A stretch of 64,000 bases of DNA from Semisulcospira habei. Its lineage: Eukaryota > Mollusca > Gastropoda > Semisulcospiridae. The notes under the pieces are model-generated. The model searched no databases, had not been told where the DNA came from, and was given only the letters and a program-made list of their open reading frames with translations. The position numbers and the translations under genes were made by a program. Positions 1 to 64,000 of the stretch are shown piece by piece. The DNA lies in contig BTPG01000003.1 in the NCBI GenBank assembly GCA_036245525.1, forward strand, positions 143,340,678 through 143,404,677, given 5' to 3'. Position 1 is the stretch's first letter. The number at the start of each line of letters is the position of its first letter.

Positions 1-640
1 GTCATTACACACTAGGATTTGGGGATGAAATGCGCAGTCGAATTTTTTTGTAGACTATTATAGTTATTCTAGAAAGTTCTTTTTTATTGATATTTATGAG
101 TTTCAGTTACGTGTTCCGTTCTGATTGGTTGCGTTGTGTAAATTCGTTAGATTTTTCTGGAAAGTTGTATTACTATAAAAGATGGTGCTAGGAAGCACGT
201 ATATACATTGTCGTACATTGTCATGCATTGTCAGTTGTAGGGACACACAGTTTATCGTAGGTACGTGGCCCGTATAGGGTGTACATTGTGAGAGACGCAG
301 CGTAACGGTGGTGTACGTTGTGTGAGGAACTTTGTGTCGCCAGTGTTGACATATTTTCGAAGAGGAGACATTGTATCAGTGTTGGTGCATTTGGGAATGC
401 ATTGTGTGGAGATCGCATCGCTGAGATAAAGTATTGTTGGAACTGTTACTCCAGTATTGTCTACGACCTTAAGCCACGTGTGACGGGTTGCAGCTGAATG
501 AAGTTTATTTAAAAAGAATCTTACGTGCGTGAGTCGGGTGTGATACGACTACGACTCAACACGTAACAAAGCCTTAAAAAAGGTCGGGCGTGCCCCTATA
601 AGTAATGAACGACAACTAATCGTCCGATTCACATTTCCTG
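1..640. other. AT-rich stretch without a recognisable gene
   Basis: No convincing coding sequence on either strand. A TATA-like ACTATAAAAGATGG near 174-187, followed by short repeated ACATTGTC-type units at 206-232 and a second ATAAAG at 426-431, resembles the inside of a long terminal repeat. I cannot find both LTR ends or a target duplication, so a solo LTR is only a weak possibility. Confidence 0.3.
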
Positions 641-644
641 AACC

Positions 645-702
645 TTCCTTCAACTATCATGGTCACCCTGTCTCAGTCCTGAACTGTAATGTGGTCATTA
701 AA
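645..702. repeat. half copy of palindromic MITE family A
   Basis: The segment matches only the right half of the family A elements seen at 2725-2939 and 16673-16884 (shared words: AACTATCATGGTC, CTGTCTC, GAACTGTAATG). The left arm and palindromic core are missing, so this is a truncated relic. Confidence 0.5.
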
Positions 703-896
703 GACTGATCAACCTTCCGAAATAGACCCGGCGGTGCGCCGCCATCTTTGAACCGGCTTTTTCGCGGTTGCAGAAAGGAAATGCATTCTCTCAGTTGTCA
801 CAAGTTGTTACTGACATGGACACTTGTAAAGTAATATAGCTCACACATGTGTTGAGATATGTCTGAGCTAGTGCGTCAAACAATGATCCAAGGACG

Positions 897-988
897 CAAA
901 AGGTTAACGGGCCGACTGACATCGGCTGCGTTGGCCCGCCCGCTGCGCGCGGGCCAACTACTGCCGATGTCGGCCTGACGGCCCATTG
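897..988. repeat. GC-rich palindrome (family C hairpin)
   Basis: Long imperfect inverted repeat. The left arm GGGCCGACTGACATCGG pairs with the right arm CCGATGTCGGCCTGACGGCCC, and inner arms GTTGGCCCGC and GCGGGCCAAC face each other. Related hairpins with the word GGCCATCGG lie at 48487-48584 and 15582-15690. It has no coding potential and is probably a non-autonomous foldback element. Confidence 0.55.
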
Positions 989-1458
989 CTTACTTCCACG
1001 TAGAAACAGGTTTATAACTATCTCATTTATATAGCTATTATTATTGTGCAACACAATGATTGAACTTATTTTTTTCACATGCCAGTTTACGGCGGTATGT
1101 GACTGTTTGCACTGTTCTGGTTGCAGTGCATGATTGCAAGGTACTTAGTATCACTCAGTGTATTTACTATAAGCAAAAATACTATTTAGTACTGAATAGT
1201 ATTTAGGAGTAGTTGCTATTATCAGTAATAGACTTATGCTAACACTAATTACTTCTTGTGTGAACAGCATTCCTTTTTATTGCCATATTTTTTCTCTTAA
1301 GCTTTGTTATAGAAGATAATTAATTTCCTTTGCGGTCTTGTCGTCTAATCTTATCCAGTCTTGCCTTATCTTCTATTTATATCCACCTGCTAGATAGAGC
1401 CGATAAGCGGAAAGTAAGCACACTTTATAAAGGTAGCCATTTTTGCTGTAACACCGCC

Positions 1459-1517
1459 ACCCCCCCCCCCCCCGCCACCCCCCTACTCGCCCCACACACC
1501 CACCCACCCACCCAACC
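1459..1517. repeat. poly-C and CACC low-complexity tract
   Basis: A run of about 16 C residues is followed by CACCC-rich sequence. Simple sequence only. Confidence 0.9.
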
Positions 1518-1654
1518 CTATAAGCCACTCAATTGCTTGAGTTCCTCAACAACAACAGAAAGTGCATGAACAAATCAGTAACTAGTAAGTTCAGTAGCAA
1601 GACGTGTCGGTATGACTTTGCAAAACCACACGGCACCAGCATACACACGTAAGC

Positions 1655-1712
1655 CAATGCGCAAAAGGCCATCGGGTCGATGTCGGGACGAGGGACATTT
1701 GCGCATTGGGAA
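1655..1712. repeat. short family C hairpin relic
   Basis: The ends CCAATGCGCAAAAGGCCATC and the inverted ATTTGCGCATTGGG match the outer arms of the family C palindrome at 48487-48584. The inner arms are missing, so this is a deleted derivative. Confidence 0.5.
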
Positions 1713-1874
1713 GCGGCCAAAGAGGATCAAGGATATGTACACCTTTTCTTTTATGTTTTCCACTTGTGCGTTTTGTCAGTGTGTGTCAGTGTGTCCGGAA
1801 AGGGGGTAGGGGGTGCGGGAGGGGGTGGGGGGTTGTTAAATTAAGCCTATGGTCCAGGAACCCTGCTCCATTAT

Positions 1875-2480
1875 TTTAACCCTTTGGCTGTCGGCGGGTT
1901 TTGTCGCGAAGATTCACTGCTGTAGACTGTAGTGAGGTTGCGTTTGTGGCGAACGACTCCCAACAACGAACGAGAGCGCAGTCACGGGGATAACAAGCGG
2001 CTTCTGCTGTCAGCGTAGATAACACTCCAAAGGTCTTCAAGAGGCATAGATCCTCATGTGATCTGTTGAGTATTGTTCGGGCTCATGATGACCTGTATGC
2101 CTCTTGGAGATGTTTACAACACGTCTATGCTTAACCCATTTAGCCCAGAGTCCCTACAGGAGAAGATGGATTGACCACGATTATTCAAGGGTAGCGCCAG
2201 ATTAGTTTGCCGCCTGCAGGCGCCAAGCTAATCTGGCACTACCTTGAATTATCATGATCAGTCCATCTCCTGCAACTGGTACATTTTCGGTAATCAACAC
2301 CTCCCAAAATTTGAGATATTGGGACCTTGGCGCTAAAAAGGGTTAAGGTAGGTTACACGCTGATTAACCACCGTGCGGAATTCGCTATTCGGTCGTTCGC
2401 TGTTGGTAGTCGTTCGTCGCAAACTCTCTAGTGCCTGCTCATTTGTGAAAAACAGTCACTATATTTCCCACGAAAGAGGC
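1875..2480. mobile_element. foldback element with a nested MITE
   Basis: The left arm near 1943-1972 (GGCGAACGACTCCCAAC) is inverted in the right arm near 2392-2424 (GTTGGTAGTCGTTCGTCGC). Between them sits a complete family B MITE (2131-2346) and a smaller inverted repeat (AAGAGGCATA and TATGCCTCTT, 2039-2106). The outer ends are not certain; a TTAA occurs at 1877. The arms show a foldback element that later received another insertion. Confidence 0.45.
2131..2346. mobile_element. TTAA-flanked palindromic MITE, family B
   Basis: TTAACCCATTTAGC at the left and GCTAAAAAGGGTTAA at the right form short terminal inverted repeats with TTAA at both edges. The core is a long palindrome centred near 2219: AATTCAAGGGTAG and GCCAGATTAG with inverted partners CTAATCTGGC and CTACCTTGAATT. 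Related copies lie at 14473-14687 and 48797-48950. No ORF. Confidence 0.7.
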
Positions 2481-2724
2481 GATATAAAAAAAAACTTAAC
2501 TCGTCAATGCAGGAGTTCCTGGTCCTGTGATTAAAACTTGAAACACCGTACCATGAGTCTGCTAAAATCGCAATGCTTACGTTATGTCAGTTTTTACCTC
2601 CGTTCTGTTCCATCGTGACCTTACTGTCTCTTGTTACACTCGTGCACACGGCGGCATTTACATGAATGTCATTAGTCTTGGTTGCATGCAGCCAGAGATA
2701 CTGTAAAGAGTACCTGATGTCGGC

Positions 2725-2939
2725 TTAACTCATTTTGCCCGCGACACACTACAGCAAGATATGGCTCGACCATGATAGTTCAAGGGTGGTGGCAGAATAG
2801 CTTGGCGCCAATAGGCGCCAAGCTATTCTGTCACCACCCTTTAAACTATCATGGTCGATCTGACTCCTGAATTGTAATGCAGTCCTCAGAGGATAACTCC
2901 AAAATGTGTGTATTTCGTACCTCGGGCACAATGAGTTAA
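2725..2939. mobile_element. TTAA-flanked palindromic MITE, family A
   Basis: The ends TTAACTCATTTTGCCCG and CGGGCACAATGAGTTAA are inverted copies of each other. The centre is a near-perfect hairpin: GGTGGCAGAATAGCTTGGCGCC against GGCGCCAAGCTATTCTG.CACCACC. Copies occur at 16673-16884, 48207-48420 and 9532-9740, with relics at 645-702 and 7825-7975. TTAA at both edges suggests a TTAA target duplication as made by piggyBac-type transposases; this is inference, as no transposase is present. Confidence 0.75.
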
Positions 2940-3103
2940 ACTGTATAGGAGTCTAAATGAGCAGTCTATGGTCAGCCAGAATGTTGAATATTTTGCAACT
3001 TAAAATGTTGTCATTTGTATTCCCTAGCAATAGCTCAGTAAAATATGTCTGCTTGGATTACAAACAGTTCTTGCCTGTTTTTGTTGTTGTTTTTAAATTG
3101 CAA

Positions 3104-3265
3104 AACGCACGCACGCACGCACGCACGCACGCACAAACCAAACCAAACCAAAAAACCCAAAAACCCAAAGACCCAAACCCAAACCCAAACCCAAACCCAA
3201 AACAAAACAAAACAAACAAACAAACAAACAAACAAACAAACAAACAAACAAACAAACAAACAAAA
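3104..3265. repeat. compound microsatellite ACGC, AAACC, AAAC
   Basis: Consecutive arrays of ACGC, ACCAA/CCCAAA and AAAC units. Every long ORF across it is low-complexity. Confidence 0.95.
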
Positions 3266-3394
3266 CAATGTATAATGATGTACTGCGGTATCGGTGTAAT
3301 TGTTGTCTTGTCACGGTTACCGTCAATTTATATAACAACAATGTCAAGTTAATGACAAGCGAAAACAAAACATAAAATCGATTTTGCCGCAAGT

Positions 3395-3408
3395 ACAACG
3401 AAATGGAC
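3395..3408. repeat. left target-site duplication of the tRNA-headed LINE
   Basis: ACAACGAAATGGAC here is repeated exactly at 7432-7445. The two copies bracket the LINE and fix both of its ends. Confidence 0.85.
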
Positions 3409-3479
3409 GGGGAAGTGGCGCAGTGGTTAAGGCGTCTGCCTCCAATACCAAAGGTGCGAGGTTCGATACCGGGTTCCGG
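3409..3479 (+). promoter_or_regulatory. tRNA-like internal pol III promoter at the LINE 5' end
   Basis: TGGCGCAGTGG at 3416-3426 matches the A-box consensus TGGCNNAGTGG, and GGTTCGATACC at 3460-3470 matches the B-box consensus GGTTCGANNCC, with tRNA-like spacing. The element starts GGGGAAG, but no CTTCCCC follows to close an acceptor stem, so it is not a working tRNA gene. Its exact position at the element 5' end, set by the target duplication, indicates it is the LINE's own promoter or a captured tRNA/SINE head. Confidence 0.75.
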
Positions 3480-4185
3480 CGTTGGATTTTTCTCCTCTGG
3501 TGTCACCGTCTGGGCAGTGGGCAGATGTTCACATCTGCACGGGACATAGACGACCCCGGCCCCCACGAGTCCCCTGCTGCCTTGCAGGCCTGGCCGCTTG
3601 GCTGCGGAAAGGCTAAGGGAGGAAACCCCTGACATCAAAGCCCCCGTGTCTCCGGGGAAGGCTTTTGAGCCAGAGACTAAGACAAGGACAGTCTGATATA
3701 AAACCTACGACCCGAGGACCTCGATGCCACCGTCCCAGCTTGCTAGGCCATGGCAAACGAACCAAGGGTTTAAAGGGTGGGGCCAGTACTGCGCACACTG
3801 CACTCCACCAAAAAGCTCCACCGCGCAGGCTTTAGGAAACGCCCACGGACTATAACACTGAACTTTCCAAGTCCTGTAGCGATGGGCAAGGGGCAAAACG
3901 GCAGGTGAAAGATGTCACTGGAAGCCGCAGTCTCAAACCTGCATGCAGGCGGTTCAGGATATTGGTCGCCTGATGTTGACCTGGGGATGACAACGTCACT
4001 CGGCACACCCTGAACGACCAAGCAGCCTTCTCTAGGGACAGCACTGCTTGCTCCACACGGAGAGGGGCCTAGAAAAGGTGGCCTAACCAAAGCTCATCCC
4101 CTCGTAACTCCAGCTGGCTAGCCGCGGTCAACGGGCATCTTCTCATGCGGTCAGAAAACAAGAAAAAAACAATGGATCCACTCTC

Positions 4186-5642
4186 ATGACGACCACGACC
4201 GGACTCAACGTAGCATGCTGGAACATCCGAACCATGCTCGACACAGCAGACAGCGGACGCCCTGAACGTCGCTCCTCCCTCATTGCCCATGAATTGCGGA
4301 GGTTAAACATCGACATCGCCGCGCTCAGCGAAGTACGCCTTCCGGAGGAAGGCAGCCTCCAAGAACTTGGCGCTGGCTACACCCTCTACTGGTCAGGCAG
4401 GCCTGCATCAGAAAGACGGCTCTCAGGCGTGGGCTTCATGGTGAAGACCCCCATTGCGACTAAGTTGGAAAACCTACCAACGGGTCACTCCGACCGCATC
4501 ATGTCCATGCGCCTCCCACTGAGACACCAGCAATACGTCACCCTTCTCAGTGTGTACTCCCCAACCCTCCTGGCAGAGCCTGCAGAAAAAGACAAGTTCT
4601 ACTCTGACCTGCGCAGCCTCCTGCAGAGCACCCCTGCAGACGACAAAGTCATCATCCTTGGCGACTTCAACGCCAGAGTGGGCCAAGACTCTGAAGCCTG
4701 GAAAGGAGTCCTCAGCAAGCATGGCGTTGGGAACTGCAATGACAATGGTCGCCTACTGTTGGAGCTCTGTGCAGAGCAGCAACTTGTCATCACCAACACT
4801 ACTTTCCAGCAAAAGGACAGTCGAAAGACCACCTGGATGCATCTTCGCTCCAAGCACTGGCACCTTATCGACTATGTCCTAGTGCGTCAGAGGGACCGCA
4901 GTGACGTCCTCCTCACCAGAGTGATGCCCAGCGCAGAGTGCCACACTGACCACCGCCTTGTTCGCTGCAAACTCAGGCTCCGCCTCAAGCTGAAACCCAA
5001 GAAAGGGGGCCCTCCCAAGAAAAAGCTTGATGTTGCCAGCCTTCAGCGTGACAAGAAAGCTGCCCTTCAGGCCGATTTACAGCGCATGCTCAAAGACACA
5101 GTTGATCCAGCAGACTCCTCTCCTGAAACACTCTGGGAACAACTGAAAACTGCTATTGTAAAATCCTCTGTGGAAGTCTTGGGCTTTGCTAGAAAGAGGA
5201 ACAAAGACTGGTTTGACGAAAACGACGTAGAGATCCAGGAACTTCTAGCAAAAAAAAGAGCCGCCCACCAGGCCCACCTAGCTCAGCCTTCCTGCCCTGT
5301 GAAGAAGTCTGCCTTCCGCCTCATCTGCAGCAGTCTCCAGCTCAAGCTTAGAGAGCTCCAGAACGAGTGGTGGTCCAGACTCGCACAGAGGACCCAGCTC
5401 TGCGCTGACAACGGTGACTACAGGGGCTTCTACGAAGCACTGAAAGCAGTGTATGGCCCTAGGCACCTGGTACAAAGTCCCCTGCGAAGCGCTGATGGAC
5501 AGGCACTCCTCACAGATAATACCTCCATCTTGAACCGCTGGTCGGAATACTTTCAGGACCTCTTCGGCGCTGAACGCACTGTTCAAGAAACAGTCATCCT
5601 CCAAATCCCACACCTTCCACTAAAGGTTGAATTGGACGAACC
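4186..5642 (+). pseudogene. LINE polyprotein, APE endonuclease part
   Basis: N-terminal half of the LINE protein, starting at the ATG at 4186. It is an apurinic-endonuclease-like domain that would nick target DNA to prime reverse transcription. Motifs in order: LNVACWNIRTM (N-terminal Asn), AALSEVRLP (catalytic Glu), IILGDFNARVG, LIDYVLV and CHTDHRLVR (catalytic His/Asp). The protein then runs through a basic linker (KPKKGGPPKKK) towards the RT. The frame is lost near 5640 by an indel: beyond it the annotated frame reads an unrelated tail to 5922, while the RT sequence continues in another frame. Proteins of this kind are often mislabelled 'craniofacial development protein 2' in invertebrate genomes. 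Confidence 0.85.
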
Positions 5643-7400
5643 GAAGAGACCCTCACAGCCATCCACCAGCTCAAGAGTGGCAAAGCAGCAGGCATTGATG
5701 GAATCCCGCAAGAGATCTGGAAACATGGAGGCCCAGCACTGCACAACAAGCTCCACGACCTCTTTCTCTGCTGCTGGGAAAAAGGAACACTACCAAAGGA
5801 TCTCCGTGATGCAGTCATCATCACCCTGTACAAGAACAAAGGAGAGAAGTCTGCCTGCTCTAATTATCGTGGAATTACCCTGCTGTCCATTGCCGGGAAA
5901 ATTCTCGCAAGGTTGCTCCTGAACCGGCTGGTACCTGCCATCGCTGAAGACCACCTCCCAGAAGGCCAGTGTGGCTTCAGAGCCAACAGGAGTACCACCG
6001 ACATGGTCTTTGTGCTGAGACAGCTTCAGGAGAAGTGCCGCGAGCAGAACAAAGGGCTGTACGTAACGTTTGTCGACCTAACAAAAGCGTTTGACACTGT
6101 GAGCAGGCAAGGTATGTGGCAGATCCTGGAGCGACTAGGTTGTCCCCCAAAGTTCCTCAACATGATCGTCCAGCTCCACGAGGACCAGCAAGGCCAGGTC
6201 AGACTAAACAGTGACCTCTCAGAACCATTCCCCATTCGCAACGGCGTGAAGCAAGGCTGCGTGCTGGCACCGACCCTCTTCGCCATCTTCTTCAGCATGA
6301 TGTTGAAGCAGGCCACAGTGGACCTCGACGATGACGACGCAGTGTACATCAGGTATCGTCTCGATGGCAGCCTGTTCAACCTCAGACGACTGCAGGCCCA
6401 CACGAAAACCCTAGACCAACTGATTCGTGAGCTGCTCTTTGCTGATGACGCTGCCCTCGTTGCACACACAGAGAGAGCCTTGCAGCGCATTACGTCCTGC
6501 TTCGCAGATGCTGCCCAGCTCTTTGGACTTGAGGTCAGTCTGAAAAAGACAGAGGTCCTTCATCAGCCGGCACCCAAGGAAGAGCATCGCCCTCCCCACA
6601 TCACCATCGGCGAGTCCGAACTGAAGTCTGTACACCAGTTTACCTACCTTGGCTGCATCATCACGTCAGACGCCAAGCTGGACAAAGAGCTGGACAACAG
6701 GCTGGCAAAAGCGAACAGTGCTTTCGGGCGACTATTCAAGCGGGTGTGGCACAATCAACAGCTGAAAAAAGGCACCAAGATCAGCGTGTACAGAGCTGTC
6801 GTCCTCACCACCCTGCTGTACGGTTCCGAGTCCTGGGCCCTCTACCGCAGCCAACTACGACTCCTCGAACGCTTTCACCAGCGCTGCCTGCGTACCATCC
6901 TCAGCATTCACTGGAGTGACTATGTCACCAACGTCGAGGTCCTTGAACAGGCGGAAACTGTGAGCATCGAGGCTTTGCTGCTGCGGACACAGCTTCGCTG
7001 GGCGGGGCACGTCTCCAGGATGGAGGATCATCGCCTACCCAAGATCACTCCGTTCGGCGAGCTCGCCACTGGACACCGAGACAGAGGGGCACCAAAGAAG
7101 AGATACAAAGACGGTCTCAAGAAGTCGCTTAGTGCCTGCCAAATCGACCACTGCCAGTGGTCTTCGCTTGCTGCGGACCGTGACACCTGGCGCTCCACCA
7201 TTCACAAGGCAGCCGTCTCCTTTGAGGACTCTCGCAGAGCTAACCTTAAGGACAAGCGGCTTAGAAGAAAAAACAGAGTTGTCGTAACTCAGAACCCTGA
7301 CCAGACCTTCCCCTGCAGCCACTGCGGTCGAACCTGCCTGTCCCGGATTGGCCTCCGCAGCCACGAAAATGCCTGCAGACGACGTGAGCAAGCCCTATAA
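5643..7400 (+). pseudogene. LINE polyprotein, reverse transcriptase and C2H2 finger
   Basis: Continuation of the LINE polyprotein in a frame shifted from the endonuclease part, open from about 5643 to the TAA at 7398-7400. RT motifs in order: NYRGITLLS, CGFRANRSTTD, FVDLTKAFDTVS (first catalytic Asp), NGVKQGCVLAPTLF, LLFADDAAL (FADD catalytic pair) and FTYLGCIITSD. Then come QLRWAGHVSRMED and a C-terminal C2H2 zinc finger, CSHCGRTCLSRIGLRSHENAC with two Cys, one His and a final Cys in place of the usual His. No other stop interrupts it. One frameshift separates it from the endonuclease, so this copy is inactive unless the shift is a sequencing error. Confidence 0.88.
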
Positions 7401-7431
7401 AATCTTCGTTCGCGAAGTCAAGCCAAGAGAG

Positions 7432-7445
7432 ACAACGAAATGGAC
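7432..7445. repeat. right target-site duplication of the tRNA-headed LINE
   Basis: Exact second copy of ACAACGAAATGGAC, starting 32 bases after the RT stop codon. Confidence 0.85.
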
Positions 7446-7503
7446 TTTCATGGATGACTTAGATATTGATTTAGATACAATGGAATACAAAGATACATGG
7501 AAA

Positions 7504-7685
7504 TTAACCCCTTCACTGCCAGTCGACGCAGGCTGCGTTTTTAAAATCATTGAAAGTTCAATGTCAAGGGCCCCCAGACCTCAAAGGAACGTGAATACAA
7601 ACAAGCCTTGGTTTCAGTCAGAGGTATCATCTATACCTCTTGCCGTGGAGTGATGTTCAGTATTTCTCGGGAGTGAAGGGGTTAA
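7504..7685. mobile_element. TTAA-flanked MITE, family D
   Basis: TTAACCCCTTCACTGCC at the left and GGGAGTGAAGGGGTTAA at the right are inverted ends. A related element with the same ends lies at 9296-9535. Its right-hand TTAA (7682-7685) is also the left edge of the next small element. Confidence 0.65.
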
Positions 7686-7753
7686 CCCCTTTTGTACGCA
7701 GACACTTTGACTGCTGTAAAATGTACCGATGGCTGTACGCATAAAGGGGTTAC
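7682..7753. mobile_element. 72-bp MITE abutting family D
   Basis: The inverted ends TTAACCCCTTTTGTACGCAG and CTGTACGCATAAAGGGGTTA leave only about 30 bases between them. It shares its left TTAA with the element at 7504-7685. Confidence 0.55.
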
Positions 7754-7824
7754 ACATGTTTAGGGTGGGGGGGGGGGGGGGGAGTTTCTCCTCAAAAATG
7801 AATCTTGTGTAGTTTTAACCCCGA

Positions 7825-7975
7825 CACGCTCTATAGTAAAACAGGATATTGTTCGATCTTGATCGTTCAAAGGTGGCGCCAGAATAGCTTGGCGTCTAGC
7901 TAGAGGCTGCAAGCTACACATGCACCACCATTGAACTAGCATGTTATGGTCGATCTGTCACTTCCGGTCTTCAGA
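7825..7975. repeat. degenerate family A palindrome
   Basis: The words GTTCAAAGGTGGCGCCAGAATAGCTTGGCG and the inverted remains GCAAGCTA, CACCACCATTGAACTA and ATGGTCGATCTGTC match family A but with many changes, so the hairpin is largely lost. A poly-G run lies just upstream (7768-7781). Confidence 0.5.
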
Positions 7976-8252
7976 AGACAAAACAGAATCGATAATTTCA
8001 ATCTTATGGCTCAATGCACTAATTGTAGTTGCATAAAGCGACAAATTTGGAAAACTTGTAAAGTTCAGGGTCATGTCATTCTGGCCTGGAAAGTTAATTT
8101 TTGGGGCGCCTGCGTTCAAAAATATTGACGTATCCAATTTGAACAGCTTAGGCAAATGTGCAGACCTTTGAATGCCGCTGCAGTCCTACAATGAACTCTA
8201 AAAACACCGTCGGTTTGAGGAACTTAAAACTGGACCCTGTCGTGTTCAGCAA

Positions 8253-8309
8253 GACGCGTAGATTCACATGAGCCCCTGCTTTCGCAAGGTTCATGTGAAT
8301 CTATGCGTC
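8253..8309. repeat. hairpin with 19-nt arms
   Basis: The arms at 8253-8271 and 8291-8309 are inverted copies with one mismatch (GACGCGTAGATTCACATGA and TCATGTGAATCTATGCGTC), with a 19-nt loop. Not in a gene; possibly another foldback family. Confidence 0.6.
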
Positions 8310-8463
8310 ATGCGTGATGGAAAAGTTTGAATGCGGGACGGTTTTAAACAAACAAAGCGCTCTCTGATCCTTTTTGAGCTAACGAATAGAAATTTTCAAT
8401 CAGGAGGGTGAAAACATTTATTCCCGGATATCTTGTAAAGTGTGTGTCCTGTGTCAGTGTGTT

Positions 8464-8699
<236 letters not shown>

Positions 8700-8727
8700 G
8701 TTATGTAGTTGCAATAAAAACTTTTTT

Positions 8728-8815
8728 TTCACCCTGTGCGTGTCGGTAGCGGTTTTTTCGATGATTCCTGCAGGAATCATCGCGACTAAAACCGCTACCG
8801 TCACGCAAAGGGTTA
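8728..8815. repeat. compound hairpin next to TTAAC
   Basis: The outer arms CGGTAGCGGTTTT and AAAACCGCTACCG enclose a perfect 24-nt palindrome at 8759-8782. The right side ends in AAAGGGTTAAC, like the TTAA-edged MITEs in this region. Confidence 0.6.
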
Positions 8816-9295
8816 ACATCTGCCCTATGATTTGCTGCTCCATGTGTGTTATTATGATGCATCAGTTACATCACTTTCTCTCCTACAAAATAAACTGAAG
8901 AAACAATTCGCCGATCTTTGTTACTGCATGCCATCAAGAGGCACATCTGCCAATTTGATTGCTATTTTCAACAACCCCACTGACTACCCCTACCGCCAAA
9001 TGATACTGTAAGCCTCTGAGCCAAAATTTTGATGTTGTTTATTATTCGTTTAACCCATTCGAAACGTGCCGCCTCCGGATACGGGGCATTAAGTGAGTTA
9101 ATGTATTCTTTTTTCTTTAATTTTTTTAACAAGAGCTGCACTAAAGTTGTGATATTTTTTTCTCTCTTTTACCCGCTTTTCATTGATCTGTTTAGAATGA
9201 CCACCACGCAACAGTTTCCTTTAATGGATAAGCAAGTTGTCTGAATCTGAACTATATGGTCAAACTGTGATCAACTGAAAGAATAAAAGGTGTTG

Positions 9296-9535
9296 TTAAC
9301 CCCTTCACTGCCATTGGACGCAGATTGTGTTTTTGAAATCATTGTCAATTCAACGTCAAATATCTCTGGCCGTCAAAGCGACATGGATACAACGTGGTTT
9401 TAGCAAGAGACGTATAGGTCATAATGAGCCCGCCCAACAGAGGGAGCTCATTAGGGGTTTATGTCTCTGGGGTTGGAGTGTGTTTACTGAGTTGCTCAGT
9501 TTGCCACGGCAGTGAACAGGTTTAACTCATTCAGC
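9296..9535. mobile_element. TTAA-flanked MITE, family D (second copy)
   Basis: The ends TTAACCCCTTCACTGCC and GGCAGTGAACAGGTTTAA are inverted. An internal ATGAGCCCGCC/GGGAGCTCAT stem is visible. The right TTAA at 9532-9535 doubles as the left edge of the adjacent family A element. Confidence 0.65.
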
Positions 9536-9740
9536 CCCGACACCCCCCCCCCCCACCCCCCACAGCAAGACATGAATCAAGCATGGTAGTTCAAGGGTGG
9601 TGTCAGAATAGCTTGGTGCCCATGGGCGCCAAGCTATTCTGGCACCACCCTTGAACTATCATGCTCCAACTGTCTATGGAGTTGTAATACAATCCTTCAA
9701 AGGACAACTTCATTTGGGGATCTCGGTCCTTCGTGTTGAA
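9532..9740. mobile_element. palindromic MITE, family A (diverged ends)
   Basis: It starts TTAACTCATTCAGCCCCG. The core palindrome (9587-9665) carries GGGTGGTGTCAGAATAGC and its inverted partner. A poly-C run is inserted near the left end. The right end does not match the family; a LINE-like tail (GGACAATAAAGTATTTTTGAAC) follows at about 9751-9772. Confidence 0.6.
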
Positions 9741-10170
9741 TGTGTTCATCGGACAATAAAGTATTTTTGAACTTTGAATGCGAACACAACCGCTATGAGC
9801 CATATACATGTTTATTATAATGTGAAACTGAAATGTAAATGTAAAAAGTACTAATTGTAAATAATGCGGCCTTCTCCCTACCAGCAGGAAGCATAGATCC
9901 TATTACTAGGAGCGTGTTTGTGTGTGCGTGAGTGCGTGTATGAGTTCATACGCGCAGCACCTCCCTTGAATGAATGATATGCATTTCTGAATGGCGACAT
10001 AGATTGTTTATAGAGTGACTGAGTTGTATTTTTGTTTTTAAGAGAGAGAGAGACCACAGACTCAGACTCAGACAGTTTATTGTTCAGACAAATTGTCCAT
10101 ACAATGGAGTGAGACATTAAATAATTTATAATTCAGGTGTAAATAAAGGCCATAAGGCGATGTTTATATC

Positions 10171-10172
<2 letters not shown>

Positions 10173-10201
<29 letters not shown>
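10173..10201. repeat. AC microsatellite
   Basis: Perfect (AC)n array inside the 3' region of the minus-strand LINE. Confidence 0.95.
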
Positions 10202-10203
<2 letters not shown>

Positions 10204-10331
10204 CCATTCGATCTACGCCAGCACATAATAGCCACTTTTGACCCACATGTAAAATGCGGTATCCAAATCCAGGCCACAGCCGTGTACTACACAGACCAGG
10301 TCGGAGTAAGAACCACAGTTTGCACGTGGAA

Positions 10332-12470
10332 TCATACAAGCATGCTGCTACGGAGTTTAAAAGCATGACATACAAATCTTGCTAAATCGGCAATAGACTG
10401 CGGGTTGGTAGTGTCTAGGATACACAATTCTTTCTTTCTGAGTTCCACAAGGTCAAACTTACATAGGTATTTGGCACGCAGTTCATCATAGAATGGACAA
10501 TAAAACATAAAGTGAACTTCATCTTCCACAGCCTTGGCACACAATGGACACACTTTCGTTACAGCATTGGGAGTACTATATCTTTGTTTGTTACTTTGCA
10601 ATTCGGTTATGCCAAGTCTAAATTTAATGTATAGATTTTTGACATAGGTTGGCTTAACCAGTTCAAAATAATTTTCTTGGACAAGTGTATGTTTAAAACT
10701 ACGATACACAGTAAAACCTTCACTCTCAGAAAGCTTTGATGACCAGTTTTGTTTGGCACAATCAACCATCCTTTGTTTAAACTTGTTTATAAAAGCATTC
10801 CTGTTTCCAACACCTTGTGAAATCCATACATGACCAAACCCATTTCGGAAAAGCAAATTCTTTATCTTTGACACCCATGTTTCTTTCCCTTTATCGTCTA
10901 AATCCTTAAGCATATGATAAGCCATATTTGCAAATCTAGTAACAGGTAAAGCGCAGAGTCGAAGCCAGTAGGAAACACATCTTACTGACGCTAATACTGA
11001 CAGGGGATATCGACCAAGTTCACCATAAACCATCAGGTTCGGTGTGCGGAAGTTGACATTAAGAAAACGTTTACATGCAAATGTATGGACTCTTTCAATT
11101 TCGGCACACTCGTTTATACCCCAAATTTCTGAGGCATACAACAAAATTGGGACAACCTGTGCATCAAACAGCTTGAAAAAAACATCAGGACTAGCGCAGT
11201 TAAATTTCTTCAACATACAGAAAATATCGATTACACATTTTTTTTGCCTTAGTCACTAAGTCATCAACGGATGTGTTTAAACTCAAACGTGTGGTAAAGT
11301 TTAACCCAAGGTACTTATACATATTGACAACTTCTACCCTCGTTCCCCCGTAAATCCATTTTTCATATTTTGACAAATACCCACCATTTCGAAACACAAT
11401 TATTTTTGTCTTGTCTAGGTTAACAGACAAACCAAGCTTAGATGCTTCTTTGTATAAATTGTTCAGCTGAGTCTGAAGGCCATTGGGGGTTGATGAAAAC
11501 AAAGCAATGTCATCTGCAAACATCAACAAAAACAGTTCTGCTGCATCGGCTTTTAGTTGGAAACCATGTTTACCATTTTCAATAATGTACACAGCAAGCT
11601 CGTTAATCAAAAAGGAGAACAATGTCGGCGATGCTAAACGTCCTTGTTTTAAACCTTGGAAACACTCAAAAAACGCTGTACAATTCAGGCTGTCTCTAAC
11701 ACAAAATTTCACCGAGTCATACATTGCCTTCATAGCTGAAAGCATTTTGCCGCGCACTCCAGCCTTCAATAAAATATTCCAAAGCACACCTCTTTTAACA
11801 GTATCGAAAGCTTTGCGGAAGTCAACAAAAGCCACATAAACTTTCTTATTTTGTAGAAGTTGTTTTTGAACAATAGCATAAAGTGTAAATATATGGTCCA
11901 CAGTAGAGTAGGATTTCCTAAACCCGGCTTGTGTTTCAGACAGAATATTATGTTTCTCAGCCCAGTCTGTTAACCTTCTGTTCAAAATGTAGGTATACAG
12001 TTTACTAACACAGCTAATCAGAGCAATACCACGATAATTATCTGGATTGTTTACATCTCCTTTCTTGTGGAGCGGGAAAATAATAGCTTTAGACCATTCG
12101 CTTGGGAACAACCCTTTGTTGAATAGAGCATTAAAATACTTAGTGAGAAAGGAGATGATAGCTGGGTTGGTGACTTTAAGAACTTCATTTATAATTCCAT
12201 CAGGCCCGGGGGCCTTTCCTGCTTTGGCATGTTTTATAGCAGCAATAACTTCTGCTTCTTCTATGTTGATATCTAGGTCATGAAATAAGGCTTCATCAGA
12301 CTCAGAGTCTTCTGAAAAATATACATCATCATTATTCTCTTGCTGTGCTATGTTTTCATATAGAATGCTAGAGAAGTGATCAAACCACTGCTTCTTTGTT
12401 ATATTGTTTCTTAAACGACGTTTTCTTTTCCACTTCTTTATTTCCTTCCAAAATGCCTGAGAGTTATGTC
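10332..12470 (-). pseudogene. LINE reverse transcriptase with Cys/His C-terminus
   Basis: Read from 12470 downwards: KAGKAPGPDGI, PDNYRGIALIS, TQAGFRKSYSTVD, FVDFRKAFDTV (first Asp), GLKQGRLASPTLFS, LLMFADDIALF (FADD) and YKYLGLNF, which is a complete RT core. A frameshift in a T-rich run near 11220 moves the rest into another frame. That part carries DAQVVPILLYASEIWG and, near the end, CPLCAKAVEDEVHFMFYC, a CX2C...HX4C-type zinc-binding segment common at LINE C-termini. A stop (TAG) lies just upstream near 12475. In RLASPTLF an Arg replaces the usual Cys of QGCxxSP. Inactive copy. Confidence 0.8.
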
Positions 12471-12647
12471 TATACTAAAGAATTTTGTCAACAGCTTCCC
12501 TCTTAAAATTAACTTCTTTAGCTCTAAGTAATCTCTTGTATTGTTTTCTCTCATTAACAAACGTTGCTTTATTTTCCATGGTTTTATTTTTTGTGTATGT
12601 ACGTAAGGCTTTACGCGTTCGCATTTTTGCATTTCTGCATTCCTGGT

Positions 12648-12770
<123 letters not shown>

Positions 12771-12853
12771 GAAATGAAATGAAAATTTATTTTCCAAGGA
12801 TAAAAGAATAGGTGCGCAGACCTTTTTTCATTCTTGTCCTTGCTACAGGTTAC

Positions 12854-12955
<102 letters not shown>

Positions 12956-13129
12956 CATCTGGAGCACACCATTTAGGAAATGGAGGACATTGGAGCCACT
13001 GAAACCCAGAACAGCATACACGATGAAGAGACTTACTAAACACCGACAGCACTGGAGACTACAAGAGCAGACCAAGAACCGTCAGAAATGCCCAAGTCTC
13101 AACTGCCAACTGAAGGTCCTGCAAAGGGT

Positions 13130-13690
13130 TAAAACTGACGTCCTGGAACCAAGCCCAAAGATGTGTGAAGAGCTCCCTTCAGATACCTGGACATCTCGAA
13201 ACAGCCTTCTAGACAACATAAACGATGTTCCATGACTCTTTGCCAAAGGTCGCGGCACTTCACAAAGCCATCGCGCTGGAGATTATGCACAAGCGCTACC
13301 CTCACAGCAGCTGTGCTCACATCTACACAGGCGGGTCCGCACAAGAATGAGGAATGAAGGAAGTGGTGTGTACATCTGTTGTTCAGACCGCACTACTACC
13401 TCCCTCTCCTTACCAGCTGGCGACAGCAGCTCCAACTATCGTACAGATCAGCAGATGCTCAACACAGCAGCAGAGCACTAGCTAGGGTAAGGCAGCAGCT
13501 TGATTCACTGATCTCCGCACGAGGAAGCTTCAAGATAGACTGGATGCCCTGTCCACAAAATAGTGCTGCAGTGGATTCCAGTGCATTCTGGAGTAGCTGG
13601 GAATGGAGAGGCTGACAGCCTGGCCAAAGCAGGCGCTAGACTACCTCAAGATCACAACCTCCTGTAAAGAAACCAAGACACTACAGCAAC
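13130..13690 (+). pseudogene. decayed retrotransposon RNase H fragment
   Basis: Several frames are needed to read it. Near 13325-13340 the plus strand gives an H-I-Y-T-G-G-S-A-like start of an RNase H domain, and near 13565-13640 it gives LQWIPVHSGVAGNGEADSLA, the HSGVxGNExAD-type end of RNase H found in jockey- and I-like LINEs. Stops and frameshifts between them show a dead fragment. No RT motifs are recognisable upstream; the GA array at 12856-12949 cuts in. Confidence 0.6.
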
Positions 13691-14470
13691 AAAGTGATTG
13701 GCAACAGCAGAACGGCGGATGCAGCCCATGGGCAGACGACATCAACAAGCTGAACAGTGATAGCCAGGCCACCATCTTTCATCTACTCACTGATCACTCT
13801 GGACTCACCTAGTGAGACCGGTCGTAGGCGGCAAAAACTTAAACCTACTCAGCAGGTCCAATATCTGTTTGGGAATATTTTTAGCATCCCCCCTTGGGGG
13901 GAGGTCTGGATATTCTCCAGCGGATGGCGGGGCGCCTGGAGGTAGTCCCTACTGCTTTATGTAGGAGGTGTTTAGTGGAAGGCTGAAAATTATAGGTCTG
14001 TCACTACTTCTCTCCCATTACCCTTTCCTTTCTAGAACTAGTGAGCGATGCAGTCACACAAAGGACAGCTGATGTCCTGATGACACAATGCAAGCTTACC
14101 AGCCTGGAATTCCATGGCATTAGCACAGCATTCTCAGGATTTGAATGAAAAATTCCGGCCCTTGGAGCTAATCTGATTGAGTGCATTTTTTTTTATTTTT
14201 TTTTTTTTTTTTGTCTTTAGGCGACGCCTTGTTAAAAGTAAAGAATAATTGTACCACAAAATTGCCTAGGTGTTGCCTTTTCAAAATTAGTCTGTTTTCT
14301 TCCACTGCAACACCTCATGAAGCTTTAGTGATGCAATCCGCGCTGTACTGGTGGTGCTACCAGTAAATTCTGGAGGCGGCTTCTAGTCCACACACCCTTT
14401 CGCTTTCTATCCCTCCTCCCCCTCCACCTTTTTCGCCATTCTCAGTACCACCCCACCAGTGCACTCCCCT
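13690..14470. other. no recognisable feature
   Basis: It holds a poly-T run at 14186-14211 and otherwise ordinary sequence. No ORF with family-like motifs and no clear inverted repeats. The first part may be the 3' end of the RNase H-bearing relic. Confidence 0.4.
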
Positions 14471-14472
14471 GC

Positions 14473-14687
14473 TTAACCCATTTAAACCCAAACCCCCAAC
14501 AGCAGGATATGGATTGACCATGATAATTCAAAGCTAGTGCCACATTAGCTTGAAACCTGAAGGCGCCAAGCTAATCTGGCACTACACTTGAATTATCATG
14601 GTCGATCCATCTCCTGCAACTGGTACATAGTTGTTGGGTAACAGGCCCAAAATTTGGGAAATGCGGCCGTGGGGTCAAATGAGTTAA
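14473..14687. mobile_element. TTAA-flanked palindromic MITE, family B
   Basis: It starts TTAACCCATTTAAACCC and ends TCAAATGAGTTAA. The core words ATTGACCATGATAATTCAA and GCCAAGCTAATCTGGCAC match the family B copy at 2131-2346. The inner arm is partly lost. Confidence 0.65.
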
Positions 14688-14828
14688 TTTCCGAAAACAA
14701 AATAGCTTATGAACTGAATCAGTAACGAGTAAGCACAGAAGCACGATGTGTCGGGGTGACTGCAAAATCACACGGCACCAGCACACACATTTGTTTTATA
14801 CATATGGCCAAAGGATCAAGGATAAGTC

Positions 14829-14949
14829 TGCCCTGTGAAGAGCAAAAGGCAGTAAGTGTGTTTTGTGAAAAGCGAGAGGTTCATTGCGATACAATGAAAA
14901 GCTCGCTTTTCACAAACATGTAATTGAGTCCTTTGCCTTTACACAGGGC
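14829..14949. repeat. hairpin family E
   Basis: The inner arms GTGTTTTGTGAAAAGCGAG and CTCGCTTTTCACAAACATG flank a short loop. The outer arms GCCCTGTGAAGAGC and TTTACACAGGGC are also inverted. Part of the inner hairpin (ATACAATGAAAA, CTCGC, CACAAACATG) recurs at about 22980-23046 inside the Tx1-like LINE. Confidence 0.55.
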
Positions 14950-15470
14950 CAATGCGTGCGCTCTTTTTTTCTTTTTCTTTTTTTTTTCCCTCTCTACACG
15001 TTCACTTTGCGTGCTTTACGACAAGTACACGTGTTACCGGGACGACCTGGGGTGCGGTTTTGTAAGCGTCCTTTTTTTTTTTTTTTTTTTTTTTTTGTGA
15101 AATCAAGGCACAGGAGCCGCACAGGTGTTACGCCCCAGGCTGTGCAGCGCCCCAGCTCGTGCACAAATGGTCTTCCGATCTCGAATTAATCACGTGACCA
15201 ATCGAACACCTTGGGGTGTCCGATGTGCAGATTTACAATGGCCGACGGCGAAATGAGTCTGAAAGTCTGATGAAACTGATAATACTAAAAATAATGAAAT
15301 CTAGTTGTTATTAATTCACCAAAACACTGAAAGGGGACCAATCACCAAGGGAAAAGCCACTGTTACGAGACTATTCGAGACCAGAAATGTTCAGTCTGGG
15401 GCGTAGCACAGCTGGGGTGTAGCAACGCACGAGGTCACATAGTGAAAACCGCGGCAGCGGATCTTCTGTA
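14950..15470. other. intergenic, T-rich runs, no gene seen
   Basis: Contains poly-T runs at 14965-14988 and 15072-15096. No motif-bearing ORF. The second run could be the reversed poly(A) tail of an unidentified retroposon. Confidence 0.35.
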
Positions 15471-15477
15471 GTGAATA

Positions 15478-15565
15478 ATAATAATAATAACAATAATAAT
15501 AATAATAATACATGGTATTTATATAGCGCATTTCTCATATTTATAATATAACTCAAATAGTCGCC
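15478..15565 (-). repeat. ATT microsatellite and SINE-like tail
   Basis: On the minus strand the sequence reads GAAATGCGCTATATAAATACC and then a (TAT)n array. The word GCGCTATATAAAT before a trinucleotide tail is the 3' end of SINEs common in molluscs and other invertebrates (from memory). A plus-strand example is at 17535-17610. Confidence 0.5.
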
Positions 15566-15581
15566 AGTAACAAAAGGCGCC

Positions 15582-15690
15582 TGCCCAGTGCGCAAAGACC
15601 ATCGGGCCGACGTCGGCAGCCGTTGGCCAGCACACAACTGTACGCGGACCTACGGTGGCCGACGTCAGCACGATGGCCTTTTTTCATTGC
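15582..15690. repeat. family C hairpin
   Basis: The outer arms CCCAGTGCGCAAAGACCATC and GATGGCCTTTTTTCATTG and the inner words GCCGACGTCGGC and GGCCGACGTC pair as inverted repeats, as in the copy at 48487-48584. Confidence 0.55.
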
Positions 15691-15858
15691 CGGGGTGTTT
15701 CGTTGGTGCTGTATAGCAGCCTGCAACGATCAGGGGCGGATCAGTTACCAATGTTTGTTAGGGACCTTCAACCTGACACAAAAGGACTCCCCGACGATAG
15801 ACCTTGCAACCAGTGGCCGAAAAAAAATCAAACAACGGGGGAGGGGGGAGGGAGAGGC

Positions 15859-15861
<3 letters not shown>

Positions 15862-15940
<79 letters not shown>
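15862..15940. repeat. GA microsatellite
   Basis: (GA)n array with one GC interruption. Confidence 0.95.
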
Positions 15941-16029
15941 AGGCGCGTGTGTGTGAAGATTCTCACCCCTCGCAAAAATATCAAACAACAGACGAGGAGG
16001 TAGAGGTAGGTGGGGGGAGGGGGAGTGGA

Positions 16030-16035
<6 letters not shown>

Positions 16036-16118
<83 letters not shown>
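16036..16118. repeat. GT microsatellite
   Basis: Uninterrupted (GT)n array. Confidence 0.95.
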
Positions 16119-16121
<3 letters not shown>

Positions 16122-16672
16122 ACTCGCCAAAATATCAAACGGGGAGAGGGTGGTTGAGGTTTAAACACCCAAAAAAGGGACTTTGTAATAGCATTTTACA
16201 GAATTTTTCTGGGGAGAGTGAGGGGGGGGGGGTGTCCGGAACCGCTGGAACTCTGTCCCGTATGCCCCCACCACAAGATCCGCCCTTGACGGTTCTTCTC
16301 GTCAGCGAAATGTCACGCACTTGGTACAACTGAATATCGGCTGTTTTTTCAATGAGCATGTACTGGCTTCACTCAAAGAAACCGTTGTATTACGCCGGCC
16401 ACACATGACAGGCGTCTTTGCCGTTTCCCACAAAAGACAACCATTTTGGAGAAGACGTTATTGAGGGCTGTCATACGTTTGAAAGGCTACAGGTTCAAGA
16501 GTTCTTACTAGTAGTTACTACACAAGAAAGTTCCCCGCCAAAGATATTATTTGGGGAGAGAAGAAAGAATCCCACGTCTGTAGGTGTGTTGTCAGTGGAG
16601 ATTTAGGGCACTTGAGTCAACAGCCTCGTGCGAACCGCATTCGCCTGGAATTTCTCTCTAAGGTATTGTTTC
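16119..16672. other. no recognisable feature
   Basis: Poly-G run at 16222-16231. No ORF with recognisable motifs, and no clear palindrome or repeat shared with other parts of the window. Confidence 0.35.
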
Positions 16673-16884
16673 TAACTCATTCTGCCCGCGACACACCACA
16701 GCATGGCTCGACCATGTTAGTTCAAGGTTGGTAGCAGAATAGTTTGGCGCTTATAGGCGCTAAGCTATTCTGCCAACACCCTTGAACTATCATGGTCGAT
16801 CTGTCTCCTGAATTGTAATGCAGTGCTCAGAGGATAACCCCAATAATTATGTGGGTATTTCGTACCTCGGGCAAAATAAGTTAA
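16673..16884. mobile_element. TTAA-flanked palindromic MITE, family A
   Basis: The ends TAACTCATTCTGCCCGCG and CGGGCAAAATAAGTTAA are inverted. The palindromic core (AGAATAGTTTGGCGCTTATAGGCGC and partner) and the unpaired right arm (GAATTGTAATGCAGTGCTCAG) match the copy at 2725-2939. Confidence 0.7.
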
Positions 16885-17246
16885 TGTAACACATTTTCAG
16901 TCATTCTTTTGTATGAAATTGGTAATAGGGGTGATTGAAAGTCAGACACTTTTAGTTTTACGCAAATTCAGTGCGTGCAAATTACTAAATGCCATTATAC
17001 ATTATGTGTTTATATCAGTCCATCGGCGTACTGGTTGCCTGTATCTCAAAAAATTGTGTACAATGTTTGTGTCATTTGTTACAATGCTATTACCGGTTCT
17101 GCTTCCCCCATATTTGTCTGACCTGGTTCATATTTGCACGCTTTTCTGCATCAGACACTCGTATTTTCAGTGTTCCTAGGCAAAAGAAATCTAGACAGGG
17201 CCAGCGTGCTTTTTGTTTTATTTTGGTCCAGTCACCTGCAAGAACT

Positions 17247-17292
17247 CCCCCCCCCCCACCCCCCCCCCCCACACCCCCCCCCCCCCCCCCCC
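17247..17292. repeat. poly-C tract
   Basis: Nearly pure C run with a few A interruptions. Confidence 0.95.
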
Positions 17293-17610
17293 GGTCAGAC
17301 ATGCTCCAACTCTGATTTGAAATCGCTGCTCAAGACCTATCTTTTTCTTATGCGTATTGTTAGGACGCATTTTCAATGCGTTATCAATCTTTGGCAGTAA
17401 CTGTTCTTGTAACGGTGTGTGTCTGTGCAGTGAGCTGTTACGTGTCACTTTAGTTGTAACATTTATTGTAGCTTTTACATTCTGGTACTTTTTTCTATGC
17501 TTTTTTTAATTGTTTTGTTGTTGTTGTTGTTTATCTTGTAAAGCGCTTAGAGCATCATTAATCTGGAGGTTAAGCGCTATATAAATGTACATTATCATCA
17601 TCATCATTTT
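17293..17610 (+). repeat. LINE/SINE 3' relic ending in ATC repeats
   Basis: A short frame reads NSDLKSLLKTYLFL, like the C-terminal end of some CR1-like RT proteins. It is followed by TTGTAAAGCGCTTAGAG and then AAGCGCTATATAAATGTACA with a (TCA)n tail. The GCGCTATATAAAT word is a common SINE 3' tail. The parts are too decayed to assign to one element. Confidence 0.45.
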
Positions 17611-18724
17611 GCCATCTATTGATAGGTATCGGCAACCTGACGTTCTGCGCGGGTCTAACGCGCTGAGAGTACGATTTTTACCTTTATTTCAACACGCTCT
17701 GAATGCAAATAATGTGACTTTGAAAGACAACTTTTTAAATGGAGATAAAGTTTGTCTTCTCCTCTTTCCAAAGATGTCATTAGTTTTGTTCTTAGTGCAC
17801 TAAGTCATTAACGCCATTGTGTGGAAGACAGTGAGTGTCGAACCTTTTTTTTTTTTTTTTGTCGCGTGGCGTGCTTGTTTGCACGGCAGATCGCTAACGT
17901 GCAATTTATGTTGAAAACACAATAGGATTGTCTAAATTGCATTGATCTGCATGGATCAGTATGCAAAGAAAGCACCTTTCATAAACGAAGAGTATACCAT
18001 GTTAAGCTTTATCTGGCCACAGAACATTTCAGAAATGCAGTCACAGACAAACTATAACTGCTTTTCGCACATTACTTGACCTTTGTGATCTTGAGCTGCC
18101 AGATGTCAACCAGACTGGAACATACAGAAATGCTTTTGAAGCTCCAGGCTGAATTAGTATGCATGTCAGGAGATGAAAATATGCAGTCCCAAATTTTGAC
18201 ATACATTGACCACTTTTTCAAGCATTGGATGACCTCCAGTGACCTTGATCATAGTAAAATGTTATCAGAGCTTGCCTTGGAAGAATAATGTTGCGTTTCA
18301 CTGAAAAGCATTCATGATAGGCTTCCAAATAATTGCTAAAATCATGAAGAAAACTTATATTTTATTATATATTTTGACCTTGTGTGACCTTGACCTTCAG
18401 ATAAGTCACACAAACACTCACGTTCTTAGAGCTCTTCTTTTATACTTTAGTAGGGCCAAGTTTGAAGTTGGAGGATTAAGTAGTCTAGGAGATATCTTTT
18501 GAAGATTGAAACCCAACGTTCAAACTAAAAGGACGATGGTTTATTTTTAAAAAATTCGGCGTTTTTAACGGCCTGCCACAGGATGTGTGTTTGTAGTACA
18601 AGCCCAGAAAAAAATAGGCACAATCTAAGCAGAGGTCGGAACGTGTGTACCTAGTTTGGAATCTGTGCGGCTTATAGGAGCCTAAAGTTGCCTTTTCCCC
18701 CAATTTAACGATTCTGGGTCAAAA
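17611..18724. other. no recognisable gene
   Basis: AT-rich sequence with a poly-T run at 17847-17861 and TGACCTTG words at 18078-18085 and 18375-18394. I find no motif-bearing ORF on either strand. This is the left flank of the nested insertions. Confidence 0.4.
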
Positions 18725-18792
18725 CGTGGACAGTTTAAAGGGCGCGTTTTGCGCTATATCTCGAGAACGGTTTATCGAATCATCATAATTCT
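18725..18792. repeat. 68-bp direct repeat, left copy (LINE target duplication)
   Basis: Identical by eye to 47746-47813 (begins CGTGGACAGTTTAAAGG, ends CATCATAATTCT). The two copies bracket the Tx1-like LINE: the left copy is next to the reversed poly(A) and the right copy is next to the LINE 5' end. Most likely a target-site duplication, although unusually long. Confidence 0.75.
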
Positions 18793-19147
18793 CTTTTTTT
18801 CTTTTTTTTTTTTTTAATTTTTATTATTAATCAAAGTAGCCAATACAATGAAGTGTTTGTGTTCGAATCTAAATGGACATAAGTTACAAGATGGACAATG
18901 ATTTAGCTGTCTTACCGTTACTGCTAAGTGGGAAAGTGTGTATGTGTGTGTGTGCTCTTGCTTGTCTGCTTGATTGCCGTGGGTATCTGTTCTGATCTTT
19001 TAGTGCATGTTTGTGTTTTGGTTCATACATTAAAATATTCAGAGATGACATTCAATATTCAAATAAAATCAAATTAGGGAGTACAACTATACACAGTAAG
19101 AGTGAGGCCTTACAGATTACATTTTGTTACATACTCTACTCATTGTA

Positions 19148-22100
19148 TTAAGCATGTGTCATTTTCCGGACGAGCAAATCCTGCTCCAACATGCATACTA
19201 TATCTATCTTCTTACCATATCTATATTTACCAACACACATTTTGGCCACAAGTATAATATGGTTGATAACTTTCACGTCCCTATTCTGCATGTTATCCAC
19301 TTCAAAGCCAAATAACACATCTTTTGCAGTTAACTGAAGAGCGATAGAAGTTAGTTTTTGAATATGTTTTGTTGCGCTTTCCCAGAGTTTACGAATTTTA
19401 TTACATGACCAAAAGAAATGTTCTATGTAATCTTTGTCATCACAAAAGTCGCATTTCTCAGATGTCTTAATGCCCATCTTATGCAGAAGAATATTTGTAG
19501 GATATATATTATGAAGTATTTTCCAGTGTAGTAATCGCAGCCTTGTTTCTTTTACACATTTTTCCGCTACGGACCAGTGTGCATTTGACAGAGTAACACC
19601 ACACTTTCTCTGCCAAAAGGACAATGCTCTAGGCACCGCTGTACTTGCCGTTACTAGAGATAAACGGATAGCACGGGGTGCATACCGCAAAGCCTCCATA
19701 TAGTTGCGTGGTACAAAAAATGCGTCAGGCTCCTCGCGAGCCATACGTGCCCTAAGGGCCGTACACAAAGCATTATAATCAAATAGCCGGCAAGGCTTGT
19801 TGCCGACCATTTGACAAATTTGAAGAAAAGATATGATATTACCATCAGACAAGACATCGTCTACAAAGCAAACACCAGCACGCACCCAGTCTCTAAAGAA
19901 CAAACTCTTATGCTTATACATAATTTCAGAATTGTTCCACAAACATTGGTTTTTAAGCTGAAGGGGGAAATCATCTTTCGGTAAAATGGTAGTCTTATTA
20001 TCACACCATATTGTCAATACTTCCCTCCAAAAAACACTTTTAATCAACCGCAGGCCCGCAAAATGCTTGGCTGCTACATTAGAATGAAAACATGCATATT
20101 CTTTGCCCAAAGCAGCGGACAATGCACGGGGAATAATTTTCCATTTTTCATAGCCGTTATGTTGAATTCTTAGTGCCCATGACAACAAATATGAAGCTTG
20201 CATATCATGGACATTAATCATCTTCAGACCAGCATTCTCTGTACCGTAACACATGATACTTCTTTTAACCTTTTCAAAGGCCCGAGTATTGGTACTTCTC
20301 TTTTTCCAGATAAATCTGAACAACAGTGTATTAAGCTTATTCAGCATGTCTCTCGGGGCAGACAAGTGATTGTAATACATATATGTAAACTGCGACAATA
20401 AAAGTGATTTAACAATACATATTTTCCCTGCGATACTAAGATTTCTTTTGGACCATGCTGATATAGTTCTTCGTACTTTATCCAGTCTGTGTAACCAGTT
20501 GTCATCTATACTCGAGGCAGGCATGTCACTGCCAAAAACAATTCCCAAAATTTTCAGACGTTTTTACCAAGTAATGCCGTATGTTTTTTCATGACAGTCT
20601 TTCAAAGAGCCAAGCCACATGGCCTCAGTTTTCTTTCTGTTCATTTGCAAACCTGAAAACTTTGAAAACTGCTGAATTAACTCCAGGACCCTTTCAAGAT
20701 CTGTTTTGTTTTTCAGAAATAAGCTTATATCGTCTGCATACATTGCTAATTTGAGTAAACTAATATCTTCTGAAGTGTGTGTAATAGTTGGGAGACACAG
20801 ACCCTGCACAGACGGGTCTGCGCGGATTTTGATGGCTAATAACTCTATGGCTAGAACGAAGGCCATCGGAGAAAAAGGACACCCCTGCCTTATTCCTGAC
20901 CTGACTTTAAAACACTGAGACATCCATCCCATGTAGTTTAAACAGCTTTCTGTATTACTGGTCAAGACATTCACCCATCTGACAAAGTTTTCCCCAAAAC
21001 CAAACCTTTGAAATGCCCAAATCATATATTCTTTTGATACAGAGTCAAATGCTTGCTTGTAGTCTAGCGCAAGTAATATTCCTGGTTTATTTTCTATGTT
21101 TAGATTGTCTATAGTGTCATCAATAAGTCTGATAACATCACTGATTTTCCTGCCCTTGATGAAACCAACTTGATCCTCGTGAACTAAGCTACTTATGACT
21201 GTAGATAACCGGAGAGCTAGACATTTAGCGAGTATTTTGTAGTCAGTATTTGTCAAAGAGATCGGGCGCCAGTTATTTAAATCTTCTCTAGGCAGCCCTT
21301 TCCCTTTGTGTATTAATGTAATTACAGCACGCCTTTGAAGCACAGACATCTCCCCACGCTCAAAAGCTGCATTGAACGAGTCTAGATCAATGTTTTTAAC
21401 TTTTATCCAAAAGAATTTGTAAAAAGATGCGTGAGACCATCAAGTCCGGGAGCAGAGCCATTTTTCATTTTTTTCAATGTGTGTGCGAGTTCATCCACAG
21501 CAATGTGGTCCTCTAGCCCTGTCTTCTGGTCCTCTGTTAACTGAGGAACTTCTACATTAATAAAAGCATTTGCTTCATTTTCTTTTAATTGAACGATCTT
21601 GCCATATTTGTTACTAAAATAGTTAAATTGCTCCAACAGGATTTCTTCCTGTGAATACACCATACGCCCATCTAGCAAACTTAGCTTGTCCATTATCTTA
21701 GCATTTGCCTGTGTTCTTTCCAGCCCGAGAAAGTACCGAGTACACTTTTCGCCTTCTTCAATAAATTTAGCACGTGCTCTGGTCTGGGCGCCTCGCGCTG
21801 TGTATATCGTGTGTATATCTAATTCGTGCTTGATGTGCTCTCTCTGCTTACATAGAACAACATTATTAGGATCAAGCGAGAGACGCTTTTCAGTACTGTT
21901 AAGGCATTCTTCCAATACCAATTGTGTACTCCGTTGAGAAGTTCTTTTCCCTTTACTGTATGACATAATTAATTCTTTTAATTCGACTTTACACAAATCC
22001 CACCTTGTCTGTGCATCAATGTAATTATACTTAGTTGTAAAATCATCCAAAAAAGTATTCACCAACTCCACCAGGTTTTTATCATATAGCAGACCGTCGT

Positions 22101-22846
22101 TAAATTTCCAATAGGAAGGGCCTCGTTGCGTGTGTGATACCTTATAGTTCAAAACCACCGACCTGTGGTCTGACTGAGGAACAGACACAATGTCACATGT
22201 AAAAATACAGTTCAGTGTACTGTCTGAACATAACATATAGTCCAGTCGTCTGGCAATATAGGGATTGTGCTTACACCACGTATACTCACAAATTAGACCA
22301 TTAAAAACTCTCCATACATCTGTAAGATTAAAGTCTGACAAAAGATTATTAAAACGCTCCACATCTGGCACCGGGTGTTTCTCGCTACTGATGTCTAATT
22401 TGTTATCAAGAACACAATTAAAGTCACCACATACAATCAGCTGATCCGTGTCAGCACGGTTCAGTAAATTATATAAACAATCAAAAAACAGTTGCTTTTC
22501 GGATGAAATGGTAGGAGCGTATACATTCACAACTAACATTGTTTTATCTTCCCAAACAATATCTACAGCTAGAATTCTATCTGAACAGTAGACACATTTA
22601 ATTTTCACAGGAAACCTTTTTGTTAATTAAAATAATCTGCCCCATGCTGTGACAAGAGCCGGCTGCACAAAACAGCTTACCTCCCCATTCCCTTTCCCAG
22701 TTTTCTTGTTCCCCATTAATCACATATGATTCCTGGACACATATCACATCATACGAATTTCGTTTTAATCTATTGAAAAAAGCTTTTCTTTTATTATCAT
22801 TTCTCAAGCCGTGGGCGTTCATAGTAACGATATTAAGTTTATCCAT
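19148..22846 (-). pseudogene. ORF2: LINE ORF2: APE endonuclease and reverse transcriptase
   Basis: Starts at the ATG at 22846 (MDKLNIVTMNAHGLRND). Endonuclease motifs: VICVQESYV, LIVCGDFNCVLD, RRLDYMLCSD and PQSDHRSV. RT motifs: WRPISLTNTDYKILAK, VGFIKGRKISDV, LLALDYKQAFDSVS (first Asp), GIRQGCPFSP and AMYADDISLF (YADD). The C-terminus has CDFCDDKDYIEHFFWSC, a CX2CX7HX4C segment typical of L1-like ORF2. Frameshifts lie near 22600 (between early endonuclease motifs), near 21415 (before the RT) and near 20555 (after the RT core). No internal stops occur within the segments, so the copy is dead but not ancient. It makes the target nick and copies the element RNA in active relatives. Confidence 0.88.
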
Positions 22847-23041
22847 TCACTAAAGCAATATTTTCATATTTACATGTAGTAGCATAGGTAGAGACGCTGT
22901 TCATTCTCATAGTCCGAGGGCATGGCCGAATCGTCAACACAAGCCACAAACTGAGCACAATCTGACAAGAGACAGCGAGTCCACCTCCGTGGAAAGCGAG
23001 ACCCACATCATAATACAATGAAAATCTCGCCCTCCACAAAC
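22847..23041 (-). other. LINE spacer between ORF1 and ORF2 (left remnant)
   Basis: Upstream of ORF2 on the minus strand. It contains ATACAATGAAAATCTCGC and CACAAACATG, which resemble the hairpin at 14829-14949. It ends at the ATGCA where the Gypsy element entered; the rest of the spacer is at 46306-46347. Confidence 0.5.
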
Positions 23042-23046
23042 ATGCA
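23042..23046. repeat. Gypsy target duplication ATGCA, left
   Basis: ATGCA directly precedes the LTR start TGTAACG and is repeated directly after the 3' LTR at 46301-46305. Five bases is the usual Metaviridae duplication length. Confidence 0.85.
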
Positions 23047-24418
23047 TGTAACGAACGCCTTTAGTGCAGGTTTCGGTCGGACGATGGTGTGACGTCATTA
23101 GCAGTTGGACCGAATGTACACATGCGAATAATGTAGCGATAAGCATTGTTCACGTGCGGTAATGTAGCGGTGAGCGATGTTCACGTGTGACAGTGTGGGT
23201 TCGGGAAAAATTGCTAGTTAGAGATGCTATACCAGTCGAGCCGAGCGGTCGTTTTCGCTAGGGCTCTGAGGAAGAATTCTGGCTAGAGAATTCGATAGCT
23301 GTATATTGAATACAGGTATTTATTCTTTTATTACCGGTATTTATAATGACCTATTACGCTATTCAGATGAAAAAGGAAAGTATTGTTTTATGAATTATTA
23401 TTAGAGTGCAGAAGAGCCATGTTTGAAGGAAATGCGATGGCTCGTGTCAATACTTGTTTAGTCATGTAATTATGTGATATAGTTTATAACTATGATGTCA
23501 TGTTGTATTCATTCATATGTGAAGATGTGGGACTGAAATAGGAATAGAATTCAGTATATATTTAGGTATACTTAATGATGAAATGTGCAGTAATATGTTA
23601 CGAATTGGAGGTGAGCTGTGATTGTAATATTTGGCTCATAATCCATTGGGTGTAGGTACGTAAAATGTGTGTAAAGTGTTAAAGTGGCTATAGGAATTGT
23701 GTGCACTGTGTTAAAGTGGCTATAGGAATTGTCATAAGAATTATGACAATAGTGACTGTAGTATGGTGGCATAAAGAAGACATTTTTCAGAGGAAATGAT
23801 CTAGAGCACTCTGAAGAATAATGTGTCGAAGACACATTCAGACTTTTTGGGTATAAGAGCGAACATTTATGAGTGTATAAATGTTGTGTACAGCGGAGCC
23901 GGTACGGAGCGGACACCCCTGGTGTAGGGCCGATGAAGCTGTCCTGAAGGCATCACGTACGTGACCAGGTGCGGACATTCAAGCCTTCATCTCTCCTTCG
24001 TCCTACCATCACTGGTGCTACGAGCAGCAACGGTAGCGAAGTAAGCCACAGATTCGTGCTACAGGGCCACATGCAGTGTTCCGTCAGTGTAGCTATTGTC
24101 GCCTAGCGCCGTTAATTTCACGCCTAGGAATGTTCTAAATCTGTGAGTAGTCATTGAATAATAATATTCAGTTCGGGAATCTCCGTCAAGTCGTCAATGG
24201 GATATTGACTGTGTCGACACTAGTATAAAGAGGAGTCGAGTGACGTCTCTCGAGAGACAACGACCTCTACGGTAGCGAGTGAATGTGTGAGCGCTGAAGT
24301 TGTGAATAACCTATATGCCACTTGTTAGTTATTTGTGCAGATTGGTTTATATGATGTGAATTGTTATTGGTGTAGATTGGTTTATATGATGTGAATTGTG
24401 TGGTTTAATGTATGCTAT
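23047..24418 (+). repeat. Gypsy 5' LTR, first part
   Basis: Matches 44304-45697 along its length with scattered substitutions and small indels. It contains a TATA-like GTATAAAGAGG at 24231-24241 and two copies of a ~32-bp tandem unit (TTAAAGTGGCTATAGGAATT...) at 23678-23730; the 3' LTR has three. It ends at TGCTAT, where the Polinton begins. Confidence 0.9.
24413..24418. repeat. Polinton target duplication TGCTAT, left
   Basis: TGCTAT precedes the terminal AGAGATAC and is repeated at 40388-40393. The uninterrupted 3' LTR has a single TGCTAT at 45692-45697, giving the empty site. Confidence 0.92.
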
Positions 24419-24739
24419 AGAGATACAATATAGGAGAATACAACCCCACCCATTTCAGAAACAATTGATTTATTTAATCCTTTCCGTAAATAAACAAACG
24501 CACTTGACCAAATTCATTTAACAGATTTATCTGCCCAGTCAGGTCCCCCAACCCCTTGGAAACAAAAGGCTAGTTAAAATATCTTCCCGAGAAATACACA
24601 CCACCCACCCACCCCCCCCCCACACACACACACCCCCACACCCCACCACTCAATGCTGTCAGAGTTGGCCTTCCTGAGAAATAGTGTCTACTTCCTGTTC
24701 ATACCACCATAGTAAACAATAGTCCTCTGTGCCCAAATA

Positions 24740-24792
<53 letters not shown>

Positions 24793-25258
24793 CACACAAA
24801 ACAAATTAGCATTCCTTTTTGTGTCAACGCTTCAATGTATGTCACTAAACCACTATGTCATTTTTCTTACTCTGGGGCAAACCAAAAATATAGAACAAAT
24901 CTCTAATATAGGTTATTTCCCAAATGTGGAACACCACGTCGTTCGTAAATGAAACGTCCAACGTGAAAAATTGTGTGGAGGAAAATTTATCTGTGAAAAG
25001 TTTTCACTTCACACATCGTGACTGCTGCGACGCACACGGACATTGCGCTGTTGAACAATCGGCCTTTGTGCTCAACCCTGTCGCGTGATGAAACCGGATT
25101 CCTGTTGGGTGCAGTTATTGCCGTCATAACCTGTAGGTAGAGACAGCTGTTGTGTAGTCATGTGAGTTTACAAGATTGCATCTATTTACTCACAACCAGA
25201 AAGTTGGGCTTGAAAATTGGTTGTGAAACGGTTTCCTGTTTTCGCTCCAGTGGGTGAC
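24419..25258. repeat. Polinton left terminal inverted repeat
   Basis: Reverse-complement match of 39550-40387, nearly identical throughout and including a CT/GA microsatellite (24741-24789). A more diverged extension continues to about 25445, where words such as TGTCGCGTGATGC and AGATCGCTCGAGG still match the other end. The near-identity of the outer part against the diverged inner part suggests homogenisation of the ends during replication. Confidence 0.92.
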
Positions 25259-25612
25259 ATTTCTGAACAATAGGTCTTTATGCTTAAGCTATTGCGTAGT
25301 CACTGTCGCGTGATGCATTTAAATTGAAAGACAAAACCCAATAACTCTAATCCCAGTGATAGACCTAAATGATTCAAGTTACTAGTACACCCCTCCCTGT
25401 TTTTACGAGTGTTTTTAGATCGCTCGAGGTGAAAATTGGGAATGTTGAAATCGGTAGTGAAACGGTTACCTCAGTGAAACGACGCCTTTTATTTTCAGTT
25501 TAGTCCGTGTTTCAGCACAAGCGTGACGTGCCTACTAATACGTTCGGATTTTATAGTGATTTCGGTATTCAAAATGGGCTGTGAAGGATTAAACCAAGCT
25601 AAGTGAATACTT
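25259..25612. other. diverged inner repeat and spacer before the capsid gene
   Basis: The first ~190 bases are a weak inverted match to 39397-39549. The rest to 25612 shows no gene. Confidence 0.5.
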
Positions 25613-26896
25613 TTAATATATGTGACAACTTAGCCTGCTCTCAGAGATGTTTAGTTGCGCATCATAAATCAGATACAAATATATATTGATTGCTTCAGAT
25701 TTTTCTGTTTTTTTCTGTATTTGAATTGAGATTCCGTCACTACCGTTTTCGATAATACGGCCAGAACCATGAAGGAAATTGTCGTCCGTAGAACGCAGAT
25801 CTAGCCACAGTGCGTACTTGTCTGTCAGGTATTCACCGATTCTTACGTCATACAGATGCAGATCTTTGCACGCAATATTTGCTGATTTTTCTCTAAGTCT
25901 TCCCCCAGCAAAATACTTTGTGATCTCATCATAGTGCTGATATCCCATCATTCCAGACGCAAAAATTTGATTAGGTCGGCCTTCGATTGTGCAGGATAAA
26001 TGTGTAATTTTCGGATTATAGAATTTTTCTGAATCTCCTTGGTAAGGACTTTTTGGTTCAACAAATAACATAAGAACGCCTTTTAGTGACCTAGCAGGCG
26101 TGTTTAGGTTTATACTCCAAATTTGGTCGCTCTTGTCTTTGGGTAATAAACTGTGTCTAATCACTCGATCATAATAAATTGGAAGTCTTGACTGGTACTG
26201 ATTTTGAATGAGTCTGGCTAGTTCAGTATGCGTGACAATCTCATATTCCAAGGAAATGTTAGAGATCTTATATGATGCATTGAGATCCGTTGATTTGATA
26301 ACTTTGGAGTAATCATTGAAGGTTAGTTCAAAACTCAGGCGGTCATTTAGTGCCCCTTGGTAATAAGGCGAATGTCCTGTTAGGATTTCAAATTCGAGTG
26401 GAATGCAAAACCTATTTCCATATGTTTCGGCCACAATAACGTCCTTGCCTTCTGTGGTTGTTTTGTCTGATGCATTTATTCGAATTTTCATAATGCTATC
26501 TGACTGTATGCCTTGGTAAATACGATCTTCTCGTTCTTCTCTTGTAAGCCACAAATCCGTGTAGCAGTAGAACACATCAGCATCGTCAAGACTAAACACT
26601 TCCTGTCCTTCAAGTTTAACTTTAATATTCTTAATAATTGCTCTACCTAGATTGTTAACTAGTGTTCTTTTGTCATCTGCGTCCGATGAAAGTTCAATAT
26701 TAAAAGCAAGACGAGCAGTACCAGGAACAATAACGTCACTGGGGCCTAGGTTTGGAAACTTGACAGTAAGAGTCTGGTTTTGGTCTATAGTACTAGGATT
26801 GTTTGTGATGACAATTGATTGTCTAACTGCTTTAACACCGAAAGGTTCACGTAGTTTTCTGTGTGGGTCTAACTTTGATCCGTAGGACTGTGTCAT
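25613..26896 (-). CDS. putative major capsid protein (double jelly-roll, hexon-like)
   Basis: 427 aa, starting at the ATG at 26896 (MTQSYGSKLD); an in-frame start 15 bases upstream is less likely because it overlaps the divergent gene. The N-terminal part has a beta-rich pattern with TARLAFNIELSSD (about residues 65-77), NNLGRAIIKNIKVKLEGQEV (85-104), DADVFYCYTDLW and EEREDRIYQGI (about 110-135). I associate this NNLGR...W...ER..R...GI pattern with capsid proteins of Polinton-like elements; the assignment is by recalled similarity, not by search. Further stretches, SFELTFNDYSKV and LSCTIEGRPN, fit a second barrel. At 427 aa it is shorter than many Polinton capsid proteins. It is divergently transcribed from the 407-aa coiled-coil gene. 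Copy 2 has a close but broken homologue at 57671-59346. Confidence 0.62.
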   Translation of the reverse strand: MTQSYGSKLDPHRKLREPFGVKAVRQSIVITNNPSTIDQNQTLTVKFPNLGPSDVIVPGTARLAFNIELSSDADDKRTLVNNLGRAIIKNIKVKLEGQEVFSLDDADVFYCYTDLWLTREEREDRIYQGIQSDSIMKIRINASDKTTTEGKDVIVAETYGNRFCIPLEFEILTGHSPYYQGALNDRLSFELTFNDYSKVIKSTDLNASYKISNISLEYEIVTHTELARLIQNQYQSRLPIYYDRVIRHSLLPKDKSDQIWSINLNTPARSLKGVLMLFVEPKSPYQGDSEKFYNPKITHLSCTIEGRPNQIFASGMMGYQHYDEITKYFAGGRLREKSANIACKDLHLYDVRIGEYLTDKYALWLDLRSTDDNFLHGSGRIIENGSDGISIQIQKKTEKSEAINIYLYLIYDAQLNISESRLSCHIY

Positions 26897-26936
26897 TTTT
26901 ATTATGCACAATAAAAAAATTAAATTAATAAAAACA
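26897..26936. promoter_or_regulatory. 40-bp divergent promoter region
   Basis: The whole gap between the start codons of the capsid gene (minus) and the coiled-coil gene (plus) is A/T only apart from a few bases (ATTATGCAC, AATTAAATTAATAAAAAC). Both promoters must lie here or inside the genes. The same layout and similar sequence occur in copy 2 at 59347-59387. Confidence 0.5.
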
Positions 26937-28160
26937 ATGGCCGCGGGAGGATTTAATCATGAAGATTTTGAAATGGATGACACGTATGATTTTGGTAATA
27001 CAACAGATATGGCAGATATGACTGGTACAAGAAATATTTACAGTTTACGTCATGAACTTTTAGAAACCAAAGTGAACTCATTTTATGATCATGTTGGTAA
27101 TCGCCCAGACAACATAGACCCTAACCAGTTTGAACTTGATGTCAAGGGTCATTTATATTTAAATACTGTTGACAAAGGAAAAGTACTATTGACTAACAAA
27201 AAAGACCCTAGTAGGTTTAGGGCTTTAAGTACAATAAAAAATGAAGGTGGTGTTAGTGCCTTGCGTCAACTTGGTATTGGTGGGTCTCCTGTCACGCCAA
27301 GACTGGTTAGTGTGCTTCAAGACACGCAAACAAAGTTACCAACAGGGCAAGAAATTGAAATGGCACCAATAACAAGCCTACCAGAAATAGCAAACACAGT
27401 GATACAAGAAACCTCATTTACTGAAGGACAAATAAATGACGCTTTGAAAACAATAGATGATCCACCTTTGTCAATGCGGGAGATTATAGGGTTGGATAAA
27501 TCACTGCAGACAATAAGAGGTGAGATGGTTAATAATCTTGCCAAACTGGGAGAGCTTGATAAACACATAGAACGTGAGAAAGAGAAACTGGCTACCGCAG
27601 ACAATGGGAATCTTGACACAGAAATGAAAGAAAGAATCCAACACAGATTAAATGATTTGCAGATAGAAAGATCAGGACGGTTAGAAACGATTAGTATTGG
27701 AAGACAAAAACTGAAATCACAGGTCAACAGGATTAGGGAAACTATTCAGAAAATACTTCACGAAGACACTACTCTGGCTGAGAGACTTAAAACACTTTTC
27801 AGAGAACAGGGTATCACAATTGCCAGTTTAATTACAGCTCTGGGGTTTATTATCAGTACAGTTGTGTTGGCTGTAACGGGTGGTGGTTCTCCACCTCCAG
27901 CACCACCAACCCCAGCCCCCACAGATCCAAAAGATTTACAGTCATGGGTAAAAAAACAGTTGTCACACATATCAGACTTGCTTAAGAAATTGGCTCTGAA
28001 AGCAGTAGACTCGTTACCTGGCATTTTAGGCACGGTTGTCAATTGGTTGATTAGTACAGCGGCAAAGGCAGTAGGGTTTATGGCGGAGCATGTTTGGATC
28101 TTTTTGGTGACAGTAGGAGGGTTAATGATAGGTTATTTAATGAAACAGGTAAAGAAGTAA
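26937..28160 (+). CDS. coiled-coil membrane protein conserved in Polinton-like elements
   Basis: 407 aa from the ATG at 26937 (MAAGGFNHEDFEMDD); the longer frame from 26904 starts inside the divergent promoter. An acidic N-terminus is followed by a soluble region and a charged, probably coiled-coil segment at about residues 190-270 (KHIEREKEKLAT, MKERIQHRLNDLQ). Next come LFREQGITIASLITALGF with a membrane segment (about 290-310), a Gly/Pro-rich hinge (GGGSPPPAPPTPAPTDP), an amphipathic stretch and a C-terminal hydrophobic helix (WIFLVTVGGLMIGYLM). I recall the REQGITI-membrane-Pro hinge arrangement from uncharacterised proteins of cnidarian and molluscan Polinton-like elements. Likely a virion or membrane-associated protein; function unknown. 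Its 3' end overlaps the convergent gene by 24 bases. Confidence 0.75.
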   Translation: MAAGGFNHEDFEMDDTYDFGNTTDMADMTGTRNIYSLRHELLETKVNSFYDHVGNRPDNIDPNQFELDVKGHLYLNTVDKGKVLLTNKKDPSRFRALSTIKNEGGVSALRQLGIGGSPVTPRLVSVLQDTQTKLPTGQEIEMAPITSLPEIANTVIQETSFTEGQINDALKTIDDPPLSMREIIGLDKSLQTIRGEMVNNLAKLGELDKHIEREKEKLATADNGNLDTEMKERIQHRLNDLQIERSGRLETISIGRQKLKSQVNRIRETIQKILHEDTTLAERLKTLFREQGITIASLITALGFIISTVVLAVTGGGSPPPAPPTPAPTDPKDLQSWVKKQLSHISDLLKKLALKAVDSLPGILGTVVNWLISTAAKAVGFMAEHVWIFLVTVGGLMIGYLMKQVKK

Positions 28161-29363
28161 TATTCCTACTCCATTAAGGCCAATTACCAATGCAGTTCTC
28201 TCGGATTCATGTGTGTCAGGGGTTGACTGTACTGGTTGTATAGCTGTTGGAGCAAGGGAAGTAATCACTTGTAATGTTTTTTTCAACTGTACGTGCACAG
28301 TTGTTCCTCCTAAATTTACAGATTTATTGAGACCTAGTTTTTGATCACTCCCAGCAACAATGATTTCATTATTATAATTTGTTATTGTACCCATTTGGAG
28401 TTGAAGGTCAGATGGTAACATGTATAACCCAGTGCCAACTACAAAGTCAACTTTTGATCTGGCATATCTGAGTACATCTTGGTAACGCTGTATGCTTGAT
28501 GGGAGATCAACTGATGAATTTACTGAATCTTCAAGATTAGCGAGAAACTGTTTTTGTGTTTCAAATTTACCACTTCCATTCAGAATATTAGATTTTGTTA
28601 ATGATTGTGCACCTAATATACACCAGACATATGTTCTGATAGACTCATTTACGCGCTCGACTCCTGCTTGAGTAAATCCGTCACTCCTGTCCAAGACAAA
28701 TGTTGACCATGCGTTAGATTGTTTCTGTTCTATTGAGCCTAACCAGACTTGTGATTTTGATGAGAATGAAGTGTAGGGAGGCCAGTAATCTTGAGGGTAT
28801 TGTCTGTGACTCAAAGCATAATATAATGTACCAATGCCGTGGTGATCATCAAGTTTTTGTGTGAAGTCATACTTAGTGCTTATGTTAAATTCATTACAGA
28901 TGCGTTCAAATGCTTTCATATCCATGGGGTTGTTAAACCTGTTGAAACTGGATTCAGTTGGTAGTGGTGTATGCAGTTCTGACAGTATACGTCTAAGCTG
29001 GTAATAAACATGGAAACGATACACAGACCTAATCAGTTTGTTTGAGTGATTCAAATGGTCTGTAAATGAAACACCACAGCCTGTAGTAGAACACAGTATG
29101 GCAAAGTTAAGTTGGTTTTGAAACATCTGTAGTGGACTTGAAGACCACTTTCTTGCTGTAGCATCGTCTGTTATTGGAGGGTTTAGGTAATGATCAAAAG
29201 GGTTGGGTACTTTGACTTGAAATAAATCTTGTTCAGACACAGCAATATCAAGCTGATTTAACTGAATTATTTTCTGTTCATAAGTAGGTGCAACATTATA
29301 CTTGGCATCCACGTTAAATTGAAATGCGTTTGTAGTGGTAATGGTTGGTGATTTAAATTCCAT
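28137..29363 (-). CDS. 408-aa Polinton structural protein with C-terminal membrane anchor
   Basis: Starts MEFKSPTITTTNAFQFNVD at 29363. The body has no domain I can name. It contains PNPFDHYLNPPITDDATARKW (about 52-72), IRSVYRFHVYYQLRRIL and a conserved stretch with KFETQKQFLANLEDSVNS. The C-terminus is a Thr/Ser/Pro-rich stalk followed by HESERTALVIGLNGVGILLLYLF, a typical tail anchor. The stalk is short here and much expanded in copy 2 (PVTPV repeats). Divergent to the 235-aa gene with 26 bases between start codons. A membrane-anchored or vertex-associated virion protein is a guess; function unknown. Confidence 0.7.
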   Translation of the reverse strand: MEFKSPTITTTNAFQFNVDAKYNVAPTYEQKIIQLNQLDIAVSEQDLFQVKVPNPFDHYLNPPITDDATARKWSSSPLQMFQNQLNFAILCSTTGCGVSFTDHLNHSNKLIRSVYRFHVYYQLRRILSELHTPLPTESSFNRFNNPMDMKAFERICNEFNISTKYDFTQKLDDHHGIGTLYYALSHRQYPQDYWPPYTSFSSKSQVWLGSIEQKQSNAWSTFVLDRSDGFTQAGVERVNESIRTYVWCILGAQSLTKSNILNGSGKFETQKQFLANLEDSVNSSVDLPSSIQRYQDVLRYARSKVDFVVGTGLYMLPSDLQLQMGTITNYNNEIIVAGSDQKLGLNKSVNLGGTTVHVQLKKTLQVITSLAPTAIQPVQSTPDTHESERTALVIGLNGVGILLLYLFH

Positions 29364-29389
29364 CCTTTTTTTTTTATGTGATAATAAAA
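29364..29389. promoter_or_regulatory. 26-bp divergent promoter region
   Basis: Only 26 bases (TTTTTTTTTTATGTGATAATAAAA core) separate the minus-strand ATG at 29363 and the plus-strand ATG at 29390. Copy 2 keeps TTTTTTATGTGATAATAAAA at the same place (61892-61917). Confidence 0.5.
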
Positions 29390-30097
29390 ATGTTTATAAC
29401 CTTAACAAATCTTGACACAAGCAAACCAATGTGGTTAACTAATGGGATTGATAATCGTGATGGTAGCAAGGCTGTAGCTATCCATGAAATGTTCTACACA
29501 GTAAAGTGGTTTAATGTAACGGATGATGAAAATTATTCTGTAAGTGGAACTCTTGATGGTATTGAGAAGGGTGATACTTTACGAGCTGGGTATTATGACT
29601 TTTGTACTTTAGCTGAATGGCTTCAAAATGAATTTAAAATTAAAGCAACTTTAAACCCAGCTAATTTACTTGTTTCAATTGATTTTCCGAAAAGTGGTCA
29701 GTTTTCTTTATCAATTAGTCTTTTATTATTACTTGGATTTTTTAAAACAATAACACATCCAGATGAAGATTGGTCACAATCAGTTGGTAGTCTACTATCA
29801 CCAAAAAAACCAAGAATAACTGGCAGATATCCTGTTCATTTGTCAGTACACACAGTGCTAAATGTTCATTTGAAAGAACTGAACACTACTGAAAATGTAC
29901 ACAATGGAAAGCCTTCAACTTTGTTAAGATGCTTGCCGACTGGAACTGCCCCATATTGTGAAAATGTGGTTGCTAGATTTCCTAATTCTCAGTTTAAAAA
30001 ATTAGGTTCTAGTTTCTTTGAATCATTGTGCTTATCTGTAACTAATCAGAATGGTAAACCAGTTGTAATGCATGATTTTTATGTTTTTGGAAATTAA
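29390..30097 (+). CDS. putative minor capsid (penton-like) protein
   Basis: 235 aa from the ATG at 29390 (MFITLTNLDTSKP). The ordered features GYYDFCTLAEWLQNEFK, LLVSIDF, LLLLGF, VHLSVHTVLNVHLKELN, NGKPSTLLRC and a final SLCLSVTNQNGKPVVMHDF follow a pattern I associate with single-jelly-roll minor capsid proteins of Polinton-like elements. This is inferred from recalled pattern only. The N- and C-terminal thirds are nearly identical to copy 2, while two internal segments (about residues 47-60 and 102-140) differ strongly in sequence and length. First gene of a plus-strand block running to the integrase; preceded by TGATAATAAAAATG. Confidence 0.5.
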   Translation: MFITLTNLDTSKPMWLTNGIDNRDGSKAVAIHEMFYTVKWFNVTDDENYSVSGTLDGIEKGDTLRAGYYDFCTLAEWLQNEFKIKATLNPANLLVSIDFPKSGQFSLSISLLLLLGFFKTITHPDEDWSQSVGSLLSPKKPRITGRYPVHLSVHTVLNVHLKELNTTENVHNGKPSTLLRCLPTGTAPYCENVVARFPNSQFKKLGSSFFESLCLSVTNQNGKPVVMHDFYVFGN

Positions 30098-30121
30098 ATA
30101 ATTTTATTTTTGTTTATAAAA

Positions 30122-31000
30122 ATGAGTGGTCTTGGTCCAAAGCCGAGAATCATACCAGTTGCGTGTCCAGTAACAGAGTTGAAAGATTTGGCAGACGTAC
30201 AGGATTTTGAGAAAGAGGGAGAAATTGGAGAAATATATGGTTTTGAACTTGATTCCTATGGCATGTACAAGAGAAAAGTAATTGTTGACATAAAAGACGG
30301 TGAAAAACAGATTCCTAAACTTGGTCAGCTACGTGATGTTACTGTACCTACTCCACCTGTAAATAATGTGCCCTACAACTTAATACATGTGGGTACTAAA
30401 TGGGTTGTTTCACCTGTACCGGCACCACCACCCACAATTGACTGGGACATAAAGATTGAATTTATTAGTCCTTATGTATACACTGATGATGAAGGCGCCT
30501 TAGTGTTTAGGAAGGTTGTTAATTCTGGGCCGCTTATTGTAAGCCTTGTTCCAAGTTTTGCCCTAGACAACAATAGCAGAGAAAAACTGAAAGTTGAAAA
30601 TTATGAGAAACGAAGATATCTTCTTACAACTAGAAAGGGTAGATCAGATACTTCTGTTGTGTTTATGCCAGCAAGCTTAGTCGTGGCTAGAGAAGCGACA
30701 ATAGTATTTGAAATTATCATGAAATCTGTTGCTACTGCTAAAGAGGCTCAAATTGCACAAGGAATTAAACTTACATGGGATGAAACAGTATCAGAATCAT
30801 CAAAGGTCTTTATTGCTATTACAAAAAATAATGATGTTATTAATGTTTCGAGCAGTATTCCAGCTGTCAAGGTGGTGGTTGACAAAACAACTTTTGTTCG
30901 TCTAACTTACATAAACCTTGAACACATTGATCTTGTTGCATTTTATTATGCTAGTAAATTGTATAATTTTGAAGAGTTGCAAAATGTAATTGCTGATTAA
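30122..31000 (+). CDS. 292-aa Polinton protein of unknown function
   Basis: Starts MSGLGPKPRIIPVACP at 30122, directly preceded by TTTATAAAAATG. The N-terminal third is charged (DVQDFEKEGEIGEIYGFEL) and is followed by a Pro-rich linker (TVPTPPVNN, SPVPAPPPTIDWD). The C-terminal half alternates hydrophobic and polar residues like a beta-sandwich (IEFISPYVYT, ATIVFEIIMKS, KVFIAITKNNDVINV, FVRLTYINLEHIDLVAFYY). No catalytic motif or membrane segment. A structural role is possible; I do not recognise the family. Broken homologue at 62687-63574. Confidence 0.65.
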   Translation: MSGLGPKPRIIPVACPVTELKDLADVQDFEKEGEIGEIYGFELDSYGMYKRKVIVDIKDGEKQIPKLGQLRDVTVPTPPVNNVPYNLIHVGTKWVVSPVPAPPPTIDWDIKIEFISPYVYTDDEGALVFRKVVNSGPLIVSLVPSFALDNNSREKLKVENYEKRRYLLTTRKGRSDTSVVFMPASLVVAREATIVFEIIMKSVATAKEAQIAQGIKLTWDETVSESSKVFIAITKNNDVINVSSSIPAVKVVVDKTTFVRLTYINLEHIDLVAFYYASKLYNFEELQNVIAD

Positions 31001-31020
31001 AAAAATATTTGTCATAAAAA

Positions 31021-31647
31021 ATGGTGAACTTGTATCCACAAATACCACCTGAGCCTATTGAGCGTGATAAAACATTAAAGGCAGATTCATTTCGTTTAAT
31101 GAATATTACAGAAGCGTTGAAGTATTTGGAAGAAGAACAAGCAAAATACTCGAGGTGTAAACGCCGTTACAATACGGTTTTCAATTCTGTACACAACACA
31201 TCAATGGCCATGGGGGTGGTTTCAGCCGGATTATCTGTAGGAGGTATAACTCTTTTTGCAACGGGGGTGGGAAGTGTTATAGGAATTGCTGTTGAAGGTA
31301 TTGGTCTTGTCACAAGTCTAGCATGCTTTGGTATGGAAGCCATTAACAAAAGATTTTATATGAAGTTGCAGAAGCATGAAGCATTAAGTACGCTCGCAGC
31401 AGCTAAGCTGACGAGTATAAAACTTATTATTAGTAAGGCTTTGGAAAATAATGAAATTGATGACGAAGAATTTAAGCGAGTCCAGGATGATTTGGCTAAC
31501 TATAAACAACAAAAATCTGAAATACAGAATAAGATGCGTAGTCAGGCTGTAAATGTTGAAGAGCTAAAGAAATCTTTTTTAGAACAAGGAAAAAAGATAG
31601 GCGTAGAAGAAACTATGAAAAAAGTTCGAGAACTTACAAGCAAGTAA
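31021..31647 (+). CDS. 208-aa protein with double hydrophobic hairpin and coiled coil
   Basis: Starts MVNLYPQIPPEP at 31021 after CATAAAAAATG. Residues ~60-105 are a Gly/Ala/Val-rich hydrophobic hairpin (MGVVSAGLSVGGITLF, GVGSVIGIAVEGIGLVTSL), followed by LQKHEALSTLAAAKL, NEIDDEEFKRV and a charged coiled-coil tail (KSEIQNKMRSQ). I recall this combination (two membrane segments, KHE...AxxKL, IxDEEF) from uncharacterised proteins of cnidarian and molluscan Polinton-like elements. Likely membrane-active; function unknown. In copy 2 the homologue (63601 onwards) is the last gene before the window ends. Confidence 0.75.
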   Translation: MVNLYPQIPPEPIERDKTLKADSFRLMNITEALKYLEEEQAKYSRCKRRYNTVFNSVHNTSMAMGVVSAGLSVGGITLFATGVGSVIGIAVEGIGLVTSLACFGMEAINKRFYMKLQKHEALSTLAAAKLTSIKLIISKALENNEIDDEEFKRVQDDLANYKQQKSEIQNKMRSQAVNVEELKKSFLEQGKKIGVEETMKKVRELTSK

Positions 31648-31965
31648 CGATAGGTTTTGGTAATCCATTATTTTTGTCATACACTTCGCAAAGAGATGTC
31701 ATGCCTGCTCATTTGACGCCATCAGCTCCACCACCAGATTATTACTAAAAAAAAAGTTTTCTTATTGTCCTTGTAACTTGAGAAATCTGTCCGAGTGTCT
31801 TATGACTTGGGTTAAGAACTTATGATAACTAACGTCAAAGTTACTTGTAAGTTGTAGGTAACTTTGAAATTAGTTATCAAGTAAGATCACATTATTCTAG
31901 ACAGTTACATGAACAGTAACTTCATAAGTTATTCACAGGCAAAGTTTTTTTTATTTTATTATAAA
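31648..31965. other. Polinton intergenic region with hairpin
   Basis: By far the longest internal gap between plus-strand genes of copy 1 (318 bases). It holds an inverted repeat with 22-nt arms at 31823-31844 and 31858-31879 (20 of 22 positions pair) around a 13-nt loop. This gap is also where copy 2's gene order breaks. Confidence 0.7.
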
Positions 31966-32487
31966 ATGAACCAAGACGAATTACTTTTTCTTAATGATAT
32001 CAATGCGGTAGAGAACAAAGACTTAGACTCGAAAAAACAACGCATTCTTTCTGTTATTGTCTCAGGCAAATCAAAGACTTATCTCGGAAAACAATACATG
32101 GTAGAAGACATAGAGTCTCTCACCGCTGACGAACTATTAAAACTTCATGCTAAATATGAAAACCATATTGCTTCACTAATGACACGCGATTTAAGCAGGT
32201 CTCTTATTTACCTATACACAAAAGCTGTTAATCACTTCATACCAATAGACACTGACAGCCTTTCTCATGATCTCGAAAGCAACCCTATAGTTTCTAGTTC
32301 GATTGGCAAATTAGCATGTACCATGTTTTACAAGTTTGGCAATTACCTTGCACCTGCCGTAACTTTGATGGTAACTAGTAGTTATATCGATTTTTCAAAA
32401 ATAAATTTTACTGCAGAAGAAAAAGAAGTATCAAATGGACGAGACGACTCCAGTTTTGACACAGGTTCAAACTGTGACGAAGACTAA
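31966..32487 (+). CDS. 173-aa conserved Polinton protein
   Basis: The ATG at 31966 (MNQDELLFLND) is preferred over an upstream in-frame one because ATTATAAAATG abuts it and copy 2 aligns from here. Features: SLTADELLKLHAKYENHI (about 51-68), MTRDLSRSLIYLYTKAVNHF (70-89), DLESNPIVSSSIGKLACTMF and YKFGNYLAPAVTLMVTSSYIDF. The L...Y..R/H.......DL..S......Y........IP.D...DLE.NP pattern is one I recall from uncharacterised proteins of cnidarian Polinton-like elements. No enzymatic motif. Its last 53 bases overlap the next gene in another frame. Confidence 0.75.
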   Translation: MNQDELLFLNDINAVENKDLDSKKQRILSVIVSGKSKTYLGKQYMVEDIESLTADELLKLHAKYENHIASLMTRDLSRSLIYLYTKAVNHFIPIDTDSLSHDLESNPIVSSSIGKLACTMFYKFGNYLAPAVTLMVTSSYIDFSKINFTAEEKEVSNGRDDSSFDTGSNCDED

Positions 32488-32866
32488 AAGTCCAGGCCGT
32501 GTTGATGCTGGAAAAAGATTAGCTGAATATAATAGGCAAAAAAAATTACAGCTTAAGGCACAAACAGAAAAGACTCATGTAACTGATCCACCGTCAGGAT
32601 CGTCAGGACCTGTGTCAGTACCGTCACACCTTCATGAAAGTGAGAGACAAACAACTAAGTCTGACCCTGACCCCGAACCTCAAACAACAAAATATGTAGT
32701 TGCCGGATTTGTTGTCGGATTTGGTTACGTAGGTTATCAATTATACAAAAAATACAAACCACAGACTCGTACAGTGACCAAAAAATCAGACACTCCAAAA
32801 ACAAAACCAGAAGTCGCCACATTACCAGTAACATCCAAAGCCGTTGACCCATTTTTTATGCAGTAA
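32435..32866 (+). CDS. 143-aa single-pass membrane protein
   Basis: Starts MDETTPVLTQVQ at 32435, overlapping the previous gene. A basic segment (SPGRVDAGKRLAEYNRQKKLQLK) and a low-complexity Ser/Pro/Gln stretch precede one membrane segment, YVVAGFVVGFGYVGYQLY (about 88-105), followed by a Lys-rich tail (KKYKPQTRTVTKK). The same start, membrane segment and tail are kept in copy 2. Probably a small virion or membrane protein; no family name known to me. Confidence 0.7.
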   Translation: MDETTPVLTQVQTVTKTKSPGRVDAGKRLAEYNRQKKLQLKAQTEKTHVTDPPSGSSGPVSVPSHLHESERQTTKSDPDPEPQTTKYVVAGFVVGFGYVGYQLYKKYKPQTRTVTKKSDTPKTKPEVATLPVTSKAVDPFFMQ

Positions 32867-32901
32867 ATAAAAATATTATTTTAATTTTTCTTGCCTAAGA
32901 A

Positions 32902-33132
32902 ATGAACGACTCAAAAAATTTAATGAACCTTGTGTATCACTCTGCCGTAATCAGCGGATTAGCAGTAGCTTATTCTATGCTGGGAAAAAGTCTACTCAAA
33001 ATGAAATCAGCAGACCTCAGTAGACTCGATTTCGAAGACAGCACTAAGCTAATTGTAGTTGTTACAGCGTCGATTGCGACAAAAGACTTTCTTGTCAAGC
33101 AGGGAATTATTCCTGAAAATGTTTCTATGTAA
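32902..33132 (+). CDS. 76-aa small hydrophobic protein
   Basis: MNDSKNLMNLVYHSAVISGLAV... has one hydrophobic segment (about 11-30, AVISGLAVAYSMLGKSLLKM) and a second weaker one (KLIVVVTASIATKDFLV). The homologue in copy 2 (51553-51783) is intact and nearly identical, which supports a real gene despite its size. I recall similar small proteins at this place in cnidarian Polinton-like elements. Function unknown. Confidence 0.72.
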   Translation: MNDSKNLMNLVYHSAVISGLAVAYSMLGKSLLKMKSADLSRLDFEDSTKLIVVVTASIATKDFLVKQGIIPENVSM

Positions 33133-33143
33133 ATAAAAATATT

Positions 33144-33578
33144 ATGGCGACGATAGCTATTATGATAGGAGGTGCTATGGTTAATGCTCTGGCATTTAGT
33201 GGCTCTAATTATCTCTTTTCAAAAATGGGTAGAGAAGAATCTGCAGAAGAATTAAAACGTCATAATGAAGCATCTGAAAAACTTGCTCAAGCCCAGCAAG
33301 ATTATGAAAAGAATAGAATTGAGAAACTTGATTTCATCAATGAAAAACTCAGGCTTGAAGGTCACGCACAGCATACGTTTTCAAATACAGACGAAGCAAT
33401 CCGTGAGTATTTTTTAGTCACGGGTGAAGATATGTCTATCCCAAAACCAAAACTAAGTGACTATTACAAACCAAGCACACAACAAAGAAACGGGGAGATA
33501 ATCTTTGTTCTAGTGGGAATGACATTTGTTTATTTTACAGGAGTTTTCATTGCTAGAAAAAATGGCAGCCGAAAATAA
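33144..33578 (+). CDS. 144-aa membrane protein conserved in Polinton-like elements
   Basis: MATIAIMIGGAMVNALAFSG: an N-terminal hydrophobic segment, then a charged coiled coil (RHNEASEKLAQAQQDYEK, RIEKLDFINEKLRLEG), PKLSDYYKPSTQQRNGE and a C-terminal hydrophobic helix (IIFVLVGMTFVYFTGVFIA). The arrangement GGA..NA.AF.G.NYL...FSDYY.PS..Q..GE is familiar from other Polinton-like elements. The last 17 bases overlap the integrase start. Intact homologue in copy 2 (51793-52230). Confidence 0.75.
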   Translation: MATIAIMIGGAMVNALAFSGSNYLFSKMGREESAEELKRHNEASEKLAQAQQDYEKNRIEKLDFINEKLRLEGHAQHTFSNTDEAIREYFLVTGEDMSIPKPKLSDYYKPSTQQRNGEIIFVLVGMTFVYFTGVFIARKNGSRK

Positions 33579-34593
33579 ACTATCAAAAATATATTACTCT
33601 CCATCAGGCTATTGGAAAGGAGCAACAGCTATTCAGAAATTACATGCCGCTGTGGGCGGAGATATAACACTCAATCAAGTCAAGCAATGGTTACAGAGAC
33701 AGGCAATTTGGCAGATATATTTACCTGCTCCAAGAAAAATAAGACCCCATTTTGAAAACACTACCCCAAATGACACACACCAAATGGACCTCCTGTTCTT
33801 ACCACATGACACAATAAGAAAGAAACGATACAAGTATGCACTGACTGTTGTAGACATTGCTTCAAGGTATAAAGACGCTGAACCCATATCTGACAAAACA
33901 GCTACCACAGTTGCTACAGCATTAACAAAAATATATGGTCGAGGCCCTTTAAGATACCCCAGACTAGTGCAGGTTGATGATGGATCAGAATTCAAAGGTG
34001 CAGTTAATCAGTTATTTGCTAAGCATGGTGTACTGGTCAGACGAGGCATTCCAGGTGTGCACAGATCACAGGCAATTGTTGAAAACTTTAACAAACAGTT
34101 ATCAGAAAGACTTTTCAGTTACCAGTATTCTAAGGAACTCATGCATGACACCCGTAACACGGAGTGGGTTAAGAGATTACCACATGTGATAAAAGCAATG
34201 AATAATGAAGGACACCCTAAGCCTGCTGATGCTATTAAATTGAAAACAATTGCAGAGCCAAAAAAAGGGCCAACCCCACCTCCAGACACAAGTTTATTTA
34301 CCAAACAGGTGAGATATTTATATCAACCAGGGGAGGCTGAGAACGACGACAGACGCAGGGCGACAGACCCCATCTGGTCAACATCTGTTCATAATATAAA
34401 AAAAATAATCCCTGGTCCAGACGCAACAATATATTATCTGTATGAGCCTGCGCCTCAGAGGGCATTTGTCAGAAGAATTACAGATTATTCCCCCAGACAC
34501 CGTTACGCATTTTTAATCATTTCATCAACTAACTCATTGATTAGTTCATCAACCAGTTCGTCAGCTATTTTTTCAGATAACTTGAGTCTGTAA
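33562..34593 (+). CDS. INT: Polinton integrase (retroviral-type, rve)
   Basis: 343 aa from the ATG at 33562 (MAAENKLSKIYYSPSGYW). An N-terminal region (AIQKLHAAVG...VKQWLQRQAIWQIYLPAP) precedes the catalytic core. The acidic triad is visible: HQMDLLFLPHD (D at about 76), QVDDGSEFKGAV (D at about 139) and HRSQAIVENFNKQL (E at about 174), with the usual ~35-residue spacing between the last two. The C-terminal part (TSLFTKQVRYLYQPGE, WSTSVHNIKKII) is chromodomain-like in position but I see no clear fold signature. It catalyses element insertion with a 6-bp stagger, matching the TGCTAT duplication. The gene overlaps the POLB 3' end by 91 bases on the opposite strand, so its last ~30 residues (SST/NSLIS-rich) are antisense to the POLB tail. 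Confidence 0.92.
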   Translation: MAAENKLSKIYYSPSGYWKGATAIQKLHAAVGGDITLNQVKQWLQRQAIWQIYLPAPRKIRPHFENTTPNDTHQMDLLFLPHDTIRKKRYKYALTVVDIASRYKDAEPISDKTATTVATALTKIYGRGPLRYPRLVQVDDGSEFKGAVNQLFAKHGVLVRRGIPGVHRSQAIVENFNKQLSERLFSYQYSKELMHDTRNTEWVKRLPHVIKAMNNEGHPKPADAIKLKTIAEPKKGPTPPPDTSLFTKQVRYLYQPGEAENDDRRRATDPIWSTSVHNIKKIIPGPDATIYYLYEPAPQRAFVRRITDYSPRHRYAFLIISSTNSLISSSTSSSAIFSDNLSL

Positions 34594-37500
34594 TGACCTG
34601 GTGCATAAGCTTTTTCCTTACTGAAAAACACTCGTTTCGTGTCCCCTACTGCTAGAGACTTCTTATGTGTTTGGATCATTTCAATATTGTGTCTATTTGA
34701 CCTCAGTGTTTTGTTTGGATAATCAGGCATCAGTTCTCCATCTAATACTTGCTTATAATGTTCATGTCGAATGTCTTTATTTTTTATTGCTGTTTTCTTG
34801 ATACCTTTGGCTTTGGATTGACTTCCCTTTTGATGCAGTATAGAATACATTTTTGATCTCAGTCCAACATACTCAACTATAGGCACACCATTTAGTTCAT
34901 CCTTAAACTTTCCAGGCACTTTCTTGTTTTGTGTGCTAAACAGTGGATGGTCTTTAGGGTAATCAGACGTGTCATACATGTGTAGTTCTGTTTTCATGTC
35001 TTCATAAAAGTCTTCAGTACATACGTCTATGATCATAGAGTCAGTGTCAGTGTATAGCAGACGACACTCAGGATACTTTGGTTTGAAGTAATCATAATAA
35101 AATTCAAGCATCAACAGTTTTGACAATTCAAGAATTGCCATACCAATAAATACTGGCTTGTCTAGTTTAACAATCTTTTTTTTGAGTGACACTGCATACA
35201 ATGATGAATGAAATTCTTTATACCCTGTGTACTGGGGCTTACCTGTAAGTTTAATTGCACCTGATTCAGTTGTGACTAGTCTCACATCTTTTCTGTGATG
35301 AGGATTTTCCATTGTCTTACCAAAACAGGCATTGTTCATAAGCTTAAAGAAGTCTTTGTCAAATGCAGTGTTGCCGTCTCTGGCACGCAATGTGGTGTTC
35401 TTCATTATGTAATCTTTCATGAAAGCACTCTGATCAAATTGAATTCCTCTGTGAACTTTTTTTAGTACTAACCCGTGTCTGATGTAAAACTGCAACAAGC
35501 GGTAGTGGCAAACGTAATTGAATTTGTCATTTAAATTTGGTACAAGTTTGGTGTCTTCTTTTTTCCCTGTCAAACTCATTTTCTCAACTGCTAATGGATA
35601 ATCATTGTGGTAATCATGTAGGTGGTGTGGGTACTCCAGGTCTACTTCAAAGATCCAACCCTTTTCATCATTTTGACCTCGATCCATAATATATTTTGTT
35701 AATTTTTTTATACCATACTGTGACAAATCATACAAACAAAAGTTTTTTAATGGTAATAATTCACACATCGCGAATCCGTACAAATTGTTAGCGTCCACGT
35801 ACGTAATAAATGACCTTGGCTTTGAGGGGTCAAAGTCATCAAGATATTTATTATTTGCCTTGGCATAATTGTTTGCTGCTAGACTAATCCCTCCCCTCAA
35901 TCCACGTTCCACCATTTCACCCATCGTACGATCAGACAACAGGTCTATAAATATCTTACTGGATTTCAAAAATGCATCCCATGTCATGCCAGGACTAGTG
36001 ATGTAACAAGCAGGGTCAAGCTTGTAGTGTAACAAACCCTTTTCACGGTAACTTTCAAATACGTCTGCTAGCAAGCAAACATCAGCTTTCAAGTACTGGT
36101 CATGATAGTCACCAATTGTTTGACATCCTAACTTCCCCCATGCATCAAGTGCGTGTTGATATTCAGAGTCAGAAATACCTTTGCCAGTTAGTGTAGAATA
36201 AAATTTCTCTTTTGGTGGCAGTCTTGTTTCTTCAAACACAACCCAGTCACTGATGTACTCATATGGATAAACACCTTTTTTAATCAAGTCCGGCTCAAAA
36301 TATTTACTTGTTATTGGATACTCAGTCAGTCCTTCTGCTAGACTAGCCAACCCTAAAGACAGATGTTGCATGGAGTCATAAAATGCTAATTTATCTAACC
36401 TAAAAGTCAAGTATTTTTCAGTTGTCTGGGCAATGCAACTAATTTTTCTGTAAGACTCATCAACAGCCTGCATGATGATGTGTGAATCATATCCCTTCAG
36501 ATTGTGGAAAAAGATTGGTAACTTATGTCTTAGGATCTATTTTTAATTTCAAGTTACAATCACCATGTGCAGCACCTCTGTAACATCCAGTTATGTGATC
36601 GTGGTCACGAACTTTATCACCCCCCAGAGGCTGTTCACAAATCCAACACGTCTCTGCTGTATCAAATTTTAGTTTGTCTTCTTCTGTCATCACTAAAGGC
36701 ATCTGACATGTTGTGAGATACTGTACTACCTGACTATACAGATGTCTCATTTCTGTTAAAAACAGACATGCTGCATTTTCACCTCTGTAGATAACAGGCT
36801 CTGAATGAAGACCGTCTGACCTAACAATAATGTATCCAAAAGAACACACCACTTGGTCACTCAATTTTATAGTCTTTGGTAATGACTCTGGAATTGGACC
36901 TTCATATGGAACGACGAGTGATTCAAAATCTGCGTATACTACAAACGGCAGCTTTTGTTGATTCCCATAGTTTTTAAAATACACTTGACTACCAGACTCT
37001 GGATACTTAAGTACAGTTTGTATGTCATCAGCTGACCTACAATGTAGAATGTGTTTATGTGCCACTGCAATAGAGGAGAATCTTTGTAAACATCTCTTAC
37101 ACACTTCCTGTTTACCATTATGTTTTGATACATGATTATGAATTAGACGTGACATATTTCTGATAATTGTGTAGTGAAAGTTATCACCAGAGCTTATTAG
37201 CAACATATCAACATGTTTATCTTCTGACTGTCCATAGGTTGGGGCAATTGGAGATACTCTAATTGGCTGTAACTTATTCTCAGATTGATTATCCCATACA
37301 AACACATTCACAGATATACCAGGATTTAGTTTTTCAAACAAGTCTATGTCCTCTATTTTAACAGGGAACTCAATGCCACTGAAGTTGAGTTCGTTTATAA
37401 AATTAATATAGTTAGATACACGTTCAGGTTTTGTTTTTACAAAATGAAGTTTAGAAAGCACACACCACATGAAACATAAATTATCATTGTTCTGAATATT

Positions 37501-37926
37501 GACGACAGCCTTTTTTTTTGCAACCTCAGTTGGAAGTGGTATCCATGATTTGCCTAAAATAGGATGATATCTTGACTGCTTTAGTTGTAGTTCATGTACA
37601 AGGCCTTCATGCCAGCCAGACCCTTGCATTTCTGCTCTGTCAATTGCTTCATGGAAGTCTGGTAACAATCTTTCTCTAAACACTTTCTCTAGTTCTCTTC
37701 TCGAATTAACTGTGTGCTGCCTTGTCGAGATATACGTTACAATAACTTTACCAACATCTCTGACAAATTCTATTTTTGCAACAATCTGAATCTTTACACT
37801 ATCAGAAAGAAGGTTATTTTGTATGACTAAAAAAGATCTTTCTATTGATTCATAGACATTGTAAATATTATATATAGGTAAGTCAGTTGTGTGAAACACG
37901 TTTCTTAATCTTTGACGGTTGTCCAT
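34503..37926 (-). pseudogene. POLB: protein-primed family B DNA polymerase, one frameshift
   Basis: Two frames joined at a 2-base deletion near 36528. First frame (37926-36523, 467 aa): NNDNLCFMWCVL (about 147), a C2H2-like CKRCLQRF...HKHILHC (274-294), the 3'-5' exonuclease motif I VVYADFESL (about 332) and an HNH-like CWICEQPLGG...RDHDHITG...CN (426-457). Second frame (to 34503, 656 aa, the track start being arbitrary): exonuclease motif III YLKADVCLLADVF, polymerase motif A YVDANNLYG, motif B KLMNNACFGKTMEN, motif C YTDTDS and GLRSKMYSI, ending in DELVDELINELVDE repeats. Motif II (HNLKGYDSH) lies just past the break. Copy 2 reads through at this point, so the shift is specific to copy 1. 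It is the only break I see in the element, and a sequencing error cannot be excluded. Confidence 0.93.
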
Positions 37927-38018
37927 CTTTTTTATTTGTCCGACAAAAAAATAAATAGAAAATTATATAATGAAAATGGCACTTTATTGACTAAAATCTA
38001 TATAATAGACAAAATTAA

Positions 38019-38414
38019 TCACCAACTAATAAGCCACTTCATTGATATGTCTTCTGTGGTATCATTTTCAAGCTTTTGCATGTGTAATATCGTTTTACTG
38101 ACAGTAATAAATTTAACATTTTTATTTTCTTTTTTTATTTGATAGTATATGTTTAAACACATAATCTTAAACCAGTCAGATTTAGCATCATAAACTAAAA
38201 AATTTGCTGTCCTATTATTATAAAGTGGAAAAGTATTAGAATATCCAAGATAAAAACTATATGTCATGTACATCTTCATCGGTGATGGGAGTTCTGAAAA
38301 AGGGCGTCTAACTTGTGTTTTTAAGTCACTAATAAGCATAAAATCCCTGAAACTCGATGTAATATCCATGAATTTACCAATAGGCCAATTTTGATCCTCT
38401 TGTCCGTCCATCAT
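38019..38414 (-). CDS. 131-aa variable Polinton protein
   Basis: MMDGQEDQNWPIGKFMDITSSF... lies between POLB and the ATPase on the minus strand and is preceded by CTATAAAAAATG. No motif recognised. The copy 2 gene at the same position (56737-57018) shares only scattered residues (MADGQ..., ITDCFRD/ITSSFRD, P..R...P..-Y-SY/LSY), although the genes on either side are very similar. So this is a positionally conserved, fast-changing gene. Confidence 0.6.
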   Translation of the reverse strand: MMDGQEDQNWPIGKFMDITSSFRDFMLISDLKTQVRRPFSELPSPMKMYMTYSFYLGYSNTFPLYNNRTANFLVYDAKSDWFKIMCLNIYYQIKKENKNVKFITVSKTILHMQKLENDTTEDISMKWLISW

Positions 38415-38441
38415 TTTTTATAGACAAACCAAAAAGATAAA

Positions 38442-39047
38442 TTAATTTACTAACCCATACCCTGTGGGCTGATCTGTCTTTAAAATGAGCTTTAGATGCT
38501 TAGTTGATTTCAGTTTATTTTTTACATCATCCCGTTCTTGCTTATTTGGGATGACATCATTTTCTCTGAGACAGTCTTCAAAGCTGTCACGGTCCTTACA
38601 GTAAAACAAACAGATAAACTTTAACTGTTCTCGAAAATCTTTCAGTACAGCATTATATTTCTGAGTGAGAATCCATACACTGATGTTTGCATGTCTGCCA
38701 CTGAAGGCAAGTTCTGCTAATATGTTTCTCTTTTTGACAATGTCTTTTTCTGCAGAACAGTCATCAACTATGAACAATGTTGGCTGTCCTTCAAATTGCT
38801 TGTAAAAATATAGCAGGTAATCATTCAGTTTTTTCTCAGGGTCGACTAAGTATATGTTGTTGTCAGTCCAAATGAATGAACGGTTGTGATAAGCTTTGTT
38901 GTGTTTGATTGTTGGACAAAATATTACAATGTTTTCGAAATGATGAAGGTATCTTGTTTGTAAGAGGTTAAGAACAAATTCAGTCTTCCCACACGAAGTG
39001 GCGCCACAAAATAGGCCGCAATGTGAATCGTGCGTCATTAAGTCCAT
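38442..39047 (-). CDS. ATP: A32/FtsK-like packaging ATPase
   Basis: 201 aa from the ATG at 39047 (MDLMTHDSHCGLFCG). Walker A GATSCGKT at residues 15-22, Walker B LFIVDDC at 91-97, and a downstream SVWILTQKYNAV that fits the sensor segment (Thr/Gln) of FtsK-HerA ATPases. Family members pump DNA into capsids. Length and position are usual for Polintons. Preceded by TTTTTAAAATG on the minus strand. The copy 2 homologue is broken by one frameshift in a T run. Confidence 0.88.
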   Translation of the reverse strand: MDLMTHDSHCGLFCGATSCGKTEFVLNLLQTRYLHHFENIVIFCPTIKHNKAYHNRSFIWTDNNIYLVDPEKKLNDYLLYFYKQFEGQPTLFIVDDCSAEKDIVKKRNILAELAFSGRHANISVWILTQKYNAVLKDFREQLKFICLFYCKDRDSFEDCLRENDVIPNKQERDDVKNKLKSTKHLKLILKTDQPTGYGLVN

Positions 39048-39549
39048 TTTAAAAACACAATATAATCTGTTTGTACAAAAACACTATGCTTGCCTTTCTG
39101 GTTATAAAAGGGGTTTCAAACTAACCACTCACACCGCAAGCCTTATAATAATGACTACGAAAAGCTTGTCTGGTTTTATTTTCTCCCTACTTGGACGTCA
39201 GTGACGGTGTGCGGTCTGTGATTTTAGACCTTACACCCAGAAGCTGCAAGGTCTAAAATCACAGATAGGTCCGCCATTATCATGTTGGTTGGGTAAACAG
39301 CACGCAACACAAATGTCCGTGATCTGGTTTCAATTTAAATGCATAACAGGACAAGGCAATGTCTGTGATCTGGTTCAAACTAACAACTCACTCCCCGATT
39401 TTCTCCTCGAGTGATCTAAAACACTTGTAAAACATGGTGGGGTGTATACTAAATTGAATAATTGAGGTCTCTCCCGGGATTAAAGTTGTGGGTTTCAATT
39501 TAAAGGCATCACGCGACAGGGTAATAAATAACTGTATGAAAGGCTGATT
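39048..39549. other. right spacer of Polinton with hairpin
   Basis: It carries a perfect 18-bp inverted repeat (39215-39232 and 39248-39265; arm TCTGTGATTTTAGACCTT) with a 15-nt loop, and the words TGTCCGTGATCTGGTT and TGTCTGTGATCTGGTT repeated about 50 bases apart (39313-39374). From 39397 it begins to match the left end in inverted form. No supported gene. Confidence 0.6.
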
Positions 39550-40012
39550 GTCACCCACTGGAGCGAAAACAGGAAACCGTTTCACAACCAATTTTCAAGC
39601 CCAACTTTCTGGTTGTGGAATAGATGCAATCTTGTAAACTCACACGACTACACAACAGCTGTCTCTACCTACAGGTTATGACGGCAATAACTGCACCCAA
39701 CAGGAATCCGGTTTCATCACGCGACAGTCTTGAGCACAAAGGCCGATTGTTCAACAGCGCAATGTCCGTGTGCGTAGCAGCAGTCACGATGTGTGAAGTG
39801 AAAACTTTTCACAGATAAATTTTCCTCCACACAATTTTTCACGTTGGACGTTTCATTTACGAACGACGTGGTGTTCCACATTTTGGAAATAACCTATATT
39901 AGAGATTTGTTCTATATTTTTGGTTTGCCCCAGAGTAAGAAAAATGACATAGTGGTTTAGTGACATACATTGAAGCGTTGACACAAAAAGGAATGCTAAT
40001 TTGTTTTGTGTG

Positions 40013-40069
<57 letters not shown>

Positions 40070-40387
40070 TATTTGGGCACAGAGGACTATTGTTTACTAT
40101 GGTGGTATGAACAGGAAGTAGACACTATTTCTCAGGAAGGCCAACTCTGACAGCATTGAGTGGTGGGGTGTGGGGGTGTGTGTGTGTGGGGGGGTGGGTG
40201 GGTGGTGTGTATTTCTCGGGAAGATATTTTAACTAGCCTTTTGTTTCCAAGGGGTTGGGGGACCTGACTGGGCAGATAAATCTGTTAAATGAATTTGGTC
40301 AAGTGCGTTTGTTTATTTACGGAAAGGATTAAATAAATCAATTGTTTCTGAAATGGGTGGGGTTGTATTCTCCTATATTGTATCTCT
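39550..40387. repeat. Polinton right terminal inverted repeat
   Basis: Inverted match of 24419-25258, including the GA microsatellite at 40016-40066. It ends CCTATATTGTATCTCT directly before the second TGCTAT. Confidence 0.92.
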
Positions 40388-40393
40388 TGCTAT
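40388..40393. repeat. Polinton target duplication TGCTAT, right
   Basis: Second copy of the 6-bp duplication; after it the Gypsy LTR resumes with GAGTGTATGAG as in the 3' LTR. Confidence 0.92.
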
Positions 40394-40611
40394 GAGTGTA
40401 TGAGAATAAGTTAAACAGAGGGCAAAGAGAGATAACCGTGTGGCCTTTGTCCTTGTTTGTAAGCGCGTGTGTGGTGGATGAAAGAGTCTAGTAAACAGAT
40501 AGAACACCCACCTTTATACAGATTGGCAGAAAGCCCATGCACACACTCATTCCATAAACGTTTATATGTAACAATTTAGTTCAGTAGTACACTAAAAACA
40601 CCGTCGTTACA
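40394..40611 (+). repeat. Gypsy 5' LTR, second part
   Basis: Continues the LTR after the Polinton and matches 45698-45824 plus 46217-46300 of the 3' LTR. It ends CCGTCGTTACA. Just downstream TTTGGTGACCC is the likely primer-binding site; I do not assign the tRNA. Confidence 0.88.
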
Positions 40612-41610
40612 TTTGGTGACCCTAGACTTTCTGTGTTAACATTAGGTCATACATATTCATATTTAGTGAGGGCACCACTAGTTATAGATTTATATCGGTA
40701 GACTAGTGGGCTTATTTTTTTTTTTAATTTTGTTATAGTGTATGACTGGGATGTGGTGTTTTGTGTGATATTTGCCGTCTCCAGTTTAACGGCTGTGTCT
40801 GTGTACAGTTTCTGGGCACTAAGGATTTAGCTCTTTTTCTGTCTTGGGGGTTCCTATTCTCTTCTTCGGCTATATTCTTCTGTTAGGGAATTGTATTTGT
40901 TTTACTAGTTCTTTGCTGTTGTAGGGTCCTATCCTTTATGCGTGTGTCTGGGGGTATGTTCTCTTTGCCCTTATTTTAAGTAGATTATCGTGTTGGGATT
41001 TCAGCCTCATTTGATTTCATTTATTTTGTTTATTATTTGATTTGTGTTTTTGATCTATTTTTTTTTTGTCTATGTATGTGGTCATAATTGTTTCATTTTT
41101 GTTTGAGACTTTGATAATTTGATTGGGTTTATTTCCCTTTCGCCGTGCATTTGGTATTTAGTATTAGCGATTATAGTGTTTGAGGTGTTTGACATAATTT
41201 TTATTTTATTTTTCTTTAAACATATATTTAGATTAAAACTTTTCACTTAGTAACTTCCTTTTTCGCTGTACATTTCTTGGCTTCTATCAACTAAAGTTGA
41301 CGTTCTTCAGCATATATTGATATAGTGTGTTCTATTTGGTATAAAATTGGTCACTGCATTATTTATAGACATATTGAGTATACTTTTAAGACTTTACTGT
41401 TTTCATTATAACTCTGACTGTGCATTGTCCTGTAAATTTACTTTCGGAGAAACTTCATTGTTTCATAGGGTTTATAGAACAATTGTGATTAATTGCATTT
41501 TGCCCTTTCGTTGTTGATACTTTAGTACTTTATTGATTTCCTGTTTAGACATTTTGATATTTTTATAGTACATTTTTTTTTTGGTTTGTTGATTTACATT
41601 GCACTTAGCC
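40612..41610 (+). other. Gypsy leader, T-rich, non-coding
   Basis: About 1 kb between the 5' LTR and gag with no supported ORF. Strongly T-rich on the plus strand. Confidence 0.7.
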
Positions 41611-43447
41611 ATGTCTGATTATGATAAGTTGTTCCAATCTTTTATTGCTCAAGCTACAACTTTGGGTATCCCTGATAAGGAACGTGCGAAATATGTACAG
41701 GATTGTTTTGATCGTCTTGAGAGGCAAAGGTTGAGGGATGAAAAGAGATTGGAAAAAGAAGCAGAAATTGAGCTAGCTAAAAAACAAGCAGATGTTGAGC
41801 TAGCGAATAAACAAGCAGATGTTCAGTTAGCATTAGCAAATAAACAAGCAGATGTTCAGTTGGAAAGAGAAAACGAAACAAATGGAACTTGAGTTACATT
41901 CTGAACGTAGACTTGAGGAACAAGATGCTGGTCATGGAAACAGAGGTAGGGATAGTAATTCTTTTGGTGCTAGACCTGTTTACCCCAAGTTGCCTCTTTT
42001 CAAAGAAAGACAAGATGATATTGATTCATACCTTTTTCGTTTTGAGACTCATGCTACAGCCCTTGGCTGGGATCAAAGCAAATGGGTTACCTTTCTTTCC
42101 GCTTTGTTAGAAGGTAACGCATTGAACTTGTACCACAGTCTTGCTGCTCATGGTCCTGTAGATTATCAGACATTGAAGGACAATTTGCTTAAGAAATTCC
42201 AGTGTACTGCAGAAGGTTTTCGCAAGAAGTTCCGTGAAATCCGACCAGACTCGAATGAACCTTTCCAAACTTTTGGTATTGAGCTAAACAGATTGTTTGA
42301 TCGATGGATAGCTTTGTCCGGTGTTCCTAGAGACATGCAGGGAATTATGAATCTTGTGTTAGGTGAGCAGTTTCTAGAATGTGTGTCACAGGATCTTGCT
42401 ACTTTCATTCGCGAGCGTGGACTTGTCACATTAGATGATATGGTTAAAACCGCTGAAAGTTATCGTCTTGCTCGTCCCGGAAAGAACTTGGCACGCAGAT
42501 CGGCTGCTACAGTTTTCGGTTCAGTAGGATCAGTTGATGTACCTGAAGAGTCACAAGCTGTTGCTGGCTCTGCAGATTCGCGCGGTGGTTACTCAAACTA
42601 TCGAGATCACGGCTACTGGAGAAATCGTGGTTTTCGAAAGACAGACCAAACACCCTTGGTTTCGAACCAAAAGGTCGAAGGTCGTTTTGATCAAACTCGA
42701 GGATCTTTGAAACGTGGACGTGGAGGTGGTTCGTTTTACACCAATTTTGATAATTGCCCTCTTTGTGATGGTAAAGGTCATGGTCCCAGGCAGTGTCCTC
42801 TTCGCAACAGTCCAAACCCTTGTTCTGTTTGCAACATTGGTGGTCATACTCGAAAAACTTGTCCCTTTGTTGTGAAAAAAACCATAGCTTCAGATGATAA
42901 GAGTAACTCGAGCTCAGGTTGTGCAGTTGTCCCTGTAGACTCGGAAGTTGTTCGCTCTATTTTTGATCAGTCAGCTGGTCACTTGCATTTAGAAATTGGT
43001 TCTGTCAATTCTACTGCTTGCTCAGTTCTGCGAGACACAGGTGCTACCATTTGTGGTGTTCGAAAACGTTTGGTTTCTGATGACCAGTATGTACCAGGTA
43101 CTGTCCGTTGTAAAACTTTTGGTGGAGAGATCAACATTTACCAGCAGGCTAAAGTTGTTTCTTGTCCATATTTTACTGGAGAGTTGCTTTGTTGTGTTCT
43201 TGAGGATCCAGTTGCTGACTTGATTGTGGGTAATATTCCACGTTTGGTTGTCCAGCAGGCCCAAGATACCAAAGTTGCTGCTGCTGCTGATGTGATCCCT
43301 GTTTCTGCTGTCACTACTCGTGCTCAGGCTAGAAAACAAGGTCTCCCGCACAAACCTCTTGTCACTGTGTGCGATGATTTGAAGGTCACTCGTGCTGAAC
43401 TCAGTTGCAGAAAGGTGATGCTACTCTGCAAGGTTGTTTCAATTTAG
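41611..43447 (+). pseudogene. gag: Gypsy Gag with zinc knuckles, fused to aspartic protease
   Basis: Starts at the ATG at 41611 (MSDYDKLFQSFIAQ). The first frame ends at 41892 after repeated LANKQADVQ-type units. The continuing sequence is in the +1 frame from about 41880 (KQMELELHSERRLEEQ). That part has a capsid-like region (LPLFKERQDDIDSYLFRFE, WVTFLSALLEGNAL, LLKKFQCTAEGFRKKFRE), two CX2CX4HX4C zinc knuckles (CPLCDGKGHGPRQC, CSVCNIGGHTRKTC) and a retropepsin active site LRDTGATICGV. A one-base indel near 41870 separates the frames. After the protease the frame ends at 43447 because of a second shift near 43410. Gag would form the particle and bind RNA. Confidence 0.85.
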
Positions 43448-44205
43448 CTGCCTCAGGTGAAGAAAAGGTTGTTGGTTCTGCTACTTATTCTTTCTATTTT
43501 CAAGATATTTTGCACAGGAGGTATCGGAAATCAAAGGATATTTTGCATCAGGTTGTTCCCGAGCAACTTCGTGCTTCAGTCATGACTGCTGCGCATGATC
43601 AACTTTTGGCTGGTCATTGTGGAGTTCGTAGAACTCTGACTCGGATTTTGTCCCAATTCTTTTGGCCTGGTGTTTCTGCTGATGTGAGTACTTATGTTCA
43701 CACTTGCGACATTTGCCAGAAAACAATTTCGAAAGGGAAAGTTTCCCCTGTTCCTTTGGCGACTATGCCTCTTATCTCGACTCCGTTCGAGAGGGTCGCT
43801 CTTGATCTCGTTGGACCTTTTCTCCTTTTTTGCTTCCAGGTGTCGAGGTTGTGGAGCCTCAGTGTGATGTTCCTCATGTGGACGTTTCAGATTGGCATAC
43901 TGTCCCATCAGTGGCTATTGGTGTTGTCCAAGATGATGATGTTGGTGGTCTTCCCACTATTCCTCTCATGTTCTTTACCTATTGTTTGGAAATTTTCCAA
44001 ATTTCTTTGGGGGGTCGATTTCATTCTCCAGACTGACCACAGACCGCTGACGTACTTGCATACAAGTCGCTTTAAGAATTCTCGCATCATGCGTTGGTCC
44101 TTGTCCTTACAAGAGTTTAGATTCAATCTCGAACCACTTCCAGGTACGCAGAATGTGTTCGCGGATCTGTTGTCACGCGCTGATCGTGATCAGTCGGTTC
44201 CATAG
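43408..44205 (+). pseudogene. pol: Gypsy integrase/RNase H remnant, RT deleted
   Basis: The frame reads LQGCFNLAASGEEK and then the integrase zinc finger: HDQLLAGHCGV...THTCDIC-type H2C2 (HX3-H as HDQLLAGH, then CDICQ), SQFFWPGVSADV, and the start of the core FERVALDLVGPF with the first catalytic Asp. The sequence is then spliced to other parts. A short segment is readable in another frame (VEVVEPQCDVPHVDVSDW, 43836-43890); then, in frame, WGVDFILQTDHRPLTYLH and IMRWSLSLQEFRFNLEP...FADLLSR, the end of RNase H. The rest of the integrase and the whole RT are missing, so the element cannot move on its own. Integrase before RNase H matches the Gmr1-like order. Confidence 0.82.
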
Positions 44206-44290
44206 ATCAAGGTTTCATAGTCGTTACTGTATTTTAACATTATTCTCCGAACTTGTAAAAAAAGACCCTCGGTCGGTTCTTTTTTTCGTT

Positions 44291-44300
44291 GAGAGGGGGG
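44291..44300 (+). promoter_or_regulatory. polypurine tract of the Gypsy element
   Basis: GAGAGGGGGG lies three bases before the 3' LTR start TGTAACG, as expected for the plus-strand primer. Confidence 0.75.
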
Positions 44301-44303
44301 TAG

Positions 44304-46300
44304 TGTAACGAACGCCTTTAGTGCATGTTTCGGTCGGACGATGGTGTGACGTCATTAGCAGTTGGACCGAATGTACACATGCGAATAATGTAGAGATAAG
44401 CATTGTTCACGTGCGGTAATGTAGCTGTGAGCGATGTTCACGTGTGACAGTGTGGGTTCGGGAAAAATTGCTAGTTAGATGCTATACCAGTCGAGCCGAG
44501 CGGTCGTTTTCGCTAGGGCTCTGAGGAAGAATTCTGGCTAGAGAATTCGATAGCTGTATATTGAATACAGGTATTTATTCTTTTATTACCGGTATTTATA
44601 ATGACCTATTACGCTATTCAGATGAAAAAGGAAAGTATTTTATGAATTATTATTAAGAGTGCAGAAGAGCCATGTTTGAAGGAAATGCGATGGCTCGTGT
44701 CTATACTTGTTTAGTCATGTAATTATGTGATATAGTTTATAACTATGATGTCATGTTGTATTCATTCATATGTGAAGATGTGGGACTGAAATAGGAATAG
44801 AAATCAGTATATATTTAGGTATACTTAATGATGAAATGTGCAGTAATGTTACGAATTGGAGGTGAGCTGTGATTGTAATATTTGGCTCATAATCCATTGG
44901 GTGTAGGTACGTAAAATGTGTGTAAAGTGTTAAAGTGGCTATAGGAATTGTGTGCACTGTGTTAAAGTGGCTATAGGAATTGTGTGCACTGTGTTAAAGT
45001 GGCTATAGGAATTGTCATAAGAATTATGACAATAGTGACTGTAGTATGGTGACATAAAGAAGACATTTTTCAGAGGAAATGATCTAGATCACTCTGAAGA
45101 ATAGTAATGTGTCGAAGACACATTCAGACTTTTTGGGTATAAGAGCGAACATTTATGAGTGTATAAATGTTGTGTACAACGGGGCCGGTACGGAGCGGAC
45201 ACCCCTGGTGTAGGGCCGATGAAGCTGTCCTGAAGGCATCACGTACGTGACCAGGTGCGGACATCAAGCCTTCATCTCTCCTTCGTCCTACCATCACTGG
45301 TGCTACGAGCAGCAACGGTAGCGAAGTAAGCCACAGATTCGTGCTACAGGGCCACATGCAGTGTTCCGTCAGTGTAGCTATTGTCGCCTAGCGCCGTTAA
45401 TTTCACGCCTAGGAATGTTCTAAATCTGTGAGTAGTCATTGAATAATATTCAGTTCGGGAATCTTCGTCAAGTCGTCAATGTGATATTGACTGTGTCGAC
45501 ACTAGTATAAAGAGGAGTCGAGTGACGTCTCTCGAGAGACAACGACCTCTACGGTAGCGAGTGAATGTGTGAGCGCTGAAGTTGTGAATAACCTATATGC
45601 CACTTGTTAGTTATTTGTGCAGATTGGTTTATATGATGTGAATTGTTATTGGTGTAGATTGGTTTATATGATAATTGTGTGGTTTAATGTATGCTATGAG
45701 TGTATGAGAATAAGTTAAACAGAGGGCAAAGAGAGATAACCGTGTGGCCTTTGTCCTTGTTTGTAAGCGCGTGTGTGGTGGATGAAAGAGTCTAGTAAAC
45801 AGAACACCCACCTTTATACAGATTCCCCCACCCGGGTCTGCCCTGGGGGACTTGGGTGGGGTTAACTACTTTTTAGTTCCCAGGGTCACCCTGGTCAGCC
45901 CCACAGGGTGGGTTTTACCCTATATTCTGGGGCATGTGTTTCTGTCTACCCTTGGTCCATTCACCTGTATTTTCCTTTTTTAAACTCTCCCTACTGTCTG
46001 CGCTGCCTGTAGCTCTTGATATTGGATGTGTGTTGCTAAATGGTCTTAGCTTTATTTAGGCCCCATGTCGTAGGTTTATTTAACGACATACATTCAATAT
46101 TCTGTTTATTTTATTTTTTTTCACAAGCAGTGCGGGCACGTCCTGAGAAAGTCTTGTTGCTGTCGGGACGTTAAGCAATGTACAATCAATCAATGTACAA
46201 TCAATTTATACAGATTGGCAGAAAGCCCACGCACACACTCATTCCATAAACGTTTATATGTAACAATTTAGTTCAGTAGTACACTAAAAACACCGTTACA
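44304..46300 (+). repeat. Gypsy 3' LTR, with SINE insertion
   Basis: Starts TGTAACGAACGCC and ends CCGTTACA. Against the 5' LTR it has an extra ~32-bp tandem unit (three against two, 44932-45015), small indels and substitutions, and a SINE at 45825-46204. The TATA-like GTATAAAGAGG is at about 45504-45514. It contains the single TGCTAT (45692-45697) that marks the empty Polinton site. Confidence 0.9.
45825..46204 (+). mobile_element. SINE-like retroposon, copy 1
   Basis: ~380 bp, beginning CCCCACCCGGGTCTGCCC and ending GACGTTAAGCAATGTACAAT with a short AATC-repeat tail. Flanked by the exact duplication TTTATACAGATT (45813-45824 and 46205-46216), and absent from the 5' LTR at the same place. 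The same 5' end is seen in all three copies, so it is full-length rather than a 5'-truncated LINE. I see no A and B boxes; the head is GC-rich with CCCCACCC and GGGTGGGG able to pair. Confidence 0.85.
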
Positions 46301-46305
46301 ATGCA
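46301..46305. repeat. Gypsy target duplication ATGCA, right
   Basis: Directly follows the LTR end GTTACA and matches 23042-23046. Confidence 0.85.
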
Positions 46306-46347
46306 CCCGCTGTCTGTCGCCAAACTAGTGCAGAACAGCAGAGCAGC

Positions 46348-47556
46348 TTACGTCGCGGCTGCGTCACCAAGTAGATCAACGGGGTTCCCTGCTATTTCGG
46401 ACACGGAATCCTCACCAGCTGATGGTGGTGACGTCACAGTTGCAGTTTCCCTGTCGGTTCGTACCGCTCGCTTTCTCTGTGAATCCTCAGACATAGGGCT
46501 GCTACGCTGACGTTTGGACACAGAGCACGAGCGCGATCTCCCTGTACCCCGGAAATCAAAGGTGGTTTGTGTGGAGGGTCGCCCTCTCGCTGTAAAGGGC
46601 GTATTGGGGGGATCCATGGATGACACTGGTGTAGATGTGGCCGTGGTGATGGCACTAGTTGTCATTGTTGAGGAGGTGGTTGCCGCGGTCGCCCTTGTAG
46701 TCGTCTGATTGCCCGACCCCACGGGCTGGCTGGGGCCTGACGCTGAAGGTCCTGGGTTCGAAGGCCGGGGTGAGGGTCGATGGCTTGGGGTAGGGGCGTG
46801 CTGGGTGGCGGAGGGGGTTCCAGCGACAACGGAGGAGGGTGGGGGAGAGGGCTGGGGGCAGGTGGGGTCTCCGGCTTTATGCCCGGGGGTACGGCACGTT
46901 CTGCAGACGATGTCCATCTCGCATGTGACCGCCCGATGGCCTTGTCGTAGACACCTGGAACAGGAGACCGTGGCTGCATTCTGACGCTGCTTCCGGTGGT
47001 AGAGACTGGCTGTGCATGCGCCGATCTTCACCTGGTTGGGCAGAGGTTCCCGAGGAATTTCAATGTAGACAAATCTCCTGCCTGTTAGCCACCGCGTCAG
47101 GCCTCCCCTCTCATCCCTGTCCCTCTCCATCAGCAAGTTGGATCGTGGCTTGCAGCCCAGCCTGGTGATTATGGCTTCAATTTCTTGGTTACTGTATGAC
47201 ATCGGAACATTCCCGATAATAAGTTTAGTCGTATAGACTTCCTGCCCGTCGTCTGCCGATCGCACTATAAATGGATTTTTATCAAACAGCGTGACTAATT
47301 GGCCCCTGACAGTCATGCCTTGCAGCAACAATTTCACTCTAGCCTCAGTAGTCTTAGGATAGAGCCTCCACAGGCCCCCTATTATCTGGGCACCAATGAC
47401 CGTGTTGTAGCCGCTGGTACTCTCTGCCGCGGCACACATCTCGCGCACGGAGTAAGGTGGGGAGTTCTCGGCCAAGTGTAGATTTCTGCACGGGATGAAC
47501 GTGGCCGGGACACCCCTGTCGCCGGTCGTCTTTGCACCGTTGTATGTGTCAGTCAT
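46348..47556 (-). CDS. ORF1: LINE ORF1: RNA-binding protein with CCHC knuckles
   Basis: 402 aa, starting MTDTYNGAKTTGDRGVP at 47556, with no internal stop. The N-terminal half includes GLWRLYPKTTEARVKLLLQGM, KLIIGNVPMSYSNQEIEAII (about 112-131, RRM-like pattern) and RRFVYIEIPREPLPNQVKIG. Two CCHC zinc knuckles follow: CSRCLRQGHRAVTC (about 198-211) and CRTCRTPGHKAGDPTC. The C-terminal 170 residues are Pro/Ser/Thr-rich and basic, with SKRQRSS and QRKRAVR as possible nuclear signals. This is the layout of Tx1-like ORF1, which coats the element RNA. Its stop lies 48 bases from the Gypsy insertion; ORF2 of the same LINE is on the other side of that insert. Confidence 0.82.
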   Translation of the reverse strand: MTDTYNGAKTTGDRGVPATFIPCRNLHLAENSPPYSVREMCAAAESTSGYNTVIGAQIIGGLWRLYPKTTEARVKLLLQGMTVRGQLVTLFDKNPFIVRSADDGQEVYTTKLIIGNVPMSYSNQEIEAIITRLGCKPRSNLLMERDRDERGGLTRWLTGRRFVYIEIPREPLPNQVKIGACTASLYHRKQRQNAATVSCSRCLRQGHRAVTCEMDIVCRTCRTPGHKAGDPTCPQPSPPPSSVVAGTPSATQHAPTPSHRPSPRPSNPGPSASGPSQPVGSGNQTTTRATAATTSSTMTTSAITTATSTPVSSMDPPNTPFTARGRPSTQTTFDFRGTGRSRSCSVSKRQRSSPMSEDSQRKRAVRTDRETATVTSPPSAGEDSVSEIAGNPVDLLGDAAAT

Positions 47557-47745
47557 TTTTACAAGGGAATACGTCTAAGAGTACAACTTAGAGTCACAAG
47601 TTTTATGTAAACTAGAATAATGTCTCGCCGACCACTGTACCAACTCCTGCGGGGGGGCACGTCCTGTAGCTACAGTAAATCGCCAGTGAAAACACACAGT
47701 ACCACAAAGCGTGGCGAACGACACCATTCGCCTACCGGAAGTGAT
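47557..47745 (-). promoter_or_regulatory. 5' UTR of the Tx1-like LINE
   Basis: 189 bases between the ORF1 start and the 68-bp direct repeat. Such elements carry an internal promoter here; I see no specific motif. Confidence 0.45.
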
Positions 47746-47813
47746 CGTGGACAGTTTAAAGGGCGCGTTTTGCGCTATATCTCGAGAACGGTTTATCGAA
47801 TCATCATAATTCT
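47746..47813. repeat. 68-bp direct repeat, right copy (LINE target duplication)
   Basis: Matches 18725-18792 base for base by eye. Beyond it the flanks differ (left copy followed by the reversed poly(A), right copy followed by TTTTGTGTTTTCC). Confidence 0.75.
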
Positions 47814-48206
47814 TTTTGTGTTTTCCTTCACTCACCGTCACTGTGCAAGTCTTGTACCATGTATATCGACGCAAAATGTTGCTTGCCGATACCTACTGAG
47901 TATTGATGTATAATGTGTCTTATTTGAGTCTATGAACCGTACAATCAGCACATATGTCTGAAGCAACAACCCCTCCCCGCCCCTCCCCCTCCCTCGCCCT
48001 TGATCGACAGTCGGATTGGAGGTGATCGTAAGTCGGACGGTGTGCCAAACATAGCATATAAACAATAATTTAAAGCTGGTATCTTGTGTAAGTACCTCTC
48101 ATTGCAGTTTAAAGACTGCCGAGGCGAATAGTCACACTTTAGTGCATAATAAACATTCAGTTGTCTTACGGAGCTTTGACTGGTCGCCCATTTGATATGT
48201 GAATAT
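47814..48206. other. no recognisable gene
   Basis: Right flank of the nested LINE. It contains a C-rich run (47967-47999). No motif-bearing ORF. Confidence 0.4.
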
Positions 48207-48420
48207 AATTCATTCTATCCACGACACACCACAGCAAGATATGGGTCGATCATGATAGTTCAAGGGTGGTGGCAGAATAGCTTGGCGCCTATAGGCGCCA
48301 AGCTATTCTGCGACCACCCTTGAACTATCATACGGTCGATCTGTCTCCAGAACTGTAAAACAGTCCTCAGAGGATAACTCCAAAATGTGGGTATTTCGTA
48401 TCTCGGGCACAATGAGTGAA
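48207..48420. mobile_element. palindromic MITE, family A
   Basis: The ends AATTCATTCTATCC and CGGGCACAATGAGTGAA are slightly decayed family A ends. The hairpin core (GGTGGCAGAATAGCTTGGCG with CGCCAAGCTATTCTGCGACC) is almost perfect. Confidence 0.7.
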
Positions 48421-48486
48421 AGAAGATCAAACCTCTTCCTAATCTAACATTTACTATGATTATTATGGTCGGCTTCGACACTGATT

Positions 48487-48584
48487 CCCAGTGCGCAAAG
48501 GCCATCGGGTCGCCGTTGGCCCGCGCAAGACTATGCGCGGGCCAACGGCGCCGGCATCGGCCCGATGGCCTTTTGCGCATTGGG
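48487..48584. repeat. family C palindrome, best-preserved copy
   Basis: The outer arms CCCAGTGCGCAAAGGCCATC and GATGGCCTTTTGCGCATTGGG and the inner arms CGCCGTTGGCCCGCGCA and TGCGCGGGCCAACGGCG form a ~98-nt hairpin with a very small loop. Confidence 0.7.
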
Positions 48585-48796
48585 TTATTATGTCTGTGGC
48601 TTTGACCATTAGTTACATACAGTTTAACTGATATGATCGAGTTCTCAACGAAAAATGAATGGCGGAATGGATTGGAAAATTGTTCATAGGTTCGTTTTCT
48701 ACAGAAAAAAATAAAATAATGATGATGATAATAATAATAGTTCGCAAGTGTTTCTTTTTCATTAGAGAAATAACGACATATTAAGTGCTGATCAGT

Positions 48797-48950
48797 TACC
48801 CCATTAAACCCGGACTCCCTGCAGCAGGAGATGGATTGACCATGATAATTCAAGGGTAGTGCCAGACTAGCTTGGCGCCCAAAGGCGCCAAGCTAGTCTG
48901 GCACTGCCCTTCAATTATCATGGTCGATCCATCTCCTGTATCTGGAGAGA
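48797..48950. mobile_element. palindromic MITE, family B (right end missing)
   Basis: Core AATTCAAGGGTAGTGCCAG with partner CTGGCACTGCCCTTCAATT, and a perfect GACTAGCTTGGCGCC inverted repeat. The left end keeps TTACCCCATTAAACCC. The right terminal repeat is not found. Confidence 0.6.
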
Positions 48951-49061
48951 TAATAAAGTGGACAGTTGATAGGCACCACTCCCCTAATCAATACATTTAT
49001 CAACTAGCCATTCAGACAAACGAACTCCAACACTTACCGCCAATGCCTCTATTACCTAGCC

Positions 49062-49446
49062 ACCCACACCCGGGTCTGCCCTGGGGGACTTGGGTGGGGT
49101 TAGGTATTTTTTAGTTCCCAGGGTCACCCTGGTCAGCCCCACAGGGTGGGTTTTTCTCTCTATTCTGGGGCATGTGTTTCTGTCTACCCTTTGTCCATTC
49201 ACCTGTATTTGCCTTTTTAAAACTCTCCCTACTGTCTGCACTGCCTGTAGCTCTTGATATTGGATGTGTGTTGCTAAATGGTCTTAGCTTTATTTAGGCC
49301 CCATGTTGTAGGTTTATTTAACGTATTTGACCGGCTGGCGACATACATTCAATTTTCTGTTTAGTTTTTTTTTTCACAAGCAGTGCAGGCACGTCCTGAG
49401 AAAGCCTTGTTGCTGTCGGGACGTTAAGCAATGTACAATCAATCAA
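49062..49446 (+). mobile_element. SINE-like retroposon, copy 2
   Basis: Begins CACACCCGGGTCTGCCC and ends GACGTTAAGCAATGTACAATC with an AATC tail. Flanked by a 14-base duplication, TCTATTACCTAGCC (49048-49061 and 49447-49460). It contains GTATTTGACCGGCTGGCGAC, which is missing from copy 1. Confidence 0.85.
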
Positions 49447-49601
49447 TCTATTACCTAGCCGTACTATTTCCACCTCAGAAATCATTCAAAGCAACGATTT
49501 TGGATCAGCTGCCAACCCGCGATTATTAAGGCAGATCCCCACCTAAATAATTAATGCTGTCATTGACTTCTTTAAACAAAATTATTATATTACATTATAA
49601 A

Positions 49602-50046
49602 ATGAATCGAGACGAATTGCTACTTTTAAACGATATCTGTGCTGTAGAGAACAAAGATTTAGACTCTAAAAAACAACGCCTTCTCTCTGTTGTTGTTTCT
49701 GGAAAATCAAAAGCTTATCTTGGTAAACAATACATGACAGAAGACATAGAATCTCTCACCGCTGACGAGCTAATCAAACTACATTCAAAAATGAAAATCA
49801 CATTAGTTCACTAATGACACGTGATTTGAGTCGATCTCTTGTCTGCCTATACACAAAAGCTGTGAGTCACTTCCTACCTGTTGATAGTGACAGCCTATCA
49901 CACGACCTTGAAAGCAACCCTATTGTTTCAAGTTCAATAGGCAAATTAGCATGCCTTATGTTTTACAAGTTTGGGAATTACCTTGCACCTGTGGTAACCT
50001 TGCTTGTAACTGGGAGTCATATTGATTTTTCTAAAATAAATTTTAA
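49602..50046 (+). pseudogene. 173-aa protein homologue, interrupted
   Basis: ATG at 49602 (MNRDELLLLNDI) preceded by CATTATAAAATG, as in copy 1. A one-base indel near 49790 shifts the frame after LTADELIKLHSK; the rest (MTRDLSRSLVCLYTKAV, DLESNPIVSSSIGKLAC) is in another frame. The last codons are cut by the TTAA-flanked element at 50047. Confidence 0.8.
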
Positions 50047-50473
50047 AGCTGAGGTGCAATGAGAAAAACCTGCCCAGCGCGTGTTTTAAAAAGACTACAG
50101 GACCCAGCTTGGGCCATGCCCCTAAGTGGGTCAAATCGGTTCGTAACTCAGTTGACGGAGTTGGCAACTGCGTATCCCGAGCTTGCAAAACTCTCGGAAA
50201 ACGACAGACCACTTCCTGTTGCACGGAAATCGTCGCGATTAGCAGATCGGACAACAGCAGACGATTCTGTGACACTTTGAAACTGACCGACAGCCACGGA
50301 TTTTACGCGCTGGGGACTATGATGGCAGAATGTACGGCTGTACATGCTGTAAGTATGACTCCTGACACTTTGTAGTTGTGAACAAATTTTTTTCAACACG
50401 TACCTCCAGTCCAATATAGGCTAATATAAATAAATAAAGAAGCATTGTGATGTACAACCAATACAGTAAATTG

Positions 50474-50505
<32 letters not shown>

Positions 50506-51056
50506 TCGACTGTTTACATAGATGCCAAAAGATACAAGGTCGCCATGGGTCAAGCTGATTTTTAGTAGCTGCCCTTCGTATGGAGAAAACAAATTGCTGT
50601 AGGCCACTCCAGATGAAAAGATATAACAACAAACACTAAACGACAAATAACCCCTCCTTCCTCACCCTTCCGATATCAAATAAGCTTCAGGCTGTACTGT
50701 GTAACTTACGGATAGCTCGGCCTGGTCCATATCCAGTGTGCGTCCAGGCAAGGCACAAATGGCCTGCTCTGTCCGTCGGGTGGTTGAGTGTCGTCTGCTA
50801 CTGTTGATATCAATAAAAAATATCGCTGGTTTAGATCAGTGATCGCTGTGCCCACTCGCAAACAGGAAGTGGCCTGTCTTTTTCACGGGAGTTTTGCCAG
50901 CACGACAAACGCAGTTGAAAACTCAGTCAACTGAGTCAGTTGCAAACCGGTTTGCCGAAGTTAGCCGAACGTTCACGAAGACAGGGCCCTCGCTGGGTCC
51001 CGCAAAGTTTTTTTAAAACACGTGCGGGGTGGAGTTTTTTTTACTGTTTCTCAGCT
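50047..51056. mobile_element. 1,010-bp TTAA-flanked foldback transposon
   Basis: Interrupts copy 2 between the 173-aa and 143-aa genes and has no counterpart in copy 1. TTAA is present at both edges (50043-50046 and 51057-51060), and the ends AGCTGAG and CTCAGCT are inverted. About 220 bases at each end are imperfect inverted repeats: for example CGTGTTTTAAAAAGACT, GGACCCAGC, CTCAGTTGACGGAGTT and ACCACTTCCTGTTG at the left recur inverted at the right. No transposase ORF, so non-autonomous; TTAA suggests a piggyBac-type target. A GA microsatellite lies at 50478-50504. Confidence 0.75.
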
Positions 51057-51071
51057 TTAAATTAGAAGAAA

Positions 51072-51516
51072 ATGGACGAGACCCAGACGACTCCACATCA
51101 GAGTCCTGTCTTGACACAAGTTCAAACGGTGACTAAGGTTAAAAGTCCAGGTCGAATAGAGGCTGGGAAAAGATTAGCTGAATATAACAAAAAAAAAAGT
51201 ACAGCTTCAAGCATTAACAGAAAAGACTCAAGTAACTGACACACCGTCAACAGCACCGGTGTCACTACCATCAGAACCAACACCCTCACACCCCCAACAA
51301 AGTGAGAGACAAACAACTGAGTCTAAACCAAAAATATCAAATTATATAGTTGCTGGATTTGTTCTTGGATTTGGTTACGTAGGTTACCAATTATACAACA
51401 AATACAAACCACAGACTCGAACAGTGTCCAAAAAATCAAGCACTCCAAAAATAAAAGAAGTAGTCGCCACATTACCAGCAACATCCAAAGCCGTGGACCC
51501 ATTTTACATGCAGTAA
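51072..51516 (+). pseudogene. 143-aa membrane protein homologue
   Basis: ATG at 51072 (MDETQTTPHQSPVLTQ). A longer A run near 51190 shifts the frame after RLAEYNKK. The membrane segment YIVAGFVLGFGYVGYQLY and the tail KYKPQTRTVSKK are kept. The single defect is in a homopolymer, so it may be a sequencing error. Confidence 0.75.
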
Positions 51517-51552
51517 ATAAATTTATTATTTAAATTTTTGTGGTATAAGAAA

Positions 51553-51783
51553 ATGAGCGACACAAAGAACATAATGAACCTTGTCTATCACTCTGCCGTA
51601 ATAAGCGGGCTAACAGTTGCTTATTCTATGCTGGGAAAAAGTCTTCTCAAAATGAAATCGGCAGACTTAAGTAGATTAGACTTCGAAGACAGTGCTAAGC
51701 TAGTTGCAGTTGTAACAGCGTCAATTGCTACAAAAGACTTTCTCGTCAAGCAAGGAATTATTCCAGAAAATGTTTCTAAGTAA
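51553..51783 (+). CDS. 76-aa small hydrophobic protein (copy 2)
   Basis: Intact, MSDTKNIMNLVYHSAVISGL, starting at 51553. It differs from copy 1 (32902-33132) at only a few residues. The retained frame in a decayed element supports it being a true gene of the family. Confidence 0.72.
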   Translation: MSDTKNIMNLVYHSAVISGLTVAYSMLGKSLLKMKSADLSRLDFEDSAKLVAVVTASIATKDFLVKQGIIPENVSK

Positions 51784-51792
51784 ATAAAAAAT

Positions 51793-52230
51793 ATGGCAAC
51801 AATAGCTATTATGATTGGTGGTGCAGTTGTTAATGCACTTGCATTTAGTGGATCAAACTATCTCTTTTCAAAAATGGGAAGAGAGGAATCAGCAGAAGAA
51901 ATGAAGCATCACAATGAGGCATCTGAAAAACTGGCACAAGTGCAACAAGATTATGAAAAGCAAAGAATAGAAAAACTTGATTTTATTAATGAAAAACTCA
52001 GACTTGAAGGTCACGCACAGCATACATTTTCAAATGATGATGATGCGATCAAAGAATATTTTCTTGTTACTGGTGAAGACATGACCATCCCACAACCAAA
52101 ACTTAGTGACTATTACCAACCAAGCCCAGAACAAAGAAATGGAGAAATAATATTTGTTCTAGTAGGAATGACATTTGTTTATTTTACAGGAATTTTTATT
52201 GCTAGAAAAAATGACCGACGTCGGAAATAA
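51793..52230 (+). CDS. 145-aa membrane/coiled-coil protein (copy 2)
   Basis: Intact homologue of 33144-33578: N-terminal hydrophobic segment, coiled coil, PKLSDYYQPSPEQRNGE and C-terminal helix. Preceded by TAAATAAAAAATATG. It overlaps the integrase start as in copy 1. Confidence 0.75.
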   Translation: MATIAIMIGGAVVNALAFSGSNYLFSKMGREESAEEMKHHNEASEKLAQVQQDYEKQRIEKLDFINEKLRLEGHAQHTFSNDDDAIKEYFLVTGEDMTIPQPKLSDYYQPSPEQRNGEIIFVLVGMTFVYFTGIFIARKNDRRRK

Positions 52231-53111
52231 ACTATCAAAAAATATATTACTCCCCTATTGGTTACTGGAAAGGAAAAACCGCAATAGAAAAACTACATGC
52301 CGCTGTGGGTGGAGATGTTACACTCGAACAAATAAAACTGGCTCAAAAGACAAGCAATTTGGCAAATATATTTACCTGCTCCAAGAAAAATAACAAGACC
52401 TCATTTTGTAAATACTATTCCTAATGACACCCATCAAATCTGTTCTTGCCACATGATACAATAAAAAAGAAACGATACAAGTATGCATTAACTGTTGTTG
52501 ACATAGCTTCAAGGTACAAGGATGCTGAACCCATAACTGACAAGAATGCTACCATGGTAGCCACTGCATTAACACAAATATATAGTCGAGGACCTTTAAA
52601 ATATCCTAGGCTTGTGCAAGTCGATGACAGATCTGAATTTAAAGGCGCTGTTAATCAGTTATTTGCAAAGCATGGAGTGCTAGTGCGGCGAGGCATACCG
52701 GGCGTGCATAGATCACAGGCTATTGTTGAGAACTTTAACAAACAATTATCAGAGAGACTTTTCAGCTATTAGTATTCTAAGGAACTCATGCATGATGCAC
52801 GTAACACTGAGTGGGTTAAGAGATTACTGTCTGTGATAAAAGCAATAAATAATGAAGGTCACCCTAAACCCGTTGATGCTATTAAATTGAAAACAATACC
52901 GTCAGGGTCAGAAATAAAAACAAAAGCGCCAGACACTAGCTTGTTTACAAAACAGGTAAGATATTTGTATCAACCCGGTGAGGCTGAGAATGACGTCAGA
53001 CGTAGGGCAACTGATCCAATTTGGTCTACATCTGTCCACAATATAAAAAAAATAGTCCCTGGCGCTAAAGCATCGATTTATTATCTATATGAGCCTGCCC
53101 CACAGCGTTAG
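52211..53111 (+). pseudogene. INT: integrase homologue, catalytic Asp lost
   Basis: Starts MTDVGNKLS at 52211. Frameshifts occur in the N-terminal part. Where copy 1 has HQMDLLF, a 7-base deletion (near 52440) removes the first catalytic Asp codon and shifts the frame. The downstream sequence is readable (YALTVVDIASRYKDAEP, LVQVDDRSEFKGAV with Gly changed to Arg, QAIVENFNKQLSERLF) up to a TAG after LFSY near 52770. The C-terminal part then reads to a TAG at 53109-53111. Clearly inactive. Confidence 0.88.
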
Positions 53112-53143
53112 AGAAGAATTACAGATTATTTCCCCAGACACTG

Positions 53144-56100
53144 TTAGGCATTTTTAACCATTTCATCAACTAATTCATCAATTAGTTCATCAACCAGTTC
53201 ATCAGCTATTTCTTCAGATAACTTAAGCACATAATGCCCAGGTGCATAAGCCTTTTCCTTAGTGTGAAACACTCATTTTGTGTCTCCAACTGCAAGTGAC
53301 TTTTTATGTGTTTGGATCATTTCAATATTGTGTCTATTTGACCTCAGTGTTTTGTTTGGATAATCAGGCATTAGTTCTCCATCTAATACTTGCTTGTAAT
53401 GTTCATGTCGAATGTCTTTATTTTGTATCGCTGTTTTTTTTTTATTCCTTTAGCTTTGGACTGACTGCCTTTTTGGTGAAGTATAGAATACATTTTTGAC
53501 CTCAGTCCAACGTACTCAACAATAGGCACTCCATTGAGTTCATCTTTAAATTTCCCAGGCACTTTCTTATTTTGTGTGCTAAACAGCGGGTGATCCTTAG
53601 GGTAGTCAGACGTGTCATACATATGCAACTCTGTTTTCATGTCTTCATAAAAGTCTTCAGTAGGCACATCAATGATCATAGAGTCAGTGTCAGTGTATAA
53701 GAGACGGCACTCAGGATACTTCGGTTTGAAGTAATCATACTAAAATTCAAGCATCAATAATTTTGACAACTCAAGTATTGCCATACCAATAAATACTGGC
53801 TTGTCTAGTTTAACAATCTTTTTTTTTTTTTTTTTTGAGTGTCACTGCATACAATGATGGATGAAACTCTTTGTACCCTGTGTATTGTGGCTTGCCTGTA
53901 AGTTTAATTGCACCTGATTCAGTTGTAACCAGTCTCACATCTTTGGGGTGATGAGGATTTTCCATAGTCTTACCAAAACGGGCATTGTTCATAAGCTTAA
54001 AGAAGTCTTTGTCAAATGCAGTGTTGCCATCTCTCGCACGAAGAGCTGTGTTCTTCATTATGTAATCTTTCATGAAAGCACTTTGATCAAATTTAATACA
54101 TCTGTGTACTTTTTTTAGTATTAACCCATGCCTGATGTAAAACTGCAGCAATCGATAGTGACAAACGTAGTTGAATTTGTCATTCAAATTTGGTACAAGT
54201 TTAGTGTCTTCTTTTTTCCCTGTTAAAGACATTTTCTCAACAGCTAATGGATAATCATTGTGGTAATCATGTAGGTGGTGCGGGTACTCTAGGTCAACTT
54301 CAAAGATCCAACCCTTTTTGTGATTCCGATCATAATTCATAATTTTGTTTGTTAATTTTTTTATATCACACTCTGACAAATCATGTAGACGAAAGTTTTT
54401 CAATGGCAATAACTCACACATTGCAAATCCATAAAGGTTATTAGTGTCCAAGTATGTAATGAATGACCTTGACCTGGAGGGGTCAAAGTCGTCAAGATAT
54501 TTGTTGTTGGCTCTGGCATAATTGTTCGCAGCAATACTAATGCCTCCCCTCAATCCACGTTCCACCATTTCACCCATCGTACGATCAGAGAACAGGTCTA
54601 TAGATATCTTACTGGATTTTAAAAATGCATCCCATGTCATGCCAGGACTAGTTATGTAGCAAGCAGGGTCAAGTCTGTAGTGTAACAAACCCTTTTCACG
54701 GTAACTTTCAAATACGTCTGCTAGCAAACAAACATCAGCTTTCAAGTACTGGTCATGGTAGTCACCAATCGTTTCACACCCTAGTTTACCCCATGCTTCA
54801 AGTGCGTGCTTGTAATCCGAGTCAGAAATACCTTTGCCATTTAGTGTAGAATAAAATGCCTCTTTTGGAGGTAGTCTCCTTTCCTCAATCACAACCCAGT
54901 GATCAATGTACTCATATGGATAGACACCTTTCTTAATTAACTCTGGCTCAACATATTTGCTTGTTATTGGATATTCAATCAGTCCTTCTGCCAGACTAGC
55001 AAGCCCTAAAGACAAATGTTGCATAGAGTCATAAAATGCTAATTTATCCAACCTAAAAGTCAAATATTTTTCAGTTGTCTGGGCAATACAACTAATTTTT
55101 TTTGTAAGACTCGTCCACAGCCTGCATGATAATATGTGAATCATACCCCTTGAGATTGTGGAAACAGATAGGCAGTTTGTATGCCTTGGGATCTATTTTT
55201 AGTTTTAAGTTGCAATCACCATGTGCAGCACCTCTGTAACGTCCAGTTATGTGGTCATGGTCATGAACTTTATCACCCTTCAGAAGTTGTTCACAACTTC
55301 CCAGAGGTTGTTTACAAATCCAACAAATCTCCGCCGTATCAAAATTTAGTTTATCTTCTTCTGTCATCATCAAAGGCATCTGACAGTTTTCCAAATGCTG
55401 TACTACCTGACTATACAGTTGTCTCATTTCTGTTAAAAACTCAGCTGCTGCATTTTCACCCTTGTAGATAACAGGTTCTGAATGCTGCCCATCTGACCTA
55501 ACAAGAATGTATCCAAAAGAACACACCACTTGGTCACTCAATTTTACAGTCTTTGGTAATGATTCTGGAACAGGACCATCATATGGAACAACCAGTGATT
55601 CAAAATCAGCATACACTACAAACGGCAGCTTTTGCTGATTTCCATAGTTCTTAAAATATACCTTGCTACCAGGATCTGGATACCTCAGTATTGTTTGAAT
55701 GTCATCAGGTGACCTACAGTGCTGGACATGTTTGTGTGCTACTTTAATAGAGGAAAACCTCTGTAAACATTTTTTACAAAATTCCTGTTTACCATCATGT
55801 TTTGTTGTATGATGAATTAGTCTTGACATGCTTCTGATAATTGTGTAGTGAAAGTTATCACCGGAGCCAGAACTTATTAGTAACATGTCAACATGCTTAT
55901 CTTCTGACTGTCCGTAGGTTGGGGCAATTGGTGATACTCTAATTGGTTGTAACTTGTTCTCAGACTCATTATCCCATACATACACATTTACAGATATACC
56001 AGGATTTAGTTTTTCAAACAAATCTATGTCCTCCACCTTAACAGGGAAATCTATTCCACTGAAGTTGAGTTCATTTTTAAATTTGATGTAGTTAGATACG

Positions 56101-56624
56101 CGATCAGCATCAGGTCTTGTTTTTACAAAGTGTAGTTTGGCAAGCACACATCACATAAAACAGAAATTATCCTTGTTCTGAATATTGACTACAGCCTTTT
56201 TGTTTGCAACCTCAGTTGGTAGTGGCAGCCATGGTTTACCCAATATAGGATGATATCTTGATTGCTTCAGTTGCAGTTCATGTACACGCCCTTTATGCCA
56301 ACCAGACCCCTGCATTTTTGCTCTATCAATTGCTTCAAGGAAGTCAGGCAACAGTCTTTCTCTAAACACGTTTTCCAGTTCTCTTCTAGAATTAATTGTG
56401 TGTTGTCTTGTCGAGATATATGATACAATCACTTCACCATCTACCCTGGTAAATTCTATTTTAGCAACAATCTGAATCTTTACACTACCTGACAGAAGAT
56501 TATTTTGTATGACAGAAAAAGACCTTTCTATTGATTCATAGACACTGTAAGTGTTGGATATAGGCAAGTCTGTTGTGTGAAACACGTTTCTTAAGCCTGA
56601 CATGCTTTGGTCATTGTCCGTCAT
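53144..56624 (-). pseudogene. POLB: family B DNA polymerase homologue, several breaks
   Basis: Starts MTDNDQSMSGLRNVFHTTD at 56624. Breaks seen: Trp to TGA after NFCFM (56148-56150); a frameshift in a T/A run near 55100; a frameshift in an 18-base T run (53820-53837); a TAG in place of Tyr just before motif C (near 53741); and another T-run shift near 53438. Between them the motifs match copy 1: YADFESL, CWICKQPLG, HNLKGYDSH (readable here), YLKADVCLLADVF, LDTNNLYG (copy 1 has VDANNLYG), KLMNNARFGKTMEN and YTDTDS. It ends in the same DELVDE-type repeats. Confidence 0.9.
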
Positions 56625-56736
56625 TTTTATTTGTCCGACAAAATAATAAATAGAAAAAAAATTACTGCTGGCTCTGTATGTTTAATACAATTTTATTAAC
56701 TGTAACACATTCAATATGAACATTTAGTTTACATAG

Positions 56737-57018
56737 CTATTGAAATATGTTATAACCCAGAGTATCAATCCAGCTGCAGCTTGCATCATTAACTTTAAAG
56801 GTATTTGTTCTTTTATCAACAGTCATACACTCCATGACTGAATGTTCATCAACATAATCCAAAGTCACATTATATGACAAATATATCACCGCTGGTACTG
56901 AGAGTCTTATGTCAGGCTGTTTGGGAGATGTTATTAAGTCAGTAAAGTGTAGAACATCTCTGAAGCAGTCAGTGACATCAATAGCTTGCTCTGTTTGCAT
57001 GGTTTGTCCGTCTGCCAT
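56737..57018 (-). CDS. 93-aa variable Polinton protein (copy 2)
   Basis: Starts MADGQTMQTEQAIDVTDCF, between POLB and the ATPase as in copy 1 but shorter and only weakly similar to the 131-aa protein. The open frame inside a decayed element suggests either recent constraint or chance. Confidence 0.55.
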   Translation of the reverse strand: MADGQTMQTEQAIDVTDCFRDVLHFTDLITSPKQPDIRLSVPAVIYLSYNVTLDYVDEHSVMECMTVDKRTNTFKVNDASCSWIDTLGYNIFQ

Positions 57019-57044
57019 TTTTATGGACAAAACAAAAGGCTAAA

Positions 57045-57651
57045 TTAATTCACTGATCCATACCCTGTGGGCTGATCTGTCTTTAAAATAAGCTTTAGAT
57101 GCTTAGTCGATTTTAGTTTGTTTTTTTACATCATCTCGTTCATGCTTATTTGGGATGACATTGTTCTCTCTGAGACAGTCTTTAAAGCTGTCATGATCCT
57201 TACAGTAAAACAAACAGATAAACTTTAGTTGTTCACGAAAATCTTTCAGTACAGCATTATATTTTTTAGTGAGAATCCATACACTGATGTTTGCATGTCT
57301 GCCACTGAAGGCAAGTTCTGCCAGTGTGTTTCTCTTCTTAACAATATCTTTTTCTGCAAAGCAATCATCAACAATAAACAAAGTTGTCTGCCCTTCAAAT
57401 TGTTTGTAAAAATACAGCAGGTAGTCGTTCAGTTTTTTCTCAGGGTCAACTAAATAAATGTTGTGATCAGACCAAATGAATAAACAGTTGTGATAAGCTT
57501 TGTTGTGTTTGATCGTAGGACAAAATATCACAATGTTTTCAAAATGACAGATGTATATTGTTTGTAATAGGTCAAGAACAAATTCAGTTTTTCCACAGCC
57601 TGTGGCGCCACAAAATAAGCCGCAGTGTGGGTCGAGTGTCATCAAGTTCAT
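57045..57651 (-). pseudogene. ATP: packaging ATPase homologue, one frameshift
   Basis: ATG at 57651 (MNLMTLDPHCGLFCG). Walker A GATGCGKT and Walker B LFIVDDC are intact. The frame shifts in a T run (57121-57127) near the C-terminus, after which the last ~25 residues (TDQPTGYG) are in another frame. The next gene on its 5' side is the MCP, whose stop lies 19 bases away. Confidence 0.85.
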
Positions 57652-57670
57652 TTTAAAACACAATATTATT

Positions 57671-59346
57671 TTAATACAAATGTCCACTTAGTCTGCTTTC
57701 TGCAATATTGAGTTGTGCATCATAAATCAGATACAAATATATATTTATTGCTCCTGTGGTTTCAGCCTTTTTTTGTATTTGGATTGTGATCCCGTCACTA
57801 CCGTTTTCAACAGTACGACCTGACCCATGTAGGTAGTCGTCATCTGTACTACGCAGGTCTAGCCAAAATGCATACTTGTCTGTCAGGTATTGAGCTATTC
57901 TTACATCGTACAGATGTAGATCTTTGCTTGCTATGTTTGCTGGTTTTTCTCTAAGTCTTCCACCTGCAAAATACTTTGTGATCTCGTCATAGTGCTGGTA
58001 AGGTAACATGCCTGAAGCAAAGACTTGATTAGGGCGCCCTTCAATAGTACAATACAAATGAGTAATCTTTGGATTATAGAATTTTTCTGAATCCCGTCCG
58101 TATGGACTCGCCAGTTTAACAAACAACATAAGAATGCCTTTCAGTGACCTAGCAGGTGTGTTCAAGCTGATGTTCCACATTGGATCACTTTTGTCTTTAT
58201 GCATTAAACTGTGCCTCATCACACGGTCATAATAAATAGGCAGTTTTGTTTGGTACTGATTTTGAATGAGAGTAGCTAGATGAATATGTGTGACAATTTC
58301 ATATTCCAAGGAAATGTTAGAGATCTTGTATGATGCATTGAGATCCGTTGATTTAATAACTTTGGAGTAGTCATTAAAGATTAGTTCAAAACTCAGATGG
58401 TCATTCAGTGCTCCTTGATAATAAGGCAAATGTGATGTTAGGATTTCAAATTCAAGTGGAATGCAAAATCTATTTCCATATGTTTCTGCCACAATAACGT
58501 CCTTTGCTTCTGTTGTTGATTAATTTATCTGTTGCATTGATTCTGAGTTTGGCAACATTATCAGACTATATACCTTGATAAATACGGTCTTCTCGTTCTT
58601 CACTTGTGAGCCACAGATCTTTGTAACAGTAGACCCCACCCGGGTCTGCCCTGGGGGACTTGGGTGGGGTTAGGTATTTTTTAGTTCCCAGGGTCACCCT
58701 GTTCAGCCCCACAGGGTGGGTTTTTCTCTCTATTCTGGGGCATGTGTTTCTGTTTACCCGAGGTCCATTCACCTGTATTTGCCTTTTTAAAACTCTCCCT
58801 ACTGTCTGCACTGCCTGTAGCTCTTGATATTGGATGTGTGTTGCTAAATGGTCTTAGCTTTATTTAGCCCCATGTGTTAGGTTTATTTAACGTATTTGAC
58901 CGGCTGGCGACATACATTCAATGTTCTGTTTATTTATTTTTTTTCACAAGCAGTGCAGGCACGTCCTGAGAAAGCCTTGTTGCTGTCGGGACGTTAAGCA
59001 ATGTACAATTGTAACAGTAGAATACATCAGCATCATCAAGACTAAACACTTCCTGGCCTTCAAGTTTAACTTTAATAGTCTTAATAATTGCTCTGCCAAG
59101 GTTGCCAACTAGTGTTCTTTCGTCATCTGTGTCTGATGAAAGTTCAATATTAAAAGCAAGGCGAGCAGTACCAGGAACAATAACATCACTGGGACCTAGG
59201 TTAGGAAACTTGACAGTAAGGGTTTGGTTTTGATCTATGGTGGTAGGATTGTTTGTGACAACAATTGATTGTCTAATGCCCTTAACACCAAGAGGCTCAC
59301 GTAGTTTTCTGTATGGGTCTAACTTTGATCCATAGGACGATGTCAT
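57671..59346 (-). pseudogene. major capsid protein homologue, split by a SINE
   Basis: Starts MTSSYGSKLDPYRKLREP at 59346. It reads to DDADVFYCYN, then is interrupted by the SINE at 58634-59008 (duplication TTGTAACAGTAGA), and resumes with KDLWLTSEEREDRIYQGI. A second frameshift with a stop lies near 58515. The C-terminal 273 residues (MAETYGNRFCIPLEF onwards) are open and very similar to copy 1. Confidence 0.8.
58634..59008 (+). mobile_element. SINE-like retroposon, copy 3, inside the capsid gene
   Basis: Begins CCCCACCCGGGTCTGCCC and ends GACGTTAAGCAATGTACAA. The flanking duplication is TTGTAACAGTAGA (58621-58633 and 59009-59021). It lies on the plus strand, antisense to the capsid gene it breaks. 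Similar to copy 2 over its whole length. Confidence 0.87.
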
Positions 59347-59387
59347 TTTATTATGCAAAAATCAAAAAAATTAAATTAATAAAAACA

Positions 59388-60618
59388 ATGGCAGCGGGAG
59401 GATTTGGTCATGAAGATTTTGAAATGGATGACATGAATGACTATGATACTGGTGCAACAGATATGACTGGAATGGTAAATACTTCTAGTATGTATCACGA
59501 ACTGTTAAAAGACAAAGTAAACTCATTTTATGATAGTGTTGGTGACCGCCCAGAAGTTTTGGATCCTAATCAGTTTGAACTTGATAACAAGGGCCATTTA
59601 TATTTAAATACAGACAGAGGAAAAGTACAATTGACTTATATAAAAAAAAATCCCACTAAGTTTAAAGCTTTAAGTTCAATTAAAACTAGTGTTGGTGGTG
59701 AGGCAGCACTGCAGCGTTACCTTGGTGTTGGTAGTAAAAAGTTGCCACCTAGACTTGCTAGTACCCTTCATGACGTACAAACAAGATTGCCAACTGGTCA
59801 AGAAATTGAAATGACTGAAGTAAAAAGGCTTCCAGAAATAGCAGACAAGGTAATACACGAAACTTCATTTGCAGAAGGGCAAATAAATGAGGTTATGAAA
59901 ACAATAGAAGACTCTCCTTTGACAATGCGGGAGTTAGTGGGCTTGGATAAAACACTGCAGTCAATAAGAGGTGAGCTTGTGAATAATGTATCCAAACTAG
60001 GTGAGCTTGATAATCACATAGAAAGAGAAAAAGAAAAACTAGCTAAAGCTGATGATGAGAATTATGACACAGAAATGAAAGAAAGAATACAACACAGATT
60101 AAATGATTTGCAGATAGAAAGGTCAGCGCGACTAGAAGTGATTGAAATAGGAAAAGAAAAACTGAAAACACAGGTCAACAGGGTTAGAGAAACTATTTAG
60201 AAAATACTTTACAAAGACACAACTTTGGCTGAGAGATTGAAAACACTTTTCAGAGAGCAGGGTATCACTATTGCAAGTTTAATTACTGCTCTTGGATTTA
60301 TTATTAGTACTGTAGTGTTAGCTGTAACAGGTGGTGGTAGCAGTCCAGCTCCACCTGCCCCTCCAGCTCCTCCAGTTCCATCAGACCCAAAAGATTTACA
60401 GGCATGGGTAAAAAAAACCAGTTGTCTCATATATCAGACTTGCTTCAAAAATTGGCAGTAAAAGCAATGGATGCTTTGCCTGGCATAATAGGGAGTATTG
60501 TCAGTTGGCTGATCAGTACAGCAGCAAAGGTAGTAGGGTTTATGGCGGATCATGTGTGGTTTTTTTTGGTGACAGTAGGAGAACAGTGGGTTATTTAATG
60601 AAACAGGTAAAGAAGTAA
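59388..60618 (+). pseudogene. coiled-coil membrane protein homologue
   Basis: ATG at 59388 (MAAGGFGHEDFEMDD). Open to a TAG replacing Gln at 60198-60200 (after NRVRETI); it then reads LAERLKTLFREQGITIASLI with a longer Pro hinge (SSPAPPAPPAPPVPSD), shifts in an A run near 60415, and shifts again near the C-terminus. Divergent from the capsid gene across 41 bases, as in copy 1. Confidence 0.8.
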
Positions 60619-61891
60619 TATCCCTAATCCAGTAAGGCCTATTACCAATGCAGTTCTCTCTGACTCATGTGTGTTTACTGGGGTTACTGGCTGTACTGGT
60701 GTTGGTACCGGTGCAGGTGTCGGTGCCGATGCTGGGGCTGTTACTGACATTACTGGCGTTACTGTCTGTACAGGTGATGATGATGTTACTGGCGTTACTG
60801 GCGTTATTAATGGTTTTAATGGTTGTAGGTGAGTGGTTGTTGGGCTCAAGTTTACAGATTGATTGAGGCCTAATTTCTGATCACTCCCTGCAACAATTAT
60901 TTCGTTATTATAATTTGTTATTGTACCCATTTGGAGTTGAAGGTCAGATGGTAACATGTATAGGCCGATGCCAACTACAAAGTCAACTTTCGATCTGGCA
61001 TATCTGAGAACGTCTTGGTAGTGTTGTATGCTTGAAGGAAGATCAACAACTGAGTTAATTGAATCTTCCAGGTTTGCCAGAAATTGTTTTTGTGCTTCAA
61101 ATTTCCCACTCCCATTTAAAATAGTTGACTTTGTTTGAGCTTGTGCTCCTAGTATACACCACACAAACGGAGACTCATTAATGCATTCGACTCCTGCTTG
61201 AGTAAACCCCTCACTCTTATCTAAGACAAATGTGGTCCAGGCATTAGACTGTTTCTGTTCAATCGAGCCTAACCACACTTCAGATTTTGATGAGAATGAA
61301 GAGTAGGGAGGCCAGTAATCTTGAGGGTATTGTCTGTGACTCATAGCATAATACAATGTACCCATGCCCTTGTGATCATCAAGTTTTTGTGTAAAGTCAT
61401 ACTTTGTACTAATGTTAAATTCATTACAGATGCGTTCAAATGCTTTCAAATCTATGGGATTGTTAAACTGATTAAAACTGGATTCAGTGGGCAGTGGGGT
61501 ATGGAGTTCTGACAGTATTCTTCTAAGCTGGTAATATGTGTGGAAATGATAGACAGACTTTATCAGTTTGTTTGGATGATTCAGATGGTCTGTAAAAGAA
61601 ACACCACAGCCTGTAGTAGAACACAGTATGGCAAGTTAAGTTGGCTTGAAACATCTGTAGTGGGCTTGAAGACCACTTTCTTGCAGTTGCATCATCTGTT
61701 ATTGGAGGGTTTAGGTAATGATCATACGGATTTGGCACTTTCACTTTAAATAAATCTCCTTCAGACAAAGCTATATCGAGCTGATTTAGCTGAATTATTT
61801 TCTGATCATAAGTTGGTGCGACATTGTACTTGGCATCCATGTTAAATTGAAATGCATTTACAGTGGTAATTGTTGGTGATTTAAATTCCAT
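60595..61891 (-). pseudogene. 408-aa structural protein homologue with expanded stalk
   Basis: Starts MEFKSPTITTVNAFQFNMD at 61891. A one-base deletion near 61636 breaks the frame; the rest to 60595 is open. The stalk before the tail anchor is enlarged by PVTPV, SAPTPAPVPTP-type repeats that are absent from copy 1. The tail anchor HESERTALVIGLTGLGILLLYLF is kept. Confidence 0.78.
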
Positions 61892-61917
61892 TATGCTTTT
61901 TTATGTGATAATAAAAA

Positions 61918-62664
61918 ATGTTTATTACCTTATCAAATATTGACACAAGCAAACCAGTGTGGTTAACTAATGGAATTGATAATCGAGATGGTAGCAAGGC
62001 TGTAACTATCCATGAAATGTTCTACACTGTAAAGTGGTTTAATGTAACAGATGATACAAGTTTTCATATAAGTTATAGCACCCCCGGTAATAGTGGCTTG
62101 GGCACTAAAACCCACTTTATACCATCTGGGTATTATGACTTTTGTACTTTAGCTGAATGGTTTCAAAGTAAATTAAAAATTAAAGCAACTTTAAATCCGG
62201 CTAACTTACGTGTTACTTTAGAATTTCCTGTAGGTAGTCAGCCTATAATTTCAAGTGAACTTGCATATTTACTCGGTTTAATAGGCAGACATATAACTTC
62301 TAAGGATGAGAATTGGGCATTGGGTTTTGGAACTGCTAATATTGAGGGTTGGTTACCTACGACAGTTGGAGATAAAATAACTGGAAGATACCCTGTTCAT
62401 TTGTCAGTACACACATTGCTAAATGTTTATTTAAAAGAACTGAACACGGCTGAAAATGTTCACAATGGAAAGCCTTCAACTTTGTTAAGATGCTTGCTGA
62501 CTGGAACTGCCCCATATTGTGAAAGTGTGGTTGCTAGATTTCCTAATTTGCAGTTTAAAAAATTAGGTTCCAGTTTCTTTGAATCACTGTGTTTATCTGT
62601 AACTAATCAGGATGGTAAACCAGTTCAGATGCATGATTTTACTGTTGTGTTGGAAGTGAAATAA
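61918..62664 (+). CDS. putative minor capsid protein (copy 2)
   Basis: Intact, 248 aa, MFITLSNIDTSKPVWLTNG. The same start box (TGATAATAAAAAATG) and the same conserved ends as copy 1, with two internal segments replaced: HISYSTPGNSGLGTKTHFIP, and SELAYLLGLIGRHITSKDENW with an added GFGTANIEGWLPTT. Either copy could be the derived one. Confidence 0.52.
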   Translation: MFITLSNIDTSKPVWLTNGIDNRDGSKAVTIHEMFYTVKWFNVTDDTSFHISYSTPGNSGLGTKTHFIPSGYYDFCTLAEWFQSKLKIKATLNPANLRVTLEFPVGSQPIISSELAYLLGLIGRHITSKDENWALGFGTANIEGWLPTTVGDKITGRYPVHLSVHTLLNVYLKELNTAENVHNGKPSTLLRCLLTGTAPYCESVVARFPNLQFKKLGSSFFESLCLSVTNQDGKPVQMHDFTVVLEVK

Positions 62665-62686
62665 ATTTTATTTTTGTTTTATAAAA

Positions 62687-63574
62687 ATGAGCGGTCTTGG
62701 TCCAAAGCTGAGAATTATTCCAGTTGCATGTCCGTCAATAGAGTTAAAAGATTTGGCTGACGTGCAAGATTTTGATAAAGAAGGTGAGATAGGAGAGGTG
62801 TATGGCCTTGAACTTGTTTCCGTTGGATTGTACAAACGAAAGGCAATTGAAGATGTAAAAGATGGTGCTGAGAGACAGTTTCCTAAACTTGGCCAACTTC
62901 ATGATGTTACTGTACCTACGCCTGTAAATAATGTGCTATACAGCTTAAAACATGTGGGTAATAAGTGGGTAATTGTTCCTACCCCTGTTCCGCTTGCACC
63001 TATCCCCATTGTATGGGACATAAAGTTTGTATTTATCAGTCCTTATGTTTATTTTACTGATGAAGGAGCCCTAGTATTAGAAAAGTTGTTAACTCTGAGC
63101 CAATGCTTGTAAGTCTTGTGCCAAGCTATTTTGCAGAAACCAATAGCAGAGAAAAACTAAAATTGCAAGAGTATGGAAAAACGAAGATATCTTCTTACAA
63201 ATAGAAAGGGTAGGACAGATACTACTATTGTGTTTGTACCATCAAACTTTACCATAGATAGAGAAGCGACAATAGTTTTTGAAATTATCATGAGGTCTGT
63301 AGATACTGCGAAAGAAGCAGATATCGCACAGGGAATCAAACTTACATGATATAGCTTAGTAGCAGAATCAACAAAGGTTGTTATTGCTATTAGAAAAAAA
63401 AAAAACACAGATTTTGACGTTTCGAGTAGTGTCCCTGCTGTTAAGGTAGTAATCGATAAAACAATTTTTGTTCTTCTAAGTTTCATAAACCTAGAACACA
63501 TAGATCTTGTTTCGTTTTATTACGCTAGCAAATTGTATACCTTTGAAGAGTTGCAAAATAAATTAGAAGATTAA
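62687..63574 (+). pseudogene. 292-aa protein homologue, broken
   Basis: ATG at 62687 (MSGLGPKLRIIPVACP) after TTTATAAAAATG. The frame is open to about 63100, shifts near ALVLEKLL, and has a TGA after GIKLT (near 63348) and an A run at 63392-63404. The end reads LQNKLED as in copy 1. Confidence 0.75.
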
Positions 63575-63600
63575 ATTTAAAAAATATTTGCCACAAAAAA

Positions 63601-64000
63601 ATGCCACCACTGTATCCGCAAATACAACCTGATCCGCCTGAACCTATTGTTCCAGATAAAACATTACAGGCAGACTCATTCTTTTTAATGAATATTACAG
63701 AAGCGTTGAAGTATTTGGAAGGAGAACAAGCAAAATACTTCCGGTGCAAAAGACGATATAAAACGGTTTTCAATTCTGTACACAACACATCAATGGCCGT
63801 TGGTGTGGTTTCAGCTGGATTATCTGTCACTGGTTTAGCTCTGTTTGCTACGGGAGTGGGGAGTGTCATAGGAATTGCTATTGAAGGAGTTGGCACTGTC
63901 ACAGGTCTGGCATGCTTTGGTATGGAGGCCCTTAACAAAAGATTTCATACGAAGTTACAGAAGCATGAAGCATTGAGTACGCTCACTGGGGCTAAGCTGA
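63601..64000 (+). CDS. 208-aa hydrophobic-hairpin protein homologue (cut by window end)
   Basis: ATG at 63601 (MPPLYPQIQPDPPEP), open to the end of the window. The hydrophobic hairpin VGVVSAGLSVTGLALFATG...VEGVGTVTGLACF-like region and KLQKHEALSTLTGAKL match copy 1. The rest of the gene and the right end of the element lie outside the window. Confidence 0.75.
   Translation, partial: MPPLYPQIQPDPPEPIVPDKTLQADSFFLMNITEALKYLEGEQAKYFRCKRRYKTVFNSVHNTSMAVGVVSAGLSVTGLALFATGVGSVIGIAIEGVGTVTGLACFGMEALNKRFHTKLQKHEALSTLTGAKL

Follow-up and report, generated by a model that had tools for sequence, protein, structure and literature searches.

Two Polinton families of Semisulcospira habei carry one gene ring with ends at different positions

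The stretch of Semisulcospira habei DNA analysed here (64,000 nucleotides, hereafter the window) contains two Polintons of different families, whose common gene ring is opened at different points. Copy 1 (24419-40387), representing family B, is opened between the genes of the packaging ATPase and the major capsid protein (MCP), and copy 2, which represents family A and runs from its left end at 48946 beyond 64000, is opened between the genes encoding proteins of 208 aa and 173 aa. Both families are multi-copy in the host genome of 1.98 Gb, which argues against both an assembly error and a one-off integration as the source of the copy 2 arrangement. We consider it probable that family A is ancestral, and that family B arose from it when the ends were joined and the ring was reopened between ATPase and MCP, with new terminal inverted repeats (TIRs) as ends.

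Results

The self-BLAST of the window recovered a permuted map of the two copies, bearing out the gene orders given in the original prediction. Positions 49582-50045 of copy 2 corresponded to 31946-32410 of copy 1, 51101-56657 to 32446-37962, 57004-57669 to 38400-39066 (88%), 57669-58633 to 25611-26571 (82%), 59010-60700 to 26560-28236 and 60848-64000 to 28312-31411. The sequence had been expected to pass directly from the ATPase side, at about 39066 of copy 1, into the MCP side, and positions 39066 and 25611 of copy 1 indeed adjoin each other in copy 2, the joint at 57669 being precise to within roughly one base. About 20 bases separate the coding ends there (19 bases had been predicted), and no copy-1 TIR sequence was detected either at this joint or at the ends of copy 2 within the window. 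Third codon positions were the most divergent in 12 of the 13 ORFs for which over 300 bases were aligned between the two copies, indicating selection in both lineages.

Copy 1 is bounded by a left TIR (24419-25440, plus strand), which begins with AGAGATACAATATAGG and is called shell 1 below, and a right TIR (39394-40387, minus strand). Together they give a 1027-nt inverted match of 93% over a length-variable stretch, with four arms of 69-444 nt showing 97-100% identity. The target-site duplication TGCTAT is located at 24413-24418 on the left and 40388-40393 on the right, and the second LTR-like repeat has a single, unduplicated counterpart of this site at 45692-45697. The spacer between the left TIR and the MCP gene (25441-25610) has no match in copy 2 and is, from about 25458-25460 onward, common to copies with either of the two TIR sets described below. 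The MCP gene (432 aa; 25613-26911, minus strand) opens the gene array. The 208-aa gene (31021-31647, plus strand) and the 173-aa gene (31966-32487, plus strand), which are the right-end and left-end genes of copy-2-type elements, lie on the two sides of what we read as the closed joint of the old ends (31930-31946). An RVE-type integrase of 355 aa (33526-34593, plus strand), the polymerase (34503-37926, minus strand), an ATPase of 201 aa (38442-39047, minus strand) and the spacer between the ATPase and the right TIR (39067-39393) complete the element.

Copy 1 thus resembles animal Polintons/Mavericks in its family B polymerase, RVE integrase, A32-like ATPase, MCP, long TIRs with 5'-AG ends and short target-site duplication. 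The integrase, of retroviral type, matched PF00665 (1.8e-10), and the A32-like packaging ATPase matched PF04665 (1.3e-13). The polymerase is distributed over two ORFs (34503-36473 and 36523-37926), and in each of the 12 closest relatives it is a single protein, 1106-1141 aa long. The two ORFs themselves gave no match to PF03175 in the Pfam scan; several relatives are listed with this domain, which was found in one of the five relatives scanned (P0277, 3e-16), and by way of these relatives the polymerase is probably a family B enzyme of the protein-primed type. Likewise, the MCP query had no match to Capsid_N, the domain being present in 22 of the 31 members aligned (7.5e-05 at best), and the protein may be assigned to the Capsid_N type through its relatives only, of which there were 3416 (the best 120 being listed). 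Polintons/Mavericks also encode a maturation protease and a minor capsid protein; none of the remaining ORFs scanned exceeded the Pfam cut-off. In the PDB sequence search one polymerase ORF had no match and the MCP alignment had one weak match (E 0.055), and a PHROGs search with two ORFs returned nothing useful.

The left end of copy 2 lies at 48946 and not at 49602, where the element was formerly thought to start. Its left TIR (48946-49580, plus strand) is split by an inserted short repeat of 0.39 kb (49063-49450, plus strand) into parts at 48946-49062 and 49435-49580, and was therefore overlooked in the first reading. The left part of the element (49582-57669), with the 173-aa, integrase, polymerase and ATPase genes, contains a 1.06-kb insertion (50046-51100) with inverted arms at 50042-50220 and 50861-51061. 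It is followed by the ATPase-MCP joint (57660-57690), which we read as the ancestral junction, by the MCP gene (57671-59361, minus strand), broken by a repeat at 58634-59009, and by the right part (59362-64000) with the genes of 418, 408, 239 and 296 aa and the start of the 208-aa gene. In 13 of 14 ORFs, copy 2 and copy 1 differ in length at least once by a number of bases not divisible by three, some of these differences being at ORF edges. Copy 2 is decayed or diverged.

Beyond 64000, copy 2 matched copy 1 up to the window-equivalent position 64424 (31823 of copy 1) and another copy up to about 64500. From there to 72000 nothing matched a second 173-to-ATPase gene set, and a right TIR of copy 2 was not found up to 72000. 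A tandem of partial elements with lost TIRs had been named as the main alternative for copy 2, and a look for a second gene set or a terminal repeat to the right of 64000 had been advised. The tandem reading is not supported, because no second gene set matched within 8 kb past 64000 and because the ATPase-MCP joint is family-wide.

The search of the genome for this joint, recommended in the original prediction, revealed that it is spanned in all 40 scored matches, one of which is the window; as the scoring covered 40 out of 7339 first-look candidates, the count is a lower bound. The 39 other places are located on eight chromosome-size contigs and show 90-93% identity, a recurrence that makes an assembly error at 57669 hardly conceivable. 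The TIR-173 joint was also found in all 40 scored matches (94-96% identity, excluding the window itself). The TIRs of copy-2-type elements are about 247 bp long and are located exactly where copy 1 is closed. When the ends of 21 copies were surveyed (that of the window plus the 20 next-best), the start of the 173-aa gene was within the fetched piece in 9 of the 21, and TIR sequence adjoined it in each of these nine; a right-side TIR was present in 11 of the 21 copies and TIRs on both sides in four. Among the three copies in which both TIRs are complete, c0 and c7 have TIRs of 246-247 bp with 5-bp duplications, and d6 lacks a duplication. The order of copy 2, taken at first for that of an odd copy, is that of a multi-copy family that has TIRs of its own, and occurs also in the relatives that were judged. 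That copy 2 goes back to one aberrant integration event of a circle opened at another point would agree with the absence of copy-1 TIR sequence from its joint and ends within the window, but the recurrence of the joint in every scored match and the family's own TIRs at the 208/173 boundary make this very improbable.

The copy-1 type is equally well represented: both the TIR-MCP joint and the closed 208-173 joint were present in at least 40 matches, all 40 of those scored in each case (99-100% identity), and in the 15 copies found by both queries the TIR-MCP joint and the ATPase-side spacer were 13.3-14.2 kb apart. Exact duplications of 5-6 bp flank the TIRs in nine of ten family B copies, the right piece of the tenth (B2) stopping before the end; they measure 5 bp in seven copies and 6 bp in two, copy 1 having 6 bp. 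All ten copies carry an identical shell at both ends, which is that of copy 1 in six and a different one, shell 2, in four. Family B thus bears two unrelated TIR sets. The spacer corresponding to 39067-39393 was found in six of six shell-1 copies and in none of the four shell-2 copies tested.

In the stretch 29900-33800, B2 and copy 1 differ at 13 of 3690 sites, compared with 104 of 3662 between B2 and the shell-2 copy B6; at the MCP end of B2, by contrast, about 530 sites include 0-3 differences from shell-2 copies and 19-24 from shell-1 copies. B2 is therefore a recombinant, showing that lineages with different shells have exchanged body sequence and that elements recombine in this genome. 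Such recombination is in line with an exchange of blocks, in which the MCP-to-208 block would have switched sides between co-replicating linear elements and no ring would have formed, and module layout also varies among vertebrate Mavericks (PMC8097293). However, several precise joins would be required, whereas the observed pattern amounts to one closure and one opening with the genes retained, and we regard a block exchange as improbable.

In a third family, C, the MCP gene adjoins the ATPase gene in all four places read; the single far piece fetched for this family (L102) had no match to any tested sequence, the ends of family C lying outside the data. Among database relatives the one readable contig, L001, has MCP running into ATPase, and for the others the adjacency is deduced from coinciding contig sizes. 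Twenty-five sizes coincide between the relatives of MCP (best 120 of 3416) and those of the ATPase (119 of 120 listed), 11 of them below 4.5 kb, against 1.24 on average and at most 6 in the control, and a size of 7467 bases recurs among the listed relatives of MCP, ATPase and polymerase. In the order of copy 1, the distance from MCP to polymerase is 12.3 kb. Since family C, L001 and the contigs of the relatives all put MCP beside ATPase, these data give good support to the reading that the copy 2 order is ancestral and that the family of copy 1 is a lineage with moved ends. One sequence only represented family B in the tree. Two candidates were dropped: L002, a weak match within a long bacterial ORF, and P0026, which looked like an MCP-ATPase fusion and merely repeats a piece of MCP. 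Scans of viral_contigs with MCP and ATPase, single and aligned, gave nothing useful.

At the closed joint of copy 1, a short filler (31930-31946) separates the old right spacer from the former end of the old left TIR, and the old ends meet there without the old TIRs. A hairpin centred at 31851 was considered as a fossil TIR-TIR palindrome and rejected because the same stretch is found to the right of the 208-aa gene in the family A copies c5, c6 and c8. The TIR-less scar at the 208-173 joint could also be accounted for by a chromosomal route, in which the inner TIR pair of a head-to-tail tandem of A-like elements was deleted and a unit shifted by part of a turn was mobilised by new TIRs, and related copies are common in this genome. 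This route is nevertheless unlikely: in copy 2 the bases at the two new breakpoints (39066 and 25611) lie side by side, and with a tandem one would have to assume that two units were each hit by an independent event at an identical base.

Discussion

According to the history that we favour, in which family A is ancestral and family B re-ended, the starting layout would have been TIR-173-integrase-polymerase-ATPase-MCP-...-208-spacer-TIR. In the founder of family B the two ends of an A-like genome would have been joined, both TIRs and a portion of the right spacer being lost, after which the ring would have been reopened at a single point between ATPase and MCP, all genes being kept. New TIR-bearing ends would have been attached at this point, and the re-ended family would then have been amplified, being found now with two unrelated shells. 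The intermediate may have been a free circle, or else a ring-closed or head-to-tail concatemeric form that was subsequently re-ended. The proposal that a circular or concatemeric genome opened at another point lies behind the permutation holds to this extent: the permutation is circular and such a form is still the simplest route, but copy 2 is not the odd one-off that it was taken for. Neither a circular molecule nor an intermediate copy turned up among the sequences examined here.

The new ends were presumably derived from another Polinton. Their donor was not found: shell 2 adjoined a family B ATPase in all 10 places read of 40 matches (one of the 10 rests on 83 bases only), and the shell-1 spacer as a query gave at least 40 matches that are full-length and 100% identical, with no donor among them. 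It is possible, though somewhat doubtful, that Polinton ends are exchangeable modules more generally, a TIR-less ring being re-ended elsewhere with the TIRs of another element so that repeats and bodies evolve separately.

To our knowledge, the replication of animal Polintons and the existence of a circular or virion form are open questions. The moved ends of family B, together with its readable scar and its two TIR sets, form a natural record pointing to a ring-closed stage and make such a stage testable in one genome. This family also means that end position and gene order can mislead as classification characters for Polintons.

Vertebrate Mavericks are described as 12.7-24.6 kb long, with TIRs measuring 46-1447 bp and end motifs of the (AG)3 or (AGT)2 type (PMC8097293). 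Compared with the usual layout, those of Rhinella marina and Xenopus tropicalis have modules pointing apart or on one strand, so that large-scale changes of layout are likewise known, but the section consulted describes no rotation in which the TIRs have moved and a scar has been traced (PMC8097293). Virophage genomes are circular or linear and their gene order is poorly conserved between types; the Mavirus-like virophages (EMALEs) are likewise integrated with TIRs, but their hosts are protists, and the portions seen do not describe rotation (PMC8547959). In the open-access literature searched, as far as its texts were seen, no rotated Polinton whose TIRs had changed position was described (including PMC11071308, PMC8547959, PMC9683012, PMC8097293, PMC4642659 and PMC12220804). 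Unlike in the known Polintons/Mavericks, two families here share one gene ring with different end positions, the bodies of one family carry two unrelated TIR sets, and most of the target-site duplications are 5 bp and not 6 bp long.

Copy 2 carries the genes of copy 1 in a rotated order

The original prediction that the gene order of copy 2 is rotated relative to that of copy 1 was borne out: the two Polintons share the same gene set, with 81-88% identity. Copy 2 starts at 48946 with a left terminal inverted repeat (TIR) that contains an inserted short repeat. When the contig was followed beyond 64000, as had been proposed, copy 2 was found to continue to about 64424-64500, with no right TIR found as far as 72000. 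Frame-shifting length differences relative to copy 1 were present in 13 of the 14 copy 2 ORFs, some of them at ORF edges. In addition, its major capsid protein (MCP) gene is interrupted by a repeat, and the element carries a 1.06-kb insertion. The short repeat of about 0.38 kb occurs three times (45825-46204, 49063-49450 and 58634-59009), twice inside copy 2, with insertion duplications of about 12-14 bp; a ATCAATCAAT-type tail was directly read in two of the three. The stretch of copy 1 that holds its 131-aa ORF (37962-38400) had no nucleotide match in the corresponding copy 2 region (56657-57004), though the flanks match on both sides.

Copy 1 (24419-40387) has TIRs of about 1 kb, the four longest arms being 97-100% identical, and a 6-bp target-site duplication, TGCTAT. 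It is inserted within one of two repeats (23047-24418 plus 40388-40604, and 44304-46296) that are 96-99% identical and, with gag- and pol-like ORFs between them, look like retrotransposon LTRs. The second repeat retains a single, unoccupied target site at 45692-45697. The copy 1 polymerase (34503-37926) is represented by two ORFs, while each of the 12 closest relatives is a single protein of 1106-1141 aa; an endonuclease VII-like stretch was seen in all five polymerase relatives scanned, in some under Pfam's cut-off.

Both layouts are multi-copy families

We searched the species' own assembly (1.98 Gb, 507 contigs; window at C3:143340678-143404677). Each search scored 40 matches out of a first-look list of several hundred to several thousand, and the family counts are therefore lower bounds. 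The ATPase-MCP joint, central to the original prediction, recurs in the genome: all 40 scored matches, the window included, spanned it (at least 40 loci), with 90-93% identity outside the window itself. The copy 2 joint between the TIR and the 173-aa gene was likewise present in 40/40 (at least 40; 94-96%, window excepted). Elements of this type, with TIRs at the boundary of the 208- and 173-aa genes, are termed family A. The ends were read in the window and the 20 copies ranking next in the ATPase-MCP search. The start of the 173-aa gene lay within the fetched piece in 9 of these 21, and TIR sequence adjoined it in all nine; TIR sequence was found in 11/21 right pieces and at both sides in 4/21, partly incomplete. 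In two copies (c0 and c7), each end carried a TIR of 246-247 bp and the duplications were 5 bp long; a third (d6) had both TIRs without a duplication.

In family B, the copy 1 type with TIRs between ATPase and MCP, the closed 208-173 joint and the TIR-MCP joint were each present in 40/40 scored matches (at least 40) at 99-100%, and the ATPase-side spacer of copy 1 had at least 40 full-length genome matches at 100%. Among the matches listed, both ends lay 13.3-14.2 kb apart in at least 15 copies and all three landmarks occurred together in at least six. Exact 5- or 6-bp duplications flanked 9 of 10 copies; the right piece of the tenth ends before the element does.

Family B is read as the rotated lineage

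In a third related family (C), MCP runs directly into ATPase at all four places read, one of which belongs to a slightly different member whose frame has 201 aa; the ends of family C were not seen, and the single far piece obtained from a copy had no match to any sequence tested. Family C (G000, e.g., C4:104747009-104747605) has an ATPase frame of 215 aa that is open in most of its 150 listed matches, and none of these 150, not all of which necessarily belong to family C, had an internal stop.

In a 4.6-kb database contig (JAADDH010000017.1), the MCP match ends within an ATPase-like ORF on the same strand. Although deposited as part of the MAG of a Diapherotrites archaeon, this contig encodes a Polinton-like MCP, an ATPase and, by eye, a polymerase, and is probably misbinned eukaryotic DNA.

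We also compared contig sizes between the best 120 of 3416 MCP relatives and the 119 sized among the best 120 of 925 ATPase relatives. Among those listed 25 sizes coincided, 11 of them below 4.5 kb; in that range, 2000 jittered control sets gave 1.24 coincidences on average and never more than 6. A size of 2163 bases was common to one MCP (431 aa) and one ATPase (213 aa), which together would fill all but about 230 of these bases. Another, 7467 bases, was common to MCP, ATPase and 1122-aa polymerase relatives; in the order of copy 1, MCP to polymerase takes 12.3 kb. From these coincidences we infer that MCP adjoins ATPase in the database relatives.

A tree built with FastTree from a segment of 202 MCP residues joined families A and C (local support 0.946); copy 1 branched outside this pair, and the database relatives lay farther out. 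Given this tree, the coincident sizes and the adjacency in family C and the archaeon-filed contig, we read family B as the rotated lineage.

Anatomy and probable route of the rotation

Where the old ends met, copy 1 retains family A's right-hand spacer (to about 31930) followed by a short filler to 31946, which ends within about 2 bases of the end of A's left TIR. Both old TIRs are absent from this closed joint, as is the remainder of the right spacer, whose length in family A is about 0.5, 1.0 and 2.0 kb in copies c6, c0 and c8, respectively. Positions 39066 and 25611 of copy 1 are adjacent in copy 2, indicating a single opening of the ring that cost no coding sequence. Each new end brings a TIR of about 1.0 kb, together with 170 bp next to MCP or 327 bp next to ATPase. 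Over its outer 65-80 bp this TIR is 70-77% identical to A's TIR, and thus old and new ends are broadly alike in kind; neither a donor nor the ring form itself was seen among the genome matches examined.

Probably the two ends of an A-like linear genome were joined, in a circle or a head-to-tail form, and its TIRs were lost; a new opening between ATPase and MCP then placed it within a new TIR pair; the integrase and polymerase of the re-ended element could then have spread it. A chromosomal tandem or a stepwise exchange of blocks could yield the same product, but each would require more coincidences than closure and reopening. Thirteen ORFs had over 300 aligned bases between copies 1 and 2, and in 12 of these (the exception being the 239-aa gene) differences were highest at the third codon position, which shows that the lineages diverged under selection.

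Two TIR sets and recombination in family B

Six of the ten family B copies carried the TIR set of copy 1 (shell 1) and four an unrelated set (shell 2). The set matched at both ends in all ten, and no mixed pairs occurred among the family B matches in the coordinate lists. Where compared, the shells join the body at 39066 (ATPase side) and near 25458-25460 (MCP side). The MCP end of one shell-2 copy, B2, differed at 0-3 of about 530 sites from other shell-2 copies and at 19-24 from shell-1 copies, yet across 29900-33800 B2 differed from copy 1 at 13/3690 sites and from the shell-2 copy B6 at 104/3662. B2 is therefore a recombinant of the shell-1 and shell-2 lineages. At the ATPase end, family B copies differ at 0-5 sites, too few to tell the lineages apart.

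An overlapping frame at the 208-aa gene

An open stretch in a different frame overlaps the last part of the 208-aa gene and extends past the gene's stop, at 31560-31748 in copy 1 and at window-equivalent 64149-64346 in the continuation of copy 2 (L011). The frame is open in both copies and ends in ...PSAPPPDYY and ...PSAPPPEYY, respectively. PSAP and PPxY are late-domain motifs, and the stretch could be joined to the 208-aa protein via frameshifting or splicing.
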